Source of the DNA: Pseudomonas sp. FEN
GTDB taxonomy: Bacteria; Pseudomonadota; Gammaproteobacteria; Pseudomonadales; Pseudomonadaceae
Length of the DNA stretch: 64,000 nt
Direction: 5' to 3'
NCBI RefSeq assembly: GCF_904067045.1
Contig: NZ_CAJFDC010000036.1
Span: 62,001-126,000, forward strand
Part shown: positions 1-64,000 of the stretch, one piece after another
Layout of the letters: each line of letters opens with the position of its first letter
How positions within the stretch are numbered: position 1 is the stretch's first letter
Program-made: the position numbers and the translations under genes
Notes under the pieces: generated by a model
Seen by the model: only the letters and a program-made list of their open reading frames with translations
Told to the model about the DNA's origin: nothing
The model's database searches: none

Positions 1-127
1 CAGTGCCCATATCGAGCTGGCGCCCTACCCGTTCGAGGCCAAACCGGAGCCGCACAGCGCCGAAGTGATCGAATTGAGCCAATGGCGCCAGGATCATGCC
101 AAGGACCACAACAATTTGCGCCGCTGA
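1..127 (+). CDS. 3' end of an unidentified protein (cut by window edge)
   Basis: An open frame enters from the left edge with codons starting at base 2 and ends at TGA 125-127, showing the last 41 codons. The visible C-terminus is hydrophilic, contains PYPFEAKPEPHSAEVIELSQ and ends NNLRR. I do not recognise the family from this fragment. It reads toward the GTPase gene that ends at 184 on the other strand, so the two genes are convergent with a 56-bp gap. It may belong to the zinc-starvation cluster that follows, but that rests only on position. Confidence 0.5.
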   Translation, partial: SAHIELAPYPFEAKPEPHSAEVIELSQWRQDHAKDHNNLRR

Positions 128-183
128 ATCGCCATCGTCGAACCGGGTGGCGATGGCGATCTCACATTCACCACCGGCCCTCC

Positions 184-1164
184 CTACAAACGGCAATCCG
201 CCATTCCCGCCTTTAACCGCTCGATCTCCTGTTTTTCCCCGAAGATCAACTCAACACGTGAATCCCGTCGCCATTCACTGGGCTGCCACTGCACAGCCGA
301 GTTATCCACAGCATTGGCGGAAACCCAGCCATCCGGGCTGTGGATAACCAACTTGGCCCGCCGCCAGTCCAGGCCGGACAGCCAGTGCTGGAGCTGTGTC
401 ACATCGAATTGCTGGCTCGGGTGCCAGCGCCAGCCAATGCTCCAGTTGCCGTCTTGGCTATGATCCAGGCAGATCGGTTGGGCCGGATCGGTCCAGATCG
501 CTGACAATGGAGCATTGACCGGCGCGCCGACGGAGGACGTGACATCCCTGGCGGTGTCAGCCTGCCCGCGATGACCGCTCTCCAGGGCAAGCAACTCGGC
601 CAAGTCCAACCGCCCCTGTTCGGTCCAGCGCACAGGTCCTTCGGGCAACCGGGCCAGCACCCGTTGCCGTTCAACCTCGCCCAACCCTTCGGACTTGTTC
701 AGTACCCGCAACCCGGCCAGCCCCAGTGCCTCCTGCTGCGCATCCGGCAAGGGCTTGCCCGCCGCCAGGGCTTGCGCGTCCAACACCAGCACGCACGGCT
801 GCAATGCCAGTACCCCCAACCAGGGCGCCGCGGCCAATTGCTGGAGAATCCGCGCCGGATGCCCCAACCCGGAAGGTTCGATAAACAGCCGGTCTGGCCG
901 CGCCTTGCGCAACAATTGCGTCAAGCCCACCTGGAACGGCGCGCCGTTGACGCAGCAGACACAACCACCAGCCACTTCCCCCAGTGCGATACCCTCTTCG
1001 CCCCGGGTCAGCAGCGCGGCATCCAGGCCGATCTGACCGAACTCGTTGATCAGCACCGCCCAGCGCTCGCCCGCGGGCTTTTGCGCCAGCAGGTGCCGAA
1101 TCAGGCTGGTCTTGCCGGCGCCCAACGGGCCGGCGATGACATGGGTGGGAATGTTCTGCAACAT
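184..1164 (-). CDS. COG0523 (YjiA/CobW-like) GTPase, putative metal chaperone
   Basis: About 326 aa. The N-terminus has a P-loop (GPLGAGKTS, residues 12-20) and the CxCC metal-binding motif of COG0523 GTPases (GGCVCCVNG, Cys68, Cys70 and Cys71). NKSE replaces the usual NKxD guanine-specificity motif. Proteins of this family hydrolyse GTP to deliver metals, often zinc, in the cytoplasm. The start at 1164 (MLQNIPTHV) puts the P-loop at the usual distance; an upstream ATG at 1197 is possible and would overlap the divergent gene at 1196. It is the second COG0523 protein in this island after CobW at 1643-2851. The exact client is unknown. Confidence 0.85.
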   Translation of the reverse strand: MLQNIPTHVIAGPLGAGKTSLIRHLLAQKPAGERWAVLINEFGQIGLDAALLTRGEEGIALGEVAGGCVCCVNGAPFQVGLTQLLRKARPDRLFIEPSGLGHPARILQQLAAAPWLGVLALQPCVLVLDAQALAAGKPLPDAQQEALGLAGLRVLNKSEGLGEVERQRVLARLPEGPVRWTEQGRLDLAELLALESGHRGQADTARDVTSSVGAPVNAPLSAIWTDPAQPICLDHSQDGNWSIGWRWHPSQQFDVTQLQHWLSGLDWRRAKLVIHSPDGWVSANAVDNSAVQWQPSEWRRDSRVELIFGEKQEIERLKAGMADCRL

Positions 1165-1195
1165 AGAGGGCCGATATTCTGAAAGAGATAAAAGC

Positions 1196-1549
1196 ATGAT
1201 GCGCCTGATCTGCCTGGCGTTGCTGTTCGGCTCTAGCCAGGTACTGGCGCAGGCCTGCGTGGTGCATAGCCATGGGCAGCGGCTGGACGTCAAAGTCTGC
1301 CAGGAAAATATCAATATCCCGGCCAAGCTGTTCAGCGACGGCTTCTGCCAACCAACCCTGCCGGGGCAGAAGGTCGAGGTCGAGTACGTCGAGCAGTGCC
1401 CGGGCGGTTCGTTCGGCGTGTGCGGCAACGCACAAGTGGCCAATATGCCTTACCGGCAGAATATTCACTATTACGGCGTGGCGACGGACGCGGCGTACCT
1501 CAAGCCGTTCTGTGAGGGCCAGAGCCAGGGCCACTGGCAAACCCCATAA
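1196..1549 (+). CDS. small secreted Cys-containing protein, unknown function
   Basis: 117 aa starting with tandem ATGs at 1196 and 1199 behind a purine-rich GAAAGAG. The first 19 or so residues (MMRLICLALLFGSSQVLAQA) form a typical Sec signal peptide ending in a consensus cleavage site. The mature part carries six Cys residues, so it is probably a disulfide-bonded periplasmic protein. I do not recognise a domain. It is divergent from the GTPase at 1164 with about 31 bp between the starts, so the two probably share a control region. Its place between two zinc-chaperone GTPases suggests a link with metal limitation, which is inference. Confidence 0.65.
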   Translation: MMRLICLALLFGSSQVLAQACVVHSHGQRLDVKVCQENINIPAKLFSDGFCQPTLPGQKVEVEYVEQCPGGSFGVCGNAQVANMPYRQNIHYYGVATDAAYLKPFCEGQSQGHWQTP

Positions 1550-1642
1550 CGACGGCCAACACAGATCCAATGTGGGAGCGGAGCTTGTCGGAACGGGCAA
1601 CTGCCGATAGTCCGGATCAGGCCTTCCAACGTGGCGCCAGCA

Positions 1643-2851
<1,209 letters not shown>

Positions 2852-2925
2852 GGGTGGTTCCTCATCAGGTCGGCCGGGTCAAGGCGCCCGTTCATGGCGG
2901 AGATCACGGTCCGAAGTGGATTTAA

Positions 2926-2940
2926 TGTTATATTATAACA
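2926..2940. promoter_or_regulatory. Zur box (zinc-uptake repressor operator)
   Basis: A perfect 7-1-7 palindrome, TGTTATA-T-TATAACA, in an AT-rich stretch of an otherwise GC-rich region. It matches the gammaproteobacterial Zur consensus core (TGTTATA-N-TATAACA). It lies between cobW (start 2851, minus) and the secreted protein (start 3020, plus), so it could repress both when zinc is plentiful. Confidence 0.88.
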
Positions 2941-3019
2941 ATACAAATAATCCAATCCCCGCTTGCTCGTCACGACGAAGGGCGCAATGCTGGTGGCGAT
3001 CCCGCTGAAGAGAGTGTCG

Positions 3020-3400
3020 ATGCGTCCTGTCCTGAACTATCTGCTGTCGGCCTTGCTGCTGGTGGCGGCGAGCGCCGCGGCCCAAGTGCCCGCCGCGGCC
3101 CAGACGAGCTGTACCCGTAGCGCCAACCTGCTGGCGTGCAAGGATGGGCTGGGCAACGCCTATGGCGTCGCCACCGAGGGCAAGACGATTTACCTGCAGG
3201 GCTTTGAAGTGATCGGCAAGCGCTACTGGGCGCAGACCAGCAGCCGCTATGGGCAGCTGACGTTCTTCACCGGGATAGCCTCGGACGGAGAAGCCTGGGT
3301 CGGTTACAGCCGGCGGGTGGGCTGGACCACCCAGAACCGCTTTTCCAGTTCAGGTGGGTTGAGCAAGAAGTTCGTCTGCGACCGGATGGTGGGGTGCTAG
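3020..3400 (+). CDS. small exported protein, unknown function
   Basis: 126 aa from the ATG at 3020. An upstream in-frame ATG at 2963 would put 19 extra residues before the signal peptide and looks less likely. Residues 1-28 or so (MRPVLNYLLSALLLVAASAA) form a Sec signal peptide. The mature part has four Cys and many aromatic and Ser residues. I do not recognise the family. It starts 80 bp from a Zur box and diverges from cobW, so zinc-dependent expression is likely though not shown. A REP pair follows the stop codon. Confidence 0.65.
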   Translation: MRPVLNYLLSALLLVAASAAAQVPAAAQTSCTRSANLLACKDGLGNAYGVATEGKTIYLQGFEVIGKRYWAQTSSRYGQLTFFTGIASDGEAWVGYSRRVGWTTQNRFSSSGGLSKKFVCDRMVGC

Positions 3401-3426
3401 GCAATCCCCAGGTAACGCACGCTCCA

Positions 3427-3507
3427 CTGTAGGAGCCCGGCTTGCCGGCGATAGCGGCCGAACAGTCGATGCAGGACTTGCCGGCCTCATCGCCGGCAAG
3501 CCACACA
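3427..3507. repeat. REP pair (REPIN-like)
   Basis: Two inverted copies of the Pseudomonas REP core lie between the convergent 3020 and 3526 genes: CTGTAGGAGCCCGGCTTGCC near 3427 and TCGCCGGCAAGCC near 3489. A further partial copy (AGTCCTACA) lies at 3521-3529, beside the amidase stop. Such pairs fold as hairpins and are mobilised by RAYT transposases encoded elsewhere. Confidence 0.8.
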
Positions 3508-3525
3508 ACGGTGGTGCAGCCAGTC

Positions 3526-4791
3526 CTACACCAAACTCTCCTGCATCTGCTGCTGCCAGGCGATATAGCTGTCCTGTGGCGGGTTCTTCTCGAAGTAACG
3601 CTTCAACCCGGCGAACAAGCCATCGGCAATCGCCTCCTGATGCCGCAACGTCACCAGCCGCTGGCTGTCGCGGGCATTCGAGATAAACCCGGTTTCCACC
3701 AGGATCGACGGCACGTCCGGCGACTTCAGTACCGCAAAACCAGCCTGTTCCACACGTCTCTGGTGCAAGGTGGTGATGCCTTCCAGGCTGCCCAGCACGC
3801 TGTGCCCCAGTTGCAGGCTGGAGGCGATGGTGGCATTCATCGACATGTCGAGGATCACCCCGGCCAGCATCGGGTCCTTGTCCTTGAGGTTGAGCAGGCT
3901 CTGCGCGCCCAACAAGTCGGCACCGTTTTCACGCTGGGCCATGAACCGCGCCGTGGTCGATGTCGCGCCGCCTTCCGACAGGGCGAACACCGACGCCCCC
4001 GAGGCGGTGATGCGCGGCGCGGCATCGGCATGCACCGAGATAAACATGTCGGCCTTGTTCTTGCGGGAAAACTCCACCCGCTTGCGCAGGGGCACGAAGA
4101 AGTCGTCGTTGCGCACCAACCGCACATCGAAGCCCTTCTCGCGCTTGAGGCGCTTGGCCAGCAACCGGCCGATGGACAGCACCACGTCCTTCTCACGCTC
4201 GCCTCTCGATCCCACCGCCCCCGGGTCTTTCCCGCCATGGCCAGGGTCGACCACGACCATGATGTCGCGCTTGGGGTGAGGTTTGCCACTCGTCACGTCG
4301 TGCTGCGCCGGTGGTGCTGCTACCGCCGGTGCCGCCGCGAGGGTCGCCGGCGCCGCGGCGGCGGCGCCGTTGCTGGTCAGGTCGAGGACCAGGCGATGAC
4401 CCTGCGTGCCTTCGGGCGGCAACAGGAAGCTGTTGAGCTGGACCGGACTGGCCAGGTCCAACACCAGCCGCGTATCGCCCTGGCCGAAATGCCCGGAACG
4501 GATCGAGCGGATCACCGTGTTGCTCAGTGCCAATTGTCGGAAATCACCGGTCAGCTTGGCGCCGCTCAGGTCGATGATCAGCCGCTCGGGTGAGGTCAGG
4601 GAAAAGGTCTTGTATTGAATCGGCCCACTGAGATCGAGCACCAGCCGCAGCTTGTTGCCATCGCGCCACAGGCGCGCATTCTGGATCTGCGCCGCCGACA
4701 AGCCGAACGGCAGAACCGCCGCACCGGCCAATAAAAAGTTGAGCAACTGACGTCTATGCATAACAGGTACCGCGGATAAGGGAGCATCCAT
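3526..4791 (-). CDS. N-acetylmuramoyl-L-alanine amidase, Tat-exported (AmiA/AmiC type)
   Basis: 421 aa from the ATG at 4791; ATG 4761 is an alternative, and the longer frame from 4857 would run through the Zur box. The N-terminus has twin arginines and a hydrophobic run (RRQLLNFLLAGAAVLPFG), a Tat signal like those of E. coli AmiA and AmiC. An AMIN domain follows, then the Amidase_3 domain with zinc ligands in DPGHGG, the Glu of GERE and the His of VHAD, and the catalytic Glu in VETGFISN. It cleaves the amide between MurNAc and the stem peptide during cell separation. It lacks the C-terminal LysM domain of the housekeeping Pseudomonas amidase. Its position beside a Zur box suggests a paralogue made under zinc limitation. 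Confidence 0.92.
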   Translation of the reverse strand: MDAPLSAVPVMHRRQLLNFLLAGAAVLPFGLSAAQIQNARLWRDGNKLRLVLDLSGPIQYKTFSLTSPERLIIDLSGAKLTGDFRQLALSNTVIRSIRSGHFGQGDTRLVLDLASPVQLNSFLLPPEGTQGHRLVLDLTSNGAAAAAPATLAAAPAVAAPPAQHDVTSGKPHPKRDIMVVVDPGHGGKDPGAVGSRGEREKDVVLSIGRLLAKRLKREKGFDVRLVRNDDFFVPLRKRVEFSRKNKADMFISVHADAAPRITASGASVFALSEGGATSTTARFMAQRENGADLLGAQSLLNLKDKDPMLAGVILDMSMNATIASSLQLGHSVLGSLEGITTLHQRRVEQAGFAVLKSPDVPSILVETGFISNARDSQRLVTLRHQEAIADGLFAGLKRYFEKNPPQDSYIAWQQQMQESLV

Positions 4792-4842
4792 ACTCGTTGT
4801 CGCTGTGTGAAAACCCGGCAAAAAGGCATCGTCGAGCGAATA

Positions 4843-4855
4843 GTTATAATATAAC
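4843..4855. promoter_or_regulatory. Zur box between amidase and folE2
   Basis: The perfect palindrome GTTATA-A-TATAAC has the same core as the site at 2926-2940. It lies 33 bp upstream of the folE2 start (4888) and 52 bp upstream of the amidase start (4791), so one operator could control both divergent units. Confidence 0.88.
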
Positions 4856-4887
4856 ATGTCATTTTATTTTCGACGATGGACCTGCCC

Positions 4888-5784
4888 ATGAATGCGTTGA
4901 CGCTGCCGGATATCGCCGCGCAGTCATCCCGGCAAGCCCTGCCCCTTGAGTGGGTGGGCATGTGCGGCATTGCTCTACCGGTCTCGATTGGCGGCCACCG
5001 CCTCAGTGCCAAAGCCGATGCCGGCGTCAGCCTCGACGATGGCGAAGCGCGGGGTATTCATATGTCACGTCTGTACCTGGCCCTGGAACGACTGGAACAG
5101 GAGGACCTGACACCCGCGCTGATCCGAGAAGTGCTGCAACAGTTTCTCGACAGCCACGAAGGACTTTCCAGCAACGCGTACCTACGCATCCATAGCGACC
5201 TGCTGCTTAAACGCCTGGCGTTGGTCAGTCCGCTGGCAGGCTGGAAAACCTATCCAGTCAGTGTTTTAGGCGAACTGAGCAACGGAGTGTTCCACGTGGA
5301 ACTAAAAATTGACGTGGCCTACTCCTCGACCTGCCCGTGTTCCGCAGCCCTCGCCCGGCAGTTGATCCAACAGCAATTCATCGTCGATTTCGCCGACAAG
5401 CCTCTGGAACACAGTGACATCCTCAGCTGGCTCGGCGGTCCGCAAGGTGTCGTCGCCACACCTCACAGCCAGCGCAGCATTGCACAATTGCAGATTCGCC
5501 TGGATGAAAAAACCTATCGATTTCCCTTCGAGGACTTGATCAACGATGCCGAGGCCGCCCTCGGTACCGCCGTGCAGACTGCAGTGAAACGCGCGGACGA
5601 ACAAGCTTTCGCCCTCGCCAACGGCCAGAACCTGATGTTCTGCGAAGACGCGGCGCGCCGTCTCAACCTGGCGCTCAAGCGCTCGGATTCGATCAGCGGC
5701 TTCCACCTGCGAGTGGTCCACGCCGAAAGCTTGCACGCCCATGACGCCGTGGCCGAAAGCCACTGGAACTGGAGGCAGGCATGA
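4888..5784 (+). CDS. folE2: GTP cyclohydrolase FolE2 (type IB, zinc-independent)
   Basis: 298 aa from the ATG at 4888; an in-frame ATG at 4876 is also possible. FolE2 makes 7,8-dihydroneopterin triphosphate from GTP, the first step of folate and queuosine precursor synthesis, and replaces the zinc enzyme FolE when zinc is short. The YSSTCPCSAAL segment contains the conserved active-site Cys of the family. The stop codon overlaps the ABC ATPase start (ATGA at 5781), so folE2 leads a four-gene operon with the zinc importer. A Zur box lies 33 bp upstream of the start. A parS palindrome lies inside the gene at 5289-5302. Confidence 0.95.
   Translation: MNALTLPDIAAQSSRQALPLEWVGMCGIALPVSIGGHRLSAKADAGVSLDDGEARGIHMSRLYLALERLEQEDLTPALIREVLQQFLDSHEGLSSNAYLRIHSDLLLKRLALVSPLAGWKTYPVSVLGELSNGVFHVELKIDVAYSSTCPCSAALARQLIQQQFIVDFADKPLEHSDILSWLGGPQGVVATPHSQRSIAQLQIRLDEKTYRFPFEDLINDAEAALGTAVQTAVKRADEQAFALANGQNLMFCEDAARRLNLALKRSDSISGFHLRVVHAESLHAHDAVAESHWNWRQA
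5289..5302. promoter_or_regulatory. parS: parS site (ParB-binding palindrome) inside folE2
   Basis: The perfect 14-bp palindrome GTTCCACGTGGAAC, flanked by T and T, matches the Pseudomonas parS consensus. ParB is encoded at 58714-59586 in this window. A second identical 14-mer lies at 20793-20806. No third perfect copy was seen. Confidence 0.85.
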
Positions 5785-6449
5785 TCCGCTGCCAAGGCCT
5801 GCGCTGGGGCGCCCCGGGCCAGCCCCTTACACCCGCGGTGGATTTCGAACTCGCCGCTGGCAGCCTGACGGCCGTGATCGGTGCCAACGGCAGCGGTAAA
5901 AGCAGCCTGTTGAAAGTGATCGCGGGGCTGCAAAAACCCCTGGCCGGCAAAGTGAGCCTGGAGGTTCCACGGCGTGGCAGTCTGTCGTTCCTGCCGCAGC
6001 AACAGCACCTCGACCGACAGTTTCCCATCAGCGTTCAAGAGCTGGTGGCCGCTGGGTTCTGGGGCATCAAGCAAACCCCGCGACAACGCAACGAACGCCT
6101 GCAAACCGTGCTGGCAGACTGGTGTCTGAACGGCCTGGAACAGCGCCCATTGATGGCTTTGTCCGGCGGCGAATTGCAGCGGGCCTTGCTGGCGCGCATG
6201 AGTCTGGCCGAAGCACCGATCCTGTTGCTCGACGAACCCCACGCGGCCCTCGACGAGGACGGCCAGGCCCTGCTGTGGAAACATATCCATGCCTGGCACG
6301 CCGCCGGTCGCACCCTGGTGGTGGTCTGCCATGACCTGGCTGCCGTGCGCCAACATATTCCCCGCGCCTTGCGAATCAAGAGCAGCGGCTGCGTCCTCGC
6401 GCCCAGCACCGAGCTGATCGTGCAGCAACCCATTACGCAGGTGGCCTGA
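5781..6449 (+). CDS. Zinc-type ABC importer, ATP-binding subunit (ZnuC-like)
   Basis: 222 aa. It has Walker A (GANGSGKSS), the ABC signature (LSGGELQRALLARM) and Walker B (ILLLDEP) in normal order, and belongs to the ATPases of cluster 9 metal importers. Its start overlaps the folE2 stop (ATGA) and its stop overlaps the permease start (TGATG), a sign of translational coupling. It powers uptake by the 6449-7318 permease with the binding protein at 7330-8217. The operon is headed by a Zur box, so zinc is the expected substrate. Confidence 0.93.
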   Translation: MIRCQGLRWGAPGQPLTPAVDFELAAGSLTAVIGANGSGKSSLLKVIAGLQKPLAGKVSLEVPRRGSLSFLPQQQHLDRQFPISVQELVAAGFWGIKQTPRQRNERLQTVLADWCLNGLEQRPLMALSGGELQRALLARMSLAEAPILLLDEPHAALDEDGQALLWKHIHAWHAAGRTLVVVCHDLAAVRQHIPRALRIKSSGCVLAPSTELIVQQPITQVA

Positions 6450-7318
6450 TGCTGATGTTCACCAGCCACCTGTGGCAACCGTTTCAGGATTTCGTCTTCA
6501 TGCGCCGAGCGTTGCTCGGTGGGCTGGTACTGGCCTGCAGTACCGCGCCACTGGGGGTGTTCCTGATTTTGCGGCGCATGAGCCTGATCGGTGACGCGGT
6601 CGCCCACGGCATCCTGCCCGGCGCCGCCCTGGGCTTCTGGGTCGCCGGCCTGAGCCTACCGGCCCTCACGCTTGGCGGCCTTGGCGCCGGCATGGGCATG
6701 GCCGGGCTTTCGGCCTGGATTACCCGCCGCACCGGTCTGCGCGAAGACGCCAGCCTCGCGGCGATCTACCCAATCTCCCTGGCCAGCGGCGTGCTGATCC
6801 TCGGCATCGCCGGCAAACGCCTGGACCTGCTGCACCTGCTGTTCGGCTCGGCTCTGGCGGTCGATGGCCCGACCCTGACCGGCATGCTCTGGGTCTGTGG
6901 CATCAGCCTGGTGTTGATGGCGCTCATCTATCGCCCGCTGCTGCTGGATACCCTCGACCCACTGTTCCTGCAAACCGTCAGCCGTCTCGGCCCCCTGGCG
7001 CATGGCGTGTTCCTGACCCTGGTGGTGCTGAACCTGGTGATCGGTTTCCAAGCCATCGGCGCCCTGATGGTGGTCGGCCTGATGATGCTACCGGCGATTT
7101 GCGCACGCTTCTGGAGCCGCAACCTGCCGCTGTTGATGGCGATTGCGGCGCTGATCGGCTGCGTCTCGGTCACGCTCGGATTACTGCTGTCGTTCTACTA
7201 CTCGCTGCCCAGCGGCCCATCCATCGTGCTGGTCGCAGGCGGCTTTTATCTGCTGTCCGTGATCTTCGGCCCAGTGCATGGCTTGCTGCGCCGCCCGCCC
7301 TTGCTTACATCCCAATGA
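6449..7318 (+). CDS. Zinc-type ABC importer, membrane permease (ZnuB-like)
   Basis: 289 aa, very hydrophobic, with about eight membrane segments. It is of the ABC-3 family (ZnuB/MntB/TroC). The stretch LILRRMSLIGDAVAHGILPG is characteristic of this permease family. It is the second gene of the importer and overlaps the ATPase stop codon. The binding-protein gene starts 11 bp after its stop, with a GAGG ribosome-binding site that overlaps that stop codon. Confidence 0.93.
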   Translation: MLMFTSHLWQPFQDFVFMRRALLGGLVLACSTAPLGVFLILRRMSLIGDAVAHGILPGAALGFWVAGLSLPALTLGGLGAGMGMAGLSAWITRRTGLREDASLAAIYPISLASGVLILGIAGKRLDLLHLLFGSALAVDGPTLTGMLWVCGISLVLMALIYRPLLLDTLDPLFLQTVSRLGPLAHGVFLTLVVLNLVIGFQAIGALMVVGLMMLPAICARFWSRNLPLLMAIAALIGCVSVTLGLLLSFYYSLPSGPSIVLVAGGFYLLSVIFGPVHGLLRRPPLLTSQ

Positions 7319-7329
7319 GGTGTCATCCG

Positions 7330-8217
7330 ATGCGCGCTTTACTCGTGTTGTTCAGCTCCGTGCTGGCCTTGTCGCTGAACCTGTCCACCGCTCAGGCGGC
7401 GGACAAGCTCCCGGTGGTCGCCAGCTTCAGTATTCTCAAGGACATCACCCAACAGATCGGCGGCAATCATATCGAGGTTATCGGCATGGTCGGCCCGGAC
7501 GCCGATGCCCATACCTACGAACCCACGCCGGATGACGCCAAGGCGCTGCTCAACGCCAAGCTGATCGTCAAGAACGGCCTGGGTTTCGAACCCTGGCTTG
7601 ATCGCCTGGTGACCAGCACCGAAACCAAAGCACCGGTGGTCACCGCCAGCAAGGGCGTGATTTCCCATACCATGGTGGACGATGGCGAAACCATTCCCGA
7701 CCCGCACGCCTGGCACAACCTGGCCAACGCCGAACTCTATGTGAACAACATCACCAAGGCGCTGATCAAGGTCGACCCGGCCAACAAGAGCGACTACACC
7801 CGCAACAGCCAGGCCTACCTGAAAGAGATCTACCGCCTGCTCGCCGAAGCCAAGATCAAGCTCGGCAACCTGCCGGCCGGTAACCGGCGCATCGTCACCT
7901 CCCATGACGCCTTCGGCTACCTGGGCCAGGCCTACGGCATCCAGTTCATGGCACCACAGGGCCTGTCCACCGAACGCGAGCCGTCCGCCGCCGAAGTCGC
8001 CGCGCTGATCACACAGATCCGCAAAGACAAGGTCAAGGCCGTGTTCATGGAAAACATCAAGGACGCCCGCCTGCTCCAGCAGATCGCCGACGAAAGCGGC
8101 GCGCAGATCGGCGGCACCCTGTATTCCGACGCCCTGGCCGCCGAAGGCCCGGCCAGCACCTTTACCGGCCTGTTCGAATACAACATGAACACCCTGCATG
8201 CGGCACTGAGCAAATGA
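7330..8217 (+). CDS. Periplasmic zinc-binding protein of the ABC importer (ZnuA-like, no His-rich loop)
   Basis: 295 aa from ATG 7330; an ATG at 7315 overlaps the permease stop and lacks a good ribosome-binding site. Residues 1-23 form a Sec signal peptide cleaved after AQA. The family metal ligands are visible: His61 (DADAHTYEP), His126 (DPHAWHN), His192 (TSHDAFGY) and Asp267 (LYSDALAAEGP). The His-His-His-Asp set is the zinc type; manganese members usually have Glu at the third place. The His-rich loop of classical ZnuA is absent, so this is probably a second zinc importer beside a znuABC at another locus. That other locus is not in the window. Confidence 0.92.
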   Translation: MRALLVLFSSVLALSLNLSTAQAADKLPVVASFSILKDITQQIGGNHIEVIGMVGPDADAHTYEPTPDDAKALLNAKLIVKNGLGFEPWLDRLVTSTETKAPVVTASKGVISHTMVDDGETIPDPHAWHNLANAELYVNNITKALIKVDPANKSDYTRNSQAYLKEIYRLLAEAKIKLGNLPAGNRRIVTSHDAFGYLGQAYGIQFMAPQGLSTEREPSAAEVAALITQIRKDKVKAVFMENIKDARLLQQIADESGAQIGGTLYSDALAAEGPASTFTGLFEYNMNTLHAALSK

Positions 8218-8225
8218 CCGTACAG

Positions 8226-8330
8226 CCGTCCTTGTCGATTGGACGGGACCGCGATCATCCGTGGCGACGAGACCCTTGAGTCTCGCATCGCCCGTGCCTG
8301 CGCCGTCGCCGGCAAGCCGGCGCCTACAGC
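8226..8330. repeat. Hairpin followed by a single REP element
   Basis: CCGTCC at 8226-8231 can pair with GGACGG at 8241-8246 just after the importer operon, but no T-run follows, so it is only a weak terminator candidate. A REP core (CGCCGGCAAGCCGGCGCCTA) lies near 8307-8326. Confidence 0.55.
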
Positions 8331-8356
8331 AGGCCTGGCGGCGTTTGTAGCGTGTA

Positions 8357-8872
8357 TCAGGTGCGGGGCTTCACGGTCCCGCAATCCTGCCCCATCCACA
8401 CCGCTTTGGTTTCCATGCTACCGTTCTGCTGAATGCCGGTGGCATTGAAGGTACCGCTGACCTTGGTGCTGAACTCACGGTCACTGACAAAATGCGCAAC
8501 CCCGGCACCCTGGGCTTTCGGACAGCTGAAGCGGAATTTCCAGTCCGGCCCGTTGCGCTCGGTGATCTGCTGGCTGCAACCCGATTGCGGGTCAGTCAGG
8601 GGAATCGACTCGGAGGCCACCTGTTGCGGCGTCAGGCACACCCGCACTCCCTCGCCACCGAGGTTGACGCCCTGCTTTTCCAACGCCGCGCGCTGCTCCG
8701 GGGTAGTGTTCTGTTTCAACACACCCATCAGCATGCCCACATCCAGCTGTTGGTTCTCGACCTGCACATTGCTGGAGGTCAGCTCCCACAAACCCGGTTG
8801 CAACACCTGCGCCTGGGCAGCGGGAATCATTGAGCCGAGGACAAGGGCCAGGCCCGGCAGACGAAGGTTCAT
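8357..8872 (-). CDS. DUF3617 family periplasmic protein
   Basis: 171 aa. The signal peptide (MNLRLPGLALVLGSMIPAAQ) is cleaved after AQA. The mature protein starts with LQPGLWELTS, typical of DUF3617 proteins, and has paired Cys in VCLTPQ, GCSQQ, FSCPK and DCGTV. Family members are exported proteins of unknown function found in many proteobacteria. The gene stands alone, convergent with the zinc importer and divergent from cardiolipin synthase. Confidence 0.85.
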   Translation of the reverse strand: MNLRLPGLALVLGSMIPAAQAQVLQPGLWELTSSNVQVENQQLDVGMLMGVLKQNTTPEQRAALEKQGVNLGGEGVRVCLTPQQVASESIPLTDPQSGCSQQITERNGPDWKFRFSCPKAQGAGVAHFVSDREFSTKVSGTFNATGIQQNGSMETKAVWMGQDCGTVKPRT

Positions 8873-9002
8873 CGAGTAGCTCCTAGAGAATGGTTCGTCT
8901 TAGACGTCAGAATCATGCAGGGGTTGCGTCAGGAATTAAATAGCGACAATAACGCCCGAACATGGTCTGTTAGACATTGAAGACGCCTGAGCAGGATCGC
9001 CC

Positions 9003-10442
9003 ATGGATTATTTTGGCCCGCATATTTTCGGCTACCTGATTGCCCTGATTCATTCCCTTGGCCTGATCGCCGCCATCCACGCCGTGTTGACCGTGCGCAC
9101 CGCCCAAGGCGCAATCGCCTGGGCCTTGTCGTTGATGTTCATCCCTTACCTGACCCTGATTCCCTACCTGGTCTTCGGCCGGAGCACCTTCGACGCCTAT
9201 ATCAAGGCCAGGCGCCAGGCCAACGTGGAAATGCGCAAGGCCATCGCCGACCTGAACTGGCGTCCCTGGGTCGAAGAAGCCCTGGCCGCGCGCGGTTCCC
9301 AGGCCTATGCGTCGCTGCGGGCCATGCCGAAACTGGGCCGCACGCCGTGCCTGGCCAATAACCAGGTGCTGTTGCTGATCAATGGCGAAGCGACCTTCGA
9401 GGCGATTTTCCAGGCCATCGACCAGGCTCGGGAAGCGGTTCTGGTGCAGTTTTTCATTATTCACGACGACCAGCTCGGCCGACGGCTGCAGAAAAAACTG
9501 CTGGAAAAGGCCGCCGCGGGCGTAGCGGTCTATGTGTTGTACGACCGGATCGGCAGCCATGCCCTGCCCCGCGAGTATGTCGATATCTTGCGCGAGGGCG
9601 GTGTGCAGATCCGCGCATTCGCCACCCGCAGCGGTTGGCTGAACCGGTTCCAGGTGAATTTCCGTAACCATCGCAAGATGGTGGTGATCGACGGCCTGGT
9701 GGGCTTCGTCGGCGGGCACAACGTCGGCGACGAGTACCTGGGAACCATGCCGCCGCTGTCGCCCTGGCGCGATACCCATGTGCAGGTGAATGGCCCAGTG
9801 GTCACCAGCTTGCAGGAATCGTTCGCCGAAGACTGGTTCTGGGTCTCGCGAAAGTTGCCGCCGCTGATCCTGCCGGAATCCTACCCGGACGACGGCGTGC
9901 TCTGCCAGTTGCTTGCCAGCGGCCCGGCCGACCCGATGGAAACCTGTTCGCTGTTCTTCGTCGAAGCCATTCACGCGGCCCGGGAACGGGTCTGGATCAC
10001 CAGCCCCTACTTCATCCCGGATGAAGCGGTGTTCGCCGCCCTGCGCCTGGCGGTACTGCGCGGCGTGGATGTGCGCCTACTGCTGCCGTCACGCCCCGAC
10101 CACCGCGTCGTCTACGCCGCCTCCAGCCTGTACGCCTTCGAAGCGGTACGCGCCGGTGTACGGGTGTTTCGCTATCGCCCCGGCTTCCTGCATCAGAAGG
10201 TCGTGCTGGTGGACAACGAAATCAGCGCCATCGGCAGTGCGAACCTGGACAATCGCTCGTTCCGGCTGAATTTCGAACTGATGCTGCTGACCGTGGACGA
10301 AACCTTCGCCGGGGAAGTGGAACAGATGCTCGAGCAGGACTTCGCCTTGGCCCATGAAGTGGCCAAGGACGAAAACCGGAAAACCCATCGCCTGCAACAG
10401 CTCGGCATGCGGGTCGCCCGGTTGATCTCGCCGATTTTGTAG
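9003..10442 (+). CDS. clsA: Cardiolipin synthase A
   Basis: 479 aa, the normal length for ClsA. Two N-terminal membrane segments (about residues 5-25 and 36-58) precede two phospholipase-D HKD motifs: HRKMVVIDG from His223 and HQKVVLVDN from His397, followed by SANLDNRSF. The enzyme condenses two phosphatidylglycerols to cardiolipin at the inner membrane. It stands alone, with the DUF3617 gene divergent on its left and cyclopropane synthase convergent on its right. Confidence 0.95.
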
Positions 10443-10608
10443 GCTGGCATGAAGGATAAGCTCCAGAGACTTGCGGGATCGCTCTGAAGCCATGGCGTCC
10501 CCCTTCTCCGAGGGGCCGCCCTCCGACCAGAGCATTCCTCCCCAGCACGGCAGCTTCCGCCGGGAGAGAAATGCCATGGCGACCCGCCGCCGATCCAGTG
10601 GCAGGTCC

Positions 10609-11793
10609 TCAGCGATAGATATCCTCGCGAGTCCAGGGCAGGTTGTGACTGCCGTCGGCAAAGGGTTTCACCGCCAGGATCTGGTGCAGGTTGATCCAAC
10701 CTTTTTTAAAGGCGTAGGCGCAACCGGCCAGATATAGCCGCCAGATCCGCAGGGCTCGTTCCGGCACCTCGCGGCCCGCCGCCTCCAGGTTGTTTTCCAG
10801 ACGCTGGCTCCACTGATCCAAGGTCCGCGCGTAATGCAGGCGCAGGCTCTCCACATCGACTACTTCCAGGCCGGCCTCGCTGATTTGCGCGGAGATCATC
10901 GCCAGATGTGGCAACTCACCATTAGGGAACACATAGCGATCGATAAAGTCGCCGGCACCGCGTCCCACCGGGCGCCCGTCGGTGTACTTGGCGGTAATCC
11001 CATGGTTCATCACCAGGCCGCCTTCGCGCACGGCACCGAACAGGATCTCACAGTACTGCTTGAGGTTGGCATGGCCGACATGCTCGAACATGCCGACGCT
11101 GACCACCTTGTCAAAGCGACCGTCCTGGGGCAAATCGCGATAATCGAGCAGTTGCAGATCGACCTTGTCTTGCAGGCCCTCGGCGGCGACCCGTTCCTTC
11201 GCCAGCGCCAGCTGTTCCTTGCTCAGGGTGATACCGAACACCTTGACCCCGAACTCCCGGGCCGCATAGCGAGCCAGCCCGCCCCAACCGCAGCCGACAT
11301 CCAGCAGGTACTCGCCGGGCTGCAGGCGCAATTTTCGACACAGGTGGCGGAACTTGGCTTGCTGGGCCTCTTCGAGGGTCGCATCGTCACGTTCGAAGTA
11401 GGCACAGGAATAGACCATGTCGCGGTCCAGCCAGAGCTGGTAGAAAGCGTTGGAAAGGTCGTAATGGTAGGAGATGGAGGCAGCGTCGGTTTCCTTGTCG
11501 TGGGCCAGTCGCGGCGGCGGATTGTCCCCTTCATCCTCCAGCAACGCCTGGCTCAGTTCGTCGCAGACACGCACGACGTCGCTGATCGATCCCTCGAGCT
11601 CCAGTTTCCCTTCGACAAAGGCACTGCCCAGCAGGTCCAGCGTGGGTTGTGTGAACTGCGCGACCAACTGTGGGTCCTTCACAATGATCGTGACACTGGG
11701 CATCGGCCCGAGATTGATTTCGTGGCCGTCCCAGAGTCTCAGGCGAAGCGGTAGCTGAAGATTCTGTAAGGCCGGTGGAAGTTGCGCGAGCAT
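10609..11793 (-). CDS. cfaB: Cyclopropane-fatty-acyl-phospholipid synthase
   Basis: 394 aa. It has an N-terminal lipid-binding part and a SAM-dependent methyltransferase core with motif I (LLDVGCGWGGLARYA, residues 163-177). It adds a methylene from SAM to cis double bonds in membrane lipids. Pseudomonas has more than one cfa paralogue; the cfaB label is by resemblance to the stress-type enzyme and is not certain. The start at 11793 has a strong AAGGGGG ribosome-binding site. A 12-bp palindrome lies 18 bp upstream of the start, and the region beyond has a TATAG/CTATGATC stretch that could be an RpoS-type promoter. Confidence 0.93.
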   Translation of the reverse strand: MLAQLPPALQNLQLPLRLRLWDGHEINLGPMPSVTIIVKDPQLVAQFTQPTLDLLGSAFVEGKLELEGSISDVVRVCDELSQALLEDEGDNPPPRLAHDKETDAASISYHYDLSNAFYQLWLDRDMVYSCAYFERDDATLEEAQQAKFRHLCRKLRLQPGEYLLDVGCGWGGLARYAAREFGVKVFGITLSKEQLALAKERVAAEGLQDKVDLQLLDYRDLPQDGRFDKVVSVGMFEHVGHANLKQYCEILFGAVREGGLVMNHGITAKYTDGRPVGRGAGDFIDRYVFPNGELPHLAMISAQISEAGLEVVDVESLRLHYARTLDQWSQRLENNLEAAGREVPERALRIWRLYLAGCAYAFKKGWINLHQILAVKPFADGSHNLPWTREDIYR

Positions 11794-11810
11794 GAGTAAT
11801 CCCCCTTGTT

Positions 11811-11822
11811 TCAGACGTCTGA
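11811..11822. promoter_or_regulatory. 12-bp palindrome upstream of the cyclopropane synthase gene
   Basis: TCAGACGTCTGA is a perfect palindrome just upstream of the cfaB ribosome-binding site. Similar but imperfect AGACGTC words lie at 8902-8908 and near 14086. It may be an operator or chance; no regulator can be named. Confidence 0.3.
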
Positions 11823-11914
11823 ATTAAGGGTAGCGCATTCACCGGAACTGTCAGCCTATAAAGATCATAGACTCTAACTATAGGTTTTGCCCGACAGCGC
11901 CCTGGTGGGGTGCG

Positions 11915-12706
11915 TCAAAGAGTGCGGCATTGGCCGACCAGACCATCGTTCACCCACTGTTTGAGCCAACTGACCGCTTGCAAGGGCGCGCCCTCTCCGA
12001 AAGTGTCCGCCAGTTCGACGCACAGCTCGGCAAAACTCCAACCATCCCGCACCATACCGTCCAGGGCGCGAGCTTCCGCCGGCTCGAGGCTGCGATACTG
12101 GCAGACCAGGCCCGCACGCCAGACCAGGCAGACCTGCGGCTGTCGCAGTTCGAGACTGCCGGGCAATGGTACTTCGGCCTTCACCGCTCGCCACATCGCC
12201 AGGCTGTTGAACCGGCCACTGAGCCACTGGACGCTAGGCACCAGCTCCAACCGCAGCGTCGGCCAGGCCTCGAGCGGCAAGCTGGCCATCTCTTCCAGGG
12301 TCAGGGGCACGCCCGGCAAGGCATCGAAAGCCAGGGTAAAGGCCCACTCCAGGCGAATCAGTTCCGCCAGAGGCAGACCCTGGGCCGGCACCAGATGGCG
12401 CCGGACAAAAGCTTCGAAGCCAGCCCCCAGCCAGCGCAGGCTGTAATGCGACGATGGGCATTCACGCAGGTACGCGGCGCTCAACGCATCGAATTCAGCG
12501 TCACCCAGCCAGTGCCAGACCGTGGGAAAGTCGCCGCGCAGGGCTTCCTGCAAACGGGCCCGGTAGGCGTTGTGGTAGATGGCCAGGCCGGTCTCGACAT
12601 CCAGGGTCGGCCCACCGATCAGGCTGGCGCCCAATGCCGCGTCGGCCGTGATGCCCTCCCCCAGCAGATAACGTTCAAAGGCCAACTGCCAGTCGCTCAG
12701 GCGCAT
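11915..12706 (-). CDS. bufC: BufC/HvfC-like DUF2063 protein of the bufferin operon
   Basis: 263 aa. It starts MRLSDWQLAFERYLLGEG, typical of the DUF2063 putative DNA-binding domain family (HvfC/BufC). The family partners DUF692 enzymes and is thought to help them bind the precursor peptide. The gene overlaps the end of bufB by 10 bp and is the last gene of the bufA2-bufB-bufC unit. No DoxX-type fourth gene follows; the next gene on this strand is cfaB, about 120 bp on. Confidence 0.85.
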   Translation of the reverse strand: MRLSDWQLAFERYLLGEGITADAALGASLIGGPTLDVETGLAIYHNAYRARLQEALRGDFPTVWHWLGDAEFDALSAAYLRECPSSHYSLRWLGAGFEAFVRRHLVPAQGLPLAELIRLEWAFTLAFDALPGVPLTLEEMASLPLEAWPTLRLELVPSVQWLSGRFNSLAMWRAVKAEVPLPGSLELRQPQVCLVWRAGLVCQYRSLEPAEARALDGMVRDGWSFAELCVELADTFGEGAPLQAVSWLKQWVNDGLVGQCRTL

Positions 12707-13542
12707 AACGACCTCCGGGCCAGGGCAACCCGGCCCAGTTCGCGGGCCTTGGCCAGTTCATCCATCAGCTCGGCCAGCGGCGGGAAGTGATCGTCGCGTT
12801 CCAGCAAAGTCGCCACCGGGCCCAGGTGTTCGAGGGTCTGCTGATAGAGCGCCCAGACCGGATCAGCGACCGGATGATCATGGGTGTCGATCACGTAGTC
12901 GCCATAATCGGCATGCCCGGCCAGGTGCAATTGACGGATCTTCCGCGCGGGCAGGCTGCGAATAAAGGTCCAGGGATCAAAACCGTGATTGCGCGCGCTG
13001 ACATAGACATTGTTCACATCCAGCAACAGCTCGCAGTCGCTCAGGCGGCTCAGGGCTTCGAGAAACTCCCATTCGGAGAACTCATCGGTCGCGACCCGCA
13101 CATAACTGGAGACATTCTCCAGCACCAGCGGTTGTTGCAGCACGTCCTGCACCTGGCGGACACGGGCCGCGACGTAATACAGGCTTTCTTCGGTATACGG
13201 CAGCGGCAGCAAGTCATGCAATTGATGAGCGTTGCCGCGGCTCCAGCACAGATGATCGGAAATCCACGCCGGTTTGATCCGTGCGGCCAGCCGTCGGAGC
13301 TGTTCGAGGTATTGCCTGTCCAGTTCATGGGGCCCGCCGATGGACAGCGACACACCATGCATCACCAGCGGATACCGCTCGGCAATGGCATCCAGGTAAT
13401 ACAGCGCCTTGCCGCCCTGGACCAGATAGTTCTCGGAAACGATCTCGAACCAGTCCACCGCGGGCGACTGTTCGAGGATTTCCTGATGATAGTGACTGCG
13501 CAACCCCAGGCCATAGCCCAGGCAGGTATGGGAAACTGACAT
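12697..13542 (-). CDS. bufB: BufB, DUF692 multinuclear iron oxygenase
   Basis: 281 aa, full length for the DUF692 (MNIO) family. It has the family's TIM-barrel hallmarks: GLGLRSHYHQ near the N-terminus, DWFEIVSENY, MHGVSLSIGG, WISDHLCWSR, LENVSSY, LLLDVNNVYVSARNHG and QLHLAGH. Such enzymes use an iron cluster to modify Cys residues of small precursor peptides. In bufferins, Cys is converted to 5-thiooxazole, which binds copper. Its substrate here is very probably the BufA2 peptide encoded just upstream (13612-13863). Confidence 0.92.
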   Translation of the reverse strand: MSVSHTCLGYGLGLRSHYHQEILEQSPAVDWFEIVSENYLVQGGKALYYLDAIAERYPLVMHGVSLSIGGPHELDRQYLEQLRRLAARIKPAWISDHLCWSRGNAHQLHDLLPLPYTEESLYYVAARVRQVQDVLQQPLVLENVSSYVRVATDEFSEWEFLEALSRLSDCELLLDVNNVYVSARNHGFDPWTFIRSLPARKIRQLHLAGHADYGDYVIDTHDHPVADPVWALYQQTLEHLGPVATLLERDDHFPPLAELMDELAKARELGRVALARRSLCA

Positions 13543-13611
13543 ACTGGACTCCTTGCGAAAGTGTCCGCAGCGACATGGGCACTGGCCGCTGCGGGAGCAC
13601 TCGGGTGTCGG

Positions 13612-13863
13612 TTACTCGCCGACTTTGCCACCCGCTTTGTCACAAGCAGCCTGGGTCATGGCCTTGAAGCCCTGGCCTTTACAGGAGCCCATGCCTTTGC
13701 AGGCGTGGTCCTTGGTCTTGCAGTCATTCTGGCCTTTGCAAGCATTGACGCCGTAGCAGTGAACCTGGGCATCGGCGGCCGACGCCTGGGTGACGACACC
13801 GGCGAACAGAGTGGCGGCGGCGAGAGCGAGCGCGGCACCAGCAGCGGCGGTTTTGATCGACAT
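13612..13863 (-). CDS. bufA2: BufA2-type bufferin precursor (periplasmic metal-binding RiPP)
   Basis: 83 aa. The long signal peptide (about residues 1-30, cleaved after ASA) is followed by a short Cys- and Lys-rich core with six Cys at 36, 42, 48, 55, 61 and 74. Three of them lie in CKG repeats (ACKGQNDCKTKDHACKGMG). This pattern, starting HCYGVNACKG, is that of BufA2 bufferins, copper-buffering peptides matured by a DUF692 enzyme in the cytoplasm and exported by Sec. The gene is the first of its operon, 69 bp before bufB. Which Cys are modified cannot be told from sequence. Confidence 0.88.
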   Translation of the reverse strand: MSIKTAAAGAALALAAATLFAGVVTQASAADAQVHCYGVNACKGQNDCKTKDHACKGMGSCKGQGFKAMTQAACDKAGGKVGE

Positions 13864-14489
13864 GGTTGTTATCCTCGAAGTGCGTTAGGGGTATCGGTCC
13901 GAACCGAATGTTCAGTCTCGACATGGCACTAGAGAGCGGTCGATGCCGCCCGTTACAGACCGTTGCAAATATTTTTGAAAATAGAGCCTCACCCGCGGCA
14001 GTACCGAGCGGTTGCTCCTGCGGGGGTATGATGTCTGGTTGAAGTATTACGCTACTGCATAACAGAAGTGCCAAAACAAGGAACAATGAAAACGACGTCT
14101 GAACGACTTATCCCTGTATATAAATTAACCCGACAATACAGAAAACACTGACATTGTTTTATCTGACATCCCACTACTCGAAATAACCAGAAAAACTACC
14201 GCTCACCAATGCCGTGCTCATGTAACAAAATTCAACATCTGCGTGGCTTGATTGGCGTCCTGGCAATGACTAACATCCCCTGACTTTAAATATCCCTTGC
14301 CCGCTCATTAAAAAGCCTCGCAACTCCCAATATTGAAAAGCGTCCGTCAACGGTTCCGCACCGCGCCAAAACCGTTGAATAGACGGCTCGAGATCCTGAA
14401 AGTCCTATTTGTCCTCGTGCGCTTTCAAACACCGCGAAGGCAGATAAATTATAACTATATGCCCCACCCTTAAAACACTTGACCCCTTT
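13864..14489. other. Long AT-rich intergenic region upstream of bufA2
   Basis: No convincing gene is seen here. On the minus strand a GTAAC word (13952-13956) about 90 bp before bufA2 could be the -35 part of an extracytoplasmic sigma factor promoter, as in other bufferin operons, but this is only suggestive. From about 14040 the base composition turns AT-rich, and short open frames there have no recognisable product or ribosome-binding site. Confidence 0.4.
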
Positions 14490-14533
14490 GTGCGCGCCGC
14501 CGACTAATAACAGGCCCAACACTCGGCGCGCAC
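14490..14533 (+). promoter_or_regulatory. Hairpin in the leader of the 14554 gene
   Basis: GTGCGCGCCG (14490-14499) and CGGCGCGCAC (14524-14533) are exact 10-bp inverted repeats separated by 24 bases, 20 bp before the next start codon. There is no T-run, so it is not a plain terminator. It could be a leader structure or an inverted operator. Confidence 0.45.
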
Positions 14534-14553
14534 ACTTGAGCGACGGAGCCGCC

Positions 14554-14892
14554 ATGAGCCATACCTTGAGTGAATACCACTATTTCCAGCACCCACTGGG
14601 CACTGCTACTACTGCAGATACTTCCAGTTGCCTGACCATCAATCAGCCGGGCTCCCCCTTGGGCCTGAGCAACCTGCTGGATTTGATCAGTCACGAAATC
14701 AGCCGGGAAAACAATCAACAGATTCACCGACTCACCTTCAGAAGTGGCCAGACACTTTGCATAAAGGCCGACTCCCAGTGGATCACCGTCCGCGGACACC
14801 GGATCAATTTCCACGCCGACTCGACGTACCCCTACACCACCTTTCTGGAAGATCCGGCTCGACCGGGGAACAGCAGAAAGCCCTGCCGATGA
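14554..14892 (+). CDS. Hypothetical protein, 112 aa
   Basis: The start at 14554 has a CGGAG ribosome-binding site 6 bp upstream. The protein (MSHTLSEYHYFQHPLGTATT at its start) has no signal peptide or membrane segment; the middle resembles a soluble alpha/beta fold with alternating charged residues. I do not recognise the family. It lies 138 bp before the dihydrolipoamide dehydrogenase gene on the same strand. An opposite-strand frame over the same bases (14470-14919) looks like a shadow. Confidence 0.55.
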   Translation: MSHTLSEYHYFQHPLGTATTADTSSCLTINQPGSPLGLSNLLDLISHEISRENNQQIHRLTFRSGQTLCIKADSQWITVRGHRINFHADSTYPYTTFLEDPARPGNSRKPCR

Positions 14893-15030
14893 CGCGCTGC
14901 TTTCGAGACCCCTATTCACGCATGACGACTTGACCAGCCGTACCGCGCAGGAACAATATTACATCCATAATATTTTATCTCAGCGCTTTTTATCTTTTCC
15001 CTCAACCGGGTGTCTCGCAGGAGAGCAGTC

Positions 15031-16431
15031 ATGAGCAGTTACGACGTCATCATCATCGGCGGCGGACCGGGGGGCTACAACGCCGCCATCCGTGCCGGCC
15101 AGTTGGGCTTGAAGGCCGCCTGCGTGGAAGGCCGCGCCACCCTCGGCGGGACCTGCCTGAACGTCGGCTGCATGCCGTCCAAGGCCCTCCTCCACGCATC
15201 CGAACTCTATGAGGCGGCCACGGGCGGAGAGTTCGCCAACCTCGGGATCGAGGTCACGCCTGCTCTCAACCTCGCACAGATGATGAAACAGAAAGACCAG
15301 AGCGTGGCCGGACTGACCCAGGGCATCGAATATCTGTTCCGCAAGAACAAGGTCGAGTGGATCAAGGGCTGGGGACGAATCACCGGCCCCGGCAAGGTGC
15401 TGGTAAGCGCTGCCGACGGTAGCGAGACCCTCCTGCAGGCCAAGGACATCGTGATCGCCACCGGCTCCGAACCGATGCCGCTACCTGGTGTAAACATCGA
15501 CAACCGGCGCATCCTCGACTCCACCGGCGCGCTGTCGCTGCCCGAGGTCCCCAGGCATCTGGTGGTCATCGGTGCCGGCGTCATCGGCCTGGAATTGGGG
15601 TCGGTGTGGCGCCGGCTGGGGAGCCAGGTCACAGTGGTGGAATACCTGGACCGGATCTGCCCCGGCGTGGACCTGGAAGCCGGCAAGACCTTGCAGCGCT
15701 CACTGAGCAAACAAGGCATCCGTTTCCTGCTGGGCTCCAAGGTCACCCGCGCCACCAGCTCAGCGACCAATGTACAGTTGCACGTGGAGCCGGCGGCTGG
15801 CGGCGAAGCGCAGCTGATCGACGCCGATTACGTACTGGTGGCCATCGGTCGTCGTCCCTTTACCCAGGGGCTTGGCCTGGAAAGCGTCGGGCTTTGCACC
15901 GACCAGCGCGGCATGCTGGCCAACCAGGGCCATCGCACCGAGGCGGCGGGGATCTGGGTGATCGGCGATGTCACCAGTGGCCCGATGCTTGCCCACAAGG
16001 CCGAGGACGAAGCCATGGCCTGCATCGAGCAGATCGTCGGCAAGGCCGGTGAAGTCAATTACGCACTGATCCCCAGCGTGATCTACACCCGGCCGGAATT
16101 GGCCAGCGTCGGCAAGACCGAAGAGCAGCTCAAGGCCGAAGGTCGAGCCTACAAAGTCGGAAAATTCCCCTTCAGCGCCAACAGCCGGGCCAAGATCAAT
16201 CATGAGACCGAGGGTTTCGCCAAGGTCCTGGCCGACGAGCACAGCGACGAAGTCCTCGGCGTCCATCTGGTGGGGCCGAGTGTCAGTGAGATGATCGGTG
16301 AGTACTGCGTGGCCATGGAGTTTTCCGCCTCGGCCGAAGACATCGCCCTCACCTGCCACCCGCATCCGACCCGTTCCGAAGCCCTGCGCCAGGCGGCGAT
16401 GAACGTCGAAGGCCTGGCCACGCAGATCTGA
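15031..16431 (+). CDS. lpdA: Dihydrolipoamide dehydrogenase (stand-alone paralogue)
   Basis: 466 aa from ATG 15031, behind a CAGGAGA ribosome-binding site. The FAD motif is GGGPGGYNAAIRAG, the redox disulfide is GTCLNVGCMPSK (Cys42, Cys47), the NAD motif is GAGVIGLELGSVW, and the C-terminal active-site His lies in HPHPTRSEA. It reoxidises dihydrolipoamide of 2-oxoacid dehydrogenase or glycine-cleavage complexes, passing electrons to NAD. No E1 or E2 genes are beside it, so it is an extra copy like Lpd3 of P. aeruginosa. It ends 1 bp before the convergent Lrp-type regulator. Confidence 0.94.
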   Translation: MSSYDVIIIGGGPGGYNAAIRAGQLGLKAACVEGRATLGGTCLNVGCMPSKALLHASELYEAATGGEFANLGIEVTPALNLAQMMKQKDQSVAGLTQGIEYLFRKNKVEWIKGWGRITGPGKVLVSAADGSETLLQAKDIVIATGSEPMPLPGVNIDNRRILDSTGALSLPEVPRHLVVIGAGVIGLELGSVWRRLGSQVTVVEYLDRICPGVDLEAGKTLQRSLSKQGIRFLLGSKVTRATSSATNVQLHVEPAAGGEAQLIDADYVLVAIGRRPFTQGLGLESVGLCTDQRGMLANQGHRTEAAGIWVIGDVTSGPMLAHKAEDEAMACIEQIVGKAGEVNYALIPSVIYTRPELASVGKTEEQLKAEGRAYKVGKFPFSANSRAKINHETEGFAKVLADEHSDEVLGVHLVGPSVSEMIGEYCVAMEFSASAEDIALTCHPHPTRSEALRQAAMNVEGLATQI

Positions 16432-16432
16432 G

Positions 16433-16921
16433 TCAATCGGGCAGGTGGTTCAACGGCAGCGGTCCGGGCGCCTTTACCGCCTGGATCGCGAAGTTGCTGC
16501 GGATGTCACGCACACCGGGCAGGCGCAGCAATTCGCCATTGAGAAAACGCTCATAAGCCCGCAGGTCGGGCACCACCACTTGCAGCAGAAAGTCCGATTC
16601 GCCGGACACCAGGAACGCCGAGATTACCTGAGGCAAGGCCAGGACCGCCAAACGGAACGCTTCGGCCTCGGCCTCGTGGTGCCGCTCGACCTTGACCCCA
16701 ACGAACACAGTCAAACCCAGCCCGACTTCATCACGATCCAGGTTCACCTGGTAGCCGCGAATCACCCCCGCCTCCTCGAGCATGCGTACCCGCCGCAGGC
16801 ATGGCGACGCCGAGAGACCGATCTCGGCAGCCAGCTCGACATTGCTCAGGCGCCCGTCCCGTTGCAAGGCCGCGAGGATTTTACGGTCGTAGGCATCGAG
16901 TTTCATTTTTGGCATATCCAA
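16433..16921 (-). CDS. Lrp/AsnC family transcriptional regulator
   Basis: 162 aa; an internal start at 16906 (MKLDAYDRK) is possible. The N-terminal winged helix (LDAYDRKILAALQRDGRLSN) is followed by the RAM/AsnC ligand-binding domain (SGESDFLLQVVVPDL). Members bind amino acids and control their metabolism. It is divergent from the LysE-type exporter at 17050, about 130 bp away; this pairing is common for LysE genes and suggests it controls that exporter. Confidence 0.92.
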   Translation of the reverse strand: MDMPKMKLDAYDRKILAALQRDGRLSNVELAAEIGLSASPCLRRVRMLEEAGVIRGYQVNLDRDEVGLGLTVFVGVKVERHHEAEAEAFRLAVLALPQVISAFLVSGESDFLLQVVVPDLRAYERFLNGELLRLPGVRDIRSNFAIQAVKAPGPLPLNHLPD

Positions 16922-17049
16922 CTATCTATTTCGAGTGTATTGGCATGAAGTACCAATTCTAAGCCTTTCGCGCGTTGAATACGCAAGCACCTGCCCTGGC
17001 TTTCCGGCATAGACTTTTCTCCGTGAGCCCTCTTTGGAGAAACGGCAAG

Positions 17050-17673
17050 ATGCTCCTCTACCTGTTCGCATTGGCGATGGTTTATCTGCTTCCCGGCCCC
17101 GACATGATCCTGCTGCTGCAAACCGGCGCCCGCCATGGCCGCAGCCAGGCCCTGACCACCGCCCTGGGCCTGGGTATCGCCCGCGCCTGCCATGTGGCGC
17201 TTGCGGCCTTGGGTCTGGCGGCGCTGTTCAAGGCGGCACCGTGGACCTTCGACATGGTGCGTCTGGCCGGCGCCGCGTATCTATTGTGGATCGGCGCACG
17301 CATGCTGCGGCCCGGCTCGCTGGCGTTGTTGAGCGCCGGCCCCGAGGGAACCCAGCGTACCTTGAGTTGGCACGCCGCCTTGCGACAGGGCCTGCTCACC
17401 AACCTGCTGAACCCCAAGGCGCTGCTGTTCTGCTCGGTACTGCTACCGCAATTCATTGATGCCCAGGCCGGCCCGGTGGCCGCGCAGTTCCTCGGACTCG
17501 GCGTGACCCTGGTGGCGGTCGGGCTGCTGTTCGACAGCGGCTACGCCCTGGCCGGTGCGTGGATCGGCCAATGGCTGGACAAAAGCCCGCGGGTACAACG
17601 TCTACAGCAATGGCTGTTTGGTGGCCTGCTGATCGGCTTTGCCGTCAGATTGGCGTTTATCCAGCAAGCGTGA
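17050..17673 (+). CDS. LysE family amino-acid exporter
   Basis: 207 aa from ATG 17050, with GGAG 11 bp upstream. About six membrane segments. The family signature PGPDMILLLQTGARHGR lies in the first helix region, and NLLNPKALLFC in the middle is also typical. LysE/RhtB proteins export amino acids or their derivatives across the inner membrane. The Lrp-type regulator is divergent. The substrate is unknown. Confidence 0.92.
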   Translation: MLLYLFALAMVYLLPGPDMILLLQTGARHGRSQALTTALGLGIARACHVALAALGLAALFKAAPWTFDMVRLAGAAYLLWIGARMLRPGSLALLSAGPEGTQRTLSWHAALRQGLLTNLLNPKALLFCSVLLPQFIDAQAGPVAAQFLGLGVTLVAVGLLFDSGYALAGAWIGQWLDKSPRVQRLQQWLFGGLLIGFAVRLAFIQQA

Positions 17674-17731
17674 AGGCGCCCCTCTCGTCATCCCACGCCT
17701 GGCGCACCATCGCGGCACGACGCTGATCCCG

Positions 17732-17813
17732 CAAGAGCCGGCTTGCCGGCGATAGGGCCCTTGAGTCTTGCATCGTCTTCAAGGCCGTCATTGCCGGCAA
17801 GCCAGCTCACACA
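17732..17813. repeat. REP pair (REPIN-like)
   Basis: GAGCCGGCTTGCCGGCGATA near 17735 and the inverted ATTGCCGGCAAGCCAGCTCA near 17790 flank about 35 bp. This is the same REP family as at 3427 and 63582. Confidence 0.8.
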
Positions 17814-17927
17814 GGAGGTGTTCCATCGGGGTGCAACGTTCCGCAAAAGAAACTCCGTTAGCAGGTGAGCCGACGGCGTTTTTCTTATACATTTTGCCTT
17901 CTACTTCCACAGACAAGTTTTCCAACC

Positions 17928-19430
17928 ATGACCAGCACGCTCGATCGTCTTATCGCCGGCACCCCGATTCTCTACGCGGGTAACCGGGTATCCCCGGTGC
18001 CGATGGCGTTGGCCGAGCGTTTCCAACCGGGCGATCATCTGCTGGTGGACCAGGCCAGCGGCGAGCTGCTGCTGATCCCGCAGGCCGTGCAACAAATCGC
18101 CAGCCAAGCCATCGACACCGCACAGAGTGCCTTCACGGCCCTGGCCCAGGTGTCGGACACGGCTATCAGCCAGTTTTTCGACCTGTTCGCCCAACACCTG
18201 GAAACACCGGCTTCCTGGGCCCTGATCGAAGCCGCGAACCAAGCCGATATCGCCCGCGCCAAGGCTCGTGGCCGCTCCACTACCCGCCTGCTGGCGAGCG
18301 ACGCCATGCGCCGCGACATGATCGCCGGGTTGCGGGCCTGGCGTGATGCGCCGCTGATTCGCGGTTGGGTTCGCGAGTCAGTGGAACATGCGGGTTGGAA
18401 GGTCGAGCAAGTCGTCGCGCCTCTGGGCGTAGTGGCGTTCGTTTTTGAAGGCCGGCCGAATGTGTTTGCCGACGCGGCCGGCGTCCTGCGCACCGGCAAC
18501 ACTGCCGTGCTGCGGATCGGCAGCGACGCCCTCGGTACAGCCCAGGCGATTGTCCGCCACGCGCTCGATCCGGCACTCCGCGCGGCGGGCCTGCCGGCGG
18601 GGGCGGTGTCACTGGTGGAAAGCAGCGACCGCGCGGCCGGCTGGGCCATGTTCGCCGACCGCCGCCTGTCCCTGGCGGTGGCCCGGGGTTCGGGTCATGC
18701 CGTCAAGCAACTTGGCGGTATCGCCCAGCAGGCCGGCACCGTGGTCAGCCTGCACGGCACCGGCGGTGCCTGGCTGGTAGCTCATCAGGATGCCGACGCC
18801 GGGCGCTTTGCCGACGTGGTACGCAACTCCCTGGATCGCAAGGTCTGCAACACCCTCAACGTCTGCTTGATCCATCGCCAGCGAGCGGCCGAACTGGTGC
18901 CATTGTTCCTCGATGCGTTGAAAGCCGCCGGCGAGGCCCGTGGCCAGTGCTGCAAACTGCATATCGTCAGCGGTAACGAAAACGTACTGCCCGTCGAATG
19001 GCTGCAAGCACGGGTGCGGGTCCAACGCGCCGAAGGCTATCAGGAAGAGGCGCAAACCGAGTCCTTGCCCGAAGACCAACTCGGCCGTGAGTGGGAGTGG
19101 GAAGAGACGCCGGAAGTCAGCCTGAAAATCGTCGATGACCTGGATCAGGCGATTGCCCTGTTCAATCGCTACAGCCCGCAGTTCACCGTGTCGTTGATCA
19201 GCACCGAGCGCGGGACCCATGACTATTTCTACAACAGCATCAATGCGCCCTTTGTCGGCGATGGTTTCACCCGTTGGGTCGATGGCCAATACGCACTGAA
19301 CAAGCCGGAACTGGGGCTTTCGAACTGGGAGAACGGACGCTTGTTTGCCCGTGGGGCGATTCTGTCCGGGGACGGGGTGTTTACCCTGCGCAGCCGGATG
19401 AGCCAGGTCGATACCAGCCTGCGGCGCTGA
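17928..19430 (+). CDS. Aldehyde dehydrogenase superfamily protein, ProA-like
   Basis: 500 aa from ATG 17928; the open frame begins at 17865, but those codons look non-coding. The cofactor-binding part reads PLGVVAFVFEGRPNVFADAA, close to glutamate-5-semialdehyde dehydrogenase, and the nucleophile lies in DRKVCNTLN (Cys307). It is longer than ProA (about 420 aa), with an acidic insert around residues 365-400, so the substrate may differ. It is a single-gene unit between REP elements. Family is firm; function is open. Confidence 0.88.
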   Translation: MTSTLDRLIAGTPILYAGNRVSPVPMALAERFQPGDHLLVDQASGELLLIPQAVQQIASQAIDTAQSAFTALAQVSDTAISQFFDLFAQHLETPASWALIEAANQADIARAKARGRSTTRLLASDAMRRDMIAGLRAWRDAPLIRGWVRESVEHAGWKVEQVVAPLGVVAFVFEGRPNVFADAAGVLRTGNTAVLRIGSDALGTAQAIVRHALDPALRAAGLPAGAVSLVESSDRAAGWAMFADRRLSLAVARGSGHAVKQLGGIAQQAGTVVSLHGTGGAWLVAHQDADAGRFADVVRNSLDRKVCNTLNVCLIHRQRAAELVPLFLDALKAAGEARGQCCKLHIVSGNENVLPVEWLQARVRVQRAEGYQEEAQTESLPEDQLGREWEWEETPEVSLKIVDDLDQAIALFNRYSPQFTVSLISTERGTHDYFYNSINAPFVGDGFTRWVDGQYALNKPELGLSNWENGRLFARGAILSGDGVFTLRSRMSQVDTSLRR

Positions 19431-19480
19431 GGTGTTGTTCAGGTGGTGGATTTGTCGCTGGTATTGAGAACGCCGCCCAA

Positions 19481-19573
19481 TCTGTAGGAGCACGGCTCGC
19501 CGGGACGCCGCACGGCGGCGAAGGCGGCCGTGAGTATGCTAAAAGCTTCGCGAGCAAGCTCTGCTCCTACAGG
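19481..19573. repeat. REP pair (divergent subtype)
   Basis: CTGTAGGAGCACGGCTCGCC (19482) and the inverted GAGCAAGCTCTGCTCCTACA (19552) bracket a GC-rich stretch after the aldehyde dehydrogenase gene. The ends match other REPs here but the core differs (CGAGCAAGCT rather than GCCGGCAAGC). Confidence 0.7.
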
Positions 19574-19599
19574 AATGTGCCATACATTCAAATTCTTGC

Positions 19600-21654
19600 T
19601 CAGAGATCCAACACCAGAGGTTCCGTGCCTTGCGCCGGAATCGCGCAACAAATTAACACCCGCCCCTCGCCCGGCGACTCCGCGGGCGGCAGCGGATAAT
19701 GCACCTGCCCACTGATCACGCGCGTGCTGCAGGTTCCGCAGGATCCGCCCCGACAACTGAACTCCGGCTGCAAGCCACGGCTCTCGGCCAACGCCAGCAG
19801 GCTGCCACTTTCCGGTTGCCAGCGCGCCTCCTTGCCCGAGCGATGGAACACCACCGGCATCGACTGCGTCGCCGCCGCCGGCTGCTCGATCCGACGCACA
19901 CCCGGATCCTGACGGCGACGCAATGTCGACGGACCGAAAGTCTCCGCATGAATACGTTCATCACGGATATCCATGTCGCGCAGTTGATCGTACAGGTCTT
20001 GGGTAAAACCGCCCGGGCCGCACAGGACAAAATCCACCGCATCATAATCATCGATCCTCAGCACGGCCTTCAGCACCTCGACATCGAGTCGACCTTGCAG
20101 ATGGTAATCCTCGCCCGGCACCGCCTCAGGCTCCGGTTGACTGAGCAGGCGGACCACCTGGAGCGTATCGCCAGCGCGGCCCATCAGCGCCTCCAGTTCG
20201 CTCCTGAATGGCAGCTCCGCCAACGAACGGGCACTGTGGAACAAGACCGTGGGCCGCATCCGCCGGGTGCGCTGGCCCTGGTACACCACCTCCCGCAACA
20301 TCGACAGCAAAGGCGTAATCCCCACGCCCGCGGCCAACAACACCAACGGGCGCTGCTCATTGGTTGCCACGCTGAAATGCCCCTGCGGTGCGCGCGCCTC
20401 AAGCAGATCACCGACCTTGAGCTGCTCATGTACATGAGACGACACCCGTCCGTCGCGCTTGACGCTGATCCGGCAGAACCCATCCGACGGAGCCCCCGAC
20501 AGACTGTAGGTACGAATCAATGTCCGCCCACCCAGATCAAAACGCAGTGGCAAATGCTGCCCGGCCTGAAATAAGGGCAACCCCGCCCCATCCGTTGGTT
20601 CCAGGTAGAGAGAACGGATGGTGCGACTTTCTTCGACAATCCGGCTGATCCGCAGGGGTCGCCAGCTATTGCCCAACGCCTCGGCTTGCAAACGCGCGAC
20701 GGCTTGCTCCCAGGATCCGGTCATCAGACTGTTGGGTGAGAAACCCTCGAACGTCCAGCGCAAGGTCGAAGCCGCCGGACGTCGCACACAATGTTCCACG
20801 TGGAACGTCAACAAACGCTCAGCGCCCTGAAAGGCCTTCACCAGGGGCCCCTCGAGGATGATTTCGGTGCGCCCGCTGAGTTGCAGCAAGTCACCGCTAT
20901 TGAAGTCGATAAACAACAAGCCGGCGCGCGGATTGAGCAGCAGATTGCCCAGGGTATTGAAATGCAGGTTGCCAGCGAAGTCCGGAATGGTCAGGCAGTC
21001 GCCCTCCACCCGGACAAAGCCGCGTTGCCCGCCACGATGGGAAACGTCTACCGAACGGGTACCCTCGATCTCCACATAACTGGCAACGAAGCAGGTATCG
21101 GCGGCGCGAATCATTGCCGTGGCCACGGCATCCAGGCCTTGCGAGCGATATACCCTTTGTGTGGCTGGGTCCGGCGCCGGCCCCCGTGCGAACTGACGCA
21201 ACTGGATGTACTGCGGACAGTTGCCAAATGCATGTTCCACAGCAACGTCCAGGGTTCGATCGGACAACACCGTGATACGCCCATTGATACGGTTGCGCCG
21301 CCGGGTATGCAGCTCGATCCCCAACAGTCCGACGGCCGCGCCGGCTCGCAGAGCTGAATAAGTGGGATCCCCGATCTGGGGAAAACTCCCTACATGTAAA
21401 AGCTTGGGCTCAGGAGAAAAGGCAAACCCGGGCTCACCTTCAAACAGGCTCGCCCAGGGATTGCCTTCGTCATCCACGGCACCGAACAGCAGGAATGGTA
21501 ACTGGCGATAGAAATCACGATGCTGGTCCGGCATGTAGTCGCGAATCACCTTGGGCCCGAACTCCGCCATCCGTTCGGCAACACCGACGTGGGCCTGCAT
21601 CTGCCGTTCGCCGGCATGCCAGGGTGATGCACTGGAAGAGTCATGTGGGTTCAT
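19600..21654 (-). CDS. Fused PNPOx-like / ferredoxin reductase / 2Fe-2S oxidoreductase
   Basis: 684 aa from ATG 21654, with GGAG 8 bp upstream. The N-terminal third is a pyridoxamine-5'-phosphate-oxidase-like split barrel (LPFLLFGAVDDEGNPWASLF). An FAD/NAD ferredoxin-reductase module follows (RTYSLSGAP flavin motif, LLAAGVGITPLLSML nucleotide motif). The end is a plant-type 2Fe-2S domain with Cys in CRGGSCGTC and LICCA. The layout suggests an electron chain NAD(P)H-FAD-FeS feeding a flavin or haem-like site; the true substrate is unknown. A GST gene follows upstream on the same strand, 57 bp away. A parS site lies inside at 20793-20806. Confidence 0.9.
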   Translation of the reverse strand: MNPHDSSSASPWHAGERQMQAHVGVAERMAEFGPKVIRDYMPDQHRDFYRQLPFLLFGAVDDEGNPWASLFEGEPGFAFSPEPKLLHVGSFPQIGDPTYSALRAGAAVGLLGIELHTRRRNRINGRITVLSDRTLDVAVEHAFGNCPQYIQLRQFARGPAPDPATQRVYRSQGLDAVATAMIRAADTCFVASYVEIEGTRSVDVSHRGGQRGFVRVEGDCLTIPDFAGNLHFNTLGNLLLNPRAGLLFIDFNSGDLLQLSGRTEIILEGPLVKAFQGAERLLTFHVEHCVRRPAASTLRWTFEGFSPNSLMTGSWEQAVARLQAEALGNSWRPLRISRIVEESRTIRSLYLEPTDGAGLPLFQAGQHLPLRFDLGGRTLIRTYSLSGAPSDGFCRISVKRDGRVSSHVHEQLKVGDLLEARAPQGHFSVATNEQRPLVLLAAGVGITPLLSMLREVVYQGQRTRRMRPTVLFHSARSLAELPFRSELEALMGRAGDTLQVVRLLSQPEPEAVPGEDYHLQGRLDVEVLKAVLRIDDYDAVDFVLCGPGGFTQDLYDQLRDMDIRDERIHAETFGPSTLRRRQDPGVRRIEQPAAATQSMPVVFHRSGKEARWQPESGSLLALAESRGLQPEFSCRGGSCGTCSTRVISGQVHYPLPPAESPGEGRVLICCAIPAQGTEPLVLDL
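20793..20806. promoter_or_regulatory. parS: parS site (ParB-binding palindrome) inside the oxidoreductase gene
   Basis: GTTCCACGTGGAAC, a perfect 14-bp palindrome identical to the site at 5289-5302, here flanked by T and G. It lies about 38 kb from parB. Confidence 0.85.
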
Positions 21655-21711
21655 CGCGACATCTCCATTGAAGCTCTCCCGCCACAACCGTGGCGGGAGG
21701 TTTCATTGATC

Positions 21712-22341
21712 TCAGGCAGTCTGCAAACCGGCGATGGTCCGCGGCATCAGAACAAAGCCCGGCAAGGCTTCGAGGCGAACCAGCCAGGCCCGGACGCTGG
21801 GGTACTCCGCCAGCGAGACATTGCCTTCCGGCGCATGGGCGATATAGCTGTAGCCGGCGACGTCGGCAATGGTCGGTGTGTTCCCCACCAGATAGGACGA
21901 CTGACTCAGTTCCTGTTCGACAACCTTGAGCAAGGCATGGGAGCGACTGATCGCTTCCTCCGCATCATAGGGCGCGCCGAAGACCGTAATCAGCCGGGCC
22001 CGGGCTGGGCCGAAGGCAATCGGCCCCGATGCCACCGACAGCCAACGTTGCACCTGAGCGGCGCCAACCGGATCGGTAGGCAGCCAGCGGCCTTGCCCAT
22101 ATGTCAACGCCAGGTACACCAGAATGGCCGTGGAATCGCTGAGGATCAGACCTTGATCGTCGATGACCGGCACCTGGCCAAAGGGGTTCAGGGCCAGGTA
22201 ATCCGGGGTTTTATGGGCACCGCTGGGCAGGTCCACATGAATCAGCTCCACCGGCAGGCCGAGCAGGGACAACATCAGCTCGACCCGATGAGCGTGACCG
22301 GAACGGGAAAAGTTGTAGAGCTTGATAGGGTTCTGAGGCAT
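21712..22341 (-). CDS. Glutathione S-transferase
   Basis: 209 aa from ATG 22341; the frame extends to 22452, but [20 protein letters not shown] is the natural start. It has the thioredoxin-fold N-terminal domain with a Ser in the active-site region (NFSRSGHA), the cis-Pro motif NPFGQVPVI and an all-helical C-terminal domain with [10 protein letters not shown]. It conjugates or reduces substrates with glutathione. It precedes the oxidoreductase gene on the same strand; the LysR gene at 22465 lies just upstream and may control it. Confidence 0.9.
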
Positions 22342-22464
22342 GACAGACTCCGGGGACGGGAGCGCGGCCCAGGATGGTTCGCGCTGATGGAGTGATGTTC
22401 CTCCTTCAGCGAAAACAACAGAATCACCAGAAACGGCAATCCACTCTTTCAAAAATTGAAATGC

Positions 22465-23370
22465 TCATTCGCCTCTCAGATTTGGATGTTCACGCAAGGC
22501 CGCGACCACGAAGTCGACAAAGCTGCGCACACGCACAGATGCCGTGCGGCCACCTTGATAGACCACATGGATCGGCAGTGGTGGCAACTCGAACGCCTCC
22601 AGCACGATCTCCAGCTCAGCGCTCGCCAGCTTGTCCGCCACCTGATAAGACAGCACCCGGGTCAGGCCAAAACCCAGACAAGCGGCGTGGATCGCCGCCC
22701 GATTCGCCGTCAGCGCCAATCGTGGTTCCAGGCGGATACTCAAGGGTTTGTCGCCGTCGAGGAACTGCCAGTTCCTGACCTGTGAAGCCGACGCGGCCAT
22801 GACAATCCGCGCCTGGCGCAACTCGTCCGGGTGCCGCGGCCGGCCGTGTTCATCCAGATAGCTCGGCGAAGCGCAGACCACCCGGCGGACCTGCCCTACC
22901 CTGACGGCGTGATAACCACTGTCGGGCAACTCGCCGATCCGTACCGCCACGTCGATCCCATCCTCGGCCATGGGCACCACACGGTCCAGCAGCAATGCGT
23001 TGATGGCCATCGCCGGATACTGCGCCAGGTACCGCACCATCACCGGGGTGACGTACAGCTCGCCGAACAGCACCGGCGCGGTCATGGTCAGTTGACCACT
23101 GGGACGGGCGTGACTGTCGGCGGCCGAAGCCTCGGCCTCCTCCATCGCGGCAAGGATACGTCGGCAGTCCTCCAGGTAACGCTGTCCGGGTTCAGTCAGG
23201 TGCACGTTGCGCGTGGTGCGCACCAGCAACCGCGCACCGATGCGTTGTTCCAGCGCCGCCACCGCCCGGGTGACGCTCGGTGCCGAGAGGCTCAGACGCC
23301 GCGCCGCCGCCGCGAAACCTTGCTCCTGGGCCACGGCGACGAATACCTGCATTTCCTGGAATCTATCCAT
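22465..23370 (-). CDS. LysR family transcriptional regulator
   Basis: 301 aa. The N-terminal winged helix (MQVFVAVAQEQGFAAAARRL, then LSAPSVTRAVAALEQRIG) is followed by a LysR substrate-binding domain, the standard layout and length. It belongs to the broad group next to GST or quinone-reductase genes. It lies 123 bp upstream of the GST gene on the same strand, so it probably controls the GST and oxidoreductase genes. The effector is unknown. Confidence 0.92.
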   Translation of the reverse strand: MDRFQEMQVFVAVAQEQGFAAAARRLSLSAPSVTRAVAALEQRIGARLLVRTTRNVHLTEPGQRYLEDCRRILAAMEEAEASAADSHARPSGQLTMTAPVLFGELYVTPVMVRYLAQYPAMAINALLLDRVVPMAEDGIDVAVRIGELPDSGYHAVRVGQVRRVVCASPSYLDEHGRPRHPDELRQARIVMAASASQVRNWQFLDGDKPLSIRLEPRLALTANRAAIHAACLGFGLTRVLSYQVADKLASAELEIVLEAFELPPLPIHVVYQGGRTASVRVRSFVDFVVAALREHPNLRGE

Positions 23371-23407
23371 GGCTTGACGTGCTCGCTCCTACTGAGGATC
23401 GCTGTGA

Positions 23408-24223
23408 TCAGGCAGGTAGCTCTGAGAGAAACGCCAATAATGCGTTGTTCACAAATATCGGGTTCTCAATACTGGAAATATGCCCGGCATCGGGTATCCC
23501 AATGTAGTCGCAGCCAATCAACCCGGCCATTTCCCGCGCCTCGCTCGGCGGGCGCGGCTTGTCCTGCTCACCGCACATCACCAGGGTGCGCCTGGCGTCC
23601 AACGCCGTCAGCGCGGCCAGGCGATCGTCACGCCCGAAGATCAGCCGTCCCAGCGGGACGATGCTGTCGCGCAGACGCTCGCTCGAGTAGGTTGTCAGGG
23701 ACGCGCGAAACGCCTGGTAGAACGGCAATTGAGGATCAATACCCGGCTTGAAGAAAATCGGCACGATCGCGTCGAGCAAAGGCGCGGGAATGCTGCCGGC
23801 GTCCTCGATCATCTTCAGCATCGAAAAATAATACTGTTGGGTCGGCGCGGGCTCTTCGCCGGCATCGGTGTCCATCAACACCAGACCGCGAACACGCTCG
23901 GGCGCCGCCAGGGCCAGGCGAGCGCCCCACATGCCGCCGACCGACAGGCCGACCAGAGTGAAACGCCGGATCTCCAGGTGATCGAGCAAGGCCAGTACCT
24001 GGTTGGCCAGATCGTCGAGGCTGCGGGTGTTCTCCGGCAACGGCCCTGACTGCCCATGACCCCAGAGTTCCGGCACGATAACCCGATAATGTTGCGACAG
24101 CGCGGCGACCTGCGCTGCCCACATAGCGCTATCCCACAGATAGCTGGAACCCAGCACCACCACCTCGCCCATGCCCTGGTCGAGAAAATGCAGTGGTTGC
24201 CCATCGATCGTCACAAACGGCAT
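23408..24223 (-). CDS. Alpha/beta hydrolase
   Basis: 271 aa. Nucleophile elbow GLSVGG (the Ser), oxyanion-region LGSSYLWDSAMW, an acidic residue in MCGEQDKPRP and the catalytic His in PDAGHISSIENP form a complete triad. The family includes esterases, 3-oxoadipate enol-lactone hydrolase and haloalkane hydrolases; the sequence looks nearest to PcaD-like lactonase/esterase proteins. It lies just upstream of the LysR gene on the same strand, 37 bp away. The substrate is unknown. Confidence 0.9.
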   Translation of the reverse strand: MPFVTIDGQPLHFLDQGMGEVVVLGSSYLWDSAMWAAQVAALSQHYRVIVPELWGHGQSGPLPENTRSLDDLANQVLALLDHLEIRRFTLVGLSVGGMWGARLALAAPERVRGLVLMDTDAGEEPAPTQQYYFSMLKMIEDAGSIPAPLLDAIVPIFFKPGIDPQLPFYQAFRASLTTYSSERLRDSIVPLGRLIFGRDDRLAALTALDARRTLVMCGEQDKPRPPSEAREMAGLIGCDYIGIPDAGHISSIENPIFVNNALLAFLSELPA

Positions 24224-24491
24224 TGAGTTCCCCTTTTGCTAATGGATGATGCGACGGGAGCTCGGCCCGCTACACTCGGAATCAACAGACCGGACAGCGT
24301 TGCCTGCACGCGCTCAAATGTCCAGAGGTATGCGACGTAGACGGGTTAGTCACGTCCCACGTCAACAGGCCACGCTTAAAGTTGCCCGGCGCCATGCCGA
24401 TAACTTTTCAGGTCGCCAAGAAAACCTCCGGGCTTCGTGCTCTGCGTACTTCGTGCTTGAGTCAGTACCAAAAATAATAAAGAGGCTAGCG

Positions 24492-26477
24492 ATGACCATT
24501 CTTCAACGAGTGATTGGTGGATTTGCCGTGTTGTTGGTGGTGCTGCTCACCATGGTGGGTATCAGCTATCAAAGCACCCATTCGATCAGCGAACGCCTGA
24601 CTATCATCACCGGCCAATCCGCGCCGTTGAGTCGGGCGGCCAGCGAGCTTTACGTGCATATCCTGCGGGCCAACCAGGCACTGCTGGCGGTTCTCATCAG
24701 CAACGTCCCCAAACAGATCGACGATGGCAAGCAGCCGTTCAATGACAGCCTGGCGCGCTTCGGTCAATTGCTCGAGAGCATCCCGACCTACATCGGCGAT
24801 CACCCGCAGTTGCGCGACAACCTGGTTCAGCAACGCCAACTCAGCGCGGCTTATGTCGAACAGGCACAGACGCTGATGGCGAGCCATCGCCAGCACATGG
24901 AGCAAGTTGCCCAGACCCAGGTGTTGCAGGGTTACAGCAGCAGCCAGGGAGTTCAACTGACCAACTATCTTCGCGATTACATCGCCCGTGAGCGCAGTGC
25001 CGGTGCCGAGGAAAACCTGGCCGTTGCGGAGAGGCTGTTGCTGGAAGTCAACAAATCCTATGACAGCCTGGCCGCCCACGCCGCCAAGCCGGATATCGCG
25101 ACCTTGCAGCGCCTGCTCAACCTGCAGGATGAGGTCATCAACTCGCGGCTCCAGGCGTTTTTGGCTGTTGACCCCCGGGTGGGGCGCATCGTCGGGGTCA
25201 TGGTCAACCGCTTGCTCAATGACCTGACCGGCAGTGACGGTCTGTACCGTGCCTTTCAGCAGGAAGCCAGCCTGGCCGAGCATGTCCGCGAGCAACGCCA
25301 GGCAACGGAAACCCGCCTGCAGGCCACGCTGGATAAGATCGGCGAGTTTGGCAGCCAGTCGCTTGACGTGGCCAGCGCGGCGAAGAGTGCCGCCGACGCT
25401 ACCATCAGCAATAGCCTCAGCCTGCTGTTGATCGTCTGCGTGCTGGCGGTGTTGGCCGCGGTGGTGATCGGTACGTGGGTAGCCTTCAGCCTGCGTCGGC
25501 CATTGGCGGCCTTTCGCGAGGTGTTGAAACAACTTACCCGGGGTGACATGCGGGTGCGCTTCGATGTCAGCCGCAAAGATGAATTCGGCGAACTCGGCGG
25601 CTACCTCAACGAGCTGACCCAGGCCTTGCAGACCACCTTCCGCGAGCTGATTGGTTCCGCCGATACCCTGGCCCAGTCGGCGAGCGATAACGCGCTGGTC
25701 AGCGAACAGACCACGCGGGTAGTGGATGAACAGAAGGATCGCCTGCATTCCGCCGCCTCGGCGATGACCGAAATGGAGAGTACCGTCGAAGAAGTCGCGC
25801 GGCGGGCCCAGGACACACGTCATGCGGTGGATGACACCAGCGATCTGACCCACAAGGTGCAGCAGCGCGTGGCCGAGACGATCGTCAACATCCGCCAGCA
25901 GGCCGAGCAGGTGAACAAGGCTTCGGCGGTCACCGATGAACTGCAGAAATATGGCCAGAACATCGACAGCATCGTCGACGCGATTCGCACCATTGCCGAG
26001 CAGACCAACCTGTTGGCGCTCAACGCCGCCATTGAAGCGGCCCGCGCGGGCGAACAAGGCAGGGGCTTTGCGGTGGTGGCTGACGAGGTGCGTTCGCTGG
26101 CCAGTCGCACCCAGGCTTCGACCAGCGAAATCCAGGAAATGATCGGCCAGATGCAAGGCAAGATTCATTCCGCCGTGCAGGTGATGAACGAAAGCCAGGT
26201 GCAATCCAACAACTGCGTGACCCTGGCCTCTGGCGCCGATGAGTTGCTGGTGGCCATGGGCGAAGCGGTGGGCACCATCCGCGACATGAACATCCAGATC
26301 GCTGCCGCCACCGAGGAACAGAGCGCCACGGTGCAGGAAACCAGCCGCATGGTCACCCAGATCAACGACTCCGCCCAGCAGGCCGCCGAAGGGGCCGAGC
26401 GGACGGCCAGCAGTAGCCAGGGCCTGTCGGACATGGCCAAGGTGCAGCGTGAGCTGCTCCATCATTTCAGCGTATGA
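24492..26477 (+). CDS. Methyl-accepting chemotaxis protein
   Basis: 661 aa from ATG 24492. Membrane segments at about residues 9-27 and 308-334 enclose a 280-residue all-helical periplasmic sensor of HBM/four-helix type. A HAMP domain (about 335-387) and the cytoplasmic signalling domain with the conserved hairpin tip ([20 protein letters not shown]) follow. No C-terminal methylesterase-binding pentapeptide is seen. It is followed 17 bp later by an RbsB-like binding-protein gene on the same strand, with no transporter genes, so the binding protein may present the ligand to this receptor. Confidence 0.94.
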
Positions 26478-26494
26478 CGCCTGGGAGACCGAAC

Positions 26495-27415
26495 ATGAAA
26501 CAGTGGTTAACGCTTGCCTTGGCTGCCAGCTTCCTGGCTGCCGGCCTGGCCCAGGCCGCCACGCCGCTGTTGGGCGTGGGCATGGCCAAATATGATGACA
26601 ACTTCCAGACCATCCTGCGCAATGGCGTGGAGAAACACGCCGCCGTGCTGGATGCCGACATCTTCATGGAAAATGGTCACGACAATGCCGAGTTGCAGAT
26701 GCGCCAGTTTCGCAACCTGGTCAACTCCAAGGTGGACGCCATCGTGATCGCCATGGTCAATGCCAAGAGCGCGCCGGAAATGCTGCGTTTGGCCAGTGAG
26801 GCGAAAATCCCGCTGGTGTTTGTCAACCGCAACCCGACCCCGGACAAATGGCCGGCGCAGACGGCATTCGTCGGCTCCGATGAGCTGGAGTCGGGCACCC
26901 TGCAGATGGAAGAGTTGGCCCGTCGCGCCAACTACAAGGGCAATGTGGTGATCCTGGTGGGGGACCCGAGCAACAAGTCCTCGTTGATGCGTACCGAAGA
27001 CGTGGAAAAGGTCGTCGCCAAGTACCCGAACATGAAAGTGGTGCAGAAGAAAGTCGGGAACTGGGAACGTAGCCAGGCAGCCGCCATCGTCATCGATTGG
27101 GTCAAGGCCGGCGTGGATTTCTCGATCATCGCCGCCAATAACGATGAGATGGCCATTGGCGCGATCATGGGCCTGGAAAAGGCCGGCAAAAATGCCAAGG
27201 ACTATTGGGTCGGTGGCATTGATGGCACGCCAGACGGCTTGAAACTGATGGCCGACGGCAAGATGGCCGTGAGTGTGTTCCAGGACGCCGTCGGCCAGGC
27301 CAACGGCGCGGTGGAAGTCGCCTTGCGCCTGGCGCGGGGGGAAACCCTGGACTCACCGCTGATCTGGGTGCCGTTCAAACTGATCACCCCGGAAAATCGC
27401 CAACAGTTCGAATAG
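26495..27415 (+). CDS. RbsB-like sugar-binding periplasmic protein (no transporter linked)
   Basis: 306 aa from ATG 26495, with a GGGAG ribosome-binding site; a start at 26474 would overlap the receptor gene. The signal peptide is cleaved after AQA (about residue 23). The fold is Peripl_BP_4 (ribose/autoinducer-2/myo-inositol type), with family segments such as NLVNSKVDAIVIAMVNAKSA, FVNRNPTPDKW, AANNDEMAIGAIMGL and GIDGTPDGLKLMADGKMAVS. No ABC ATPase or permease lies near. It forms a two-gene unit with the chemoreceptor at 24492. Sugar-like ligand is inferred from family only. Confidence 0.92.
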   Translation: MKQWLTLALAASFLAAGLAQAATPLLGVGMAKYDDNFQTILRNGVEKHAAVLDADIFMENGHDNAELQMRQFRNLVNSKVDAIVIAMVNAKSAPEMLRLASEAKIPLVFVNRNPTPDKWPAQTAFVGSDELESGTLQMEELARRANYKGNVVILVGDPSNKSSLMRTEDVEKVVAKYPNMKVVQKKVGNWERSQAAAIVIDWVKAGVDFSIIAANNDEMAIGAIMGLEKAGKNAKDYWVGGIDGTPDGLKLMADGKMAVSVFQDAVGQANGAVEVALRLARGETLDSPLIWVPFKLITPENRQQFE

Positions 27416-27502
27416 GCCGGGGGCATCCGCTGGTTCTTCAGACGGCTTCCAGAAAAATGCGCTCATCGAAATACACCATCGCCGCCCAGTGAGTGGCCGC
27501 AG

Positions 27503-28624
27503 CTAAAGACTCCGCAGGGTCACCAGAGCCTGTTCAATCTGAGCGAGGGTGATGTGCCGGCTCACTGAGGCACGCACGAAGTGTGTGACGCCCAGGTCCT
27601 TGAGCAGCAAAGGGCTATGCGCGGCAGTGCCCGCCCATAGGTTGAGCCCCCGCTCACGGGCCTGGCGGACAAAAGCCTGGGCCGGCACGTTGTGCGGCAC
27701 GAAAGAGGCAATCCCGGTCTGTTCGAACTGGTCACACATAAGCGTTAACCGCGGCAGACGCCGCAGCTCCTGCACCAACAGCGCATAGGGCTCCGTGCTC
27801 ACCTGCCCGCCGCCCACCTGCACGTACTCCTGCAACGCTGCGTGCAACCCCACCAGCGCCGAAAAGCTCTTTTCAGCGATCTCCAGCACCCGCGCGCCGG
27901 ACATGTCCACCCGGTTGACCTGGCCATCCGTGCTGGCGGCGTGCAAATCGGCAAAATTCAGCTGCAACTGGCCAAGCAGGCGGGGCGACACGTAGGCAAT
28001 CCCACTGCCACGGGGCCCGCAGAGAAACTTGCGGCCCGCGCCCGTCAATAGATCACAGCGGATGTCGCGCACATCCAGCGGCAACTGCCCCAACGACTGG
28101 CACGCATCCACCACATACAGCGCGTTCGAGCCTTTGAGCAGCGCACCCAGCGCTGCCACTGGATTGATCACCCCACAGCACGAGGGCAGGTGCGAAACGC
28201 TGACGAGAAACACGTCCTCGTCCAAATGCCGCTGCACCCATTCCAGGTCCAGCGGGCTGGTGGCCGTGGTCGGGATCACTTCGACGCGGATCTCACGCGA
28301 TAGCTTGAGGTAGTTGAAGAAGATCAGGTTCGCCGCGTATTCCGAGGTCGACACCCAAACCCGCTTACCTCGGGGGAATTGCAGTTTGCTGAGAATGCTG
28401 GTCCAGGCTTCGGTGGCACTGCTGAAAAAGCCAATCTGCGAAGGTTGTGCATTCAACAGCCCGGCCACCACCCGATACAGGTCGACGTTGAGCAATTCTT
28501 CGTAGGCCAGTTCGGTCTCATAGCTGCCCATTTGCGCTTCAATGGCGGTAAAACGCTGGATCGCATTCAGCGTGGCCGACGACATCAGGCCGGCACCGGC
28601 AGTGTTCAGATGCACCACATTCAT
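27503..28624 (-). CDS. Class V PLP-dependent enzyme of the biosynthetic operon
   Basis: 373 aa, the length of class V aminotransferase-fold proteins (isopenicillin-N-epimerase, cysteine desulfurase, EgtE types). Lys199 in TGAGRKFLCGPRGSG is the Schiff-base lysine, Asp173 in VVDACQS contacts the pyridine nitrogen, and His145 stacks on the ring. It could act as a lyase, epimerase or aminotransferase; the sequence does not decide. It is the last gene of the five-gene operon that begins with the desaturase; its start follows the MFS stop by 1 bp. No terminator was seen after it. Confidence 0.9.
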   Translation of the reverse strand: MNVVHLNTAGAGLMSSATLNAIQRFTAIEAQMGSYETELAYEELLNVDLYRVVAGLLNAQPSQIGFFSSATEAWTSILSKLQFPRGKRVWVSTSEYAANLIFFNYLKLSREIRVEVIPTTATSPLDLEWVQRHLDEDVFLVSVSHLPSCCGVINPVAALGALLKGSNALYVVDACQSLGQLPLDVRDIRCDLLTGAGRKFLCGPRGSGIAYVSPRLLGQLQLNFADLHAASTDGQVNRVDMSGARVLEIAEKSFSALVGLHAALQEYVQVGGGQVSTEPYALLVQELRRLPRLTLMCDQFEQTGIASFVPHNVPAQAFVRQARERGLNLWAGTAAHSPLLLKDLGVTHFVRASVSRHITLAQIEQALVTLRSL

Positions 28625-28625
28625 T

Positions 28626-29828
28626 TCACGCTTCCTTGTTCCACAAGACAGTCGACCCTTTCATTACCCCCACCGCCACCGCGAACAACAGCAATACCGT
28701 GCCCGCCAGCAGCCACGGCGAAGGCAGGGATGGCTGTGACACCAGCATGAACGCCAGCGACGGCGTGAGCATCACGCCGATATTGACCCCCGCCGAGTAA
28801 TAACCGAGGTTGCGGTCCACGGTATGACGGCTGGAGATACTGCTGACGTAGTGGGTGATGCCTGGAAACACGATCATCTCCCCCAGGCTCCAGAACACGG
28901 TGGCCACCAGCAACAATGCGCCGATATGGCTGAAGCCCATCAGGAAGAACCCCACGCCGGCCACCAGGAAACCGGCCACCAGCGACCGGCTGCTCGACAG
29001 GTGCGACATACGCTGGTTGATCGGCACTTCGAACACGATCACCAACAGTGCATTGACAAAAAAAATGATACCGACGTAGTACGCCGGCAATTCGGTGTAA
29101 TTGATGATGTAGGCCGACAGGAAAGTCGGCGGCAGCGCATAGCCAATGTGCACCGGCAATGCCGCCAGTAAAATCACCAGCAAGCGCGAGCGCTCGTGCA
29201 ATGCGCTCTCCGGCAACCCATTGCCCTTGCTGACGACGGCAGCCCCTTGGGCTACTGGCGCCGCACGCCCGAACCGCAGGCAGGCAACGAAGGCCACCAG
29301 GGACAACGCCGCGTTGATGTAGAACACCGCGTCGGCGTTACTCAGGAAAATCAGGCTGCCCAGCAATGGCCCGATCGCCATGCCGATGTTGATCGCCAGG
29401 CGGTTGCAAGAGAACGCCACTTTGCGCGACTCACTACTGCTGTGGCTGACCGTTTCGGAGAACGCCGCGGGGGTGAATGCCTCATAACAGGCGCCCCACA
29501 GAAACGACAGCACAAACAGTACCGCGGGGTTATCCACCGACGGAATGATCAGCAGCAGCAGCGCGTTGAGCAGCAACGAACCGAGGATCACCCGATTGGC
29601 GGAACACCGCTTGATCACCTCGCCGATGATCAAGTCCACGAACAACGCCCCCGCGCCATAGACGCCCACCAGCAAGCCTGCGGTGCCCGCCGATACGGCG
29701 TGCTGATGAATCAGGTACGCCGCATAGAAAGGGAACGCCATGGTGCCCATGCGGAACACCAGGGTGATCAGGAACAGCAACTGCAAGCGAGCGTTGAGCC
29801 CGCGTAACGCGCGATAAGTGCCCATCAT
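28626..29828 (-). CDS. MFS transporter of the biosynthetic operon
   Basis: 400 aa with about 12 hydrophobic segments in two halves separated by a cytoplasmic loop (about residues 185-215), the MFS layout. Its start directly follows the ATP-grasp stop (TGA-ATG-ATG), so translation is likely coupled. In such an operon it most likely exports the product, giving self-protection or signalling; import of a precursor cannot be excluded. Confidence 0.9.
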   Translation of the reverse strand: MMGTYRALRGLNARLQLLFLITLVFRMGTMAFPFYAAYLIHQHAVSAGTAGLLVGVYGAGALFVDLIIGEVIKRCSANRVILGSLLLNALLLLIIPSVDNPAVLFVLSFLWGACYEAFTPAAFSETVSHSSSESRKVAFSCNRLAINIGMAIGPLLGSLIFLSNADAVFYINAALSLVAFVACLRFGRAAPVAQGAAVVSKGNGLPESALHERSRLLVILLAALPVHIGYALPPTFLSAYIINYTELPAYYVGIIFFVNALLVIVFEVPINQRMSHLSSSRSLVAGFLVAGVGFFLMGFSHIGALLLVATVFWSLGEMIVFPGITHYVSSISSRHTVDRNLGYYSAGVNIGVMLTPSLAFMLVSQPSLPSPWLLAGTVLLLFAVAVGVMKGSTVLWNKEA

Positions 29829-31079
29829 TCAGCGGATCACATAGACGTTGTCTTTGTACTGGCGGATCTGCTCGTAATCCTGGTCGATATCGCGCTGGCT
29901 CTCCGATACCAGGAACACCCGCAGCGGACTGCTGAGCAGGTCCACGGTCCTTTTCATCAGCTTGCCAGCCTTGTATTTGACGCTCAGCTTATGCACCGAG
30001 GGCAGCCCCTCAATCAGCTGGATGGCCGCTTCATTGAACCCGGTAACCTCACCTTGCAGCGTGGTGTCGGTGTTGATGACACAGGCTTCCTTGAGCTTGT
30101 GGTAGCGTTTGCCGGCGTAGTTTGCCTTGAACGCCTCACTGTCGCAGTACACCAGGTAGGTAAGCTGCGCCTGGTTGCCGCCCAGGCTGATGTCATGGAA
30201 TTTGGGCTCCATGTTGCCGTTCAAGCGAGCACCGACTTCCACCAGAGCGGGGCCGGCTTCGGTGAGGATCACTTCCGAATGGGCCGGGCCGTTATTGATA
30301 CCCAACGCCTTGAGTACCTGCACGATGTAGTCCACCAGCACATTGGCTTCGGCACTGTCCGGGGCAATCAGCACGTCGCGGTCGTAGATGTTCTTGCCGC
30401 CGCTGATTTCGCGCTTCACGTAGCGCCAGATCCCACAGACGTAGGTCTGCCCATCACGGCTGACGGTATCGACGATGTACTCCGGGCCTTTGAGGTAGGA
30501 CTGGCAAAGAATCTCGGTATTGGCCAGGCCGAAGATATCCAGGTTAGACAGCACTTCCTCACAAGCACGCTTGACGTCCTCGACGTTATGGCAGATCGAA
30601 ACCCCGTCGGTCGAGGCCGAGCTCAGCGGCTTGATCACGCAGGGAAACACTTGGCCGGCCTCTACCCAGGCCAGCAGCTCGGCGGGGTCCGACGATTTGA
30701 TCTGGCGTGCCGTCAACAGGCCCGCGGCGGCGACTTTTTTGATCATTTCAAACTTGTCGCGGCGAGCGCGTGAGCCAGCGCTGCCGTTGGAGGTGGACAA
30801 TTGCAACTGTTCACTCAAGTAGTCGGCAAATGGCACGCCAGGCTCCTGGCCAGCAATGACGGCGACTACATTGAATTCACGCAGGCGTCGCACGATCTCT
30901 TTGGCATTGTCGTTGAATGCCAAATTGTGCTCGAACTCCGACAGGTTCGGCCCGAGCATGCTCGGCATCAACTCGGGAGTGCTCTGTACATGGATCAGGC
31001 TGAAACCGGCATCCCGGAAATATTTCGGCAGGAAATTACCGCTCGAGTAGACATCCACCAACGCGACGTACTGCTTCAT
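29829..31079 (-). CDS. ATP-grasp ligase of the biosynthetic operon
   Basis: 416 aa from ATG 31079; the longer frame to 31211 runs into the upstream gene. It has an N-terminal pre-ATP-grasp domain (about 1-105), the ATP-grasp lobe with Lys150 (PCVIKPLSSASTDG) and the magnesium-binding segment LVEVGARLNGN (Glu281, Asn289). It resembles the ligases that join amino acids into dipeptides or amides through an acyl phosphate (BacD/DdaF-like group). It starts 13 bp after the PRODH gene. The partners joined are unknown; a proline-derived acid is one candidate. Confidence 0.9.
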   Translation of the reverse strand: MKQYVALVDVYSSGNFLPKYFRDAGFSLIHVQSTPELMPSMLGPNLSEFEHNLAFNDNAKEIVRRLREFNVVAVIAGQEPGVPFADYLSEQLQLSTSNGSAGSRARRDKFEMIKKVAAAGLLTARQIKSSDPAELLAWVEAGQVFPCVIKPLSSASTDGVSICHNVEDVKRACEEVLSNLDIFGLANTEILCQSYLKGPEYIVDTVSRDGQTYVCGIWRYVKREISGGKNIYDRDVLIAPDSAEANVLVDYIVQVLKALGINNGPAHSEVILTEAGPALVEVGARLNGNMEPKFHDISLGGNQAQLTYLVYCDSEAFKANYAGKRYHKLKEACVINTDTTLQGEVTGFNEAAIQLIEGLPSVHKLSVKYKAGKLMKRTVDLLSSPLRVFLVSESQRDIDQDYEQIRQYKDNVYVIR

Positions 31080-31092
31080 AAGAATGTCCTTT

Positions 31093-32064
31093 TCAGTAAT
31101 GAGTGGCGGTTTCAGAGGCCCGTGGCGAAGCCACGTCATCCAGTGCCAGGAAAATGTTCTGCGGAAACTCAGCCACACGGTGCAGCAGATGCAAGTACCA
31201 GTTGGTGCCATACACCGCCGATACCCGGGCCTTGACCTGGCCCTGATCTTTTACCGCCTTGATCAGTTCAGGGCGCACGCCGTGGAGCATCTCCAGCTCG
31301 CCGCGGTTGGCGATGTGGCTGGTGAGGATTTCTTCAACCAGCAACGGGTCCTGGGTCGCGAAAGCAAACTGCCCACGGCCGCCATTGATCCGGTCCAGCA
31401 GCCCCAGGTAACGCTCGTTGAGCGCCTCGCCACGAGGCAAGGCAATCGCGGCAGGCTCAGCATAGACGCCTTTGACCAGGCGCACTTTGCAGCCGGTTTC
31501 CAGGACCGCCCCCAGGTCATCCGGGGTTCGGTTCAACTGCGCCTGCAGGGTGATCCCCACGTTGGGGAAGCGCCCGCTCAGTTGCAGGAAGATATCGAGG
31601 ATCGAATCCGTCCATTGGGAGCGCTCCATACTGATGATCACACCGACATTCTTGTCGGCCGCATGGGTCAGGATCTTCGAGCAGTTCTCGATCGCCAGTT
31701 CCCGGGAAATGATGGTGCCGACGTTAGACAGGTCGAACCCCAGTTGAGGTGGTTCGCCGAGCTTGGGATGCTGCACGATCAAGTCGATCAGCTTCAGGTA
31801 TTCGTCGGTTGCAGTGGTCACCTCGGCCAACGTAGTCGCTTCCTCGCCGACGAACTCGACACCGGTGCGATAGCCTTTGCCCAACAGGGCAGCCAGCTTG
31901 TCGAGCATCTCCAGGCGGTCTTCGGAAATGATGTAGCGAAGGGCTGCGGGACGCAGGAAATCACGCAGCGTCTCGCTGCCCAGGAACAAGTCACGATAGG
32001 TCTTGTTCGCCGCCAGTTTCTTCAGGGCCAGGGTAGCCAGCAAGCTGTTATCAGTAGTGTTCAT
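31093..32064 (-). CDS. Proline-dehydrogenase-like flavoenzyme of the biosynthetic operon
   Basis: 323 aa from ATG 32064, the length of monofunctional bacterial PRODH. The FAD-dependent TIM barrel is evident: GFDLSNVGTIISRELA, ISMERSQWTDSILDIFLQL, LVKGVYAEP and EMLHGVRPELIK. PRODH oxidises L-proline to pyrroline-5-carboxylate. In the final helix the usual paired arginines that hold the substrate carboxylate (WYxYxxRRLAE) are replaced: WYLHLLHRVAE, His295-Arg296. This hints at a changed substrate, such as a substituted proline. The gene follows the desaturase by 4 bp. It is separate from PutA, which is the catabolic enzyme in pseudomonads. Confidence 0.9.
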   Translation of the reverse strand: MNTTDNSLLATLALKKLAANKTYRDLFLGSETLRDFLRPAALRYIISEDRLEMLDKLAALLGKGYRTGVEFVGEEATTLAEVTTATDEYLKLIDLIVQHPKLGEPPQLGFDLSNVGTIISRELAIENCSKILTHAADKNVGVIISMERSQWTDSILDIFLQLSGRFPNVGITLQAQLNRTPDDLGAVLETGCKVRLVKGVYAEPAAIALPRGEALNERYLGLLDRINGGRGQFAFATQDPLLVEEILTSHIANRGELEMLHGVRPELIKAVKDQGQVKARVSAVYGTNWYLHLLHRVAEFPQNIFLALDDVASPRASETATHY

Positions 32065-32068
32065 GGCG

Positions 32069-33139
32069 TTAAACCCCGTAAGCCTGGTTGAGCATGCGAC
32101 GTGCGAAACTCGAATCGTCGCCTTGATTGGCAATCTTGTGGGCGCGGAACTTGGCCGCGTAACTGAGCAGGGTCTCTTTGTGACGGCTATGCCGGTCACG
32201 AGTAAAAATACCGGCCCACATGTTGTCCCAGCGCGCGTACTCAGGATGTGACATCAGCAGCTTATGTGCCTTGCGCATATTCCAATGGGGTATCGACGGG
32301 TGCAGGTGGTGCACAAGGTGATAGTTATCGTCATGGCGACCAAAAAAGAAGTTTTCCAGCGCGTTGCCTTTACGGTTACGGGTCAGCAAGAGCTTGTCGG
32401 TCTCTACGGCAGGCAGCGGATAATGCTCGGCGAGTTCGATGATCCAGCCTACGGCGACGGCGGTGGTGAATAGCGGTACCAGCCAGAACAGCACCAGTTC
32501 AGCGACCACGCCAAACCAGACGGCCACCGCCAGAATCACCGCCCAGTAGGCCCACATCACCCCGCGTTCATTGCGGATGCGAGGGGCTTGGCCCTGGACC
32601 CGGTCCTTGACCACGTACTTGATGTACTGAAGGGTCCTGTAGCCGGACAGCGCCATCACCACGTTTTTCAAGAAAAACTCACGCTCGCTCTGTTGCAAGT
32701 CGTATAGGCCACATTTGAGATGGAAATTGTAGTCAGGGTCTTTTTCCGGATGTCCCAAGTGCACATGGTGGTTCTTGATGTGCGACGTGCTGTAGGACTG
32801 ATACAGGTGGAAAACCAGGTAGCCCGAGAGAAATGTACCGGCGAACCAGTTGATCGCGCGGTTTTTCGCCAAGACCTTGTGGGTTGACTCGTGTAGCACG
32901 TTCGTCAGGGCACGCTGGGTGGTACCGATCAGAAATAGCGAAAGCGGATAGAACCAGTAGCTGACACCCAGGGACAGGTAGATGGCAAAGACGATGATTG
33001 CATAGTCCTTACCCAGTGCTATGGCCCAGTGATAGTTATCCTTCTTGCACAGATGCTTGAGCATTCCGAAGGTTTCACGGGAAATACCCGCAGCGTATTC
33101 GCCAGCAGACTCTTTGTTTTTATCGACCAGCATAATCAC
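32069..33139 (-). CDS. Membrane fatty-acid-desaturase-like di-iron enzyme of the biosynthetic operon
   Basis: 356 aa. The three His boxes of membrane desaturases/hydroxylases are present: HESTH (83-87), HIKNHHVHLGH (120-130) and HLVHHLH (274-280), with an extra His in LAEHY (239). Membrane spans lie around 48-75, 95-115 and 195-235. Such enzymes use oxygen and a di-iron centre to desaturate or hydroxylate acyl chains or other small substrates. It is the first gene of the operon, 139 bp from a lux-box-like site. In this setting, tailoring of a small acyl or amino acid unit is as likely as lipid desaturation. Start 33139 or 33133. Confidence 0.92.
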   Translation of the reverse strand: MIMLVDKNKESAGEYAAGISRETFGMLKHLCKKDNYHWAIALGKDYAIIVFAIYLSLGVSYWFYPLSLFLIGTTQRALTNVLHESTHKVLAKNRAINWFAGTFLSGYLVFHLYQSYSTSHIKNHHVHLGHPEKDPDYNFHLKCGLYDLQQSEREFFLKNVVMALSGYRTLQYIKYVVKDRVQGQAPRIRNERGVMWAYWAVILAVAVWFGVVAELVLFWLVPLFTTAVAVGWIIELAEHYPLPAVETDKLLLTRNRKGNALENFFFGRHDDNYHLVHHLHPSIPHWNMRKAHKLLMSHPEYARWDNMWAGIFTRDRHSRHKETLLSYAAKFRAHKIANQGDDSSFARRMLNQAYGV

Positions 33140-33277
33140 TCCATAATTAAGCGGTACGCTGCAACACCAGGCTCATTGCTGGGCTAAGGTTTTTTCAGGT
33201 GTTGCGGCTATTGTTTTTTTGCCTGAGCTAGACTCATTAGCTGCAAAAAAAACTAAAGCACCGCTTGATTGCGAACA

Positions 33278-33297
33278 AGCTGCCCTTTTAGACAGGT
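33278..33297 (-). promoter_or_regulatory. lux-box-like palindrome upstream of the biosynthetic operon
   Basis: On the minus strand the 20-bp site reads ACCTGTC-N6-GGCAGCT. It is close to the lux-box consensus of LuxR-type regulators (ACCTGxC-N6-GxCAGGT); five of seven half-site base pairs are symmetrical. It lies 139 bp upstream of the desaturase start, with a T-rich possible promoter between, and directly downstream of the LuxR-type gene. Confidence 0.6.
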
Positions 33298-33382
33298 AGG
33301 GCCGAATCACACGCGCACACGCACGCCAGCCGGTGAAAATTCATCGGCGGGCGTGGCATTTGCAGATGGGAGTGCCCGTTGA

Positions 33383-34108
33383 TCAGGCCTGTTCGCGGAT
33401 GTAGCCCAGTTGCAAGGCTTTGCGAATTGCGGACTTTCCGTTGGTGACATCCAACTTGCTGAAGATATTCTTCATATGGAACTTGACGGTGCGCGGGCTC
33501 ATTGAAACCAAGAGCGCTATTTCGTTATAGGTCTTGCCCAGGCTGGTCCAGGACAACACCTCCGTTTCCCGAGGCGTGAGTACAGTTTCCTGTACAACTG
33601 GTGGGCGCGAGGCTACGTCGCTTTCCAAGGCCTCGTCGTAGACCGAGACCAGCAGCATCTGCAGCTCACTTTTGTTAGCCAGCACTCTCTCGCGAAACTG
33701 CTGGTGTTCGCCGAAGCTGCACAGGTTGAGGATGGAATAAAACCCCCGATTGCCATGCACGATAAAACTGGCCCCCTCGCCGACGGGGGCACAGGGACCC
33801 GGCACCGGGACCGCTTCTGCCGCGGGCGCGAGGATGTTTTCATCGCTCCAGAAAAACGGTTTTATGCGGCGCTTGGACAAAGACAGCAATTGACCGCGTT
33901 GGTAGAAGTCATCCGCAGAGTCACCGCGGTCCAGCGCATCGGGATAATTGGTGATGATTTCCGCTTCATCCAGCGTCGGTCCACACTGATAGACCTCGAA
34001 ATGCCCAAGGCCACGTCTGCTCAGCTCGGCATCGAGCAATTGGTGCACGTCGGCGGGCTGCATGGGCGCGTTGTTATTGGTTGGACTATCGCTTCGCATG
34101 AATATCAT
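33383..34108 (-). CDS. LuxR-type solo transcriptional regulator
   Basis: 241 aa; starts at 34099 or 34063 are possible. The C-terminal HTH is a classic quorum-sensing LuxR type (LTPRETEVLSW, then GKTYNEIALLVSMSPRTVKF). The N-terminal domain has the autoinducer-domain outline (TNYPDALDRGD, then KPFFW), but the residues that hold acyl-homoserine lactone in TraR (Trp57, Tyr61, Asp70, Pro71) appear replaced, while Trp85 is kept in PFFW. No luxI is in the window. It is a solo, perhaps sensing the operon's own product or another signal. It is on the same strand as the operon, 243 bp upstream of the desaturase. Confidence 0.9.
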   Translation of the reverse strand: MIFMRSDSPTNNNAPMQPADVHQLLDAELSRRGLGHFEVYQCGPTLDEAEIITNYPDALDRGDSADDFYQRGQLLSLSKRRIKPFFWSDENILAPAAEAVPVPGPCAPVGEGASFIVHGNRGFYSILNLCSFGEHQQFRERVLANKSELQMLLVSVYDEALESDVASRPPVVQETVLTPRETEVLSWTSLGKTYNEIALLVSMSPRTVKFHMKNIFSKLDVTNGKSAIRKALQLGYIREQA

Positions 34109-34191
34109 CCCTGATAAGTGACAACGGCAGGCTAGCGATCTGGCGGAGGCCCTTTAATCCTGAAGCGCCTCATCAGACTCGACCCGCGCCG

Positions 34192-34205
34192 TGGGAAATT
34201 TCCCA
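34192..34205. promoter_or_regulatory. 14-bp palindrome upstream of the LuxR-type gene
   Basis: TGGGAAATTTCCCA is a perfect palindrome 84 bp upstream of the LuxR-type start (34108). It may be an operator; I do not recognise its regulator. Confidence 0.35.
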
Positions 34206-34562
34206 AATCGAAGACAAGAATGAAACATGCCCTACCAGCCTTGTCCAGTGCTTCCGACAAGGGGCCGACAGTGGGCAGGCTTGGCCGATGGAGTGGGAGC
34301 AAATTTCATTTTTCGAGTCGCTCATCATTGGGTGAACCGCTCGATCGGAACAGCACAGGGAGGTTGTGGCGTAGGGAAGCTCAGGAGCGGGCTCAGCTAG
34401 GACAGCAGTCACAGCGGTCTCAAAAACGACGGTTTTTACTGGTTTGCGATAGCCTTCATCTCGCCTGGAAAACCTGGTCTATGAGAGCTCTCAAGCAGTC
34501 GAGTTTGAAAACTATCTCAGCGAATTGCCAGGCCAGCATTTCGATTGAGGAGGGAGATTAAA

Positions 34563-34850
34563 ATGGCTTCAGGGCAACGGTGCATGGCAGAGGCTGGCTG
34601 GCTGGCTGGCTGGCTGGCAGATTCGATGCAGATTGCGTATCCTGTCCAAGCTTGCTCCGAGAATTTGTTGGCGCATTGCCTCCCCTTGGAGATACTTGAT
34701 AGCCCGCCTCCAAAGGTGGGCTTCTCTATCTCTGCTGCACGAGTTTGTTCAATCAGTAGCTCGCCTGTTGATGCTGACCCCGGATTGACCCAGTTGCCGA
34801 TGCAAGATTGTCCCATCTCAAAAGCTGCAAAAATAAAGCACAGACAATGA
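34563..34850 (+). CDS. Possible small gene containing a 4-bp microsatellite
   Basis: A 95-codon frame with a strong ribosome-binding site (GAGGAGGGAG, 6 bp from the ATG at 34563). Near codon 10 it runs through a GGCT repeat, so gain or loss of a repeat unit would shift the frame. The product has no recognised domain and its composition is unremarkable. An opposite-strand frame (34517-34855) covers the same DNA and is an alternative. I rate this as doubtful. Confidence 0.25.
   Translation: MASGQRCMAEAGWLAGWLADSMQIAYPVQACSENLLAHCLPLEILDSPPPKVGFSISAARVCSISSSPVDADPGLTQLPMQDCPISKAAKIKHRQ
34592..34618. repeat. Tetranucleotide microsatellite (GGCT, 6.75 copies)
   Basis: 27 bp of perfect GGCT repeat. 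Perfect tetranucleotide tracts of this length are rare in Pseudomonas and are a typical source of slipped-strand variation. It lies 360 bp upstream of the Wzt-like gene. Confidence 0.9.
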
Positions 34851-34977
34851 TTCACGAGGATTCAGACTGGGTCAACTTGGCGTCGGCGCCAACATCCTAA
34901 AGGCTGTCGCACCTGCTAAGCACTATTTTCAATAACACGCCGGAATAACGCTAGCGACTCAAGGAAGGGCTTTACCG

Positions 34978-36276
34978 ATGTCGCGTGAAATGGCCATCAG
35001 TGCCGAAAACCTGAGCAAGTGTTATCAAATTTATGATGCCCCCAAGGACCGTCTGCTGCAGATGTTGGCACGCGGCAGGAAACGTTTTTATCGCGAGTTT
35101 TGGGCCCTCGACGATGTCTCCCTGACGGTCGAAAAGGGAGAGACCGTCGGTATTATCGGTCGCAATGGCAGTGGTAAATCTACGCTGTTGCAACTCATCT
35201 GCGGGACGTTGATGCCAACCCATGGTCATGTACGAGGGGATGGCCGTATTGCTGCGTTGCTTGAGCTGGGGTCTGGTTTCAATCCAGAGTTCACCGGTCG
35301 AGAAAACGTCTATATGAATGCAGCTGTGCTGGGTTTAAGTAGCTCAGAGATCGATGCTCGCTTTGATGAAATCATAGCTTTCGCCAACATCGGCGACTTT
35401 ATCGACCAGCCCACCAAAATCTACTCCAGTGGGATGCTGGTGCGTTTGGCCTTCGCCGTTTCGGTCTGTGTGGAACCCGACATCCTGATCGTCGATGAGG
35501 CCCTCTCTGTCGGCGATGCATCCTTCCAGTTCAAATGCCTGAACCGGTTGGAAGAGCTGACTGCTAAAGGCACGACGCTGTTGTTCGTCTCCCATGACAT
35601 GACCATGGTCAAACGTTTTTGCAATCGGGTCATATACCTGCGCCAAGGCCGGGTCGTTGCCAGCGGCGCACCCGATGAAATAGCCGAGTTGTACTTGCTC
35701 GACATGCGCGACGAGCAACGGCAATGGGCCAGTGGCGGCGTCATACCGGTCACGCGCAAATCATTTATGGGTGAGCAGGATGGCGTTGCGTTTGGCACCC
35801 ACGAGGGCCACATCAGCTCTGCCTGTTTCACCAACACCCAGCAGTTGTCCTCGAGCTACCTGTATGGCGACGATATCGAGATTCACGTTGAGGTGCTGCT
35901 CAAAGAATCAATCAGTCGACCCAACATCAGCTTCACCATTCAGGAGGCAAGGCTGCTGGTGATTGGTGGCGCAAATTTTGCGCTGCAGGCAGGCCCAGCC
36001 GAAGATGGCTGGCGACGTGCAGCGATCACCGTGTGCTTCCCGGCCAACCTCAGCGCAGGTCGCTATCACATCACCCTCAAGCTTCTGGACGGGGAAAATG
36101 AGCACACCTCACAATTGATTGAGAAACAGGTGGCGCCGTTAGCGTTTGACATGTTGCCGAACCAGAAAAACTTTCTGGGCATGGTTGATCTGGGTCTGCA
36201 AACTGTCAGCCCTGCGTCGAATAAAAGGCTATTCCAGGCCGATCGGCCATCCGATTGTGCAACTCACGGGGAGTAA
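34978..36276 (+). CDS. wzt: Polysaccharide ABC exporter ATPase (Wzt-like)
   Basis: 432 aa. The N-terminal ABC ATPase has Walker A (GRNGSGKST, 61-69), a signature reduced to YSSGM (149-153), as usual in Wzt/TagH proteins, Walker B (DILIVDEAL) and the switch His206. After about residue 250 comes a beta-rich C-terminal domain like the Wzt carbohydrate-binding domain that recognises the modified chain end. With a Wzm-type permease it exports lipid-linked O-polysaccharide to the periplasm. The only permease here is at 44232-45050, on the other strand and 8 kb away. First gene of a plus-strand unit with the next two. Confidence 0.92.
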   Translation: MSREMAISAENLSKCYQIYDAPKDRLLQMLARGRKRFYREFWALDDVSLTVEKGETVGIIGRNGSGKSTLLQLICGTLMPTHGHVRGDGRIAALLELGSGFNPEFTGRENVYMNAAVLGLSSSEIDARFDEIIAFANIGDFIDQPTKIYSSGMLVRLAFAVSVCVEPDILIVDEALSVGDASFQFKCLNRLEELTAKGTTLLFVSHDMTMVKRFCNRVIYLRQGRVVASGAPDEIAELYLLDMRDEQRQWASGGVIPVTRKSFMGEQDGVAFGTHEGHISSACFTNTQQLSSSYLYGDDIEIHVEVLLKESISRPNISFTIQEARLLVIGGANFALQAGPAEDGWRRAAITVCFPANLSAGRYHITLKLLDGENEHTSQLIEKQVAPLAFDMLPNQKNFLGMVDLGLQTVSPASNKRLFQADRPSDCATHGE

Positions 36277-36279
36277 GGT

Positions 36280-37647
36280 TTGACAGAAGTCATAAAACAA
36301 CCCGCGTTGCACGTCGCTATATTCGGCACATTTGACGTAGAGAATTACGGCGACCTGCTGTTTCCGGTCATCGCCGAGGCGGAGCTGACGCGGCGGCTGG
36401 GCACCGTTAACCTGCATCGTTTTTCCTACAACGCAAAAAGCCCTCCCGAGTGGCCCTATACCGTTACATCGCTAACAGAACTACCGACGTTGGCCGAACA
36501 ACTCGACGGCGCCCTGATAGGTGGCGGTTTTATCGTTCGCTTCGACAAAGTCGTCGCCCACGGCTACCTTCCCCCGACACCGTATATCCATCACCCCACG
36601 GGGTACTGGCTATCGCCGGCGCTGATTGCTCAGCAACATGGCATACCGGTGATCTGGAACGCGCCAGGCATGCATTGCAATGATATTCCCGAGTGGAGCG
36701 CCCCTCTGCTCAAGATGGTGTTGGAGAACAGCCAATGCGTTCGGGTCAGGGATGAGCTATCACGCGATAGCCTAAGAGAACTCAGTCCAACCACTGATAT
36801 TCAAGCGTTACCCGATACCGCTTTCGGCCTGCCAAACCTGATCGATGAGCACCATCCGAGCAAGGCGTTTACCGAACTACGCAAGACGTTCGGGTTGGAT
36901 AGGCCGTATATCGTCATTCAGCCGATTCACGTGGTCGAGCCGTTTTTGCAGCTTTTTGAAAAACATCCGCAAGCCCTATCCGGCTGCCGCTTGGTGGTCC
37001 TTCCGATCGGCCCGGTTCTGGGCGACCATCACATGGTAGTGTCCACCCGTATACCCAATACCCTTACTCTGCCTTTCTGGCCGGACCCGTTACTGTTGGC
37101 GGAAATCCTCTGCCACGCTCAGGCGGTCATCGGTCATAGCTATCACCTGTCCATCAGTGCCCTGGTATTTGGCGTTCCGGTGTTTTCCACGGCTGACCTG
37201 AGCATCGGCAAGTATACGGCGCTGGCCAAAATGGGTCAGATGCACGCTCTTGTTCAAGCGCAAGAACTGACGGAGCAATGGTTCACTTCACGACTGGGCA
37301 AAACAGAACCGTCTGCGGCGATAGAGGCCACAAAGGTGGAGCTGGCCACATATTGGGACCAGGTTGTGGACATCATCGTTCAAGGCAAGACTTCGGCTCA
37401 CCACGCCCTCAATCGCTTCTGGCAGCATCTGCCTGCCTTGCTTGAAAACGAAGGCCATGCGCCCTTGTTACCCACAGAGCAGTCAGTACCCACGGTCGAC
37501 TATCTGAACATCGAGCTCAACGCCAGACAGCGACAGATCTTCATGCTGACCGAACAGATTGCAAGGTTGCGAAACTCCAACAGCTTCAAAGTCACGGCAC
37601 CTTTACGTGCGCTGAGGCGCGCTTTCAGAAAATTGAGGGGAAAATAA
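36280..37647 (+). CDS. Polysaccharide pyruvyl transferase family protein
   Basis: 455 aa from a TTG start at 36280, 3 bp after the Wzt-like stop, with GGGGA 8 bp upstream. The N-terminus (HVAIFGTFDVENYGDLLFPV) is that of the polysaccharide pyruvyl transferase family, which adds ketal-linked pyruvate or carries out related transfers on sugars. A C-terminal coiled-coil-like tail (about 410-455, RQRQIFMLTEQIARLRNSNS) resembles tails on other O-antigen enzymes in pseudomonads. The next gene begins immediately after the stop, so the unit continues. The acceptor sugar is unknown. Confidence 0.85.
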   Translation: MTEVIKQPALHVAIFGTFDVENYGDLLFPVIAEAELTRRLGTVNLHRFSYNAKSPPEWPYTVTSLTELPTLAEQLDGALIGGGFIVRFDKVVAHGYLPPTPYIHHPTGYWLSPALIAQQHGIPVIWNAPGMHCNDIPEWSAPLLKMVLENSQCVRVRDELSRDSLRELSPTTDIQALPDTAFGLPNLIDEHHPSKAFTELRKTFGLDRPYIVIQPIHVVEPFLQLFEKHPQALSGCRLVVLPIGPVLGDHHMVVSTRIPNTLTLPFWPDPLLLAEILCHAQAVIGHSYHLSISALVFGVPVFSTADLSIGKYTALAKMGQMHALVQAQELTEQWFTSRLGKTEPSAAIEATKVELATYWDQVVDIIVQGKTSAHHALNRFWQHLPALLENEGHAPLLPTEQSVPTVDYLNIELNARQRQIFMLTEQIARLRNSNSFKVTAPLRALRRAFRKLRGK

Positions 37648-38343
37648 ATGCAGCCCATCCTGAACCTGTCAGCACTCAAGCATGGTGTACTCAAAATCGA
37701 TCCATTCTCATGGGCCGAAATAAGCAACCTGTATTCCGCGCAAGACGCTGCCGCCCTCGCCGCTAGCTATCCCCACGATCACTTCAAGACCGTGACGGGT
37801 TATGGCGGGGAAAAAAATTATGACTACGAGGCCCGCGCCTTGTTACCTATGGGTAGCAACGCCATTGCCCACGAGGCTGAACTGAGCGATGTCTGGCGTC
37901 GACTTGCCCGGGACCTGTGCAGCGAGGCTTATCGCGATGCCCTCAGCGCCCTGACCGACCGTGACCTACGTCATGCTCCAATGGAGGTGAACGTTTTTCA
38001 CTATGGGCCTGGGGCTAGCCTGGGACCACATCCAGACCTCCCAGACAAACGGATCACCCATATTCTCTATTTCAATGAGTCTTGGGATCGATCCCATGGC
38101 GGTTGCCTGAATATCCTCCGCAGCAAGGACCCAACTGCCGTGGCCGCAGTGGTCGAACCTCTAGTTGGAAACTCTGCCATACTGGTACGTTCCGATAACT
38201 CCTGGCATGCCGTTTCTCCAGTCGTCCCGAACCAAAGGGGCTCACGCCGGAGTGTGACAGTGACCTTCTACCAGCCAGGCTCCGAAAGCTCTATGTGGCC
38301 CCTGGGCGATACCACGCCTCTGCAAAGTTACCCACGAAACTGA
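37648..38343 (+). CDS. 2-oxoglutarate/Fe(II)-dependent oxygenase family protein
   Basis: 231 aa, starting directly after the preceding stop. The iron-binding facial triad is visible as His-x-Asp in LGPHPDLPDK and a distal His in SDNSWHAVSPV, with the 2OG-binding Arg in RRSVTVTFY. It resembles prolyl-4-hydroxylase-type oxygenases found in polysaccharide loci. Likely substrate is the growing or finished glycan, its lipid carrier or a surface protein; this is inference from position. Confidence 0.82.
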   Translation: MQPILNLSALKHGVLKIDPFSWAEISNLYSAQDAAALAASYPHDHFKTVTGYGGEKNYDYEARALLPMGSNAIAHEAELSDVWRRLARDLCSEAYRDALSALTDRDLRHAPMEVNVFHYGPGASLGPHPDLPDKRITHILYFNESWDRSHGGCLNILRSKDPTAVAAVVEPLVGNSAILVRSDNSWHAVSPVVPNQRGSRRSVTVTFYQPGSESSMWPLGDTTPLQSYPRN

Positions 38344-38868
38344 TGGCCTTGGCTTGTCGGTAACACCGTCAAGCCTTCAGTAAACCTCCGATGTATCAGT
38401 ATTGCTACTTACTATCAAATGACATTTCCAGGCAATACGTGTTCGCATCTTTTGCCTCTATCAACACGGCAAAACCACGGGACACTCGGCTACCATGGGC
38501 CATCCCCGCATGCAGTTCAGAGCGAGGATCGATAATGATGTACCACGTACGTTGCGTCTAGGCCAAGGACAGTCCGCAGATAGGCTGCACTGCGCATATA
38601 CAAGGGTGAGAGAGCGCACGCCCCCTCTATGCACACCGACTCTTTATCGTTTATTTATTTGACATCAAAAAATTTAGGGCATCCTTATTGTTCTATCCTA
38701 TTTGGTCATACCAACGCGCTACACTTTTTCGACACCTTGTTCACTGCACTGGACTATCTTCAGGGATGCTTGATCAGTTGCATAAAGCGCCAACACTGTC
38801 ATCAGGAAGACTCCTCGGGTCCAAGCGCGCTACACTGACGAAAATAGCTCGGGACGGGGTTCTGGAAG
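38344..38868. other. AT-rich spacer between oxygenase and methyltransferase genes
   Basis: 525 bp with no supportable gene. A short frame at 38629-38838 has no ribosome-binding site and no recognisable product. A TTGACA word at 38659-38664 is a possible -35 element for the methyltransferase gene, with no clear -10 at the ideal distance. The 10-mer GCGCTACACT occurs twice (near 38718 and 38827). Confidence 0.4.
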
Positions 38869-39810
38869 ATGGCGTTGGTAACAGATGAAGAGTTTGATGC
38901 CGCTTTGGCAGTGATGCAAAAGCTGCTTTGGGCTGATCCACAGGATAGAGAGCGACTGCAAACGCGCGGCCTTAATCTGATCCCTTGCAATTTTTACTCA
39001 AGCACACCATCGATTTCCGAAACGTATAGCTCCTATGAATACAATGAATCAGAACCACCGTATCTGAACAGCGGCCTGTTTGATCAGGAAAAACTCCGAG
39101 CGGAGCTAATCGAGCTCATTCCGTATGCGGTGGATTTCAATCCTGCTGAAGTGGATGATCACGAAACCTGCACCTCCTATTTCTGGAGAAACGGCCAGTT
39201 CACATGCAGTGATGCCATGGCCTATTACGCCTATGTCAGGCGTATCCGCCCAAAAACCATTGTGGAAATCGGCAGCGGGTTCTCATCGCTGATTGCTCTG
39301 GAAGCGCTGGGCAAAAACGGAACGGGGCGGTTGCACTGCATAGAACCTTTTCCGAGACCCTTCATAACGTCGCTTAGTAACGAGGGCGCCCTTCAATTGG
39401 AAGCGATACGTGCTCAGGATTTGACCGCTGAGATGTTGAACTCCACTCTGCAAGATGGCGACATTCTGTTTATCGACTCCACCCACACGGTCAAAACAGG
39501 TAGCGATTGCCTGCATATTTACCTTCGCTTGCTGCCGAAAATAACCAAGAAGATATTTGTCCATGTTCACGATGTCTTTCTGCCATTTGGTCTTCCACAG
39601 AAGTGGTTGATCGATCACCAGATCTACTGGACCGAGCAGTATTTACTGCTAGCGCTGTTGATTGACAACCCGCGCACGAAACTATTGTTCGGCAATGCGT
39701 ACCACAAACATTTCAACGATGATCTTTTGAGCGAACTCATGCAGGGTCGATCTGAAAGCGGCGGAGCCAGTTTTTGGTTTGAGTTTGATGGCCGCACCAC
39801 TGTGGATTAA
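38869..39810 (+). CDS. Class I SAM-dependent methyltransferase
   Basis: 313 aa. The Rossmann motif I is KTIVEIGSGFSSLIALEALG, with the acidic end of strand 2 in LHCIEPFPRP and motif IV as DILFIDSTHTVKTG. The last is typical of the methyltransferase_24 group seen in O-antigen and glycopeptidolipid loci. It may methylate a sugar or cap the chain end, which in ABC-type O-antigen systems can set chain length and be read by Wzt. The gene stands apart, 525 bp after the oxygenase. Its ribosome-binding site is weak. Confidence 0.85.
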   Translation: MALVTDEEFDAALAVMQKLLWADPQDRERLQTRGLNLIPCNFYSSTPSISETYSSYEYNESEPPYLNSGLFDQEKLRAELIELIPYAVDFNPAEVDDHETCTSYFWRNGQFTCSDAMAYYAYVRRIRPKTIVEIGSGFSSLIALEALGKNGTGRLHCIEPFPRPFITSLSNEGALQLEAIRAQDLTAEMLNSTLQDGDILFIDSTHTVKTGSDCLHIYLRLLPKITKKIFVHVHDVFLPFGLPQKWLIDHQIYWTEQYLLLALLIDNPRTKLLFGNAYHKHFNDDLLSELMQGRSESGGASFWFEFDGRTTVD

Positions 39811-39898
39811 AGCCTGAGCAGGCGTCGAAGGCATCTAAATTAGCGCGCCCAGCGCCTTGAGCGGCTTTCGAACAGTGAGCGGGGATTTGTGCGACGGC

Positions 39899-40306
39899 TT
39901 CAAACTGTAAGGTCACTCAGGTGCAAATCCTGCTCCGCCAGTAAAGCCCGCAGCACTTCAAGTTGCTCATCATTTACCTGGCTTACATCAGCACTCGCGC
40001 GGCCTCAAGCTGTTGCTCTTTTTCCTGAACCACGTCCAGCACAGCAGGACCTGTTGCTTCTCAATCAGACATTCCATCGTGGCCTGATTCAGTCACCGTT
40101 GGGTGGGATGCTCCGGAGAGAGCGTGTCGATAATCTAAGGCTGTACGCTGGCTGATACCGGCAAGTACAGCGGTCAGTGTCTCGATATCATCGATGATCT
40201 GGACCGAACAAATTTCTGATACTGGGAGCTTTATGCGCCCCAACACCTCCCAGATTTGAAGGTCCAGCGCCAACAGGCTTGCATTATTTACGAACGCATG
40301 GGTCAT
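39899..40306 (-). pseudogene. Frame-broken coiled-coil protein gene
   Basis: On the minus strand a good protein sequence starts at 40306 (MTHAFVNNASLLALDLQIWE) and stops at 40061. It seems to continue in other frames: LNQATMECLIEKQQVLL, then AVLDVVQEKEQQLEAARVLM, then VSQVNDEQLEVLRALLAEQD, ending TV-stop at about 39899. Joined, these pieces make one protein with a heptad-like, Glu/Leu-rich C-terminal helix, which would need at least two or three frameshifts. I do not know the intact family. It lies beside the glycosyltransferase at 40342 on the same strand. Confidence 0.55.
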
Positions 40307-40341
40307 GCTTGTTTCGTTCCTGAAGCAGGTAGGTGCGCATC

Positions 40342-41481
40342 CTATGAACTCAAGCCTGATGCCGTAAACGCAGCATAGGCATGGGTATGTACTTGGGTCG
40401 CGGCAAAGCGCATCGACCAGAGATTATCCCGGCGAAACTGCCTGATAATTAAATGGTTGCTTTGAAACGCGAGTGCGCTCTGGCAGACGTTGTGCAGCTC
40501 ACTTTGATGATCGACTATCCACACTTCCAACTCCTCGCCTCGTCGGGCCATCTCACCGAAACGGGTAGAAATCACTGGAAGTCCCAGAGCGCGGTATTCA
40601 TAGTATTTGATCGGATCGACTGACGCCGTCAGCCGGCTGAGCTTGAAGGGGATCAAGCCTACCGAAAATCTGGCCATGGCCGATATGGCTTCGGCATGTG
40701 AGCATTCTGGCAGCAGCTCGATATTGCTTGGCAGCGGACACGGTGCCGGGGTAGATATCGGGCCGATCAGTTGAATCCGATTTACCGGATTGGCACGCGC
40801 CATGGCGACGACCAGGTCCCAATCAAACCAACGGCCGATGGTGCCGACATAACCCAATATATGCTGCTTCTGACCCAGATCCAGGCTGTCGACAGGCGCA
40901 AATGCTTGAATATCACACGCATTAAGGACCAGCTCAACCTCGTCCGTAGCGCTCAGCAGCTTGTCGCGCAAGGTAGTGGAAGCCGCCAGCACCTTGGACA
41001 CCTTGCTAACAAGTCGACGCTGGCGACTCTCCATGGAGCGCCGTGAAAGCCCCCGATAGAATGCCGGAAAATCATCCATGGCATCGTAAACGGAATAACA
41101 GGCTGGCAGCAGCGCCAGCAGTTGCAAGGCGAGTTCGGTGGGTTTCCCAACGCAAATCATGCAGTGCCCCGCCTCTGCGAACGCCATGGCTTGCTTGAAA
41201 ATGTCGCGCCAGAGCCACCGCTGCAGCAGTCCAGATCCGGCAATCGGCTCGATCGGCAACGCTTGAGGTTTACACAGTTGCAGCCAGTGCGGAATGGCAA
41301 CGCGTTGCTGTTGCCCCGCTGGCGAGGTGCGGGTGAAGTCTTGCAGCGACGGCAGACGTGTCGGATAGGGATCGACCCAAAGTACCGGCGCTTCCGTCTG
41401 ACTGTGCAACCAGTTGACGAAGTGATGCGGGCGCTGGCTGAAGCTGGCCCACGGCACCGGTGAGAGGTAGATCATTCGCAT
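40342..41481 (-). CDS. Glycosyltransferase (GT-B, GT1/GT4-like)
   Basis: About 379 aa from ATG 41481 (MRMIYLSPVPWASFSQRPHH). The open frame begins earlier, at 41529, but those first 16 residues are the leftover of a truncated wecB. The N-terminal domain has the SQRPHHF motif of polysaccharide GT-B enzymes; the C-terminal domain has GYVGTIGRWFDWDLV and the nucleotide-sugar site DPIKYYEYRALGLPVISTRF. It transfers a sugar from a nucleotide donor to the O-chain on the cytoplasmic side. Donor and acceptor are unknown. It probably came in with the rearrangement that cut wecB. Confidence 0.85.
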   Translation of the reverse strand: MRMIYLSPVPWASFSQRPHHFVNWLHSQTEAPVLWVDPYPTRLPSLQDFTRTSPAGQQQRVAIPHWLQLCKPQALPIEPIAGSGLLQRWLWRDIFKQAMAFAEAGHCMICVGKPTELALQLLALLPACYSVYDAMDDFPAFYRGLSRRSMESRQRRLVSKVSKVLAASTTLRDKLLSATDEVELVLNACDIQAFAPVDSLDLGQKQHILGYVGTIGRWFDWDLVVAMARANPVNRIQLIGPISTPAPCPLPSNIELLPECSHAEAISAMARFSVGLIPFKLSRLTASVDPIKYYEYRALGLPVISTRFGEMARRGEELEVWIVDHQSELHNVCQSALAFQSNHLIIRQFRRDNLWSMRFAATQVHTHAYAAFTASGLSS

Positions 41482-41630
41482 TGCTGGAAGTGCTGCCTTA
41501 AAACGCAGATGTTGGGCCGTGGCCAGCACCCGACACTGGATATGTTCGTCGGCCAGCAGGACCGTGATAACTGGACCACCTTGATGGCTTCAGGACGCGT
41601 ACCGATGATGCAAAGGACCTTCTTGGTCAT
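41482..41630 (-). pseudogene. wecB: Truncated, frame-shifted wecB (UDP-GlcNAc 2-epimerase) remnant
   Basis: From ATG 41630 on the minus strand the frame reads MTKKVLCIIGTRPEAIKVVQ, the unmistakable start of UDP-N-acetylglucosamine 2-epimerase. The frame is then lost, and in the +1 frame the family sequence resumes as LLADEHIQCRVLATAQH before it fuses to the start of the glycosyltransferase frame. About 50 of some 375 codons remain, with a small internal deletion. The enzyme would make UDP-ManNAc; this copy cannot. WecB activity must come from elsewhere if needed. Confidence 0.85.
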
Positions 41631-41660
41631 TTATTTTCTCTTCCGATGCATGTCTGATGT

Positions 41661-44126
41661 TCAGACGCCCCGATAGGTATGTGGACTCCAGGCCCCCCAC
41701 TTTGCCTCATAAATCGCTTTGTTTTTTTCGAAGAGTGCCTGCTTTTTTTCTACGCCCAATTTATTGAATGAAGCAGACAAATGGTGGTGAACGAAGACAT
41801 CTTCGGCACAGGCAGCACGCATGCCGCTGTGCTGCACACGACGACAGTAATCGTCATCTTCAAAAAAACCCAGACCATACTCTTCGCTCAGGCCGCCGAC
41901 CTTCTCATATGTTGAGCGAGAAAACATGGCACAGAAGAATGCCAAGGTATTAATTTCGAACCACTCGCCCATGCGTGCCCGGGTCATACTCGCAGCCTCG
42001 GCCGGCATGTCTTTGATCGCTGTGTACCCGGTATCGACACGCGCTTCATTGCCGATATTATTGGTGATCGGACCGATGATCCCGATATCCTCATTGTCTC
42101 GCAGGTGACGCATCAAGCCTTTGGCCCATCCGGCGGTAACCACCGTATCGTTGTTCAGGATAACGAGATAATCGCCACTGGCCGCCGCAAGACCTACATT
42201 GTTACCTGCAGCAAAGCCCTTGTTTTCAGAGTTGAGGATGACGACTCGGTTCGAGTGCCCTTGGGCCCACATCTTCAGGAACGTGGGCGTATCGTCGCTG
42301 GAATGGTTATCTACGACGATTATCTCAAGGTTGGCGTAGTTGCTCTGCATCACTAGACTGTCCAGACAGGCTTTGGTCAAGTCCAGATTGTTATAGGTCA
42401 AGACCACGACGCTGATTCTCGGCACAGGCAGCATATCGATTGCCTCGCGCAGGCTGATAGCGCGATGTCGCCAGGTCTGACCCTTCGCAAATAACTGACG
42501 GGCCTGAAATGCAGACTCTGGCTCTGGAAGAGCTTTCAGAGCGGCGTGTACCGCCAAGACGAAATCAGCGGCAGTTTCAGCCGTGTTGATCAGCTCCCCG
42601 AATTGGCTCAACTCCGGCAGTTTCACTGCAACGACCGGTTTTCCTGCGCTCAGGTATTCATAAACCTTCACTGGGTTGGTAGCCAGGGTTAACGGAATGA
42701 CCTTGAAGGGCAGCAAGCACACATCCATGGCATGCAGGTAGTATGGGAGAGAGGCGTACGGCACTTCTCCTTGCATTACAATATTCGAATGGGCTTTCAG
42801 GGACTTTCTGGCGTTAACCGTGTCGTTACCGATCAGCAATATCAAGTGCTGGGGTAAAGCCTCAGCGACTTGTTTAAGCAGATTCAGATCGAACCACTCG
42901 GCGATAGCTCCGTAGTAACCTATGATCCTTCTGCCCAGGGCGTCTTGATAGATACTGTCTGGACGTTGGCTGAAGACACTGTATTCAGTCGCATTGCGGA
43001 TGACTTTTACGTTGGGGTTTTCGCGTTTTCCGTGCCGTCCGATCCAGTCGGAGGTTGCCACCAGCAGGTCAGCTCTGCGCATCAAGGCGATTTCGAGATC
43101 CAGCATTTCCCGTGAGACATTGCCGAAGCCTTCATGATGATCCATGCAGTCATAGACCAGCGTGGAGTCAGGAACTCGTCGAGCGACCGGAAACCAATAA
43201 GCGTGCTGGACGATGCAATGAGTAGCACCGATATTCGCCCATTCAAGCAGCAGCGCCAGACTCCGACACAGCTGTGAGATGGCATCAGCTGAAGGGGGGG
43301 CATGATAGATAGCTGGAGCGCCGCTGACGTTCAGGCGGATCTGAAACAATCCACTCGCTTGATCCAGTTCTTCAACGTCGAAGCCCGGAGCGTCATCGTC
43401 GATAAAATGGTTGGATATATACAGCGTTCTCTGGCCTGCTTTTGCCAGCTCCTTGGCCAAATTTTGCGGCCGCTGAATACGAAAATGCCAGTCAATAACG
43501 CCAAACATCAACACCGCAGGCTGCGTGGTAGAAGAGCGCAATTTTATTCTTGCGAAAGCAGGCTTACCCACCAACTTGGTGAGAGTGGTCGACTGTGCCG
43601 GAAGAGTCGCCTCGCTGATTTTCAACCAGCGTCGAACACGGCGCGTCAACTTGCCCTTTAGCGCGGGCGTCAGCGGCAGTTGTGCATAGATTCTGCGCAA
43701 TCCTTTATAAACGTGCTTGCGCAGGAAATAACTCAGTGGAGCACGCTCAATACGGCTGGCCCAGTCCGACAGCGTGAGCAACTCGGCCTGCTTCGATACC
43801 AGCTTTTTATTCAGGTCGACTGCCAAATCGAAACGGGTCACAGCTTCACTGGTTTTGATCTGAAGTAATTCGTTGGTCTCTTCGATTTGACGTTTGGTCG
43901 CGTGCAGTTGCGCCTTGAGCGATGCCTGCTGCTTGCGTAGCGCCTCAAGCTCCAGCGCCTGACGCGAAAGACTACTACGAAGCGCTTGTTCTTTCTCACG
44001 CAGCTCGCCGAGCAGCCGATCCCTGTTCTCGATCTCTTTGACTAGCAACATACCTTCAGCCGACCGGGTTTCAGCTAAAAGCGTTAGTTTTTCGATGCAA
44101 TCAACAAGGCGCACAATGTGCCGCAT
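41661..44126 (-). CDS. Large two-domain glycosyltransferase with coiled-coil N-terminus
   Basis: 821 aa from ATG 44126 (GGGAGAG ribosome-binding site); ATG 44159 is possible. Residues 1-120 are a long coiled coil (EIENRDRLLGELREKEQALR). A GT-B domain spans about 200-560 (FGVIDWHFRIQRPQNLAKEL; VKVYEYLSAGKPVVAVKLPE). A GT-A family 2 domain spans about 570-800 (ISVVVLTYNNLDLTKACLDS; DD in FFEDDDYCRRV; DNHSSDD). Two enzymes in one chain could add two successive sugars, and the coiled coil may set the reach or bind partners, as in WbbB/WbdD-type proteins. It ends 31 bp before the wecB remnant on the same strand. Confidence 0.9.
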   Translation of the reverse strand: MRHIVRLVDCIEKLTLLAETRSAEGMLLVKEIENRDRLLGELREKEQALRSSLSRQALELEALRKQQASLKAQLHATKRQIEETNELLQIKTSEAVTRFDLAVDLNKKLVSKQAELLTLSDWASRIERAPLSYFLRKHVYKGLRRIYAQLPLTPALKGKLTRRVRRWLKISEATLPAQSTTLTKLVGKPAFARIKLRSSTTQPAVLMFGVIDWHFRIQRPQNLAKELAKAGQRTLYISNHFIDDDAPGFDVEELDQASGLFQIRLNVSGAPAIYHAPPSADAISQLCRSLALLLEWANIGATHCIVQHAYWFPVARRVPDSTLVYDCMDHHEGFGNVSREMLDLEIALMRRADLLVATSDWIGRHGKRENPNVKVIRNATEYSVFSQRPDSIYQDALGRRIIGYYGAIAEWFDLNLLKQVAEALPQHLILLIGNDTVNARKSLKAHSNIVMQGEVPYASLPYYLHAMDVCLLPFKVIPLTLATNPVKVYEYLSAGKPVVAVKLPELSQFGELINTAETAADFVLAVHAALKALPEPESAFQARQLFAKGQTWRHRAISLREAIDMLPVPRISVVVLTYNNLDLTKACLDSLVMQSNYANLEIIVVDNHSSDDTPTFLKMWAQGHSNRVVILNSENKGFAAGNNVGLAAASGDYLVILNNDTVVTAGWAKGLMRHLRDNEDIGIIGPITNNIGNEARVDTGYTAIKDMPAEAASMTRARMGEWFEINTLAFFCAMFSRSTYEKVGGLSEEYGLGFFEDDDYCRRVQHSGMRAACAEDVFVHHHLSASFNKLGVEKKQALFEKNKAIYEAKWGAWSPHTYRGV

Positions 44127-44231
44127 GCCTTCATCTCTCCCTGAAATTATTACCATCATACCGGTTTAAGGCTGAAGCAAGTATCGAAGTAAATCGTCGT
44201 CTTGCCAAGCAGCTCAACCAGAATGCTAACC

Positions 44232-45050
44232 TCAGACGACATCGGCGAAGCCTTTGCGCGTTTTTTGAAACCAGGCAAACCCGCCCCATGCAACCAACAG
44301 AGAGGCGGCGGTGTAACTGATCAAACTGCCAAATTGTGGTGCTTTTCCCCAAAATAGAACGTTGCGTGCCATTTCCACAGGAAAGGTCAACGGATTCATC
44401 TGCAGGACGACCGTATAACTTTCAGGAAGTGCCGAGAGCGGATAGAAAATCGGCGAAAGAAAAAGCATGGCCGTGGTGATAATACCGACGAGTTGACCGA
44501 TATCACGCAGATAAACACTAAGTGACGCTAGAAACCAAGAAATACCCAGCGTGAGTAGTGCAAAAGGTAATAGCACCAACGGCAACAGGAAAATGGTTAA
44601 CGAAGGCAGGCCAAACAACACGGTATAGAATATCAGCCAGGCCAGCAGGCTCACAGCCATGTGGAACAAGGCTGCCCCCAGAGACACGATGGGCAGTATT
44701 TCCAGGGGGAAAACTATTTTTTTGACGTAATTGCTATTGGCCAATATCAGTCCCGGCGCGCGATTTACACATTCGGAAAACAGGTTGAATATTAGCAGGC
44801 CCGCGAACAACACCAAGGCGAACTCGCTCTTGGAATCGCTGCCACCAGACCACCGGGCTTTAAAGACGACACTGAATACAAAAGTATACACAAGAAGCAT
44901 GAACACTGGCGTAAAAAACGACCAAAAAATGCCTAGCATCGAACCTTTGTAACGGCCCACTATCTCTCTGCGAATTAACGCTCTAATCAGATTTCGATTG
45001 GCACCGAGGCTCTTGACCATTGCTGCGGGAGAAAGACTAAACGGCTGCAT
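44232..45050 (-). CDS. wzm: Polysaccharide ABC exporter permease (Wzm-like)
   Basis: About 272 aa from ATG 45050 (MQPFSLSPAAMVKSLGANRN); an open frame with a TTG start reaches 45146 but its extra residues are unlike the family. ABC-2 type permease with the N-terminal amphipathic segment LIRALIRREIVGRYKGSMLG and about six membrane spans, ending near a Trp/Phe-rich helix. It forms the channel for lipid-linked polysaccharide. The matching ATPase gene lies at 34978 on the opposite strand, whereas wzm and wzt are normally adjacent. It is followed by the large glycosyltransferase. Confidence 0.9.
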   Translation of the reverse strand: MQPFSLSPAAMVKSLGANRNLIRALIRREIVGRYKGSMLGIFWSFFTPVFMLLVYTFVFSVVFKARWSGGSDSKSEFALVLFAGLLIFNLFSECVNRAPGLILANSNYVKKIVFPLEILPIVSLGAALFHMAVSLLAWLIFYTVLFGLPSLTIFLLPLVLLPFALLTLGISWFLASLSVYLRDIGQLVGIITTAMLFLSPIFYPLSALPESYTVVLQMNPLTFPVEMARNVLFWGKAPQFGSLISYTAASLLVAWGGFAWFQKTRKGFADVV

Positions 45051-45168
45051 TTTCTTGCTGAGTCCTTGGCCGAGCTCGAGTGCTTGTCCTTGAGCGGGGT
45101 GCTTCCAGAAGAGTGGATCAGCATAAGCTTTTATGCTGTAATACAAACATCAGCGAGTCGATCCCTTA

Positions 45169-46125
45169 TTGAACAAGCCGGAAAGCATACCATTGTCCGA
45201 TACTTTAATCACGCCCCCCCTACAGGGAGCGTGTGACGTAATTATCGTCAACTACAATGCTGGAGAGTTTCTGAGGGCTTGCGTCGAATCGGCCTTTGCG
45301 GCAGGGGCTTCAACGGTTATTGTGGTGGACAATAACTCCCATGACTGCAGTTTGGCGACAGTGGAACGACGCCATAAAACTGACAACTCGTTCATTATCG
45401 TTCGAAACACTTCCAATCTTGGGTTTGCAGCGGCGTGTAATATAGGAACTCGTTATTCCGCTGCCCCAAACGTTCTTTTTCTTAACCCAGACACCGTACT
45501 TTCTGCCGATGCGCTGGACTGCCTGATAGACACTTTAAATAGCTCACTCTCTATTGGCATGGTGGGCGGTTTTCTGTGCAATCCGGATGGCAGTGAGCAA
45601 GCGGGAGGACGCCGGGTATTCCCCACACCACAACGAGCGCTGTTACGGGCATTCGGGCTGTCCCGGCTGACTCGGTTTTTTCCGGCTGCATTTGCAGATT
45701 TTTTGCTCCATGAAGACCCTGTCCCGGCGGGCCCTGTAGAAGTAGAAGCGATTTCCGGTGCCTGCATGCTGGTCAAGCGAGAGGCTATGGACATGGTAGG
45801 ACTCTGGGACGAGAACTACTTTCTGCATTGTGAGGATCTGGACTGGTGCATGCGTTTTGGCCGCAGTGGTTGGAAAATAATGTTTGTACCCTGTGCGCGG
45901 ATCACCCATGAGGTCGGTGTGTGTAGCCGAAATCGCCCGTATTTTGTTGAGTGGCACAAGCACCTTGGAATGCTGCGCTTCTATCGCAAATTTTTCCGTC
46001 ACAAATACCCGATTTTATTGTGGGGTGGCGTGGTCGTGGGCGTCTGGTTTAGGTTCAGCCTAGTCATCGCTCGCCATGCAGTCAAGCAACTGCGCTATTC
46101 TGCAAAAACGAGAAAACATGCCTGA
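45169..46125 (+). CDS. Glycosyltransferase family 2 (rhamnosyltransferase-like)
   Basis: 318 aa from a TTG start at 45169; no ATG lies before the conserved core, so a non-ATG start is needed. The GT-A core is clear: CDVIIVNYNAGEFL, VDNNSHD, NLGFAAACNIGTR, LNPDTVL (the DxD-like metal site) and the acceptor-side motif FLHCEDLDWCMRFG. A membrane-associated segment lies near the C-terminus (about 280-300). It resembles the WbbL-type rhamnosyl group. It diverges from wzm and overlaps the SDR gene by 8 bp (ATGCCTGA). Confidence 0.88.
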   Translation: MNKPESIPLSDTLITPPLQGACDVIIVNYNAGEFLRACVESAFAAGASTVIVVDNNSHDCSLATVERRHKTDNSFIIVRNTSNLGFAAACNIGTRYSAAPNVLFLNPDTVLSADALDCLIDTLNSSLSIGMVGGFLCNPDGSEQAGGRRVFPTPQRALLRAFGLSRLTRFFPAAFADFLLHEDPVPAGPVEVEAISGACMLVKREAMDMVGLWDENYFLHCEDLDWCMRFGRSGWKIMFVPCARITHEVGVCSRNRPYFVEWHKHLGMLRFYRKFFRHKYPILLWGGVVVGVWFRFSLVIARHAVKQLRYSAKTRKHA

Positions 46126-46987
46126 ATCGCACGTCGGGGTATTAGGAGGTTCAAGCTTCCTTGGGAAACGCGCGCTCCCCTTGCTGGTGCAGGCGGGTTG
46201 CCAGGTCAGCGTTTGTACACGACGCGAACCTCTGCCAAGCTCTACGCAGATTGAATGGTGTCATGCCGAAGATTGGCAGGGACTAGAGCTGGATGCATTG
46301 CTGTCGTTTGCACCCATCTGGGTTTTACCGGGCTATCTCGAGCGCCTTAATACCAGCAAACTCAAGCGCATTGTTGCCTTGTCCTCCACCAGCCGATACA
46401 TCAAGGCGCAATCACCTGACTCGCAGGAAAGAGCACTCGCGCAGCGCTTGATCAGTGCAGAAGATTACGTACAAAACTGGGCACTGGCACGTGGAGTCGA
46501 TTGGGTAATTTTGCGTCCGACCATGATTTATGGCCTCGCGCTGGATAAAAACATCACCGAAGTGGCGCGCCTTATTCGGCGGCTGGGCTTCTTTCCGTTG
46601 ATGGGGGGGGGCACAGGATTACGCCAGCCTGTTCATATAGATGACGTGGTTCAGGCCTGTATCACAGCCTTGGCGCCTGAAGCAAAGAGCGGTGCCTACA
46701 ATCTGTCCGGCGGCGAGACCCTCACTTATCGCAGCATGGTGGCGAGAATATTCCAGGCTCAAGGGCTTCCAGAGCGCACATTACATTTCCCGTCGGAGTT
46801 TTTGCGCTTCGCCATCTTCGTTATGCGTGGCTTACCACGTTATCGACATCTTTCCCCTGCGCTGGTGACGCGCATGAATCAGGATCTGGTGTTCGACCAT
46901 TTGGACGCAACTCTCCACCTCAGGTTTTCGCCGCGCCCTTTCCACTTGAGTGAGCAGGACCTCTCCAGATCGGAGCCCTTGAGTTGA
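46118..46987 (+). CDS. SDR-family NAD(P)-binding epimerase-like protein
   Basis: 289 aa from ATG 46118, overlapping the glycosyltransferase stop. The N-terminal Rossmann motif GVLGGSSFLGKRALPLL has the Gly-x-x-Gly-x-x-Gly-type spacing, and there is a short VALSSTSRYIK stretch. The usual catalytic Tyr-x-x-x-Lys is not obvious. The C-terminal half contains a sugar-epimerase-like segment LRQPVHIDDVVQACITAL. It resembles nucleotide-sugar reductases/epimerases at O-antigen loci. It is the last gene of the locus before the glmS terminator. Confidence 0.85.
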   Translation: MPESHVGVLGGSSFLGKRALPLLVQAGCQVSVCTRREPLPSSTQIEWCHAEDWQGLELDALLSFAPIWVLPGYLERLNTSKLKRIVALSSTSRYIKAQSPDSQERALAQRLISAEDYVQNWALARGVDWVILRPTMIYGLALDKNITEVARLIRRLGFFPLMGGGTGLRQPVHIDDVVQACITALAPEAKSGAYNLSGGETLTYRSMVARIFQAQGLPERTLHFPSEFLRFAIFVMRGLPRYRHLSPALVTRMNQDLVFDHLDATLHLRFSPRPFHLSEQDLSRSEPLS

Positions 46988-47118
46988 ACACTCAAAGAAG
47001 AATATGTCGCTCCCTCGGCCTAATGATGCTCGGCAACGACCATCTCGAAGGCATTCCTAGGCCACTGCAGCTGAAAATTGAAACGATAAATCCAGACCGA
47101 AGGATCGACCCTGAAAAG

Positions 47119-47149
47119 GACCTCCCCCGTAAATACGGGGGTTTAGGTC
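47119..47149 (-). terminator. Rho-independent terminator of glmS
   Basis: On the minus strand GACCT-AAA-CCCCCGTATTTACGGGGG-AGGTC forms a long stem interrupted by three unpaired bases, followed by CTTTTC. It lies 74 bp after the glmS stop and would also slow transcription entering from the polysaccharide locus. Confidence 0.8.
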
Positions 47150-47222
47150 TTGCGTTAATCTAAGTTGGTTTGTGTCAATCTTTATTGTTCACATCCATCG
47201 GGGCAAGGCCTTGTGACAAGCT

Positions 47223-49058
<1,836 letters not shown>

Positions 49059-49061
49059 GCT

Positions 49062-49844
49062 CTATTTCTCCTGGCTGGCAACCGCGCAAACGACAGTGAT
49101 GCCGCGGGCCTGAATCTGTTCGCGAACCTCTTGAGGTAAGCGATCATCGGTAATAAGGGTATGGATACTGCTCCAGGGCAGCTCCAGGTTGGGAATCTTG
49201 CGGCCGATCTTGTCGGACTCGACCATGACCACCACTTCGCGGGCGACCTCCGCCATCACCCGACTCAGCCCCAGCAATTCGTGGAAGGTGGTGGTGCCAC
49301 GCTCCAGATCGATGCCATCGGCACCGATGAACAACTGGTCGAAGTCGTAGGAACGCAACACGCGCTCGGCGACCTGGCCCTGGAAAGACTCGGAATGCGG
49401 GTCCCAGGTACCACCAGTCATCAGCAGCACCGGTTCGTGTTCCAGCTCGCTCAGGGCGCGGGCGACATGCAGGGAGTTGGTCATCACCACCAGGCCGGGT
49501 TGCTGGCCCAGTTGCGGGATCATCGCGGCGGTGGTGCTGCCACTGTCGATGATGATACGCGCGTGCTCGCGGATACGTCCGACGGCGGTACGGGCAATGG
49601 CCTGCTTGTAGCGGGAAACCGCCTGGGCAGGATCGCTGAACAGCTCGTGGGGAATGGTGATCGCACCGCCATAGCGGCGCATCAACAGGCCGTGGCTTTC
49701 CAGGGCCGCGAGATCCTTGCGAATCGTCACCTCGGAGGTTTCGAAGCGCCTGGCCAATTCATCCACACTGACTTCACCCTGGTCATTGAGCATGGCCAGG
49801 ATATTGTGCCGACGTTGAGGGGTGTTGCGTTTCGATATAGTCAC
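49062..49844 (-). CDS. glmR: DeoR-family regulator of amino-sugar synthesis
   Basis: 260 aa. The N-terminal winged helix is typical of DeoR/GlpR (RRHNILAMLNDQGEVSVDEL then FETSEVTIRKDLAALE), and the C-terminal domain is the DeoR sugar-phosphate sensor (IIDSGSTTAAM; SHGL). In P. aeruginosa the gene at this position is called glmR and affects glmS expression and cell-wall antibiotic tolerance. It lies between glmU and glmS on the same strand, 3 bp from the glmS start, so it may control its own operon according to glucosamine-6-phosphate supply. Confidence 0.9.
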   Translation of the reverse strand: MTISKRNTPQRRHNILAMLNDQGEVSVDELARRFETSEVTIRKDLAALESHGLLMRRYGGAITIPHELFSDPAQAVSRYKQAIARTAVGRIREHARIIIDSGSTTAAMIPQLGQQPGLVVMTNSLHVARALSELEHEPVLLMTGGTWDPHSESFQGQVAERVLRSYDFDQLFIGADGIDLERGTTTFHELLGLSRVMAEVAREVVVMVESDKIGRKIPNLELPWSSIHTLITDDRLPQEVREQIQARGITVVCAVASQEK

Positions 49845-49957
49845 TTAAGTTTCGATTCGAAAGATAACGGCGCCAATAAGACCTTCGAACCGAAACTTAG
49901 TCAAGTGAAATGATCGCAGCTGTGGATAAATCAGCGTGCAACGTCACTGTGGATAAC

Positions 49958-51325
49958 TCAGGGCTTGCCGAGCTTCACCGGGCGCTTCCAGCCATCGATA
50001 TTGCGCTGGCGGGCACGGGCCACGCCCAACTGCGACTCACCGAGGTTCTGGGTGATGGTCGAACCCGCCGCCGTGCTGGCTCCAGAAGAGATATCCACAG
50101 GTGCCACCAGCGAATTGTTGGAACCGATGAACACGTCCTCGCCCAACACCGTCCTGTGCTTGTTGGCCCCGTCATAGTTGCAGGTGATGGTACCGGCGCC
50201 GATATTGGTCCGCGCACCGACTTCGGCATCGCCGAGGTAGGTCAGGTGCCCGCACTTGGCGTCTTCGCCCAGGTGCGTATTCTTCAGTTCGACAAAGTTA
50301 CCCACATGGGCACGGGCGTCGAGCACGCTGCCCGGGCGCAGGCGGGCGAACGGACCGGCATCGCTGCCCTCGCCCATGACCGCACCGTCGAGATGGCTGT
50401 TGGCCTTGATCGTCACGCCCTTGCGCAGGGTGCTGTTCCTGATCACGCAGTTCGGGCCGATGACCACGTTGTCCTCGATCACCACCTGACCTTCGAGAAT
50501 CACGTTGATGTCGATCAGCACATCGCGGCCGACGATGACCTCACCGCGCACATCGAAACGCGCCGGGTCGCGCAGCGTCACCCCTTGTGCCATCAGTCGC
50601 CGAGCCGCACGCAACTGGTAATGACGTTCCAGCTCCGCCAACTGCAAGCGGTCGTTGGCGCCCTGTACCTCCATCGCGTCCTGCGGTTGCTCGGTGGCGA
50701 CCGCCAGGCCGTCACCCACGGCCATGGCGATGACATCGGTCAGGTAGTACTCGCCCTGGGCATTGTTGTTCGACAAGCGGCTCATCCACTCACCCAGGCG
50801 CTTGGCCGGTACCGCGAGAATTCCGGTATTGCCTTCGGTAATGGCACGCTCGGCCGCGCTGGCGTCCTTCTGTTCGACGATGGCGCAGACCTTGCCCGCG
50901 GCATCGCGCACAATCCGGCCGTAGCCAGTGGGGTCAGCCAGCTCGACCGTCAACAGCCCGAGTTGCTCGGGGCCCGCCTGCTTCAGCAGGCGCCGCAAGG
51001 TCTCGACTTCGATCAAGGGCACGTCGCCGTAGAGGATCAGCACAGTGTCGGCACTAATGAACGGCACTGCCTGAGCCACGGCATGACCGGTGCCGAGCTG
51101 CTGGTCCTGCAGGACAAAATTCAGGTCATCGGCGGCCAGGCGCTCACGCACCAGGTCGGCACCGTGGCCGATCACGACATGGATGCGCTGTGGATCAAGT
51201 TGTCGAGCGCTGTGGATAACATGTCCCAGCATCGAATTGCCCGCAACCGGGTGCAGCACTTTAGGCAACGATGAACGCATGCGAGTGCCCTGACCCGCGG
51301 CGAGGATAACGATTTCGAGAGACAT
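49958..51325 (-). CDS. glmU: Bifunctional UDP-GlcNAc pyrophosphorylase / GlcN-1-P acetyltransferase
   Basis: 455 aa. The N-terminal pyrophosphorylase has the nucleotide motif [11 protein letters not shown], and the C-terminal half is a left-handed beta-helix acetyltransferase ([20 protein letters not shown]). The enzyme acetylates glucosamine-1-phosphate and joins it to UMP, giving UDP-GlcNAc. It lies between the ATP synthase operon terminator and glmR. The start [13 protein letters not shown] is conserved in the family. Confidence 0.98.
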
Positions 51326-51390
51326 GACTGGCTACCAATCCTGGTGTGGTCAGCGACTGTGACCAAGTAATAAATGCGGAAAAGAAAAAA

Positions 51391-51413
51391 GGGTAGCCGA
51401 GGCTACCCTTTTT
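51391..51413 (-). terminator. Rho-independent terminator of the atp operon
   Basis: GGGTAGCC-GA-GGCTACCC is an 8-bp perfect stem with a tiny loop, flanked by an A-run (51379-51390) and a T-run (51409-51413), so it can work in both directions. It lies 26 bp after atpC and ends that operon. Confidence 0.9.
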
Positions 51414-51438
51414 AATCAATCACACAACAAGCCTCGGC

Positions 51439-51864
51439 TTAACCGCCGAACTTCTTGCGGATCTGCTGAACGGTGCGCAGCTGAGCTGCAGCCTCGGCCA
51501 GACGTGCGGCAGCGGAGCCATAGTCGAAGTCCGCGCCTCTTTCGTGCAGCGCCTTCTCAGCGGCCTTGACGGCTTCCTGAGCGGAGGCTTCATCCAGGTC
51601 GGCAGCACGTTGCACGGTGTCGGCAAGCACCTTGACCATGTTCGGCTGAACCTCGAGGAAACCACCGGAGATGTAGAACACCTCGGCTTCCCCGCCCTGC
51701 TTGATCAAGCGGATAGGACCCGGCTTGAGATGGGTGATCAGCGGCGCGTGCCCCAGGGCGATCCCCAGATCACCCAGTGCACCGTGCGCAATCACCATCT
51801 CGACCAGCCCGGAGAAGATCTCCCCTTCTGCACTGACGATATCGCAATGGACTGTCATAGCCAT
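51439..51864 (-). CDS. atpC: F1F0 ATP synthase epsilon subunit
   Basis: 141 aa. The N-terminal beta-sandwich ([20 protein letters not shown]) and the two-helix C-terminal domain are standard. It links gamma rotation with F1 and inhibits ATP hydrolysis. Last gene of the atp operon; the ORF end is followed by the terminator. Confidence 0.97.
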
Positions 51865-51909
51865 CTGATTGCCTCAACCTAAATTAGCGCCCGTTGCCGG
51901 GCGCCGGGA

Positions 51910-53313
<1,404 letters not shown>

Positions 53314-54174
53314 TTAAACCGCGGCAGCGCCGCCGACGATTTCCGAGATCTCTTGGGTGATCGCAGCCTGACGCGCCTTGTTGTAGATCAGCTGCAAATC
53401 GCTGATCAAATCACCGGCGTTGTCGGTAGCGTTCTTCATCGCGATCATCCGCGCAGCTTGTTCGGCCGCGTTGTTCTCGACCACCGCCTGGTACACCTGC
53501 GACTCCACGTAGCGCACCATCAAGCCGTCAAGCAGCTCTTTGGCGTCCGGTTCGTAGAGATAGTCCCAGTGGTGCTTGAGTTCTTGATCCGGGGTCGCAA
53601 CCAATGGAATCAACTGCTCTACGGTGGGCTGTTGAGTCATGGTGTTGATGAACTTGTTGGACACCACGGACAGGCGGTCAATACGGCCGTCCAGGTAGGC
53701 ATCCAGCATCACCTTGACGCTGCCGATCAGATCGTTGATCGACGGCTCTTCACCCAGGTGGCTGATAGCTGCAACGACGTTACCGCCGAAGTTGCGGAAA
53801 AACGCCGCACCTTTGCTACCGACTACACACAGGTCAATCTCGACGCCGTTTTCGCGGTTTACCGCCATGTCCTTGACCAGGGCCTTGAACAGGTTGGTGT
53901 TCAAGCCACCGCACAGACCACGGTCACTGCTCACCACGACATAGCCGACGCGCTTGACGGCGTGATCGATCATGAACGGGTGGCGGTATTCCGGGTTGGC
54001 GTTGGCCAGATGCCCAATTACCTGGCGGATACGTTCCGCATAAGGACGGCTCGCAGCCATGCGCATTTGTGCCTTGCGCATTTTGCTGACCGCCACTTTT
54101 TCCATGGCGCTGGTAATCTTTTGCGTGCTTTTGATGCTCGCAATCTTACTGCGAATCTCTTTTGCGCCTGCCAT
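53314..54174 (-). CDS. atpG: F1F0 ATP synthase gamma subunit
   Basis: 286 aa. The N-terminal helix ([20 protein letters not shown]) and C-terminal helix ([20 protein letters not shown]) form the rotor coiled coil that turns inside F1. It lies between atpA and atpD in the usual order. Confidence 0.98.
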
Positions 54175-54224
54175 GTAACACCTATCAGGTTAGCAAGCGG
54201 GAGCCTTGCGGCTCCCGCTGCGGC

Positions 54225-55769
54225 TTACCAGGTTTGGGTGGCCTTGAACTTCTCGATACCAGCCTTGAGGCCAGCGTCGATTTCGTCATTGAAGTCACCC
54301 TTCACGTTGATCTTGGCCAACAAGTCGGCGTGATCGCGGTTGAAGTAAGCAATCAGCGCTTGTTCGAAGCTACCGACCTTGGCGATTTCGACGTCAGTCA
54401 GGAACCCACGCTCAGCGGCATACAGCGACAGCGACATGTCGGCAATCGACATCGGCGCATATTGCTTCTGCTTCATCAGCTCGGTAACGCGCTGACCGTG
54501 TTCAAGTTGCTTGCGGGTCGCTTCGTCCAGGTCAGAAGCGAACTGGGCGAATGCCGCCAGTTCACGGTACTGAGCCAGGGCGGTACGGATACCACCGGAC
54601 AGCTTCTTGATGATCTTGGTCTGAGCGGCACCACCTACGCGGGATACCGAAACACCGGCGTTCACAGCAGGACGGATCCCGGAGTTGAACATCGCCGATT
54701 CCAGGAAGATCTGACCGTCGGTGATGGAAATCACGTTGGTCGGAACGAACGCGGAAACGTCGCCAGCCTGGGTTTCGATGATCGGCAGCGCGGTCAGGGA
54801 ACCGGTCTTGCCAGTCACTGCGCCCTTGGTGAACTTCTCGACGTACTCTTCCGAAACGCGGGATGCGCGCTCCAGCAGACGGGAGTGGAGATAGAACACG
54901 TCACCTGGGTAGGCTTCACGGCCTGGCGGACGGCGCAGCAGCAGGGAAATCTGGCGGTAAGCCACTGCTTGCTTGGACAGATCGTCATAAACGATCAGCG
55001 CGTCTTCGCCGCGGTCACGGAAGAACTCGCCCATGGTGCAACCGGAGTACGGTGCCAGGAACTGCAGCGCAGGAGATTCGGAAGCACTGGCGGCCACGAT
55101 GATGGTGTTGGCCAGGGCACCGTTTTCTTCCAGCTTGCGAACCACGTTGGCGATGGTCGATTGCTTCTGACCGATGGCCACGTAGACGCAGAAAATGCCG
55201 CTGTCTTTCTGGTTGATGATCGCGTCGATCGCCAGAGCGGTCTTACCGATCTGACGGTCACCGATGATCAGCTCACGCTGGCCACGGCCGACCGGGATCA
55301 TGGCATCGACAGCCTTGTAGCCAGTCTGTACAGGCTGGTCTACCGACTTACGCCAGATCACGCCTGGAGCAACTTTCTCGACCGCGTCGGTCTCGGTGTT
55401 GTTCAGTGGACCTTTGCCGTCAACCGGGTTACCCAGTGCGTCGACAACGCGACCCAGCAGTTCCTTACCGACCGGAACTTCGAGGATGCGGCCGGTGCAC
55501 TTGGCGCTCATGCCTTCAGCCAGACTGGTGTAAGCGCCGAGTACCACGGCACCTACGGAGTCTTGCTCGAGGTTGAGGGCCATACCGTAGACGCCGCCCG
55601 GAAACTCGATCATCTCGCCGTACATGACGTCGGCCAGACCGTGAATCCGCACGATACCGTCAGACACGCTGACGACAGTGCCTTCGTTACGGGCTTGGGA
55701 GGTCACATCGAGCTTGTCGATGCGGCCCTTGATAATTTCACTTATTTCGGAAGGATTGAGTTGCTGCAT
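54225..55769 (-). CDS. atpA: F1F0 ATP synthase alpha subunit
   Basis: 514 aa. The P-loop [11 protein letters not shown] and the arginine-finger region ([18 protein letters not shown]) are typical. It forms the non-catalytic nucleotide-binding half of F1. It follows atpH after 21 bp and precedes atpG. Confidence 0.98.
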
Positions 55770-55790
55770 TGCTCTGCTGCCCCTTCAAAC

Positions 55791-56327
55791 TCAAGATTTC
55801 AATGCTTCGGCCAGGCTCGCGAGTTTGCCGCGAACCGAGCCATCGATAACCAGGTCGCCGGCGCGGATCACGACACCACCAATCAGGGCGGCATCCTCCG
55901 CAACTTGCAGGCGCACTTCCCGATTGAGTCGTGCACTGAGAACCTTGGCGAGTTTGTCTTGCTGTTCTTGGTTCAATGCAAAAGCACTGGTGACTTCCAC
56001 GTCTACCGATTTCTCTTGTTCGGCCTTGTACAGGTCGAACAGAGCGGCGATCTCCGGCAACAGCAGGAGACGGTCGTTTTCAGCAACGACGTGGATGAAA
56101 TTCTGTGCCTTGACATCGAACTTGTCGCCACACACGTCAATGAACGTGGTGGCCTTTTCTGCGCTCGTCAGTCGCGGGGCCTTGAGCACGCGCTGCATGG
56201 TGTCGTCTTCCGACACCGCTGCTGCCAGGCCGAGCATGGCTGACCAATTGGCCAGTTGCTGGTGGGCCTGAGCGTGCTCGAAGGCCGCCTTAGCGTAAGG
56301 TCGGGCCAACGTGGTCAGTTCTGCCAT
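55791..56327 (-). CDS. atpH: F1F0 ATP synthase delta subunit
   Basis: 178 aa. The N-terminal helical bundle begins [19 protein letters not shown], and the C-terminal part has [20 protein letters not shown], the OSCP/delta signature. It fixes F1 to the b-subunit stalk. It lies 12 bp after atpF. Confidence 0.97.
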
Positions 56328-56339
56328 GGTCGCCCTCGC

Positions 56340-56810
56340 TTAGATTTCAGTAGCCAGTTGGTTAACCAGCTCTGCGTGCGCGTCTTTATCGATTGCCTTG
56401 CCCAGGATCTTCCCGGCGCCGTCGACCACCAGGCTACCCAATTGGGCGCGCAGTGCGTCTTTGACACTGTTGAGTTCCTGTTCGATCTCGGCCAGAGCCT
56501 GAGCCTTCACACGGTCAGCTTCGACGCGAGCCTGTTCACGGGCCTCGTCGACGATCTGGTTACCGCGTTTCTTGGCTTGCTCAATGATTTCGGCTGCCTG
56601 AGCTTTCGCATCGCGCAGTTGATGACCCGCTTTCTCTTGGGCCAACTCCAGGTCGCGAGCTGCTCGGCTGGCAGCGTCCAGTCCATCCGCGATCTTCTTC
56701 TGACGTTCGTGCAGTGCCGCGATGACCGGAGGCCACACGAACTTCATGCAAAACAGTACAAAAATGAGGAACGCAACGGACTGGCCAATCAGGGTCGCAT
56801 TAATGTTCAC
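56340..56810 (-). CDS. atpF: F1F0 ATP synthase b subunit
   Basis: 156 aa. One N-terminal membrane span (about residues 6-26, [20 protein letters not shown]) is followed by a long charged coiled coil that forms the outer stalk dimer. It lies between atpE and atpH. Confidence 0.97.
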
Positions 56811-56868
56811 GCCAACACCTCGCTCGTTCGTTGTCCATCACACCAATCTACTCGAAACATTCGAGTGA

Positions 56869-57141
<273 letters not shown>

Positions 57142-57259
57142 TTACGTCGTATGGTTTAGGTTTTTTTAATTTAAAGCGGTAAAACAAATCGTTTCGCGGC
57201 CCCTTGCGGGGCCACCCCGCGCCGAGGCATCGGGGACATCAGAACCGCCGAGACGGCTC

Positions 57260-58556
<1,297 letters not shown>

Positions 58557-58713
58557 CACTGAAGCTCCTCAAGGGTCGGCTGCCACAAATCAATAACTTG
58601 GCATAAATTGTGCCGACAAAATGCGCGCAGAGTATAGGGGCGGTTCAGCCCCTATTCAACTGCCAGGTAGTGATTTCCGACTGCCCGCTACATGAGGAAA
58701 TGTTTCAGCAGAT

Positions 58714-59586
58714 TCAGCGGATATGTGCGAGTACCCCTTGTAGTTCATCCAGGGAGTTATAGCGAATTACCAACTGACCTTTTCCTTTCTGGCCGTGGCG
58801 GATCTGCACCGCGGAGCCCAGCCGCTCTGCCAGGCGCTGTTCAAGGCGACTGATGTCCGGATCGACCTTGGCAGGCTCGGCGGGCTCCTGTTTGCCACTG
58901 AGCCACTGGCGAACCAGGGCCTCGGTCTGACGCACCGTGAGCCCGCGTGCGACAACGTGTCGCGCCCCTTCGACCTGCCGTTCTTCCGGCAAACCGAGCA
59001 AGGCCCGGGCATGACCCATTTCCAGGTCGCCATGGGACAACATGGTCTTGATCACTTCCGGCAACGCGATCAGGCGCAGCAGGTTGGCCACGGTCACCCG
59101 GGATTTGCCCACCGCTTCGGCGACCTGTTGCTGGGTCAGCTGGAACTCCTGCTGCAAACGCTGCAGGGCCACGGCTTCCTCGATCGGGTTGAGGTCTTCG
59201 CGCTGGATGTTCTCGATCAGCGCCATGGCGATGGCGGTTTCGTCCGGCACATCGCGGACCATGGCCGGAATGGTTTCCAAGCCGGCCTGCTGGCTGGCGC
59301 GCCAGCGGCGTTCGCCGGCAATGATTTCAAAACGACCGCTGCCGATCGGGCGCACCACGATCGGCTGCATCACGCCCTGGGCCTTGATCGATTGCGCCAG
59401 TTCCTCCAGTGCCTGCGGGTCCATGTCGCGGCGCGGCTGGTACTTGCCGCGCTGGATCAGGTCCAGCGGCAGGTGCTGCAATTCGCGTTGGTCGGCCTGG
59501 ACAGCCTGTTCTTCCAGCGAACTGACAGTCGGACCACTCAGCAGTGCATCCAGTCCACGTCCGAGACCTCGTTTCTTGACGGCCAT
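58714..59586 (-). CDS. parB: Chromosome partitioning protein ParB
   Basis: 290 aa. It starts MAVKKRGLGRGLDALLSG, the conserved N-terminal helix that stimulates ParA. The CTPase/clamp segment (GERRWRASQQAGL) and the HTH that reads parS (TQQQVAEAVGKSRVTVANLL) follow, with a C-terminal dimer domain. It loads on parS sites and spreads, organising the origin region. Two parS palindromes are in this window (5289 and 20793). It lies 9 bp after parA. Confidence 0.97.
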   Translation of the reverse strand: MAVKKRGLGRGLDALLSGPTVSSLEEQAVQADQRELQHLPLDLIQRGKYQPRRDMDPQALEELAQSIKAQGVMQPIVVRPIGSGRFEIIAGERRWRASQQAGLETIPAMVRDVPDETAIAMALIENIQREDLNPIEEAVALQRLQQEFQLTQQQVAEAVGKSRVTVANLLRLIALPEVIKTMLSHGDLEMGHARALLGLPEERQVEGARHVVARGLTVRQTEALVRQWLSGKQEPAEPAKVDPDISRLEQRLAERLGSAVQIRHGQKGKGQLVIRYNSLDELQGVLAHIR

Positions 59587-59595
59587 GGGGATTCC

Positions 59596-60390
59596 TTAAG
59601 TTGCCGGGGCTGCGGTGCGTGAAGTGCGGCGTTGCCGACGAACCATCTCGCCGGCCAGGGCCAGGTAGGCCACGGCGCCACGGGATTGTTTGTCGTATGC
59701 CAGCGCGGGCATGCCGTAGCTCGGGGCTTCGGCCAGGCGAATGTTGCGTGGGATCACGGTGTCGTACAACTGGTCACCGAAATGTTCCTTGAGCTGTGCG
59801 GAAACGTCGTTCATCAAACTCAGACGCGGGTCGTACATAGTCCGCAACAGGCCTTCGACTTTCAGCTCCGGGTTGAGCAACTCGGCGATCCGCTTGATGT
59901 TATCCACAAGGTCGCTGAGTCCTTCCAGGGCAAAGTATTCGCACTGCATGGGGATAATCACCCCATCGGCGGCCACCAGCGCGTTGAGGGTCAGCATCGA
60001 CAGCGACGGCGGACAGTCGATGAGGATGTAGTCGTAATTCTCTCGGATCGGCGCCAGGGCGCCGCGCAGGCGGCTTTCCTTCATCTGCATTTCCAGCAGC
60101 ACCACTTCGGCCGCCGTCAGGTCGCGGTTGGCCGGCAGCAGCTGGTAACCGCCGTGCTCGGAGAAGTGCATGGCCTGGGCCAGGTCGCATTCGCCGATCA
60201 GCACATCGTAGATGGAGTATTCCAGAGCGTGTTTATCCACACCGCTACCCATGGTGGCGTTGCCCTGTGGATCGAGGTCGATCAGCAGCACCCGGCGCTT
60301 GGTCGCGACCAGGGATGCTGCGAGGTTGATGCAGGTGGTGGTCTTGCCCACGCCACCCTTCTGGTTCGCTATCGCGAATACCTTAGCCAT
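59596..60390 (-). CDS. parA: Chromosome partitioning ATPase ParA
   Basis: 264 aa from ATG 60390; an open frame reaches 60408. The deviant Walker A is KGGVGKTTT, with the second Lys of MinD/ParA ATPases, and the Walker B region is DYILIDCPPSL. It forms nucleoid-bound gradients that pull ParB-parS complexes to the poles. The order mnmG-rsmG-parA-parB is the standard one next to the Pseudomonas origin. Confidence 0.97.
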   Translation of the reverse strand: MAKVFAIANQKGGVGKTTTCINLAASLVATKRRVLLIDLDPQGNATMGSGVDKHALEYSIYDVLIGECDLAQAMHFSEHGGYQLLPANRDLTAAEVVLLEMQMKESRLRGALAPIRENYDYILIDCPPSLSMLTLNALVAADGVIIPMQCEYFALEGLSDLVDNIKRIAELLNPELKVEGLLRTMYDPRLSLMNDVSAQLKEHFGDQLYDTVIPRNIRLAEAPSYGMPALAYDKQSRGAVAYLALAGEMVRRQRRTSRTAAPAT

Positions 60391-60408
60391 TCTTGCTTGT
60401 GTTCCCAA

Positions 60409-61053
60409 TCATGCCGTGCGGCGCAGTATCAGCAGATGGCGTTGGCCTTGGCAACCGGGTACGGCCAAGGCATGTTCGCTATCGAGGTGGAAGTCTGCCG
60501 GCAATGCTACCAGCTCATCGGCGGGATGGACGCCCTTCATTGCCAACCAGCGTGTCTCAGCGTCGCCGAGGTGGCGAGTCCAGCCGGTGAAGTTCTCCAT
60601 GCTGCTGAAGGCCCGGGAAATGATCCCGTTGAAGGGCTGCGGCGGCTGGAAGGCTTCGACCCGACTGTGGATAACTTGCAGGTTATCCAGTTTCAGCTCG
60701 AGCTTGACCTGGGTCAGAAAGCGGGTTTTCTTGCCGTTGCTGTCCAGACAGGTCACTTGCGAATCGGGAAACAGGATTGCCAGGGGGATCCCCGGCATCC
60801 CACCGCCGCTGCCGACATCGAGCCAGCGGCCGTTTTCGACGAAGGACATCACGCTCAGGCTGTCGAGCAGATGGCGCGAGACCATTTCGTCGGGGTCGCG
60901 AACGGCGGTGAGGTTGTAGGCCTGGTTCCATTTGATCAACAAGGCCAGGTAACCCAGTAGCAAGGCGTGCTGGGCTTCACTCAGATTCACGCCGAGCTGA
61001 CGGGCACCTGTGGATAACTCTTCCGCATGTTGCGAAGTAACCGACGAACTCAA
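60409..61053 (-). CDS. rsmG: 16S rRNA (guanine527-N7)-methyltransferase
   Basis: 214 aa. The SAM motif [17 protein letters not shown] and the flanking sequence [10 protein letters not shown] are typical of RsmG/GidB. It methylates G527 of 16S rRNA. No ATG fits; the start is TTG at 61053, whose TTGA overlaps the mnmG stop, with GGAGC upstream. Loss of this enzyme gives low-level streptomycin resistance in other bacteria. The open frame upstream of 61053 is only a shadow of mnmG. Confidence 0.95.
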
Positions 61054-62945
61054 GCGCTTTGCTCCAACTGACGGCCGGCGCCGCGTTTTTTCAGGTGAAT
61101 CATCAACAGGGAAATCGCCGCGGGTGTCACACCCGGGATCCGCGAAGCCTGGCCCAGTGTCTCCGGACGCGTCACGCCGAGCTTGCTCTGGATCTCCTTG
61201 GACAGCCCGGAGATGTTGGTGTAATCGATATCCACAGGCAGTTTGGTGTCTTCGCTGGCGCGCAGACGAGCAATCTCGTCCTGCTGACGGTCGATATAAC
61301 CGGCGTATTTGGTCTTGATCTCGACCTGCTCGGCGACTTGCGGATCCTCGGCCCCCTGCCCGGTCACCGCGACCAGACCAGCGTAGTCGATTTCCGGACG
61401 GCTCAGCAGATTCAGCAAGTTGTATTCGTGAGTCAGCGGCGTGCCGAATTTTTCGGCAATGGCGTCGCCTTGCTCGGTACCCGGGCGAACCCAAGTGCTT
61501 TTCAGCCGCTGTTCTTCCAGATCGATGCTTTCGCGTTTCTGGCAGAAGGCCGCCCAGCGCACGTCGTCCACCAGACCCAGCTCACGACCTTTTTCGGTCA
61601 GGCGCAGGTCGGCATTGTCTTCGCGCAGGATCAGCCGGTATTCGGCGCGGGACGTGAACATCCGATACGGTTCCTGGGTCCCCAGGGTAATCAGGTCGTC
61701 AACCAGCACACCGATGTATGCCTCGTCGCGACGCGGGCACCAACTGTCCTTGCCCTGGGCACGCAACGCGGCGTTCGCGCCAGCCAGCAAACCTTGTGCG
61801 CCGGCTTCTTCGTAGCCGGTGGTGCCGTTGATTTGCCCGGCGAAGAACAAGCCGCCAATGACTTTGGTTTCCAGGCTGTACTTCAGGTCACGCGGATCGA
61901 AGTAGTCGTATTCGATGGCATAGCCGGGACGCACGATATGGGCGTTTTCCATGCCGCGGATCGACTGGACGATCTGCAACTGCACGTCGAACGGCAAGGA
62001 GGTGGATATCCCGTTCGGGTACAGCTCGTGGGTGGTCAGGCCTTCGGGCTCGATAAAGACCTGATGGCTTTCCTTGTCGGCAAAGCGGTGGATCTTGTCT
62101 TCGATGGACGGGCAATAACGCGGGCCGATGCCTTCGATCACACCGGAATACATCGGCGAGCGATCGAGGTTCGCGGCAATGATTTCGTGGGTGCGGGCGT
62201 TGGTATGGGTAATCCAGCAACTGACTTGCCGTGGATGCTGCTCCTTGGAACCCATGAACGACATCACCGGAATCGGCGTATCGCCCGGTTGTTCGGACAT
62301 CACCGAGAAATCCACGGAGCGACCGTCAATACGTGGCGGTGTACCGGTTTTCAGGCGACCGACACGCAACGGCAGCTCGCGTAGACGCTGGGCCAGGGCA
62401 ATTGACGGTGGATCACCGGCGCGTCCGCCGGAATAGTTCTGCATTCCGATGTGGATAAGTCCACCAAGGAAGGTCCCGGTGGTCAGGACCACGGATTCGG
62501 CGAAGAAACGCAGGCCCATCTGAGTCACGACACCGCGAACCTGGTCCTGCTCGACGATCAGGTCGTCGGCGGCTTGTTGAAATATCCACAGGTTCGGCTG
62601 GTTTTCCAGGATCTCGCGTACCGCGGCCTTGTACAGCACGCGGTCGGCCTGGGCGCGGGTAGCGCGCACGGCTGGGCCTTTGCGGCTGTTCAGGACGCGG
62701 AACTGAATGCCGCCTTTGTCGGTGGCCATGGCCATCGCGCCGCCGAGGGCATCGATTTCCTTGACCAGATGGCTTTTGCCGATCCCACCGATGGCGGGGT
62801 TGCAGCTCATGGCGCCGAGGGTTTCCACGTTATGCGTCAACAGCAGGGTTTTTGCCCCCATGCGTGCGGACGCCAGTGCTGCCTCGGTACCGGCATGACC
62901 GCCGCCGATGACGATCACTTCAAAACGGGAAGGGAAATCCACCAC
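61050..62945 (-). CDS. mnmG: tRNA uridine-5-carboxymethylaminomethyl modification enzyme MnmG
   Basis: 631 aa. FAD motif [19 protein letters not shown] at the N-terminus, and the tail with [20 protein letters not shown]. With MnmE it modifies the wobble uridine of several tRNAs. Its start [16 protein letters not shown] is conserved. It is the first gene of the group mnmG-rsmG-parA-parB. The DnaA-box region lies upstream. Confidence 0.98.
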
Positions 62946-63436
62946 GCACCTCGTGCCTGCTTCAAGTAGGTAATTAGGAATAGGGTCGGCCCACTTTTTT
63001 GAGCCAGGTCGTCAAGTATAGGGACTTCCCCCCTCCTAAAGAACCCTTTGCACAAAATTTAACCAGCTGTGGATGAATCACGGACAATAGAAATTAAAAA
63101 GAAAGAAATTTATAAGATCTTTGTTTTTATGTTTATTCTTAGTGAGCACCCTTTCTGTGGATAAGGTGCTACAGCCCTTATATATCAATATGTACAGAGA
63201 TTCAAAAGTCTGTGGTCATGTGGTCACGAGGGGTTGGGATAACCGGTGTAAGCCTGTGGATTAAACAGGTGGTTATCCACAAGTGGGTTCATCCTCAGTT
63301 TTCAGGCCCTGTTATCAACCGAGCTGAGGCGTGGTTATTCACAGGGCTTAATCCACAGAAAAATGCCTGCCAGGGCAAATCGTAGGCAGCCGAAAGCCGC
63401 CGGAACGATCTCAAATCATCCGACCGGCAAAGAAAT
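62946..63436. other. AT-rich DnaA-box region between mnmG and mnmE
   Basis: About 490 bp without a gene. DnaA boxes matching TTATNCACA lie at 63156-63164 (minus strand), 63273-63281 and 63335-63343. One-mismatch copies lie at 63068-63076, 63255-63263 and 63349-63357. A long A/T-rich run at about 63085-63145 could serve as an unwinding element. In E. coli the origin lies beside mnmG, while in pseudomonads the best-studied origin is between rpmH and dnaA, a few kb further to the right. This region could be a second origin-like element or a DnaA-titrating or promoter-control site. Confidence 0.65.
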
Positions 63437-63611
63437 GTAGGAGCGGGCTTACTCGCGATGGCGATCTTAGGGCACCGCGATACCTGACGTAGCGGCATTC
63501 GATCTTGAAAACACAGCAAAACCTGTAGGAGCGGCCGGTCGACGCTCGATTGCCGGCGAAGCTTTTAGCGATCCAGGGGACGCTATCGCCAGCAAGCTGG
63601 CTCCTACAGGT
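63437..63611. repeat. REP cluster upstream of the mnmE end
   Basis: A TGTAGGAGCGGGCTTACTCG copy (63437), CCTGTAGGAGCGGCCGGTCG (63523) and the inverted ATCGCCAGCAAGCTGGCTCC (63586) lie within 175 bp, including one REPIN-like inverted pair. Confidence 0.8.
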
Positions 63612-63632
63612 ATGCAGTTGATACCAGGAAGG

Positions 63633-64000
63633 TTATTTACCGATGCAGAAGCTGGAAAAGATCCGCCCCAGCAGGTCATCGGAGCTGAACGCGCCGGTAA
63701 TCTCGCCGAGGAACTGCTGAGCGTGACGCAGATCCTCCGCCAGCAACTCGCCGGCGCCGGCCAGGGTCAGCTGTGCATGACCATGTTCCAGGGCCGCGCT
63801 GGCATGCCGCAGGGCTTCCAGATGGCGCCGACGGGCGCTGAAGCTGCTCTCGGCGGTCTGTTCATAACCCATGCAGGCCTTGAGGTGCTCGCGCAACAAC
63901 TCCAGCCCCATGCCACCAACCTTGGCACTCAGGCTGATGGTGACATGGCCATCCTCGCTGACTTCCAGCGCCATGGCCTCGCCGCTCAAGTCAGCTTTGT
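63633..64000 (-). CDS. mnmE: tRNA modification GTPase MnmE, C-terminal part (cut by window edge)
   Basis: The last 122 codons are visible, ending [15 protein letters not shown]. The C-terminal Cys in FCIGK is the conserved MnmE CxGK tail that binds the tetrahydrofolate group, and [17 protein letters not shown] is the C-terminal helix signature. It works with MnmG on tRNA wobble uridines. The GTPase core lies beyond base 64000. Confidence 0.95.

What the first reader, a model, noticed from the sequence alone, without database searches (positions are those of the whole stretch)
27503..34108. Candidate undescribed biosynthetic operon: desaturase, PRODH-like, ATP-grasp, exporter, PLP enzyme, LuxR solo
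Five genes on one strand with gaps of 0-13 bp encode enzyme types rarely placed together: a membrane di-iron desaturase, a proline-dehydrogenase-like flavoenzyme, a peptide-bond-type ATP-grasp ligase, an MFS exporter and a class V PLP enzyme. A LuxR-type regulator lies directly upstream on the same strand. I infer that an oxidised proline or related amino acid is joined to another unit, trimmed or desaturated, and exported. No NRPS or PKS is needed, so standard cluster finders could miss it. I cannot match it to a known product from memory.
Basis: partly seen in the sequence, partly recalled or inferred. Interest (0 to 1): 0.8.

Follow-up and report, generated by a model that had tools for sequence, protein, structure and literature searches.

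The report
Cross-phylum amino-acid operon with altered PRODH
A tightly packed Pseudomonas operon appears to make and export a small peptide-like compound built on an unusual amino acid; three of its genes recur together in distant bacteria, and one of them looks like proline dehydrogenase but has lost key residues for using proline.

Summary
Five minus-strand genes (desaturase, PRODH-like, ATP-grasp, MFS, class V PLP) follow a LuxR gene, with 0-13 bp gaps. All six occur in order in 7 of 7 type-1 Pseudomonas loci, under purifying selection, in three different flank settings. A type-2 version (10 of 398 Pseudomonas genomes) adds a threonine aldolase-type gene and lacks this LuxR. Desaturase-PRODH-PLP recurs in a Streptomyces and on Rhodobacterales plasmids; Actinophytocola has desaturase-PRODH before its contig ends. 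The desaturase belongs with enzymes acting on free amino acids (GntB, rhizobitoxine desaturases). The PLP enzyme is SufS-like without the catalytic cysteine. The LuxR has lost AHL-contact residues; an invariant lux-box-like site, found once in the genome, precedes the operon. Best reading: an NRPS-free pathway making an unusual amino acid, joined as a dipeptide and exported, probably an antimetabolite, possibly a signal. Substrate and product are unknown. Paper searches aimed at the gene set found no description; known-cluster databases were not available.

The parts
33383..34108 (-). LuxR-type regulator, AHL-contact residues lost
   Evidence: Pfam GerE and Autoind_bind; conserved at 83-96% in 6 of 6 other type-1 loci; differs at the W/Y/D/P positions kept in three LuxRs next to LuxI genes
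33274..33298 (-). 25-bp block invariant in 7 of 7 type-1 loci; core ACCTGTCTAAAAGGGCAGCT (33278-33297) is an imperfect inverted repeat like a lux box (likeness recalled)
   Evidence: alignment of the LuxR-desaturase gap; core found once in the own genome at up to 2 mismatches, control pattern 0
32069..33133 (-). membrane di-iron desaturase/hydroxylase of the GntB/RtxC kind
   Evidence: PF00487; NF041365 GntB 331.2 bits, cut-off 380; nine His invariant in 16 of 16 sequences aligned
31093..32064 (-). PRODH-like flavoenzyme with D111, S145 and H292-x-x-H295-R296 signature
   Evidence: PF01619; residue table; model matches PRODH 2g37 with Z 34.4, rmsd 3.7 over 291 residues
29829..31079 (-). ATP-grasp enzyme related to L-amino-acid ligases and dapdiamide synthase DdaF
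   Evidence: NF005543 373.7 bits (cut-off 302), NF041595 243.8 (cut-off 840); PDB L-amino acid ligase 30vh_A E 3.2e-50
28626..29828 (-). MFS transporter, taken to be an exporter
   Evidence: PF07690
27503..28624 (-). class V PLP enzyme, SufS/EgtE-like, without the desulfurase cysteine
   Evidence: PF00266; PLP lysine K199 and R351 invariant in 9 of 9 aligned; alignment to SufS; model to 5b7u Z 33.1, rmsd 3.4 over 345 residues, mean pLDDT only 72

Best explanation
The operon makes an unusual amino acid, joins it to another amino acid and exports the product. (1) A LuxR protein that no longer has an AHL-type pocket binds the conserved box upstream of the desaturase gene and switches the operon on. 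(2) The membrane di-iron enzyme hydroxylates or desaturates the side chain (beta/gamma carbon) of a free L-amino acid, arginine or a homoserine-type amino acid being the best guesses. (3) The PRODH-like flavoenzyme oxidises a C-N bond of the resulting intermediate, which is not proline; Asp replaces the catalytic lysine. (4) The class V PLP enzyme binds the alpha-amino acid as an aldimine and carries out an elimination, cyclisation or epimerisation, not desulfuration. (5) The ATP-grasp enzyme forms a dipeptide. (6) The MFS protein exports it. Shown: gene families, conservation, residue changes, the shared upstream box, recurrence of the trio in other phyla and classes. Inferred: every reaction and substrate, the dipeptide, the export direction, the regulation. 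The likely role is an antimetabolite delivered as a dipeptide; a signal role is less likely but open.
For: All six genes in order in 7 of 7 type-1 loci. In 10 of 398 Pseudomonas genomes a second version, PRODH, threonine aldolase-type, ATP-grasp, MFS, PLP, desaturase, in one order on one strand in 10 of 10. Trio in a row with ATP-grasp genes, peptidase, MFS and RidA in Streptomyces NBC_01006; trio with AzlC/AzlD genes and no annotated ATP-grasp gene in the stretch on two Rhodobacterales plasmids, which fits a free amino acid as the trio's product; desaturase-PRODH with two ATP-grasp genes and MFS in Actinophytocola, contig end just after. Desaturase relatives lie in putative rhizobitoxine operons (PMC5789663 passages), and GntB, by its NCBIfam name an arginine gamma-hydroxylase, feeds the enduracididine cyclase GntC (PMC10367076 passages). 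PRODH signature in 20 of 20 desaturase-linked rows, 0 of 10 other non-canonical, 0 of 3 canonical. Purifying selection on all six genes. Invariant, genome-unique upstream box.
Against: No product, substrate or mutant is known. The type-2 desaturase falls in a different subclade from the type-1 one and passes the GntB cut-off where the window's does not, so the set may not make the same amino acid everywhere. The type-2 ATP-grasp is distant (28-32% identity). None of the six genes was recognised as a resistance gene, which a toxin might need. The altered lysine is shared by PRODH-like genes without a desaturase, so it is not by itself a mark of this pathway. PLP model confidence is low (pLDDT 72).
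Confidence: 0.6

Rival explanations
1. Arginine-based pathway of the guanitoxin/enduracididine kind: the desaturase makes gamma-hydroxyarginine, the PLP enzyme cyclises it, and the PRODH-like enzyme oxidises the cyclic guanidine, for example towards a 2-aminoimidazole amino acid. Asp in place of Lys would suit a cationic substrate.
For: 10 of 10 type-2 desaturases exceed NCBI's GntB cut-off of 380 (419.8-454.3 bits); type 2 carries a threonine aldolase-type enzyme in 10 of 10, and guanitoxin is recalled to use a PLP aldolase; K to D in 20 of 20.
Against: The window desaturase scores below the GntB cut-off (331.2 vs 380) and sits in another subclade. No cyclase of the GntC kind was recognised in the block; its only PLP enzyme is SufS-like. 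The cut-off is also passed by a Peribacillus gene followed only by a transporter gene, so passing it does not prove an arginine pathway.
Confidence: 0.25
2. Vinylglycine-type pathway like rhizobitoxine: the desaturase introduces a beta,gamma double bond in a free amino acid to give a suicide inhibitor of PLP enzymes, capped as a dipeptide.
For: Desaturase 35-41% identical to those of putative rhizobitoxine operons, in the same family.
Against: The block has no sulfhydrylase-type PLP gene or glutamine-amidotransferase-type gene as in those operons; a PRODH-like enzyme has no role in rhizobitoxine as recalled; Rtx-like desaturases form a separate clade.
Confidence: 0.2
3. The operon makes a signal rather than a toxin, sensed by its own LuxR (a private signalling circuit).
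For: LuxR is in 7 of 7 type-1 blocks, the box is unique in the genome, and the LuxR lacks AHL contacts.
Against: No hit to this LuxR in 10 of 10 type-2 loci; ATP-grasp, peptidase and epimerase-type partners in actinobacteria suit peptide antimetabolites.
Confidence: 0.2
4. One reading: proline is oxidised and coupled.
For: Overall PRODH fold (Z 34.4 to 2g37, rmsd 3.7 over 291 residues); second arginine (R296) and Tyr285 kept.
Against: Catalytic Lys to Asp, Arg555 to His, Tyr552 to His in 20 of 20 desaturase-linked rows.
Confidence: 0.06

Closest known systems
Rhizobitoxine (rtx) operons
   Same: Desaturase of the same family, beside a PLP gene annotated AEP transaminase and a LysE-type exporter gene
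   Different: No PRODH-like or ATP-grasp gene annotated in the stretches read; other PLP enzymes; separate desaturase clade
Guanitoxin (gnt) pathway
   Same: GntB is a homologous transmembrane enzyme (PMC10367076, passages); PLP chemistry follows
   Different: No PRODH-like enzyme (recalled); GntC-type cyclase and later genes not seen here; window protein below the GntB cut-off
Dapdiamide synthase DdaF and related L-amino-acid ligases
   Same: ATP-grasp family; DdaF and its kin join amino acids without NRPS (recalled)
   Different: Window enzyme far below the DdaF cut-off (243.8 vs 840); other partner genes
Mangotoxin (mbo) of Pseudomonas
   Same: Cluster pairing an ATP-grasp ligase with an oxidase that modifies an amino-acid side chain (PMC13185094, passages)
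   Different: Uses a heme-oxygenase-like di-iron oxidase (MboA); the term proline dehydrogenase has 0 occurrences in that paper

Membership tests
Proline dehydrogenase (functional PRODH) | PRODH barrel fold | tested here: met
   PF01619 51.6 bits, cut-off 27; model Z 34.4, rmsd 3.7, 291 residues to 2g37
Proline dehydrogenase (functional PRODH) | Catalytic Lys (PutA Lys329) and Arg555/Arg556 pair with Tyr552 | tested here: not met
   D111, H292, H295-R296 in 20 of 20 desaturase-linked rows; 3 of 3 canonical rows keep K and YxxRR
Cysteine desulfurase (SufS/NifS) | PLP lysine and carboxylate arginine (roles recalled) | tested here: met
   K199 and R351 invariant in 9 of 9, aligned with SufS
Cysteine desulfurase (SufS/NifS) | Catalytic cysteine in the C-terminal loop | tested here: not met
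   SufS loop SGQHCAHP aligns with AGTAAHSP; no Cys in that loop in 9 of 9
GntB arginine gamma-hydroxylase (NF041365) | Score over NCBI cut-off 380 | tested here: not met
   331.2 bits; 10 of 10 type-2 desaturases do pass
GntB/RtxC-like membrane di-iron family | Conserved histidine boxes | tested here: met
   H81, H85, H118, H122, H123, H237, H272, H275, H276 invariant in 16 of 16
Rhizobitoxine operon | Rtx-type PLP genes next to the desaturase | tested here: not met
   Window genes against L056-L058
Dapdiamide A synthase DdaF (NF041595) | Score over cut-off 840 | tested here: not met
   243.8 bits
PRK07206 ATP-grasp subfamily (NF005543) | Score over cut-off 302 | tested here: met
   373.7 bits
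ATP-grasp L-amino-acid ligase | Forms a dipeptide from two amino acids | not testable with these tools
   needs an enzyme assay
AHL receptor (LuxR/LasR) | AHL-contact residues of the sensor domain (positions recalled) | tested here: not met
   Four positions kept in three LuxRs beside LuxI (L045, L073, L074) are changed; L044's neighbour did not align there and L046 gave no LuxR hit
AHL receptor (LuxR/LasR) | lux-box-like operator | tested here: inconclusive
   invariant imperfect inverted repeat; binding not shown

The most novel reading that the evidence does not exclude
Desaturase, non-proline PRODH and cysteine-less SufS-like PLP enzyme form a portable module, shared by Pseudomonas, Rhodobacterales and actinobacteria, for an undescribed type of oxidised amino acid, for example a cyclic guanidine or vinylglycine warhead. 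It is released free where paired with AzlC/AzlD genes and as a dipeptide where paired with ATP-grasp ligases. The PRODH-like enzymes would be a new catalytic branch of that family, working with Asp instead of Lys.
Probability: 0.45. Interest if true: 0.78.

Novelty: new variant of a known kind. Interest (0 to 1): 0.62.

Why it matters
ATP-grasp pathways without NRPS or PKS are easily missed by cluster finders, and compounds of neighbouring kinds (rhizobitoxine, dapdiamides, mangotoxin) are enzyme inhibitors (recalled). A recurring three-enzyme set gives a genomic hook for finding such compounds across phyla. The PRODH-like branch offers a defined enzymological question: what does a PRODH barrel oxidise once its catalytic lysine and one carboxylate arginine are replaced in every desaturase-linked member examined?

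Tried and rejected
Fatty-acid desaturation: set aside because the best NCBIfam match is an amino-acid hydroxylase and relatives lie in rhizobitoxine-like operons. Cysteine desulfurase or DNA-phosphorothioation protein: PADLOC matched SspA/DndA over residues 52-215 of the PLP protein, but the desulfurase Cys is absent; the other 3 of 4 proteins scanned matched nothing in PADLOC. Furanomycin came to mind for type 2 because some type-2 genomes have SBW25-like sizes (my guess, not tested); only the search listing was seen, so it is neither supported nor excluded. Enediyne link: three Streptomyces plasmid loci with enediyne-type neighbours (my reading of the annotation) carry PRODH-like genes, but none with HxxHR and none with a desaturase in the annotated stretch. 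A wider census found few members: the own genome alone of 398 in the phylum at 1e-40; 7 of 396 in the actinobacterial phylum at 1e-60, of which only Actinophytocola has the desaturase in the stretch fetched; 1 of 397 in its order at 1e-85. The rows shown scored at most five candidates per genome in those searches, so these are lower bounds. Comparison of the window's flanks with four relatives gave no clear empty site: the left flank hit mostly a repeated chemoreceptor segment, and the right flank gave three short matches in 2 of 4 genomes. In one search my script read only one file and gave no synteny result; one search repeated it. Of the 48 plasmid records matched with the PRODH-like query, seven neighbourhoods were read.
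Full report
Anatomy. On the minus strand the window carries a LuxR gene (34108-33383), a 249-bp gap, then five packed genes: desaturase (33133-32069), PRODH-like (32064-31093), ATP-grasp (31079-29829), MFS (29828-28626) and class V PLP (28624-27503) with gaps of 4, 13, 0 and 1 bp (starts chosen by me). Pfam and NCBIfam support the family assignments.

Conservation and boundaries. Searching 398 Pseudomonas genomes with the PRODH-like protein gave 15 matches at 1e-20: five at 89-100% identity, own genome included (type 1), and ten at 46-48% (type 2). With the loci from named genomes, seven distinct type-1 loci are in hand counting the window; 7 of 7 have the six genes in order. Five of the seven (L004-L007, L027) share flanking genes with each other, while the window and P. 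baetica (L003) have others in the few kilobases compared; in the window and L003 the shared block begins at LuxR and ends at the PLP gene. That is what a transferred unit looks like. All six genes are under purifying selection: median dN/dS 0.094, 0.072, 0.059, 0.086, 0.072 and 0.090 for PLP, MFS, ATP-grasp, PRODH-like, desaturase and LuxR over 21 pairs each, largest single value 0.237 in LuxR.

Type 2. In 10 of 10 loci the order on one strand is PRODH-like, threonine aldolase-type, ATP-grasp, MFS, class V PLP, desaturase; in L032 the desaturase lies about 2.9 kb from the PLP gene (families of the aldolase-type and ATP-grasp genes from L028). Identities to the window: PRODH 45-48%, PLP 39-44%, desaturase 36-40%, ATP-grasp 28-32%. 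No hit to the window LuxR at 1e-6 in 10 of 10. A LysR-like gene lies within the fetched stretch in nine of ten (similar to window 22465-23370, which I read as LysR by eye), but in L028 it is 2.8 kb away beside other genes, so the type-2 regulator is not known.

Other phyla and classes. Streptomyces NBC_01006 has desaturase-PRODH-PLP in a row, with two ATP-grasp genes in the same run (one fused to a racemase-like domain), a third ATP-grasp gene at the edge of the stretch, a prolyl-oligopeptidase-type peptidase, MFS, an NRPS module, P450 and RidA. Pseudosulfitobacter and Roseovarius plasmids have the trio near AzlC/AzlD genes and no annotated ATP-grasp gene in the stretch; their PRODH proteins are identical, so they are one observation, and in Roseovarius an IS3 element sits before a shortened desaturase gene. 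Actinophytocola has desaturase-PRODH with two ATP-grasp genes, an epimerase-type gene and MFS; its contig ends after the PRODH gene, so the PLP gene could not be looked for there. Of seven plasmid neighbourhoods read, three have the trio. Of seven actinobacterial genomes with a strong PRODH-like match, only Actinophytocola shows the desaturase in the stretch fetched.

The PRODH-like enzyme. Fold and profile say PRODH: Z 34.4, rmsd 3.7 over 291 residues with Thermus PRODH 2g37, Z 34.3, rmsd 1.7 over 268 with Deinococcus 4h6r; mean pLDDT 86. A published calculation names Lys329 as the base, Arg555 and Arg556 as carboxylate ligands and Tyr552 as a neighbour of proline (PMC10651016, passages). In my alignment Tyr552-x-x-Arg555-Arg556 falls on H292-x-x-H295-R296; Lys329 falls on D111 and the Asp of the D-x-E motif (Asp370) on S145, these two column assignments resting on motifs and recalled numbering. 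20 of 20 desaturase-linked rows have D, S and HxxHR. Ten further non-canonical rows (three enediyne-neighbour genes, G1138, Metabacillus, G1056, G1122, G1165, G851, G1012) have D or E and S or G but 0 of 10 have HxxHR; 3 of 3 canonical rows keep K, D and YxxRR. So the altered base is a feature of a wider branch, and HxxHR marks the desaturase-linked members seen. Proline is an unlikely substrate; a replaced base and a lost arginine suggest a substrate with different charge.

The desaturase. Its best NCBIfam match is GntB, arginine gamma-hydroxylase, at 331.2 bits against a cut-off of 380. 10 of 10 type-2 desaturases pass (419.8-454.3), as does a Peribacillus one (398.9); four others from trio or Rtx-like contexts score 286.8-311.9. 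Desaturases in putative rhizobitoxine operons belong to the same family (the Paraburkholderia phymatum operon is called putative rhizobitoxine in PMC5789663, passages). A FastTree tree of 25 sequences puts type 1, Streptomyces, Actinophytocola and Pseudosulfitobacter in one clade, type 2 with the Peribacillus, Salmonella and Eleftheria proteins (support 0.94), and Rtx-like proteins apart; no authentic GntB was in the tree. Both named branches act on free amino acids, so this one probably does too.

The PLP enzyme. Its structural matches are SufS-type desulfurases (the 50 rows shown have Z 31.9-33.1, rmsd 3.1-4.1; model pLDDT 72), and its best profile is EgtE (113.6 bits, cut-off 400). The PLP lysine and an arginine aligned with the SufS one are invariant in nine aligned members, but the catalytic cysteine is missing in 9 of 9.

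Regulation. The gap between LuxR and desaturase holds a 25-bp block identical in 7 of 7 loci amid variable sequence. Its 20-bp core, ACCTGTCTAAAAGGGCAGCT, is an imperfect inverted repeat of lux-box type (likeness recalled) and occurs once in the 6.79-Mb genome at up to two mismatches, with no control match. The LuxR has L, D, G and Q where three LuxI-linked LuxRs have W, Y, D and P (that these are AHL contacts is recalled). LuxI genes exist elsewhere in three of five type-1 genomes tested (three in the own genome, one each in G262 and G359, none found in G105 and G349), so sensing of the cell's own AHL is unlikely to explain the conserved circuit.

Known or new. Ten paper searches were made. 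Of those aimed at the gene set, searches returned zero papers; one search returned four, of which I read passages of one (PMC13185094) and saw the listing of the other three; none describes this set as far as seen. Known-cluster databases were not available. The kind of system, an NRPS-free route to a peptide with an unusual amino acid, is known; this gene set and the PRODH branch are the new part.

Noticed in passing
L039 11887-12867, L040 11896-12861, L042 11890-12864: PRODH-like genes of the altered branch (Asp or Glu for Lys) sit in Streptomyces plasmid clusters, two of which (L040, L042) have enediyne-type gene names such as SgcJ/EcaC or KedN5, without an annotated desaturase; S. globisporus C-1027 also has a related open frame.
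   Followed up: partly
L069 6971-8849: A GntB-family desaturase followed by a DMT transporter gene on a Salmonella Muenchen plasmid, amid phage-like genes (antiterminator Q, KilA-N, antirepressor); a similar two-gene pair occurs on a Peribacillus plasmid (L060).
   Followed up: no
L033 63-8775 and window 47223-55769: The type-2 cluster of genome G173 lies next to genes syntenic with window 47.2-55.8 kb, while the window has type 1 about 13 kb away; this may be an insertion hot spot.
   Followed up: no
L068, L070, L071: Rhizobium plasmids carry two arrangements of Rtx-like desaturase operons, one with LysE (L071) and one with a DMT transporter (L068, L070; a histidine-decarboxylase gene is annotated in L068), possibly different products.
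   Followed up: no
L065 9222-11721: An Asp-branch PRODH-like gene near a threonine aldolase-type gene (39% to the type-2 one) in an actinobacterial genome (G851), without a desaturase or class V PLP hit in the stretch.
   Followed up: no
window 34978-38343: Beyond LuxR, on the other strand, a Wzt-like ABC ATPase, a pyruvyl-transferase-like gene and an oxygenase-like gene suggest a cell-surface polysaccharide locus; GC 0.54-0.55 in the first two; families are my reading of the translations, not scanned.
   Followed up: no
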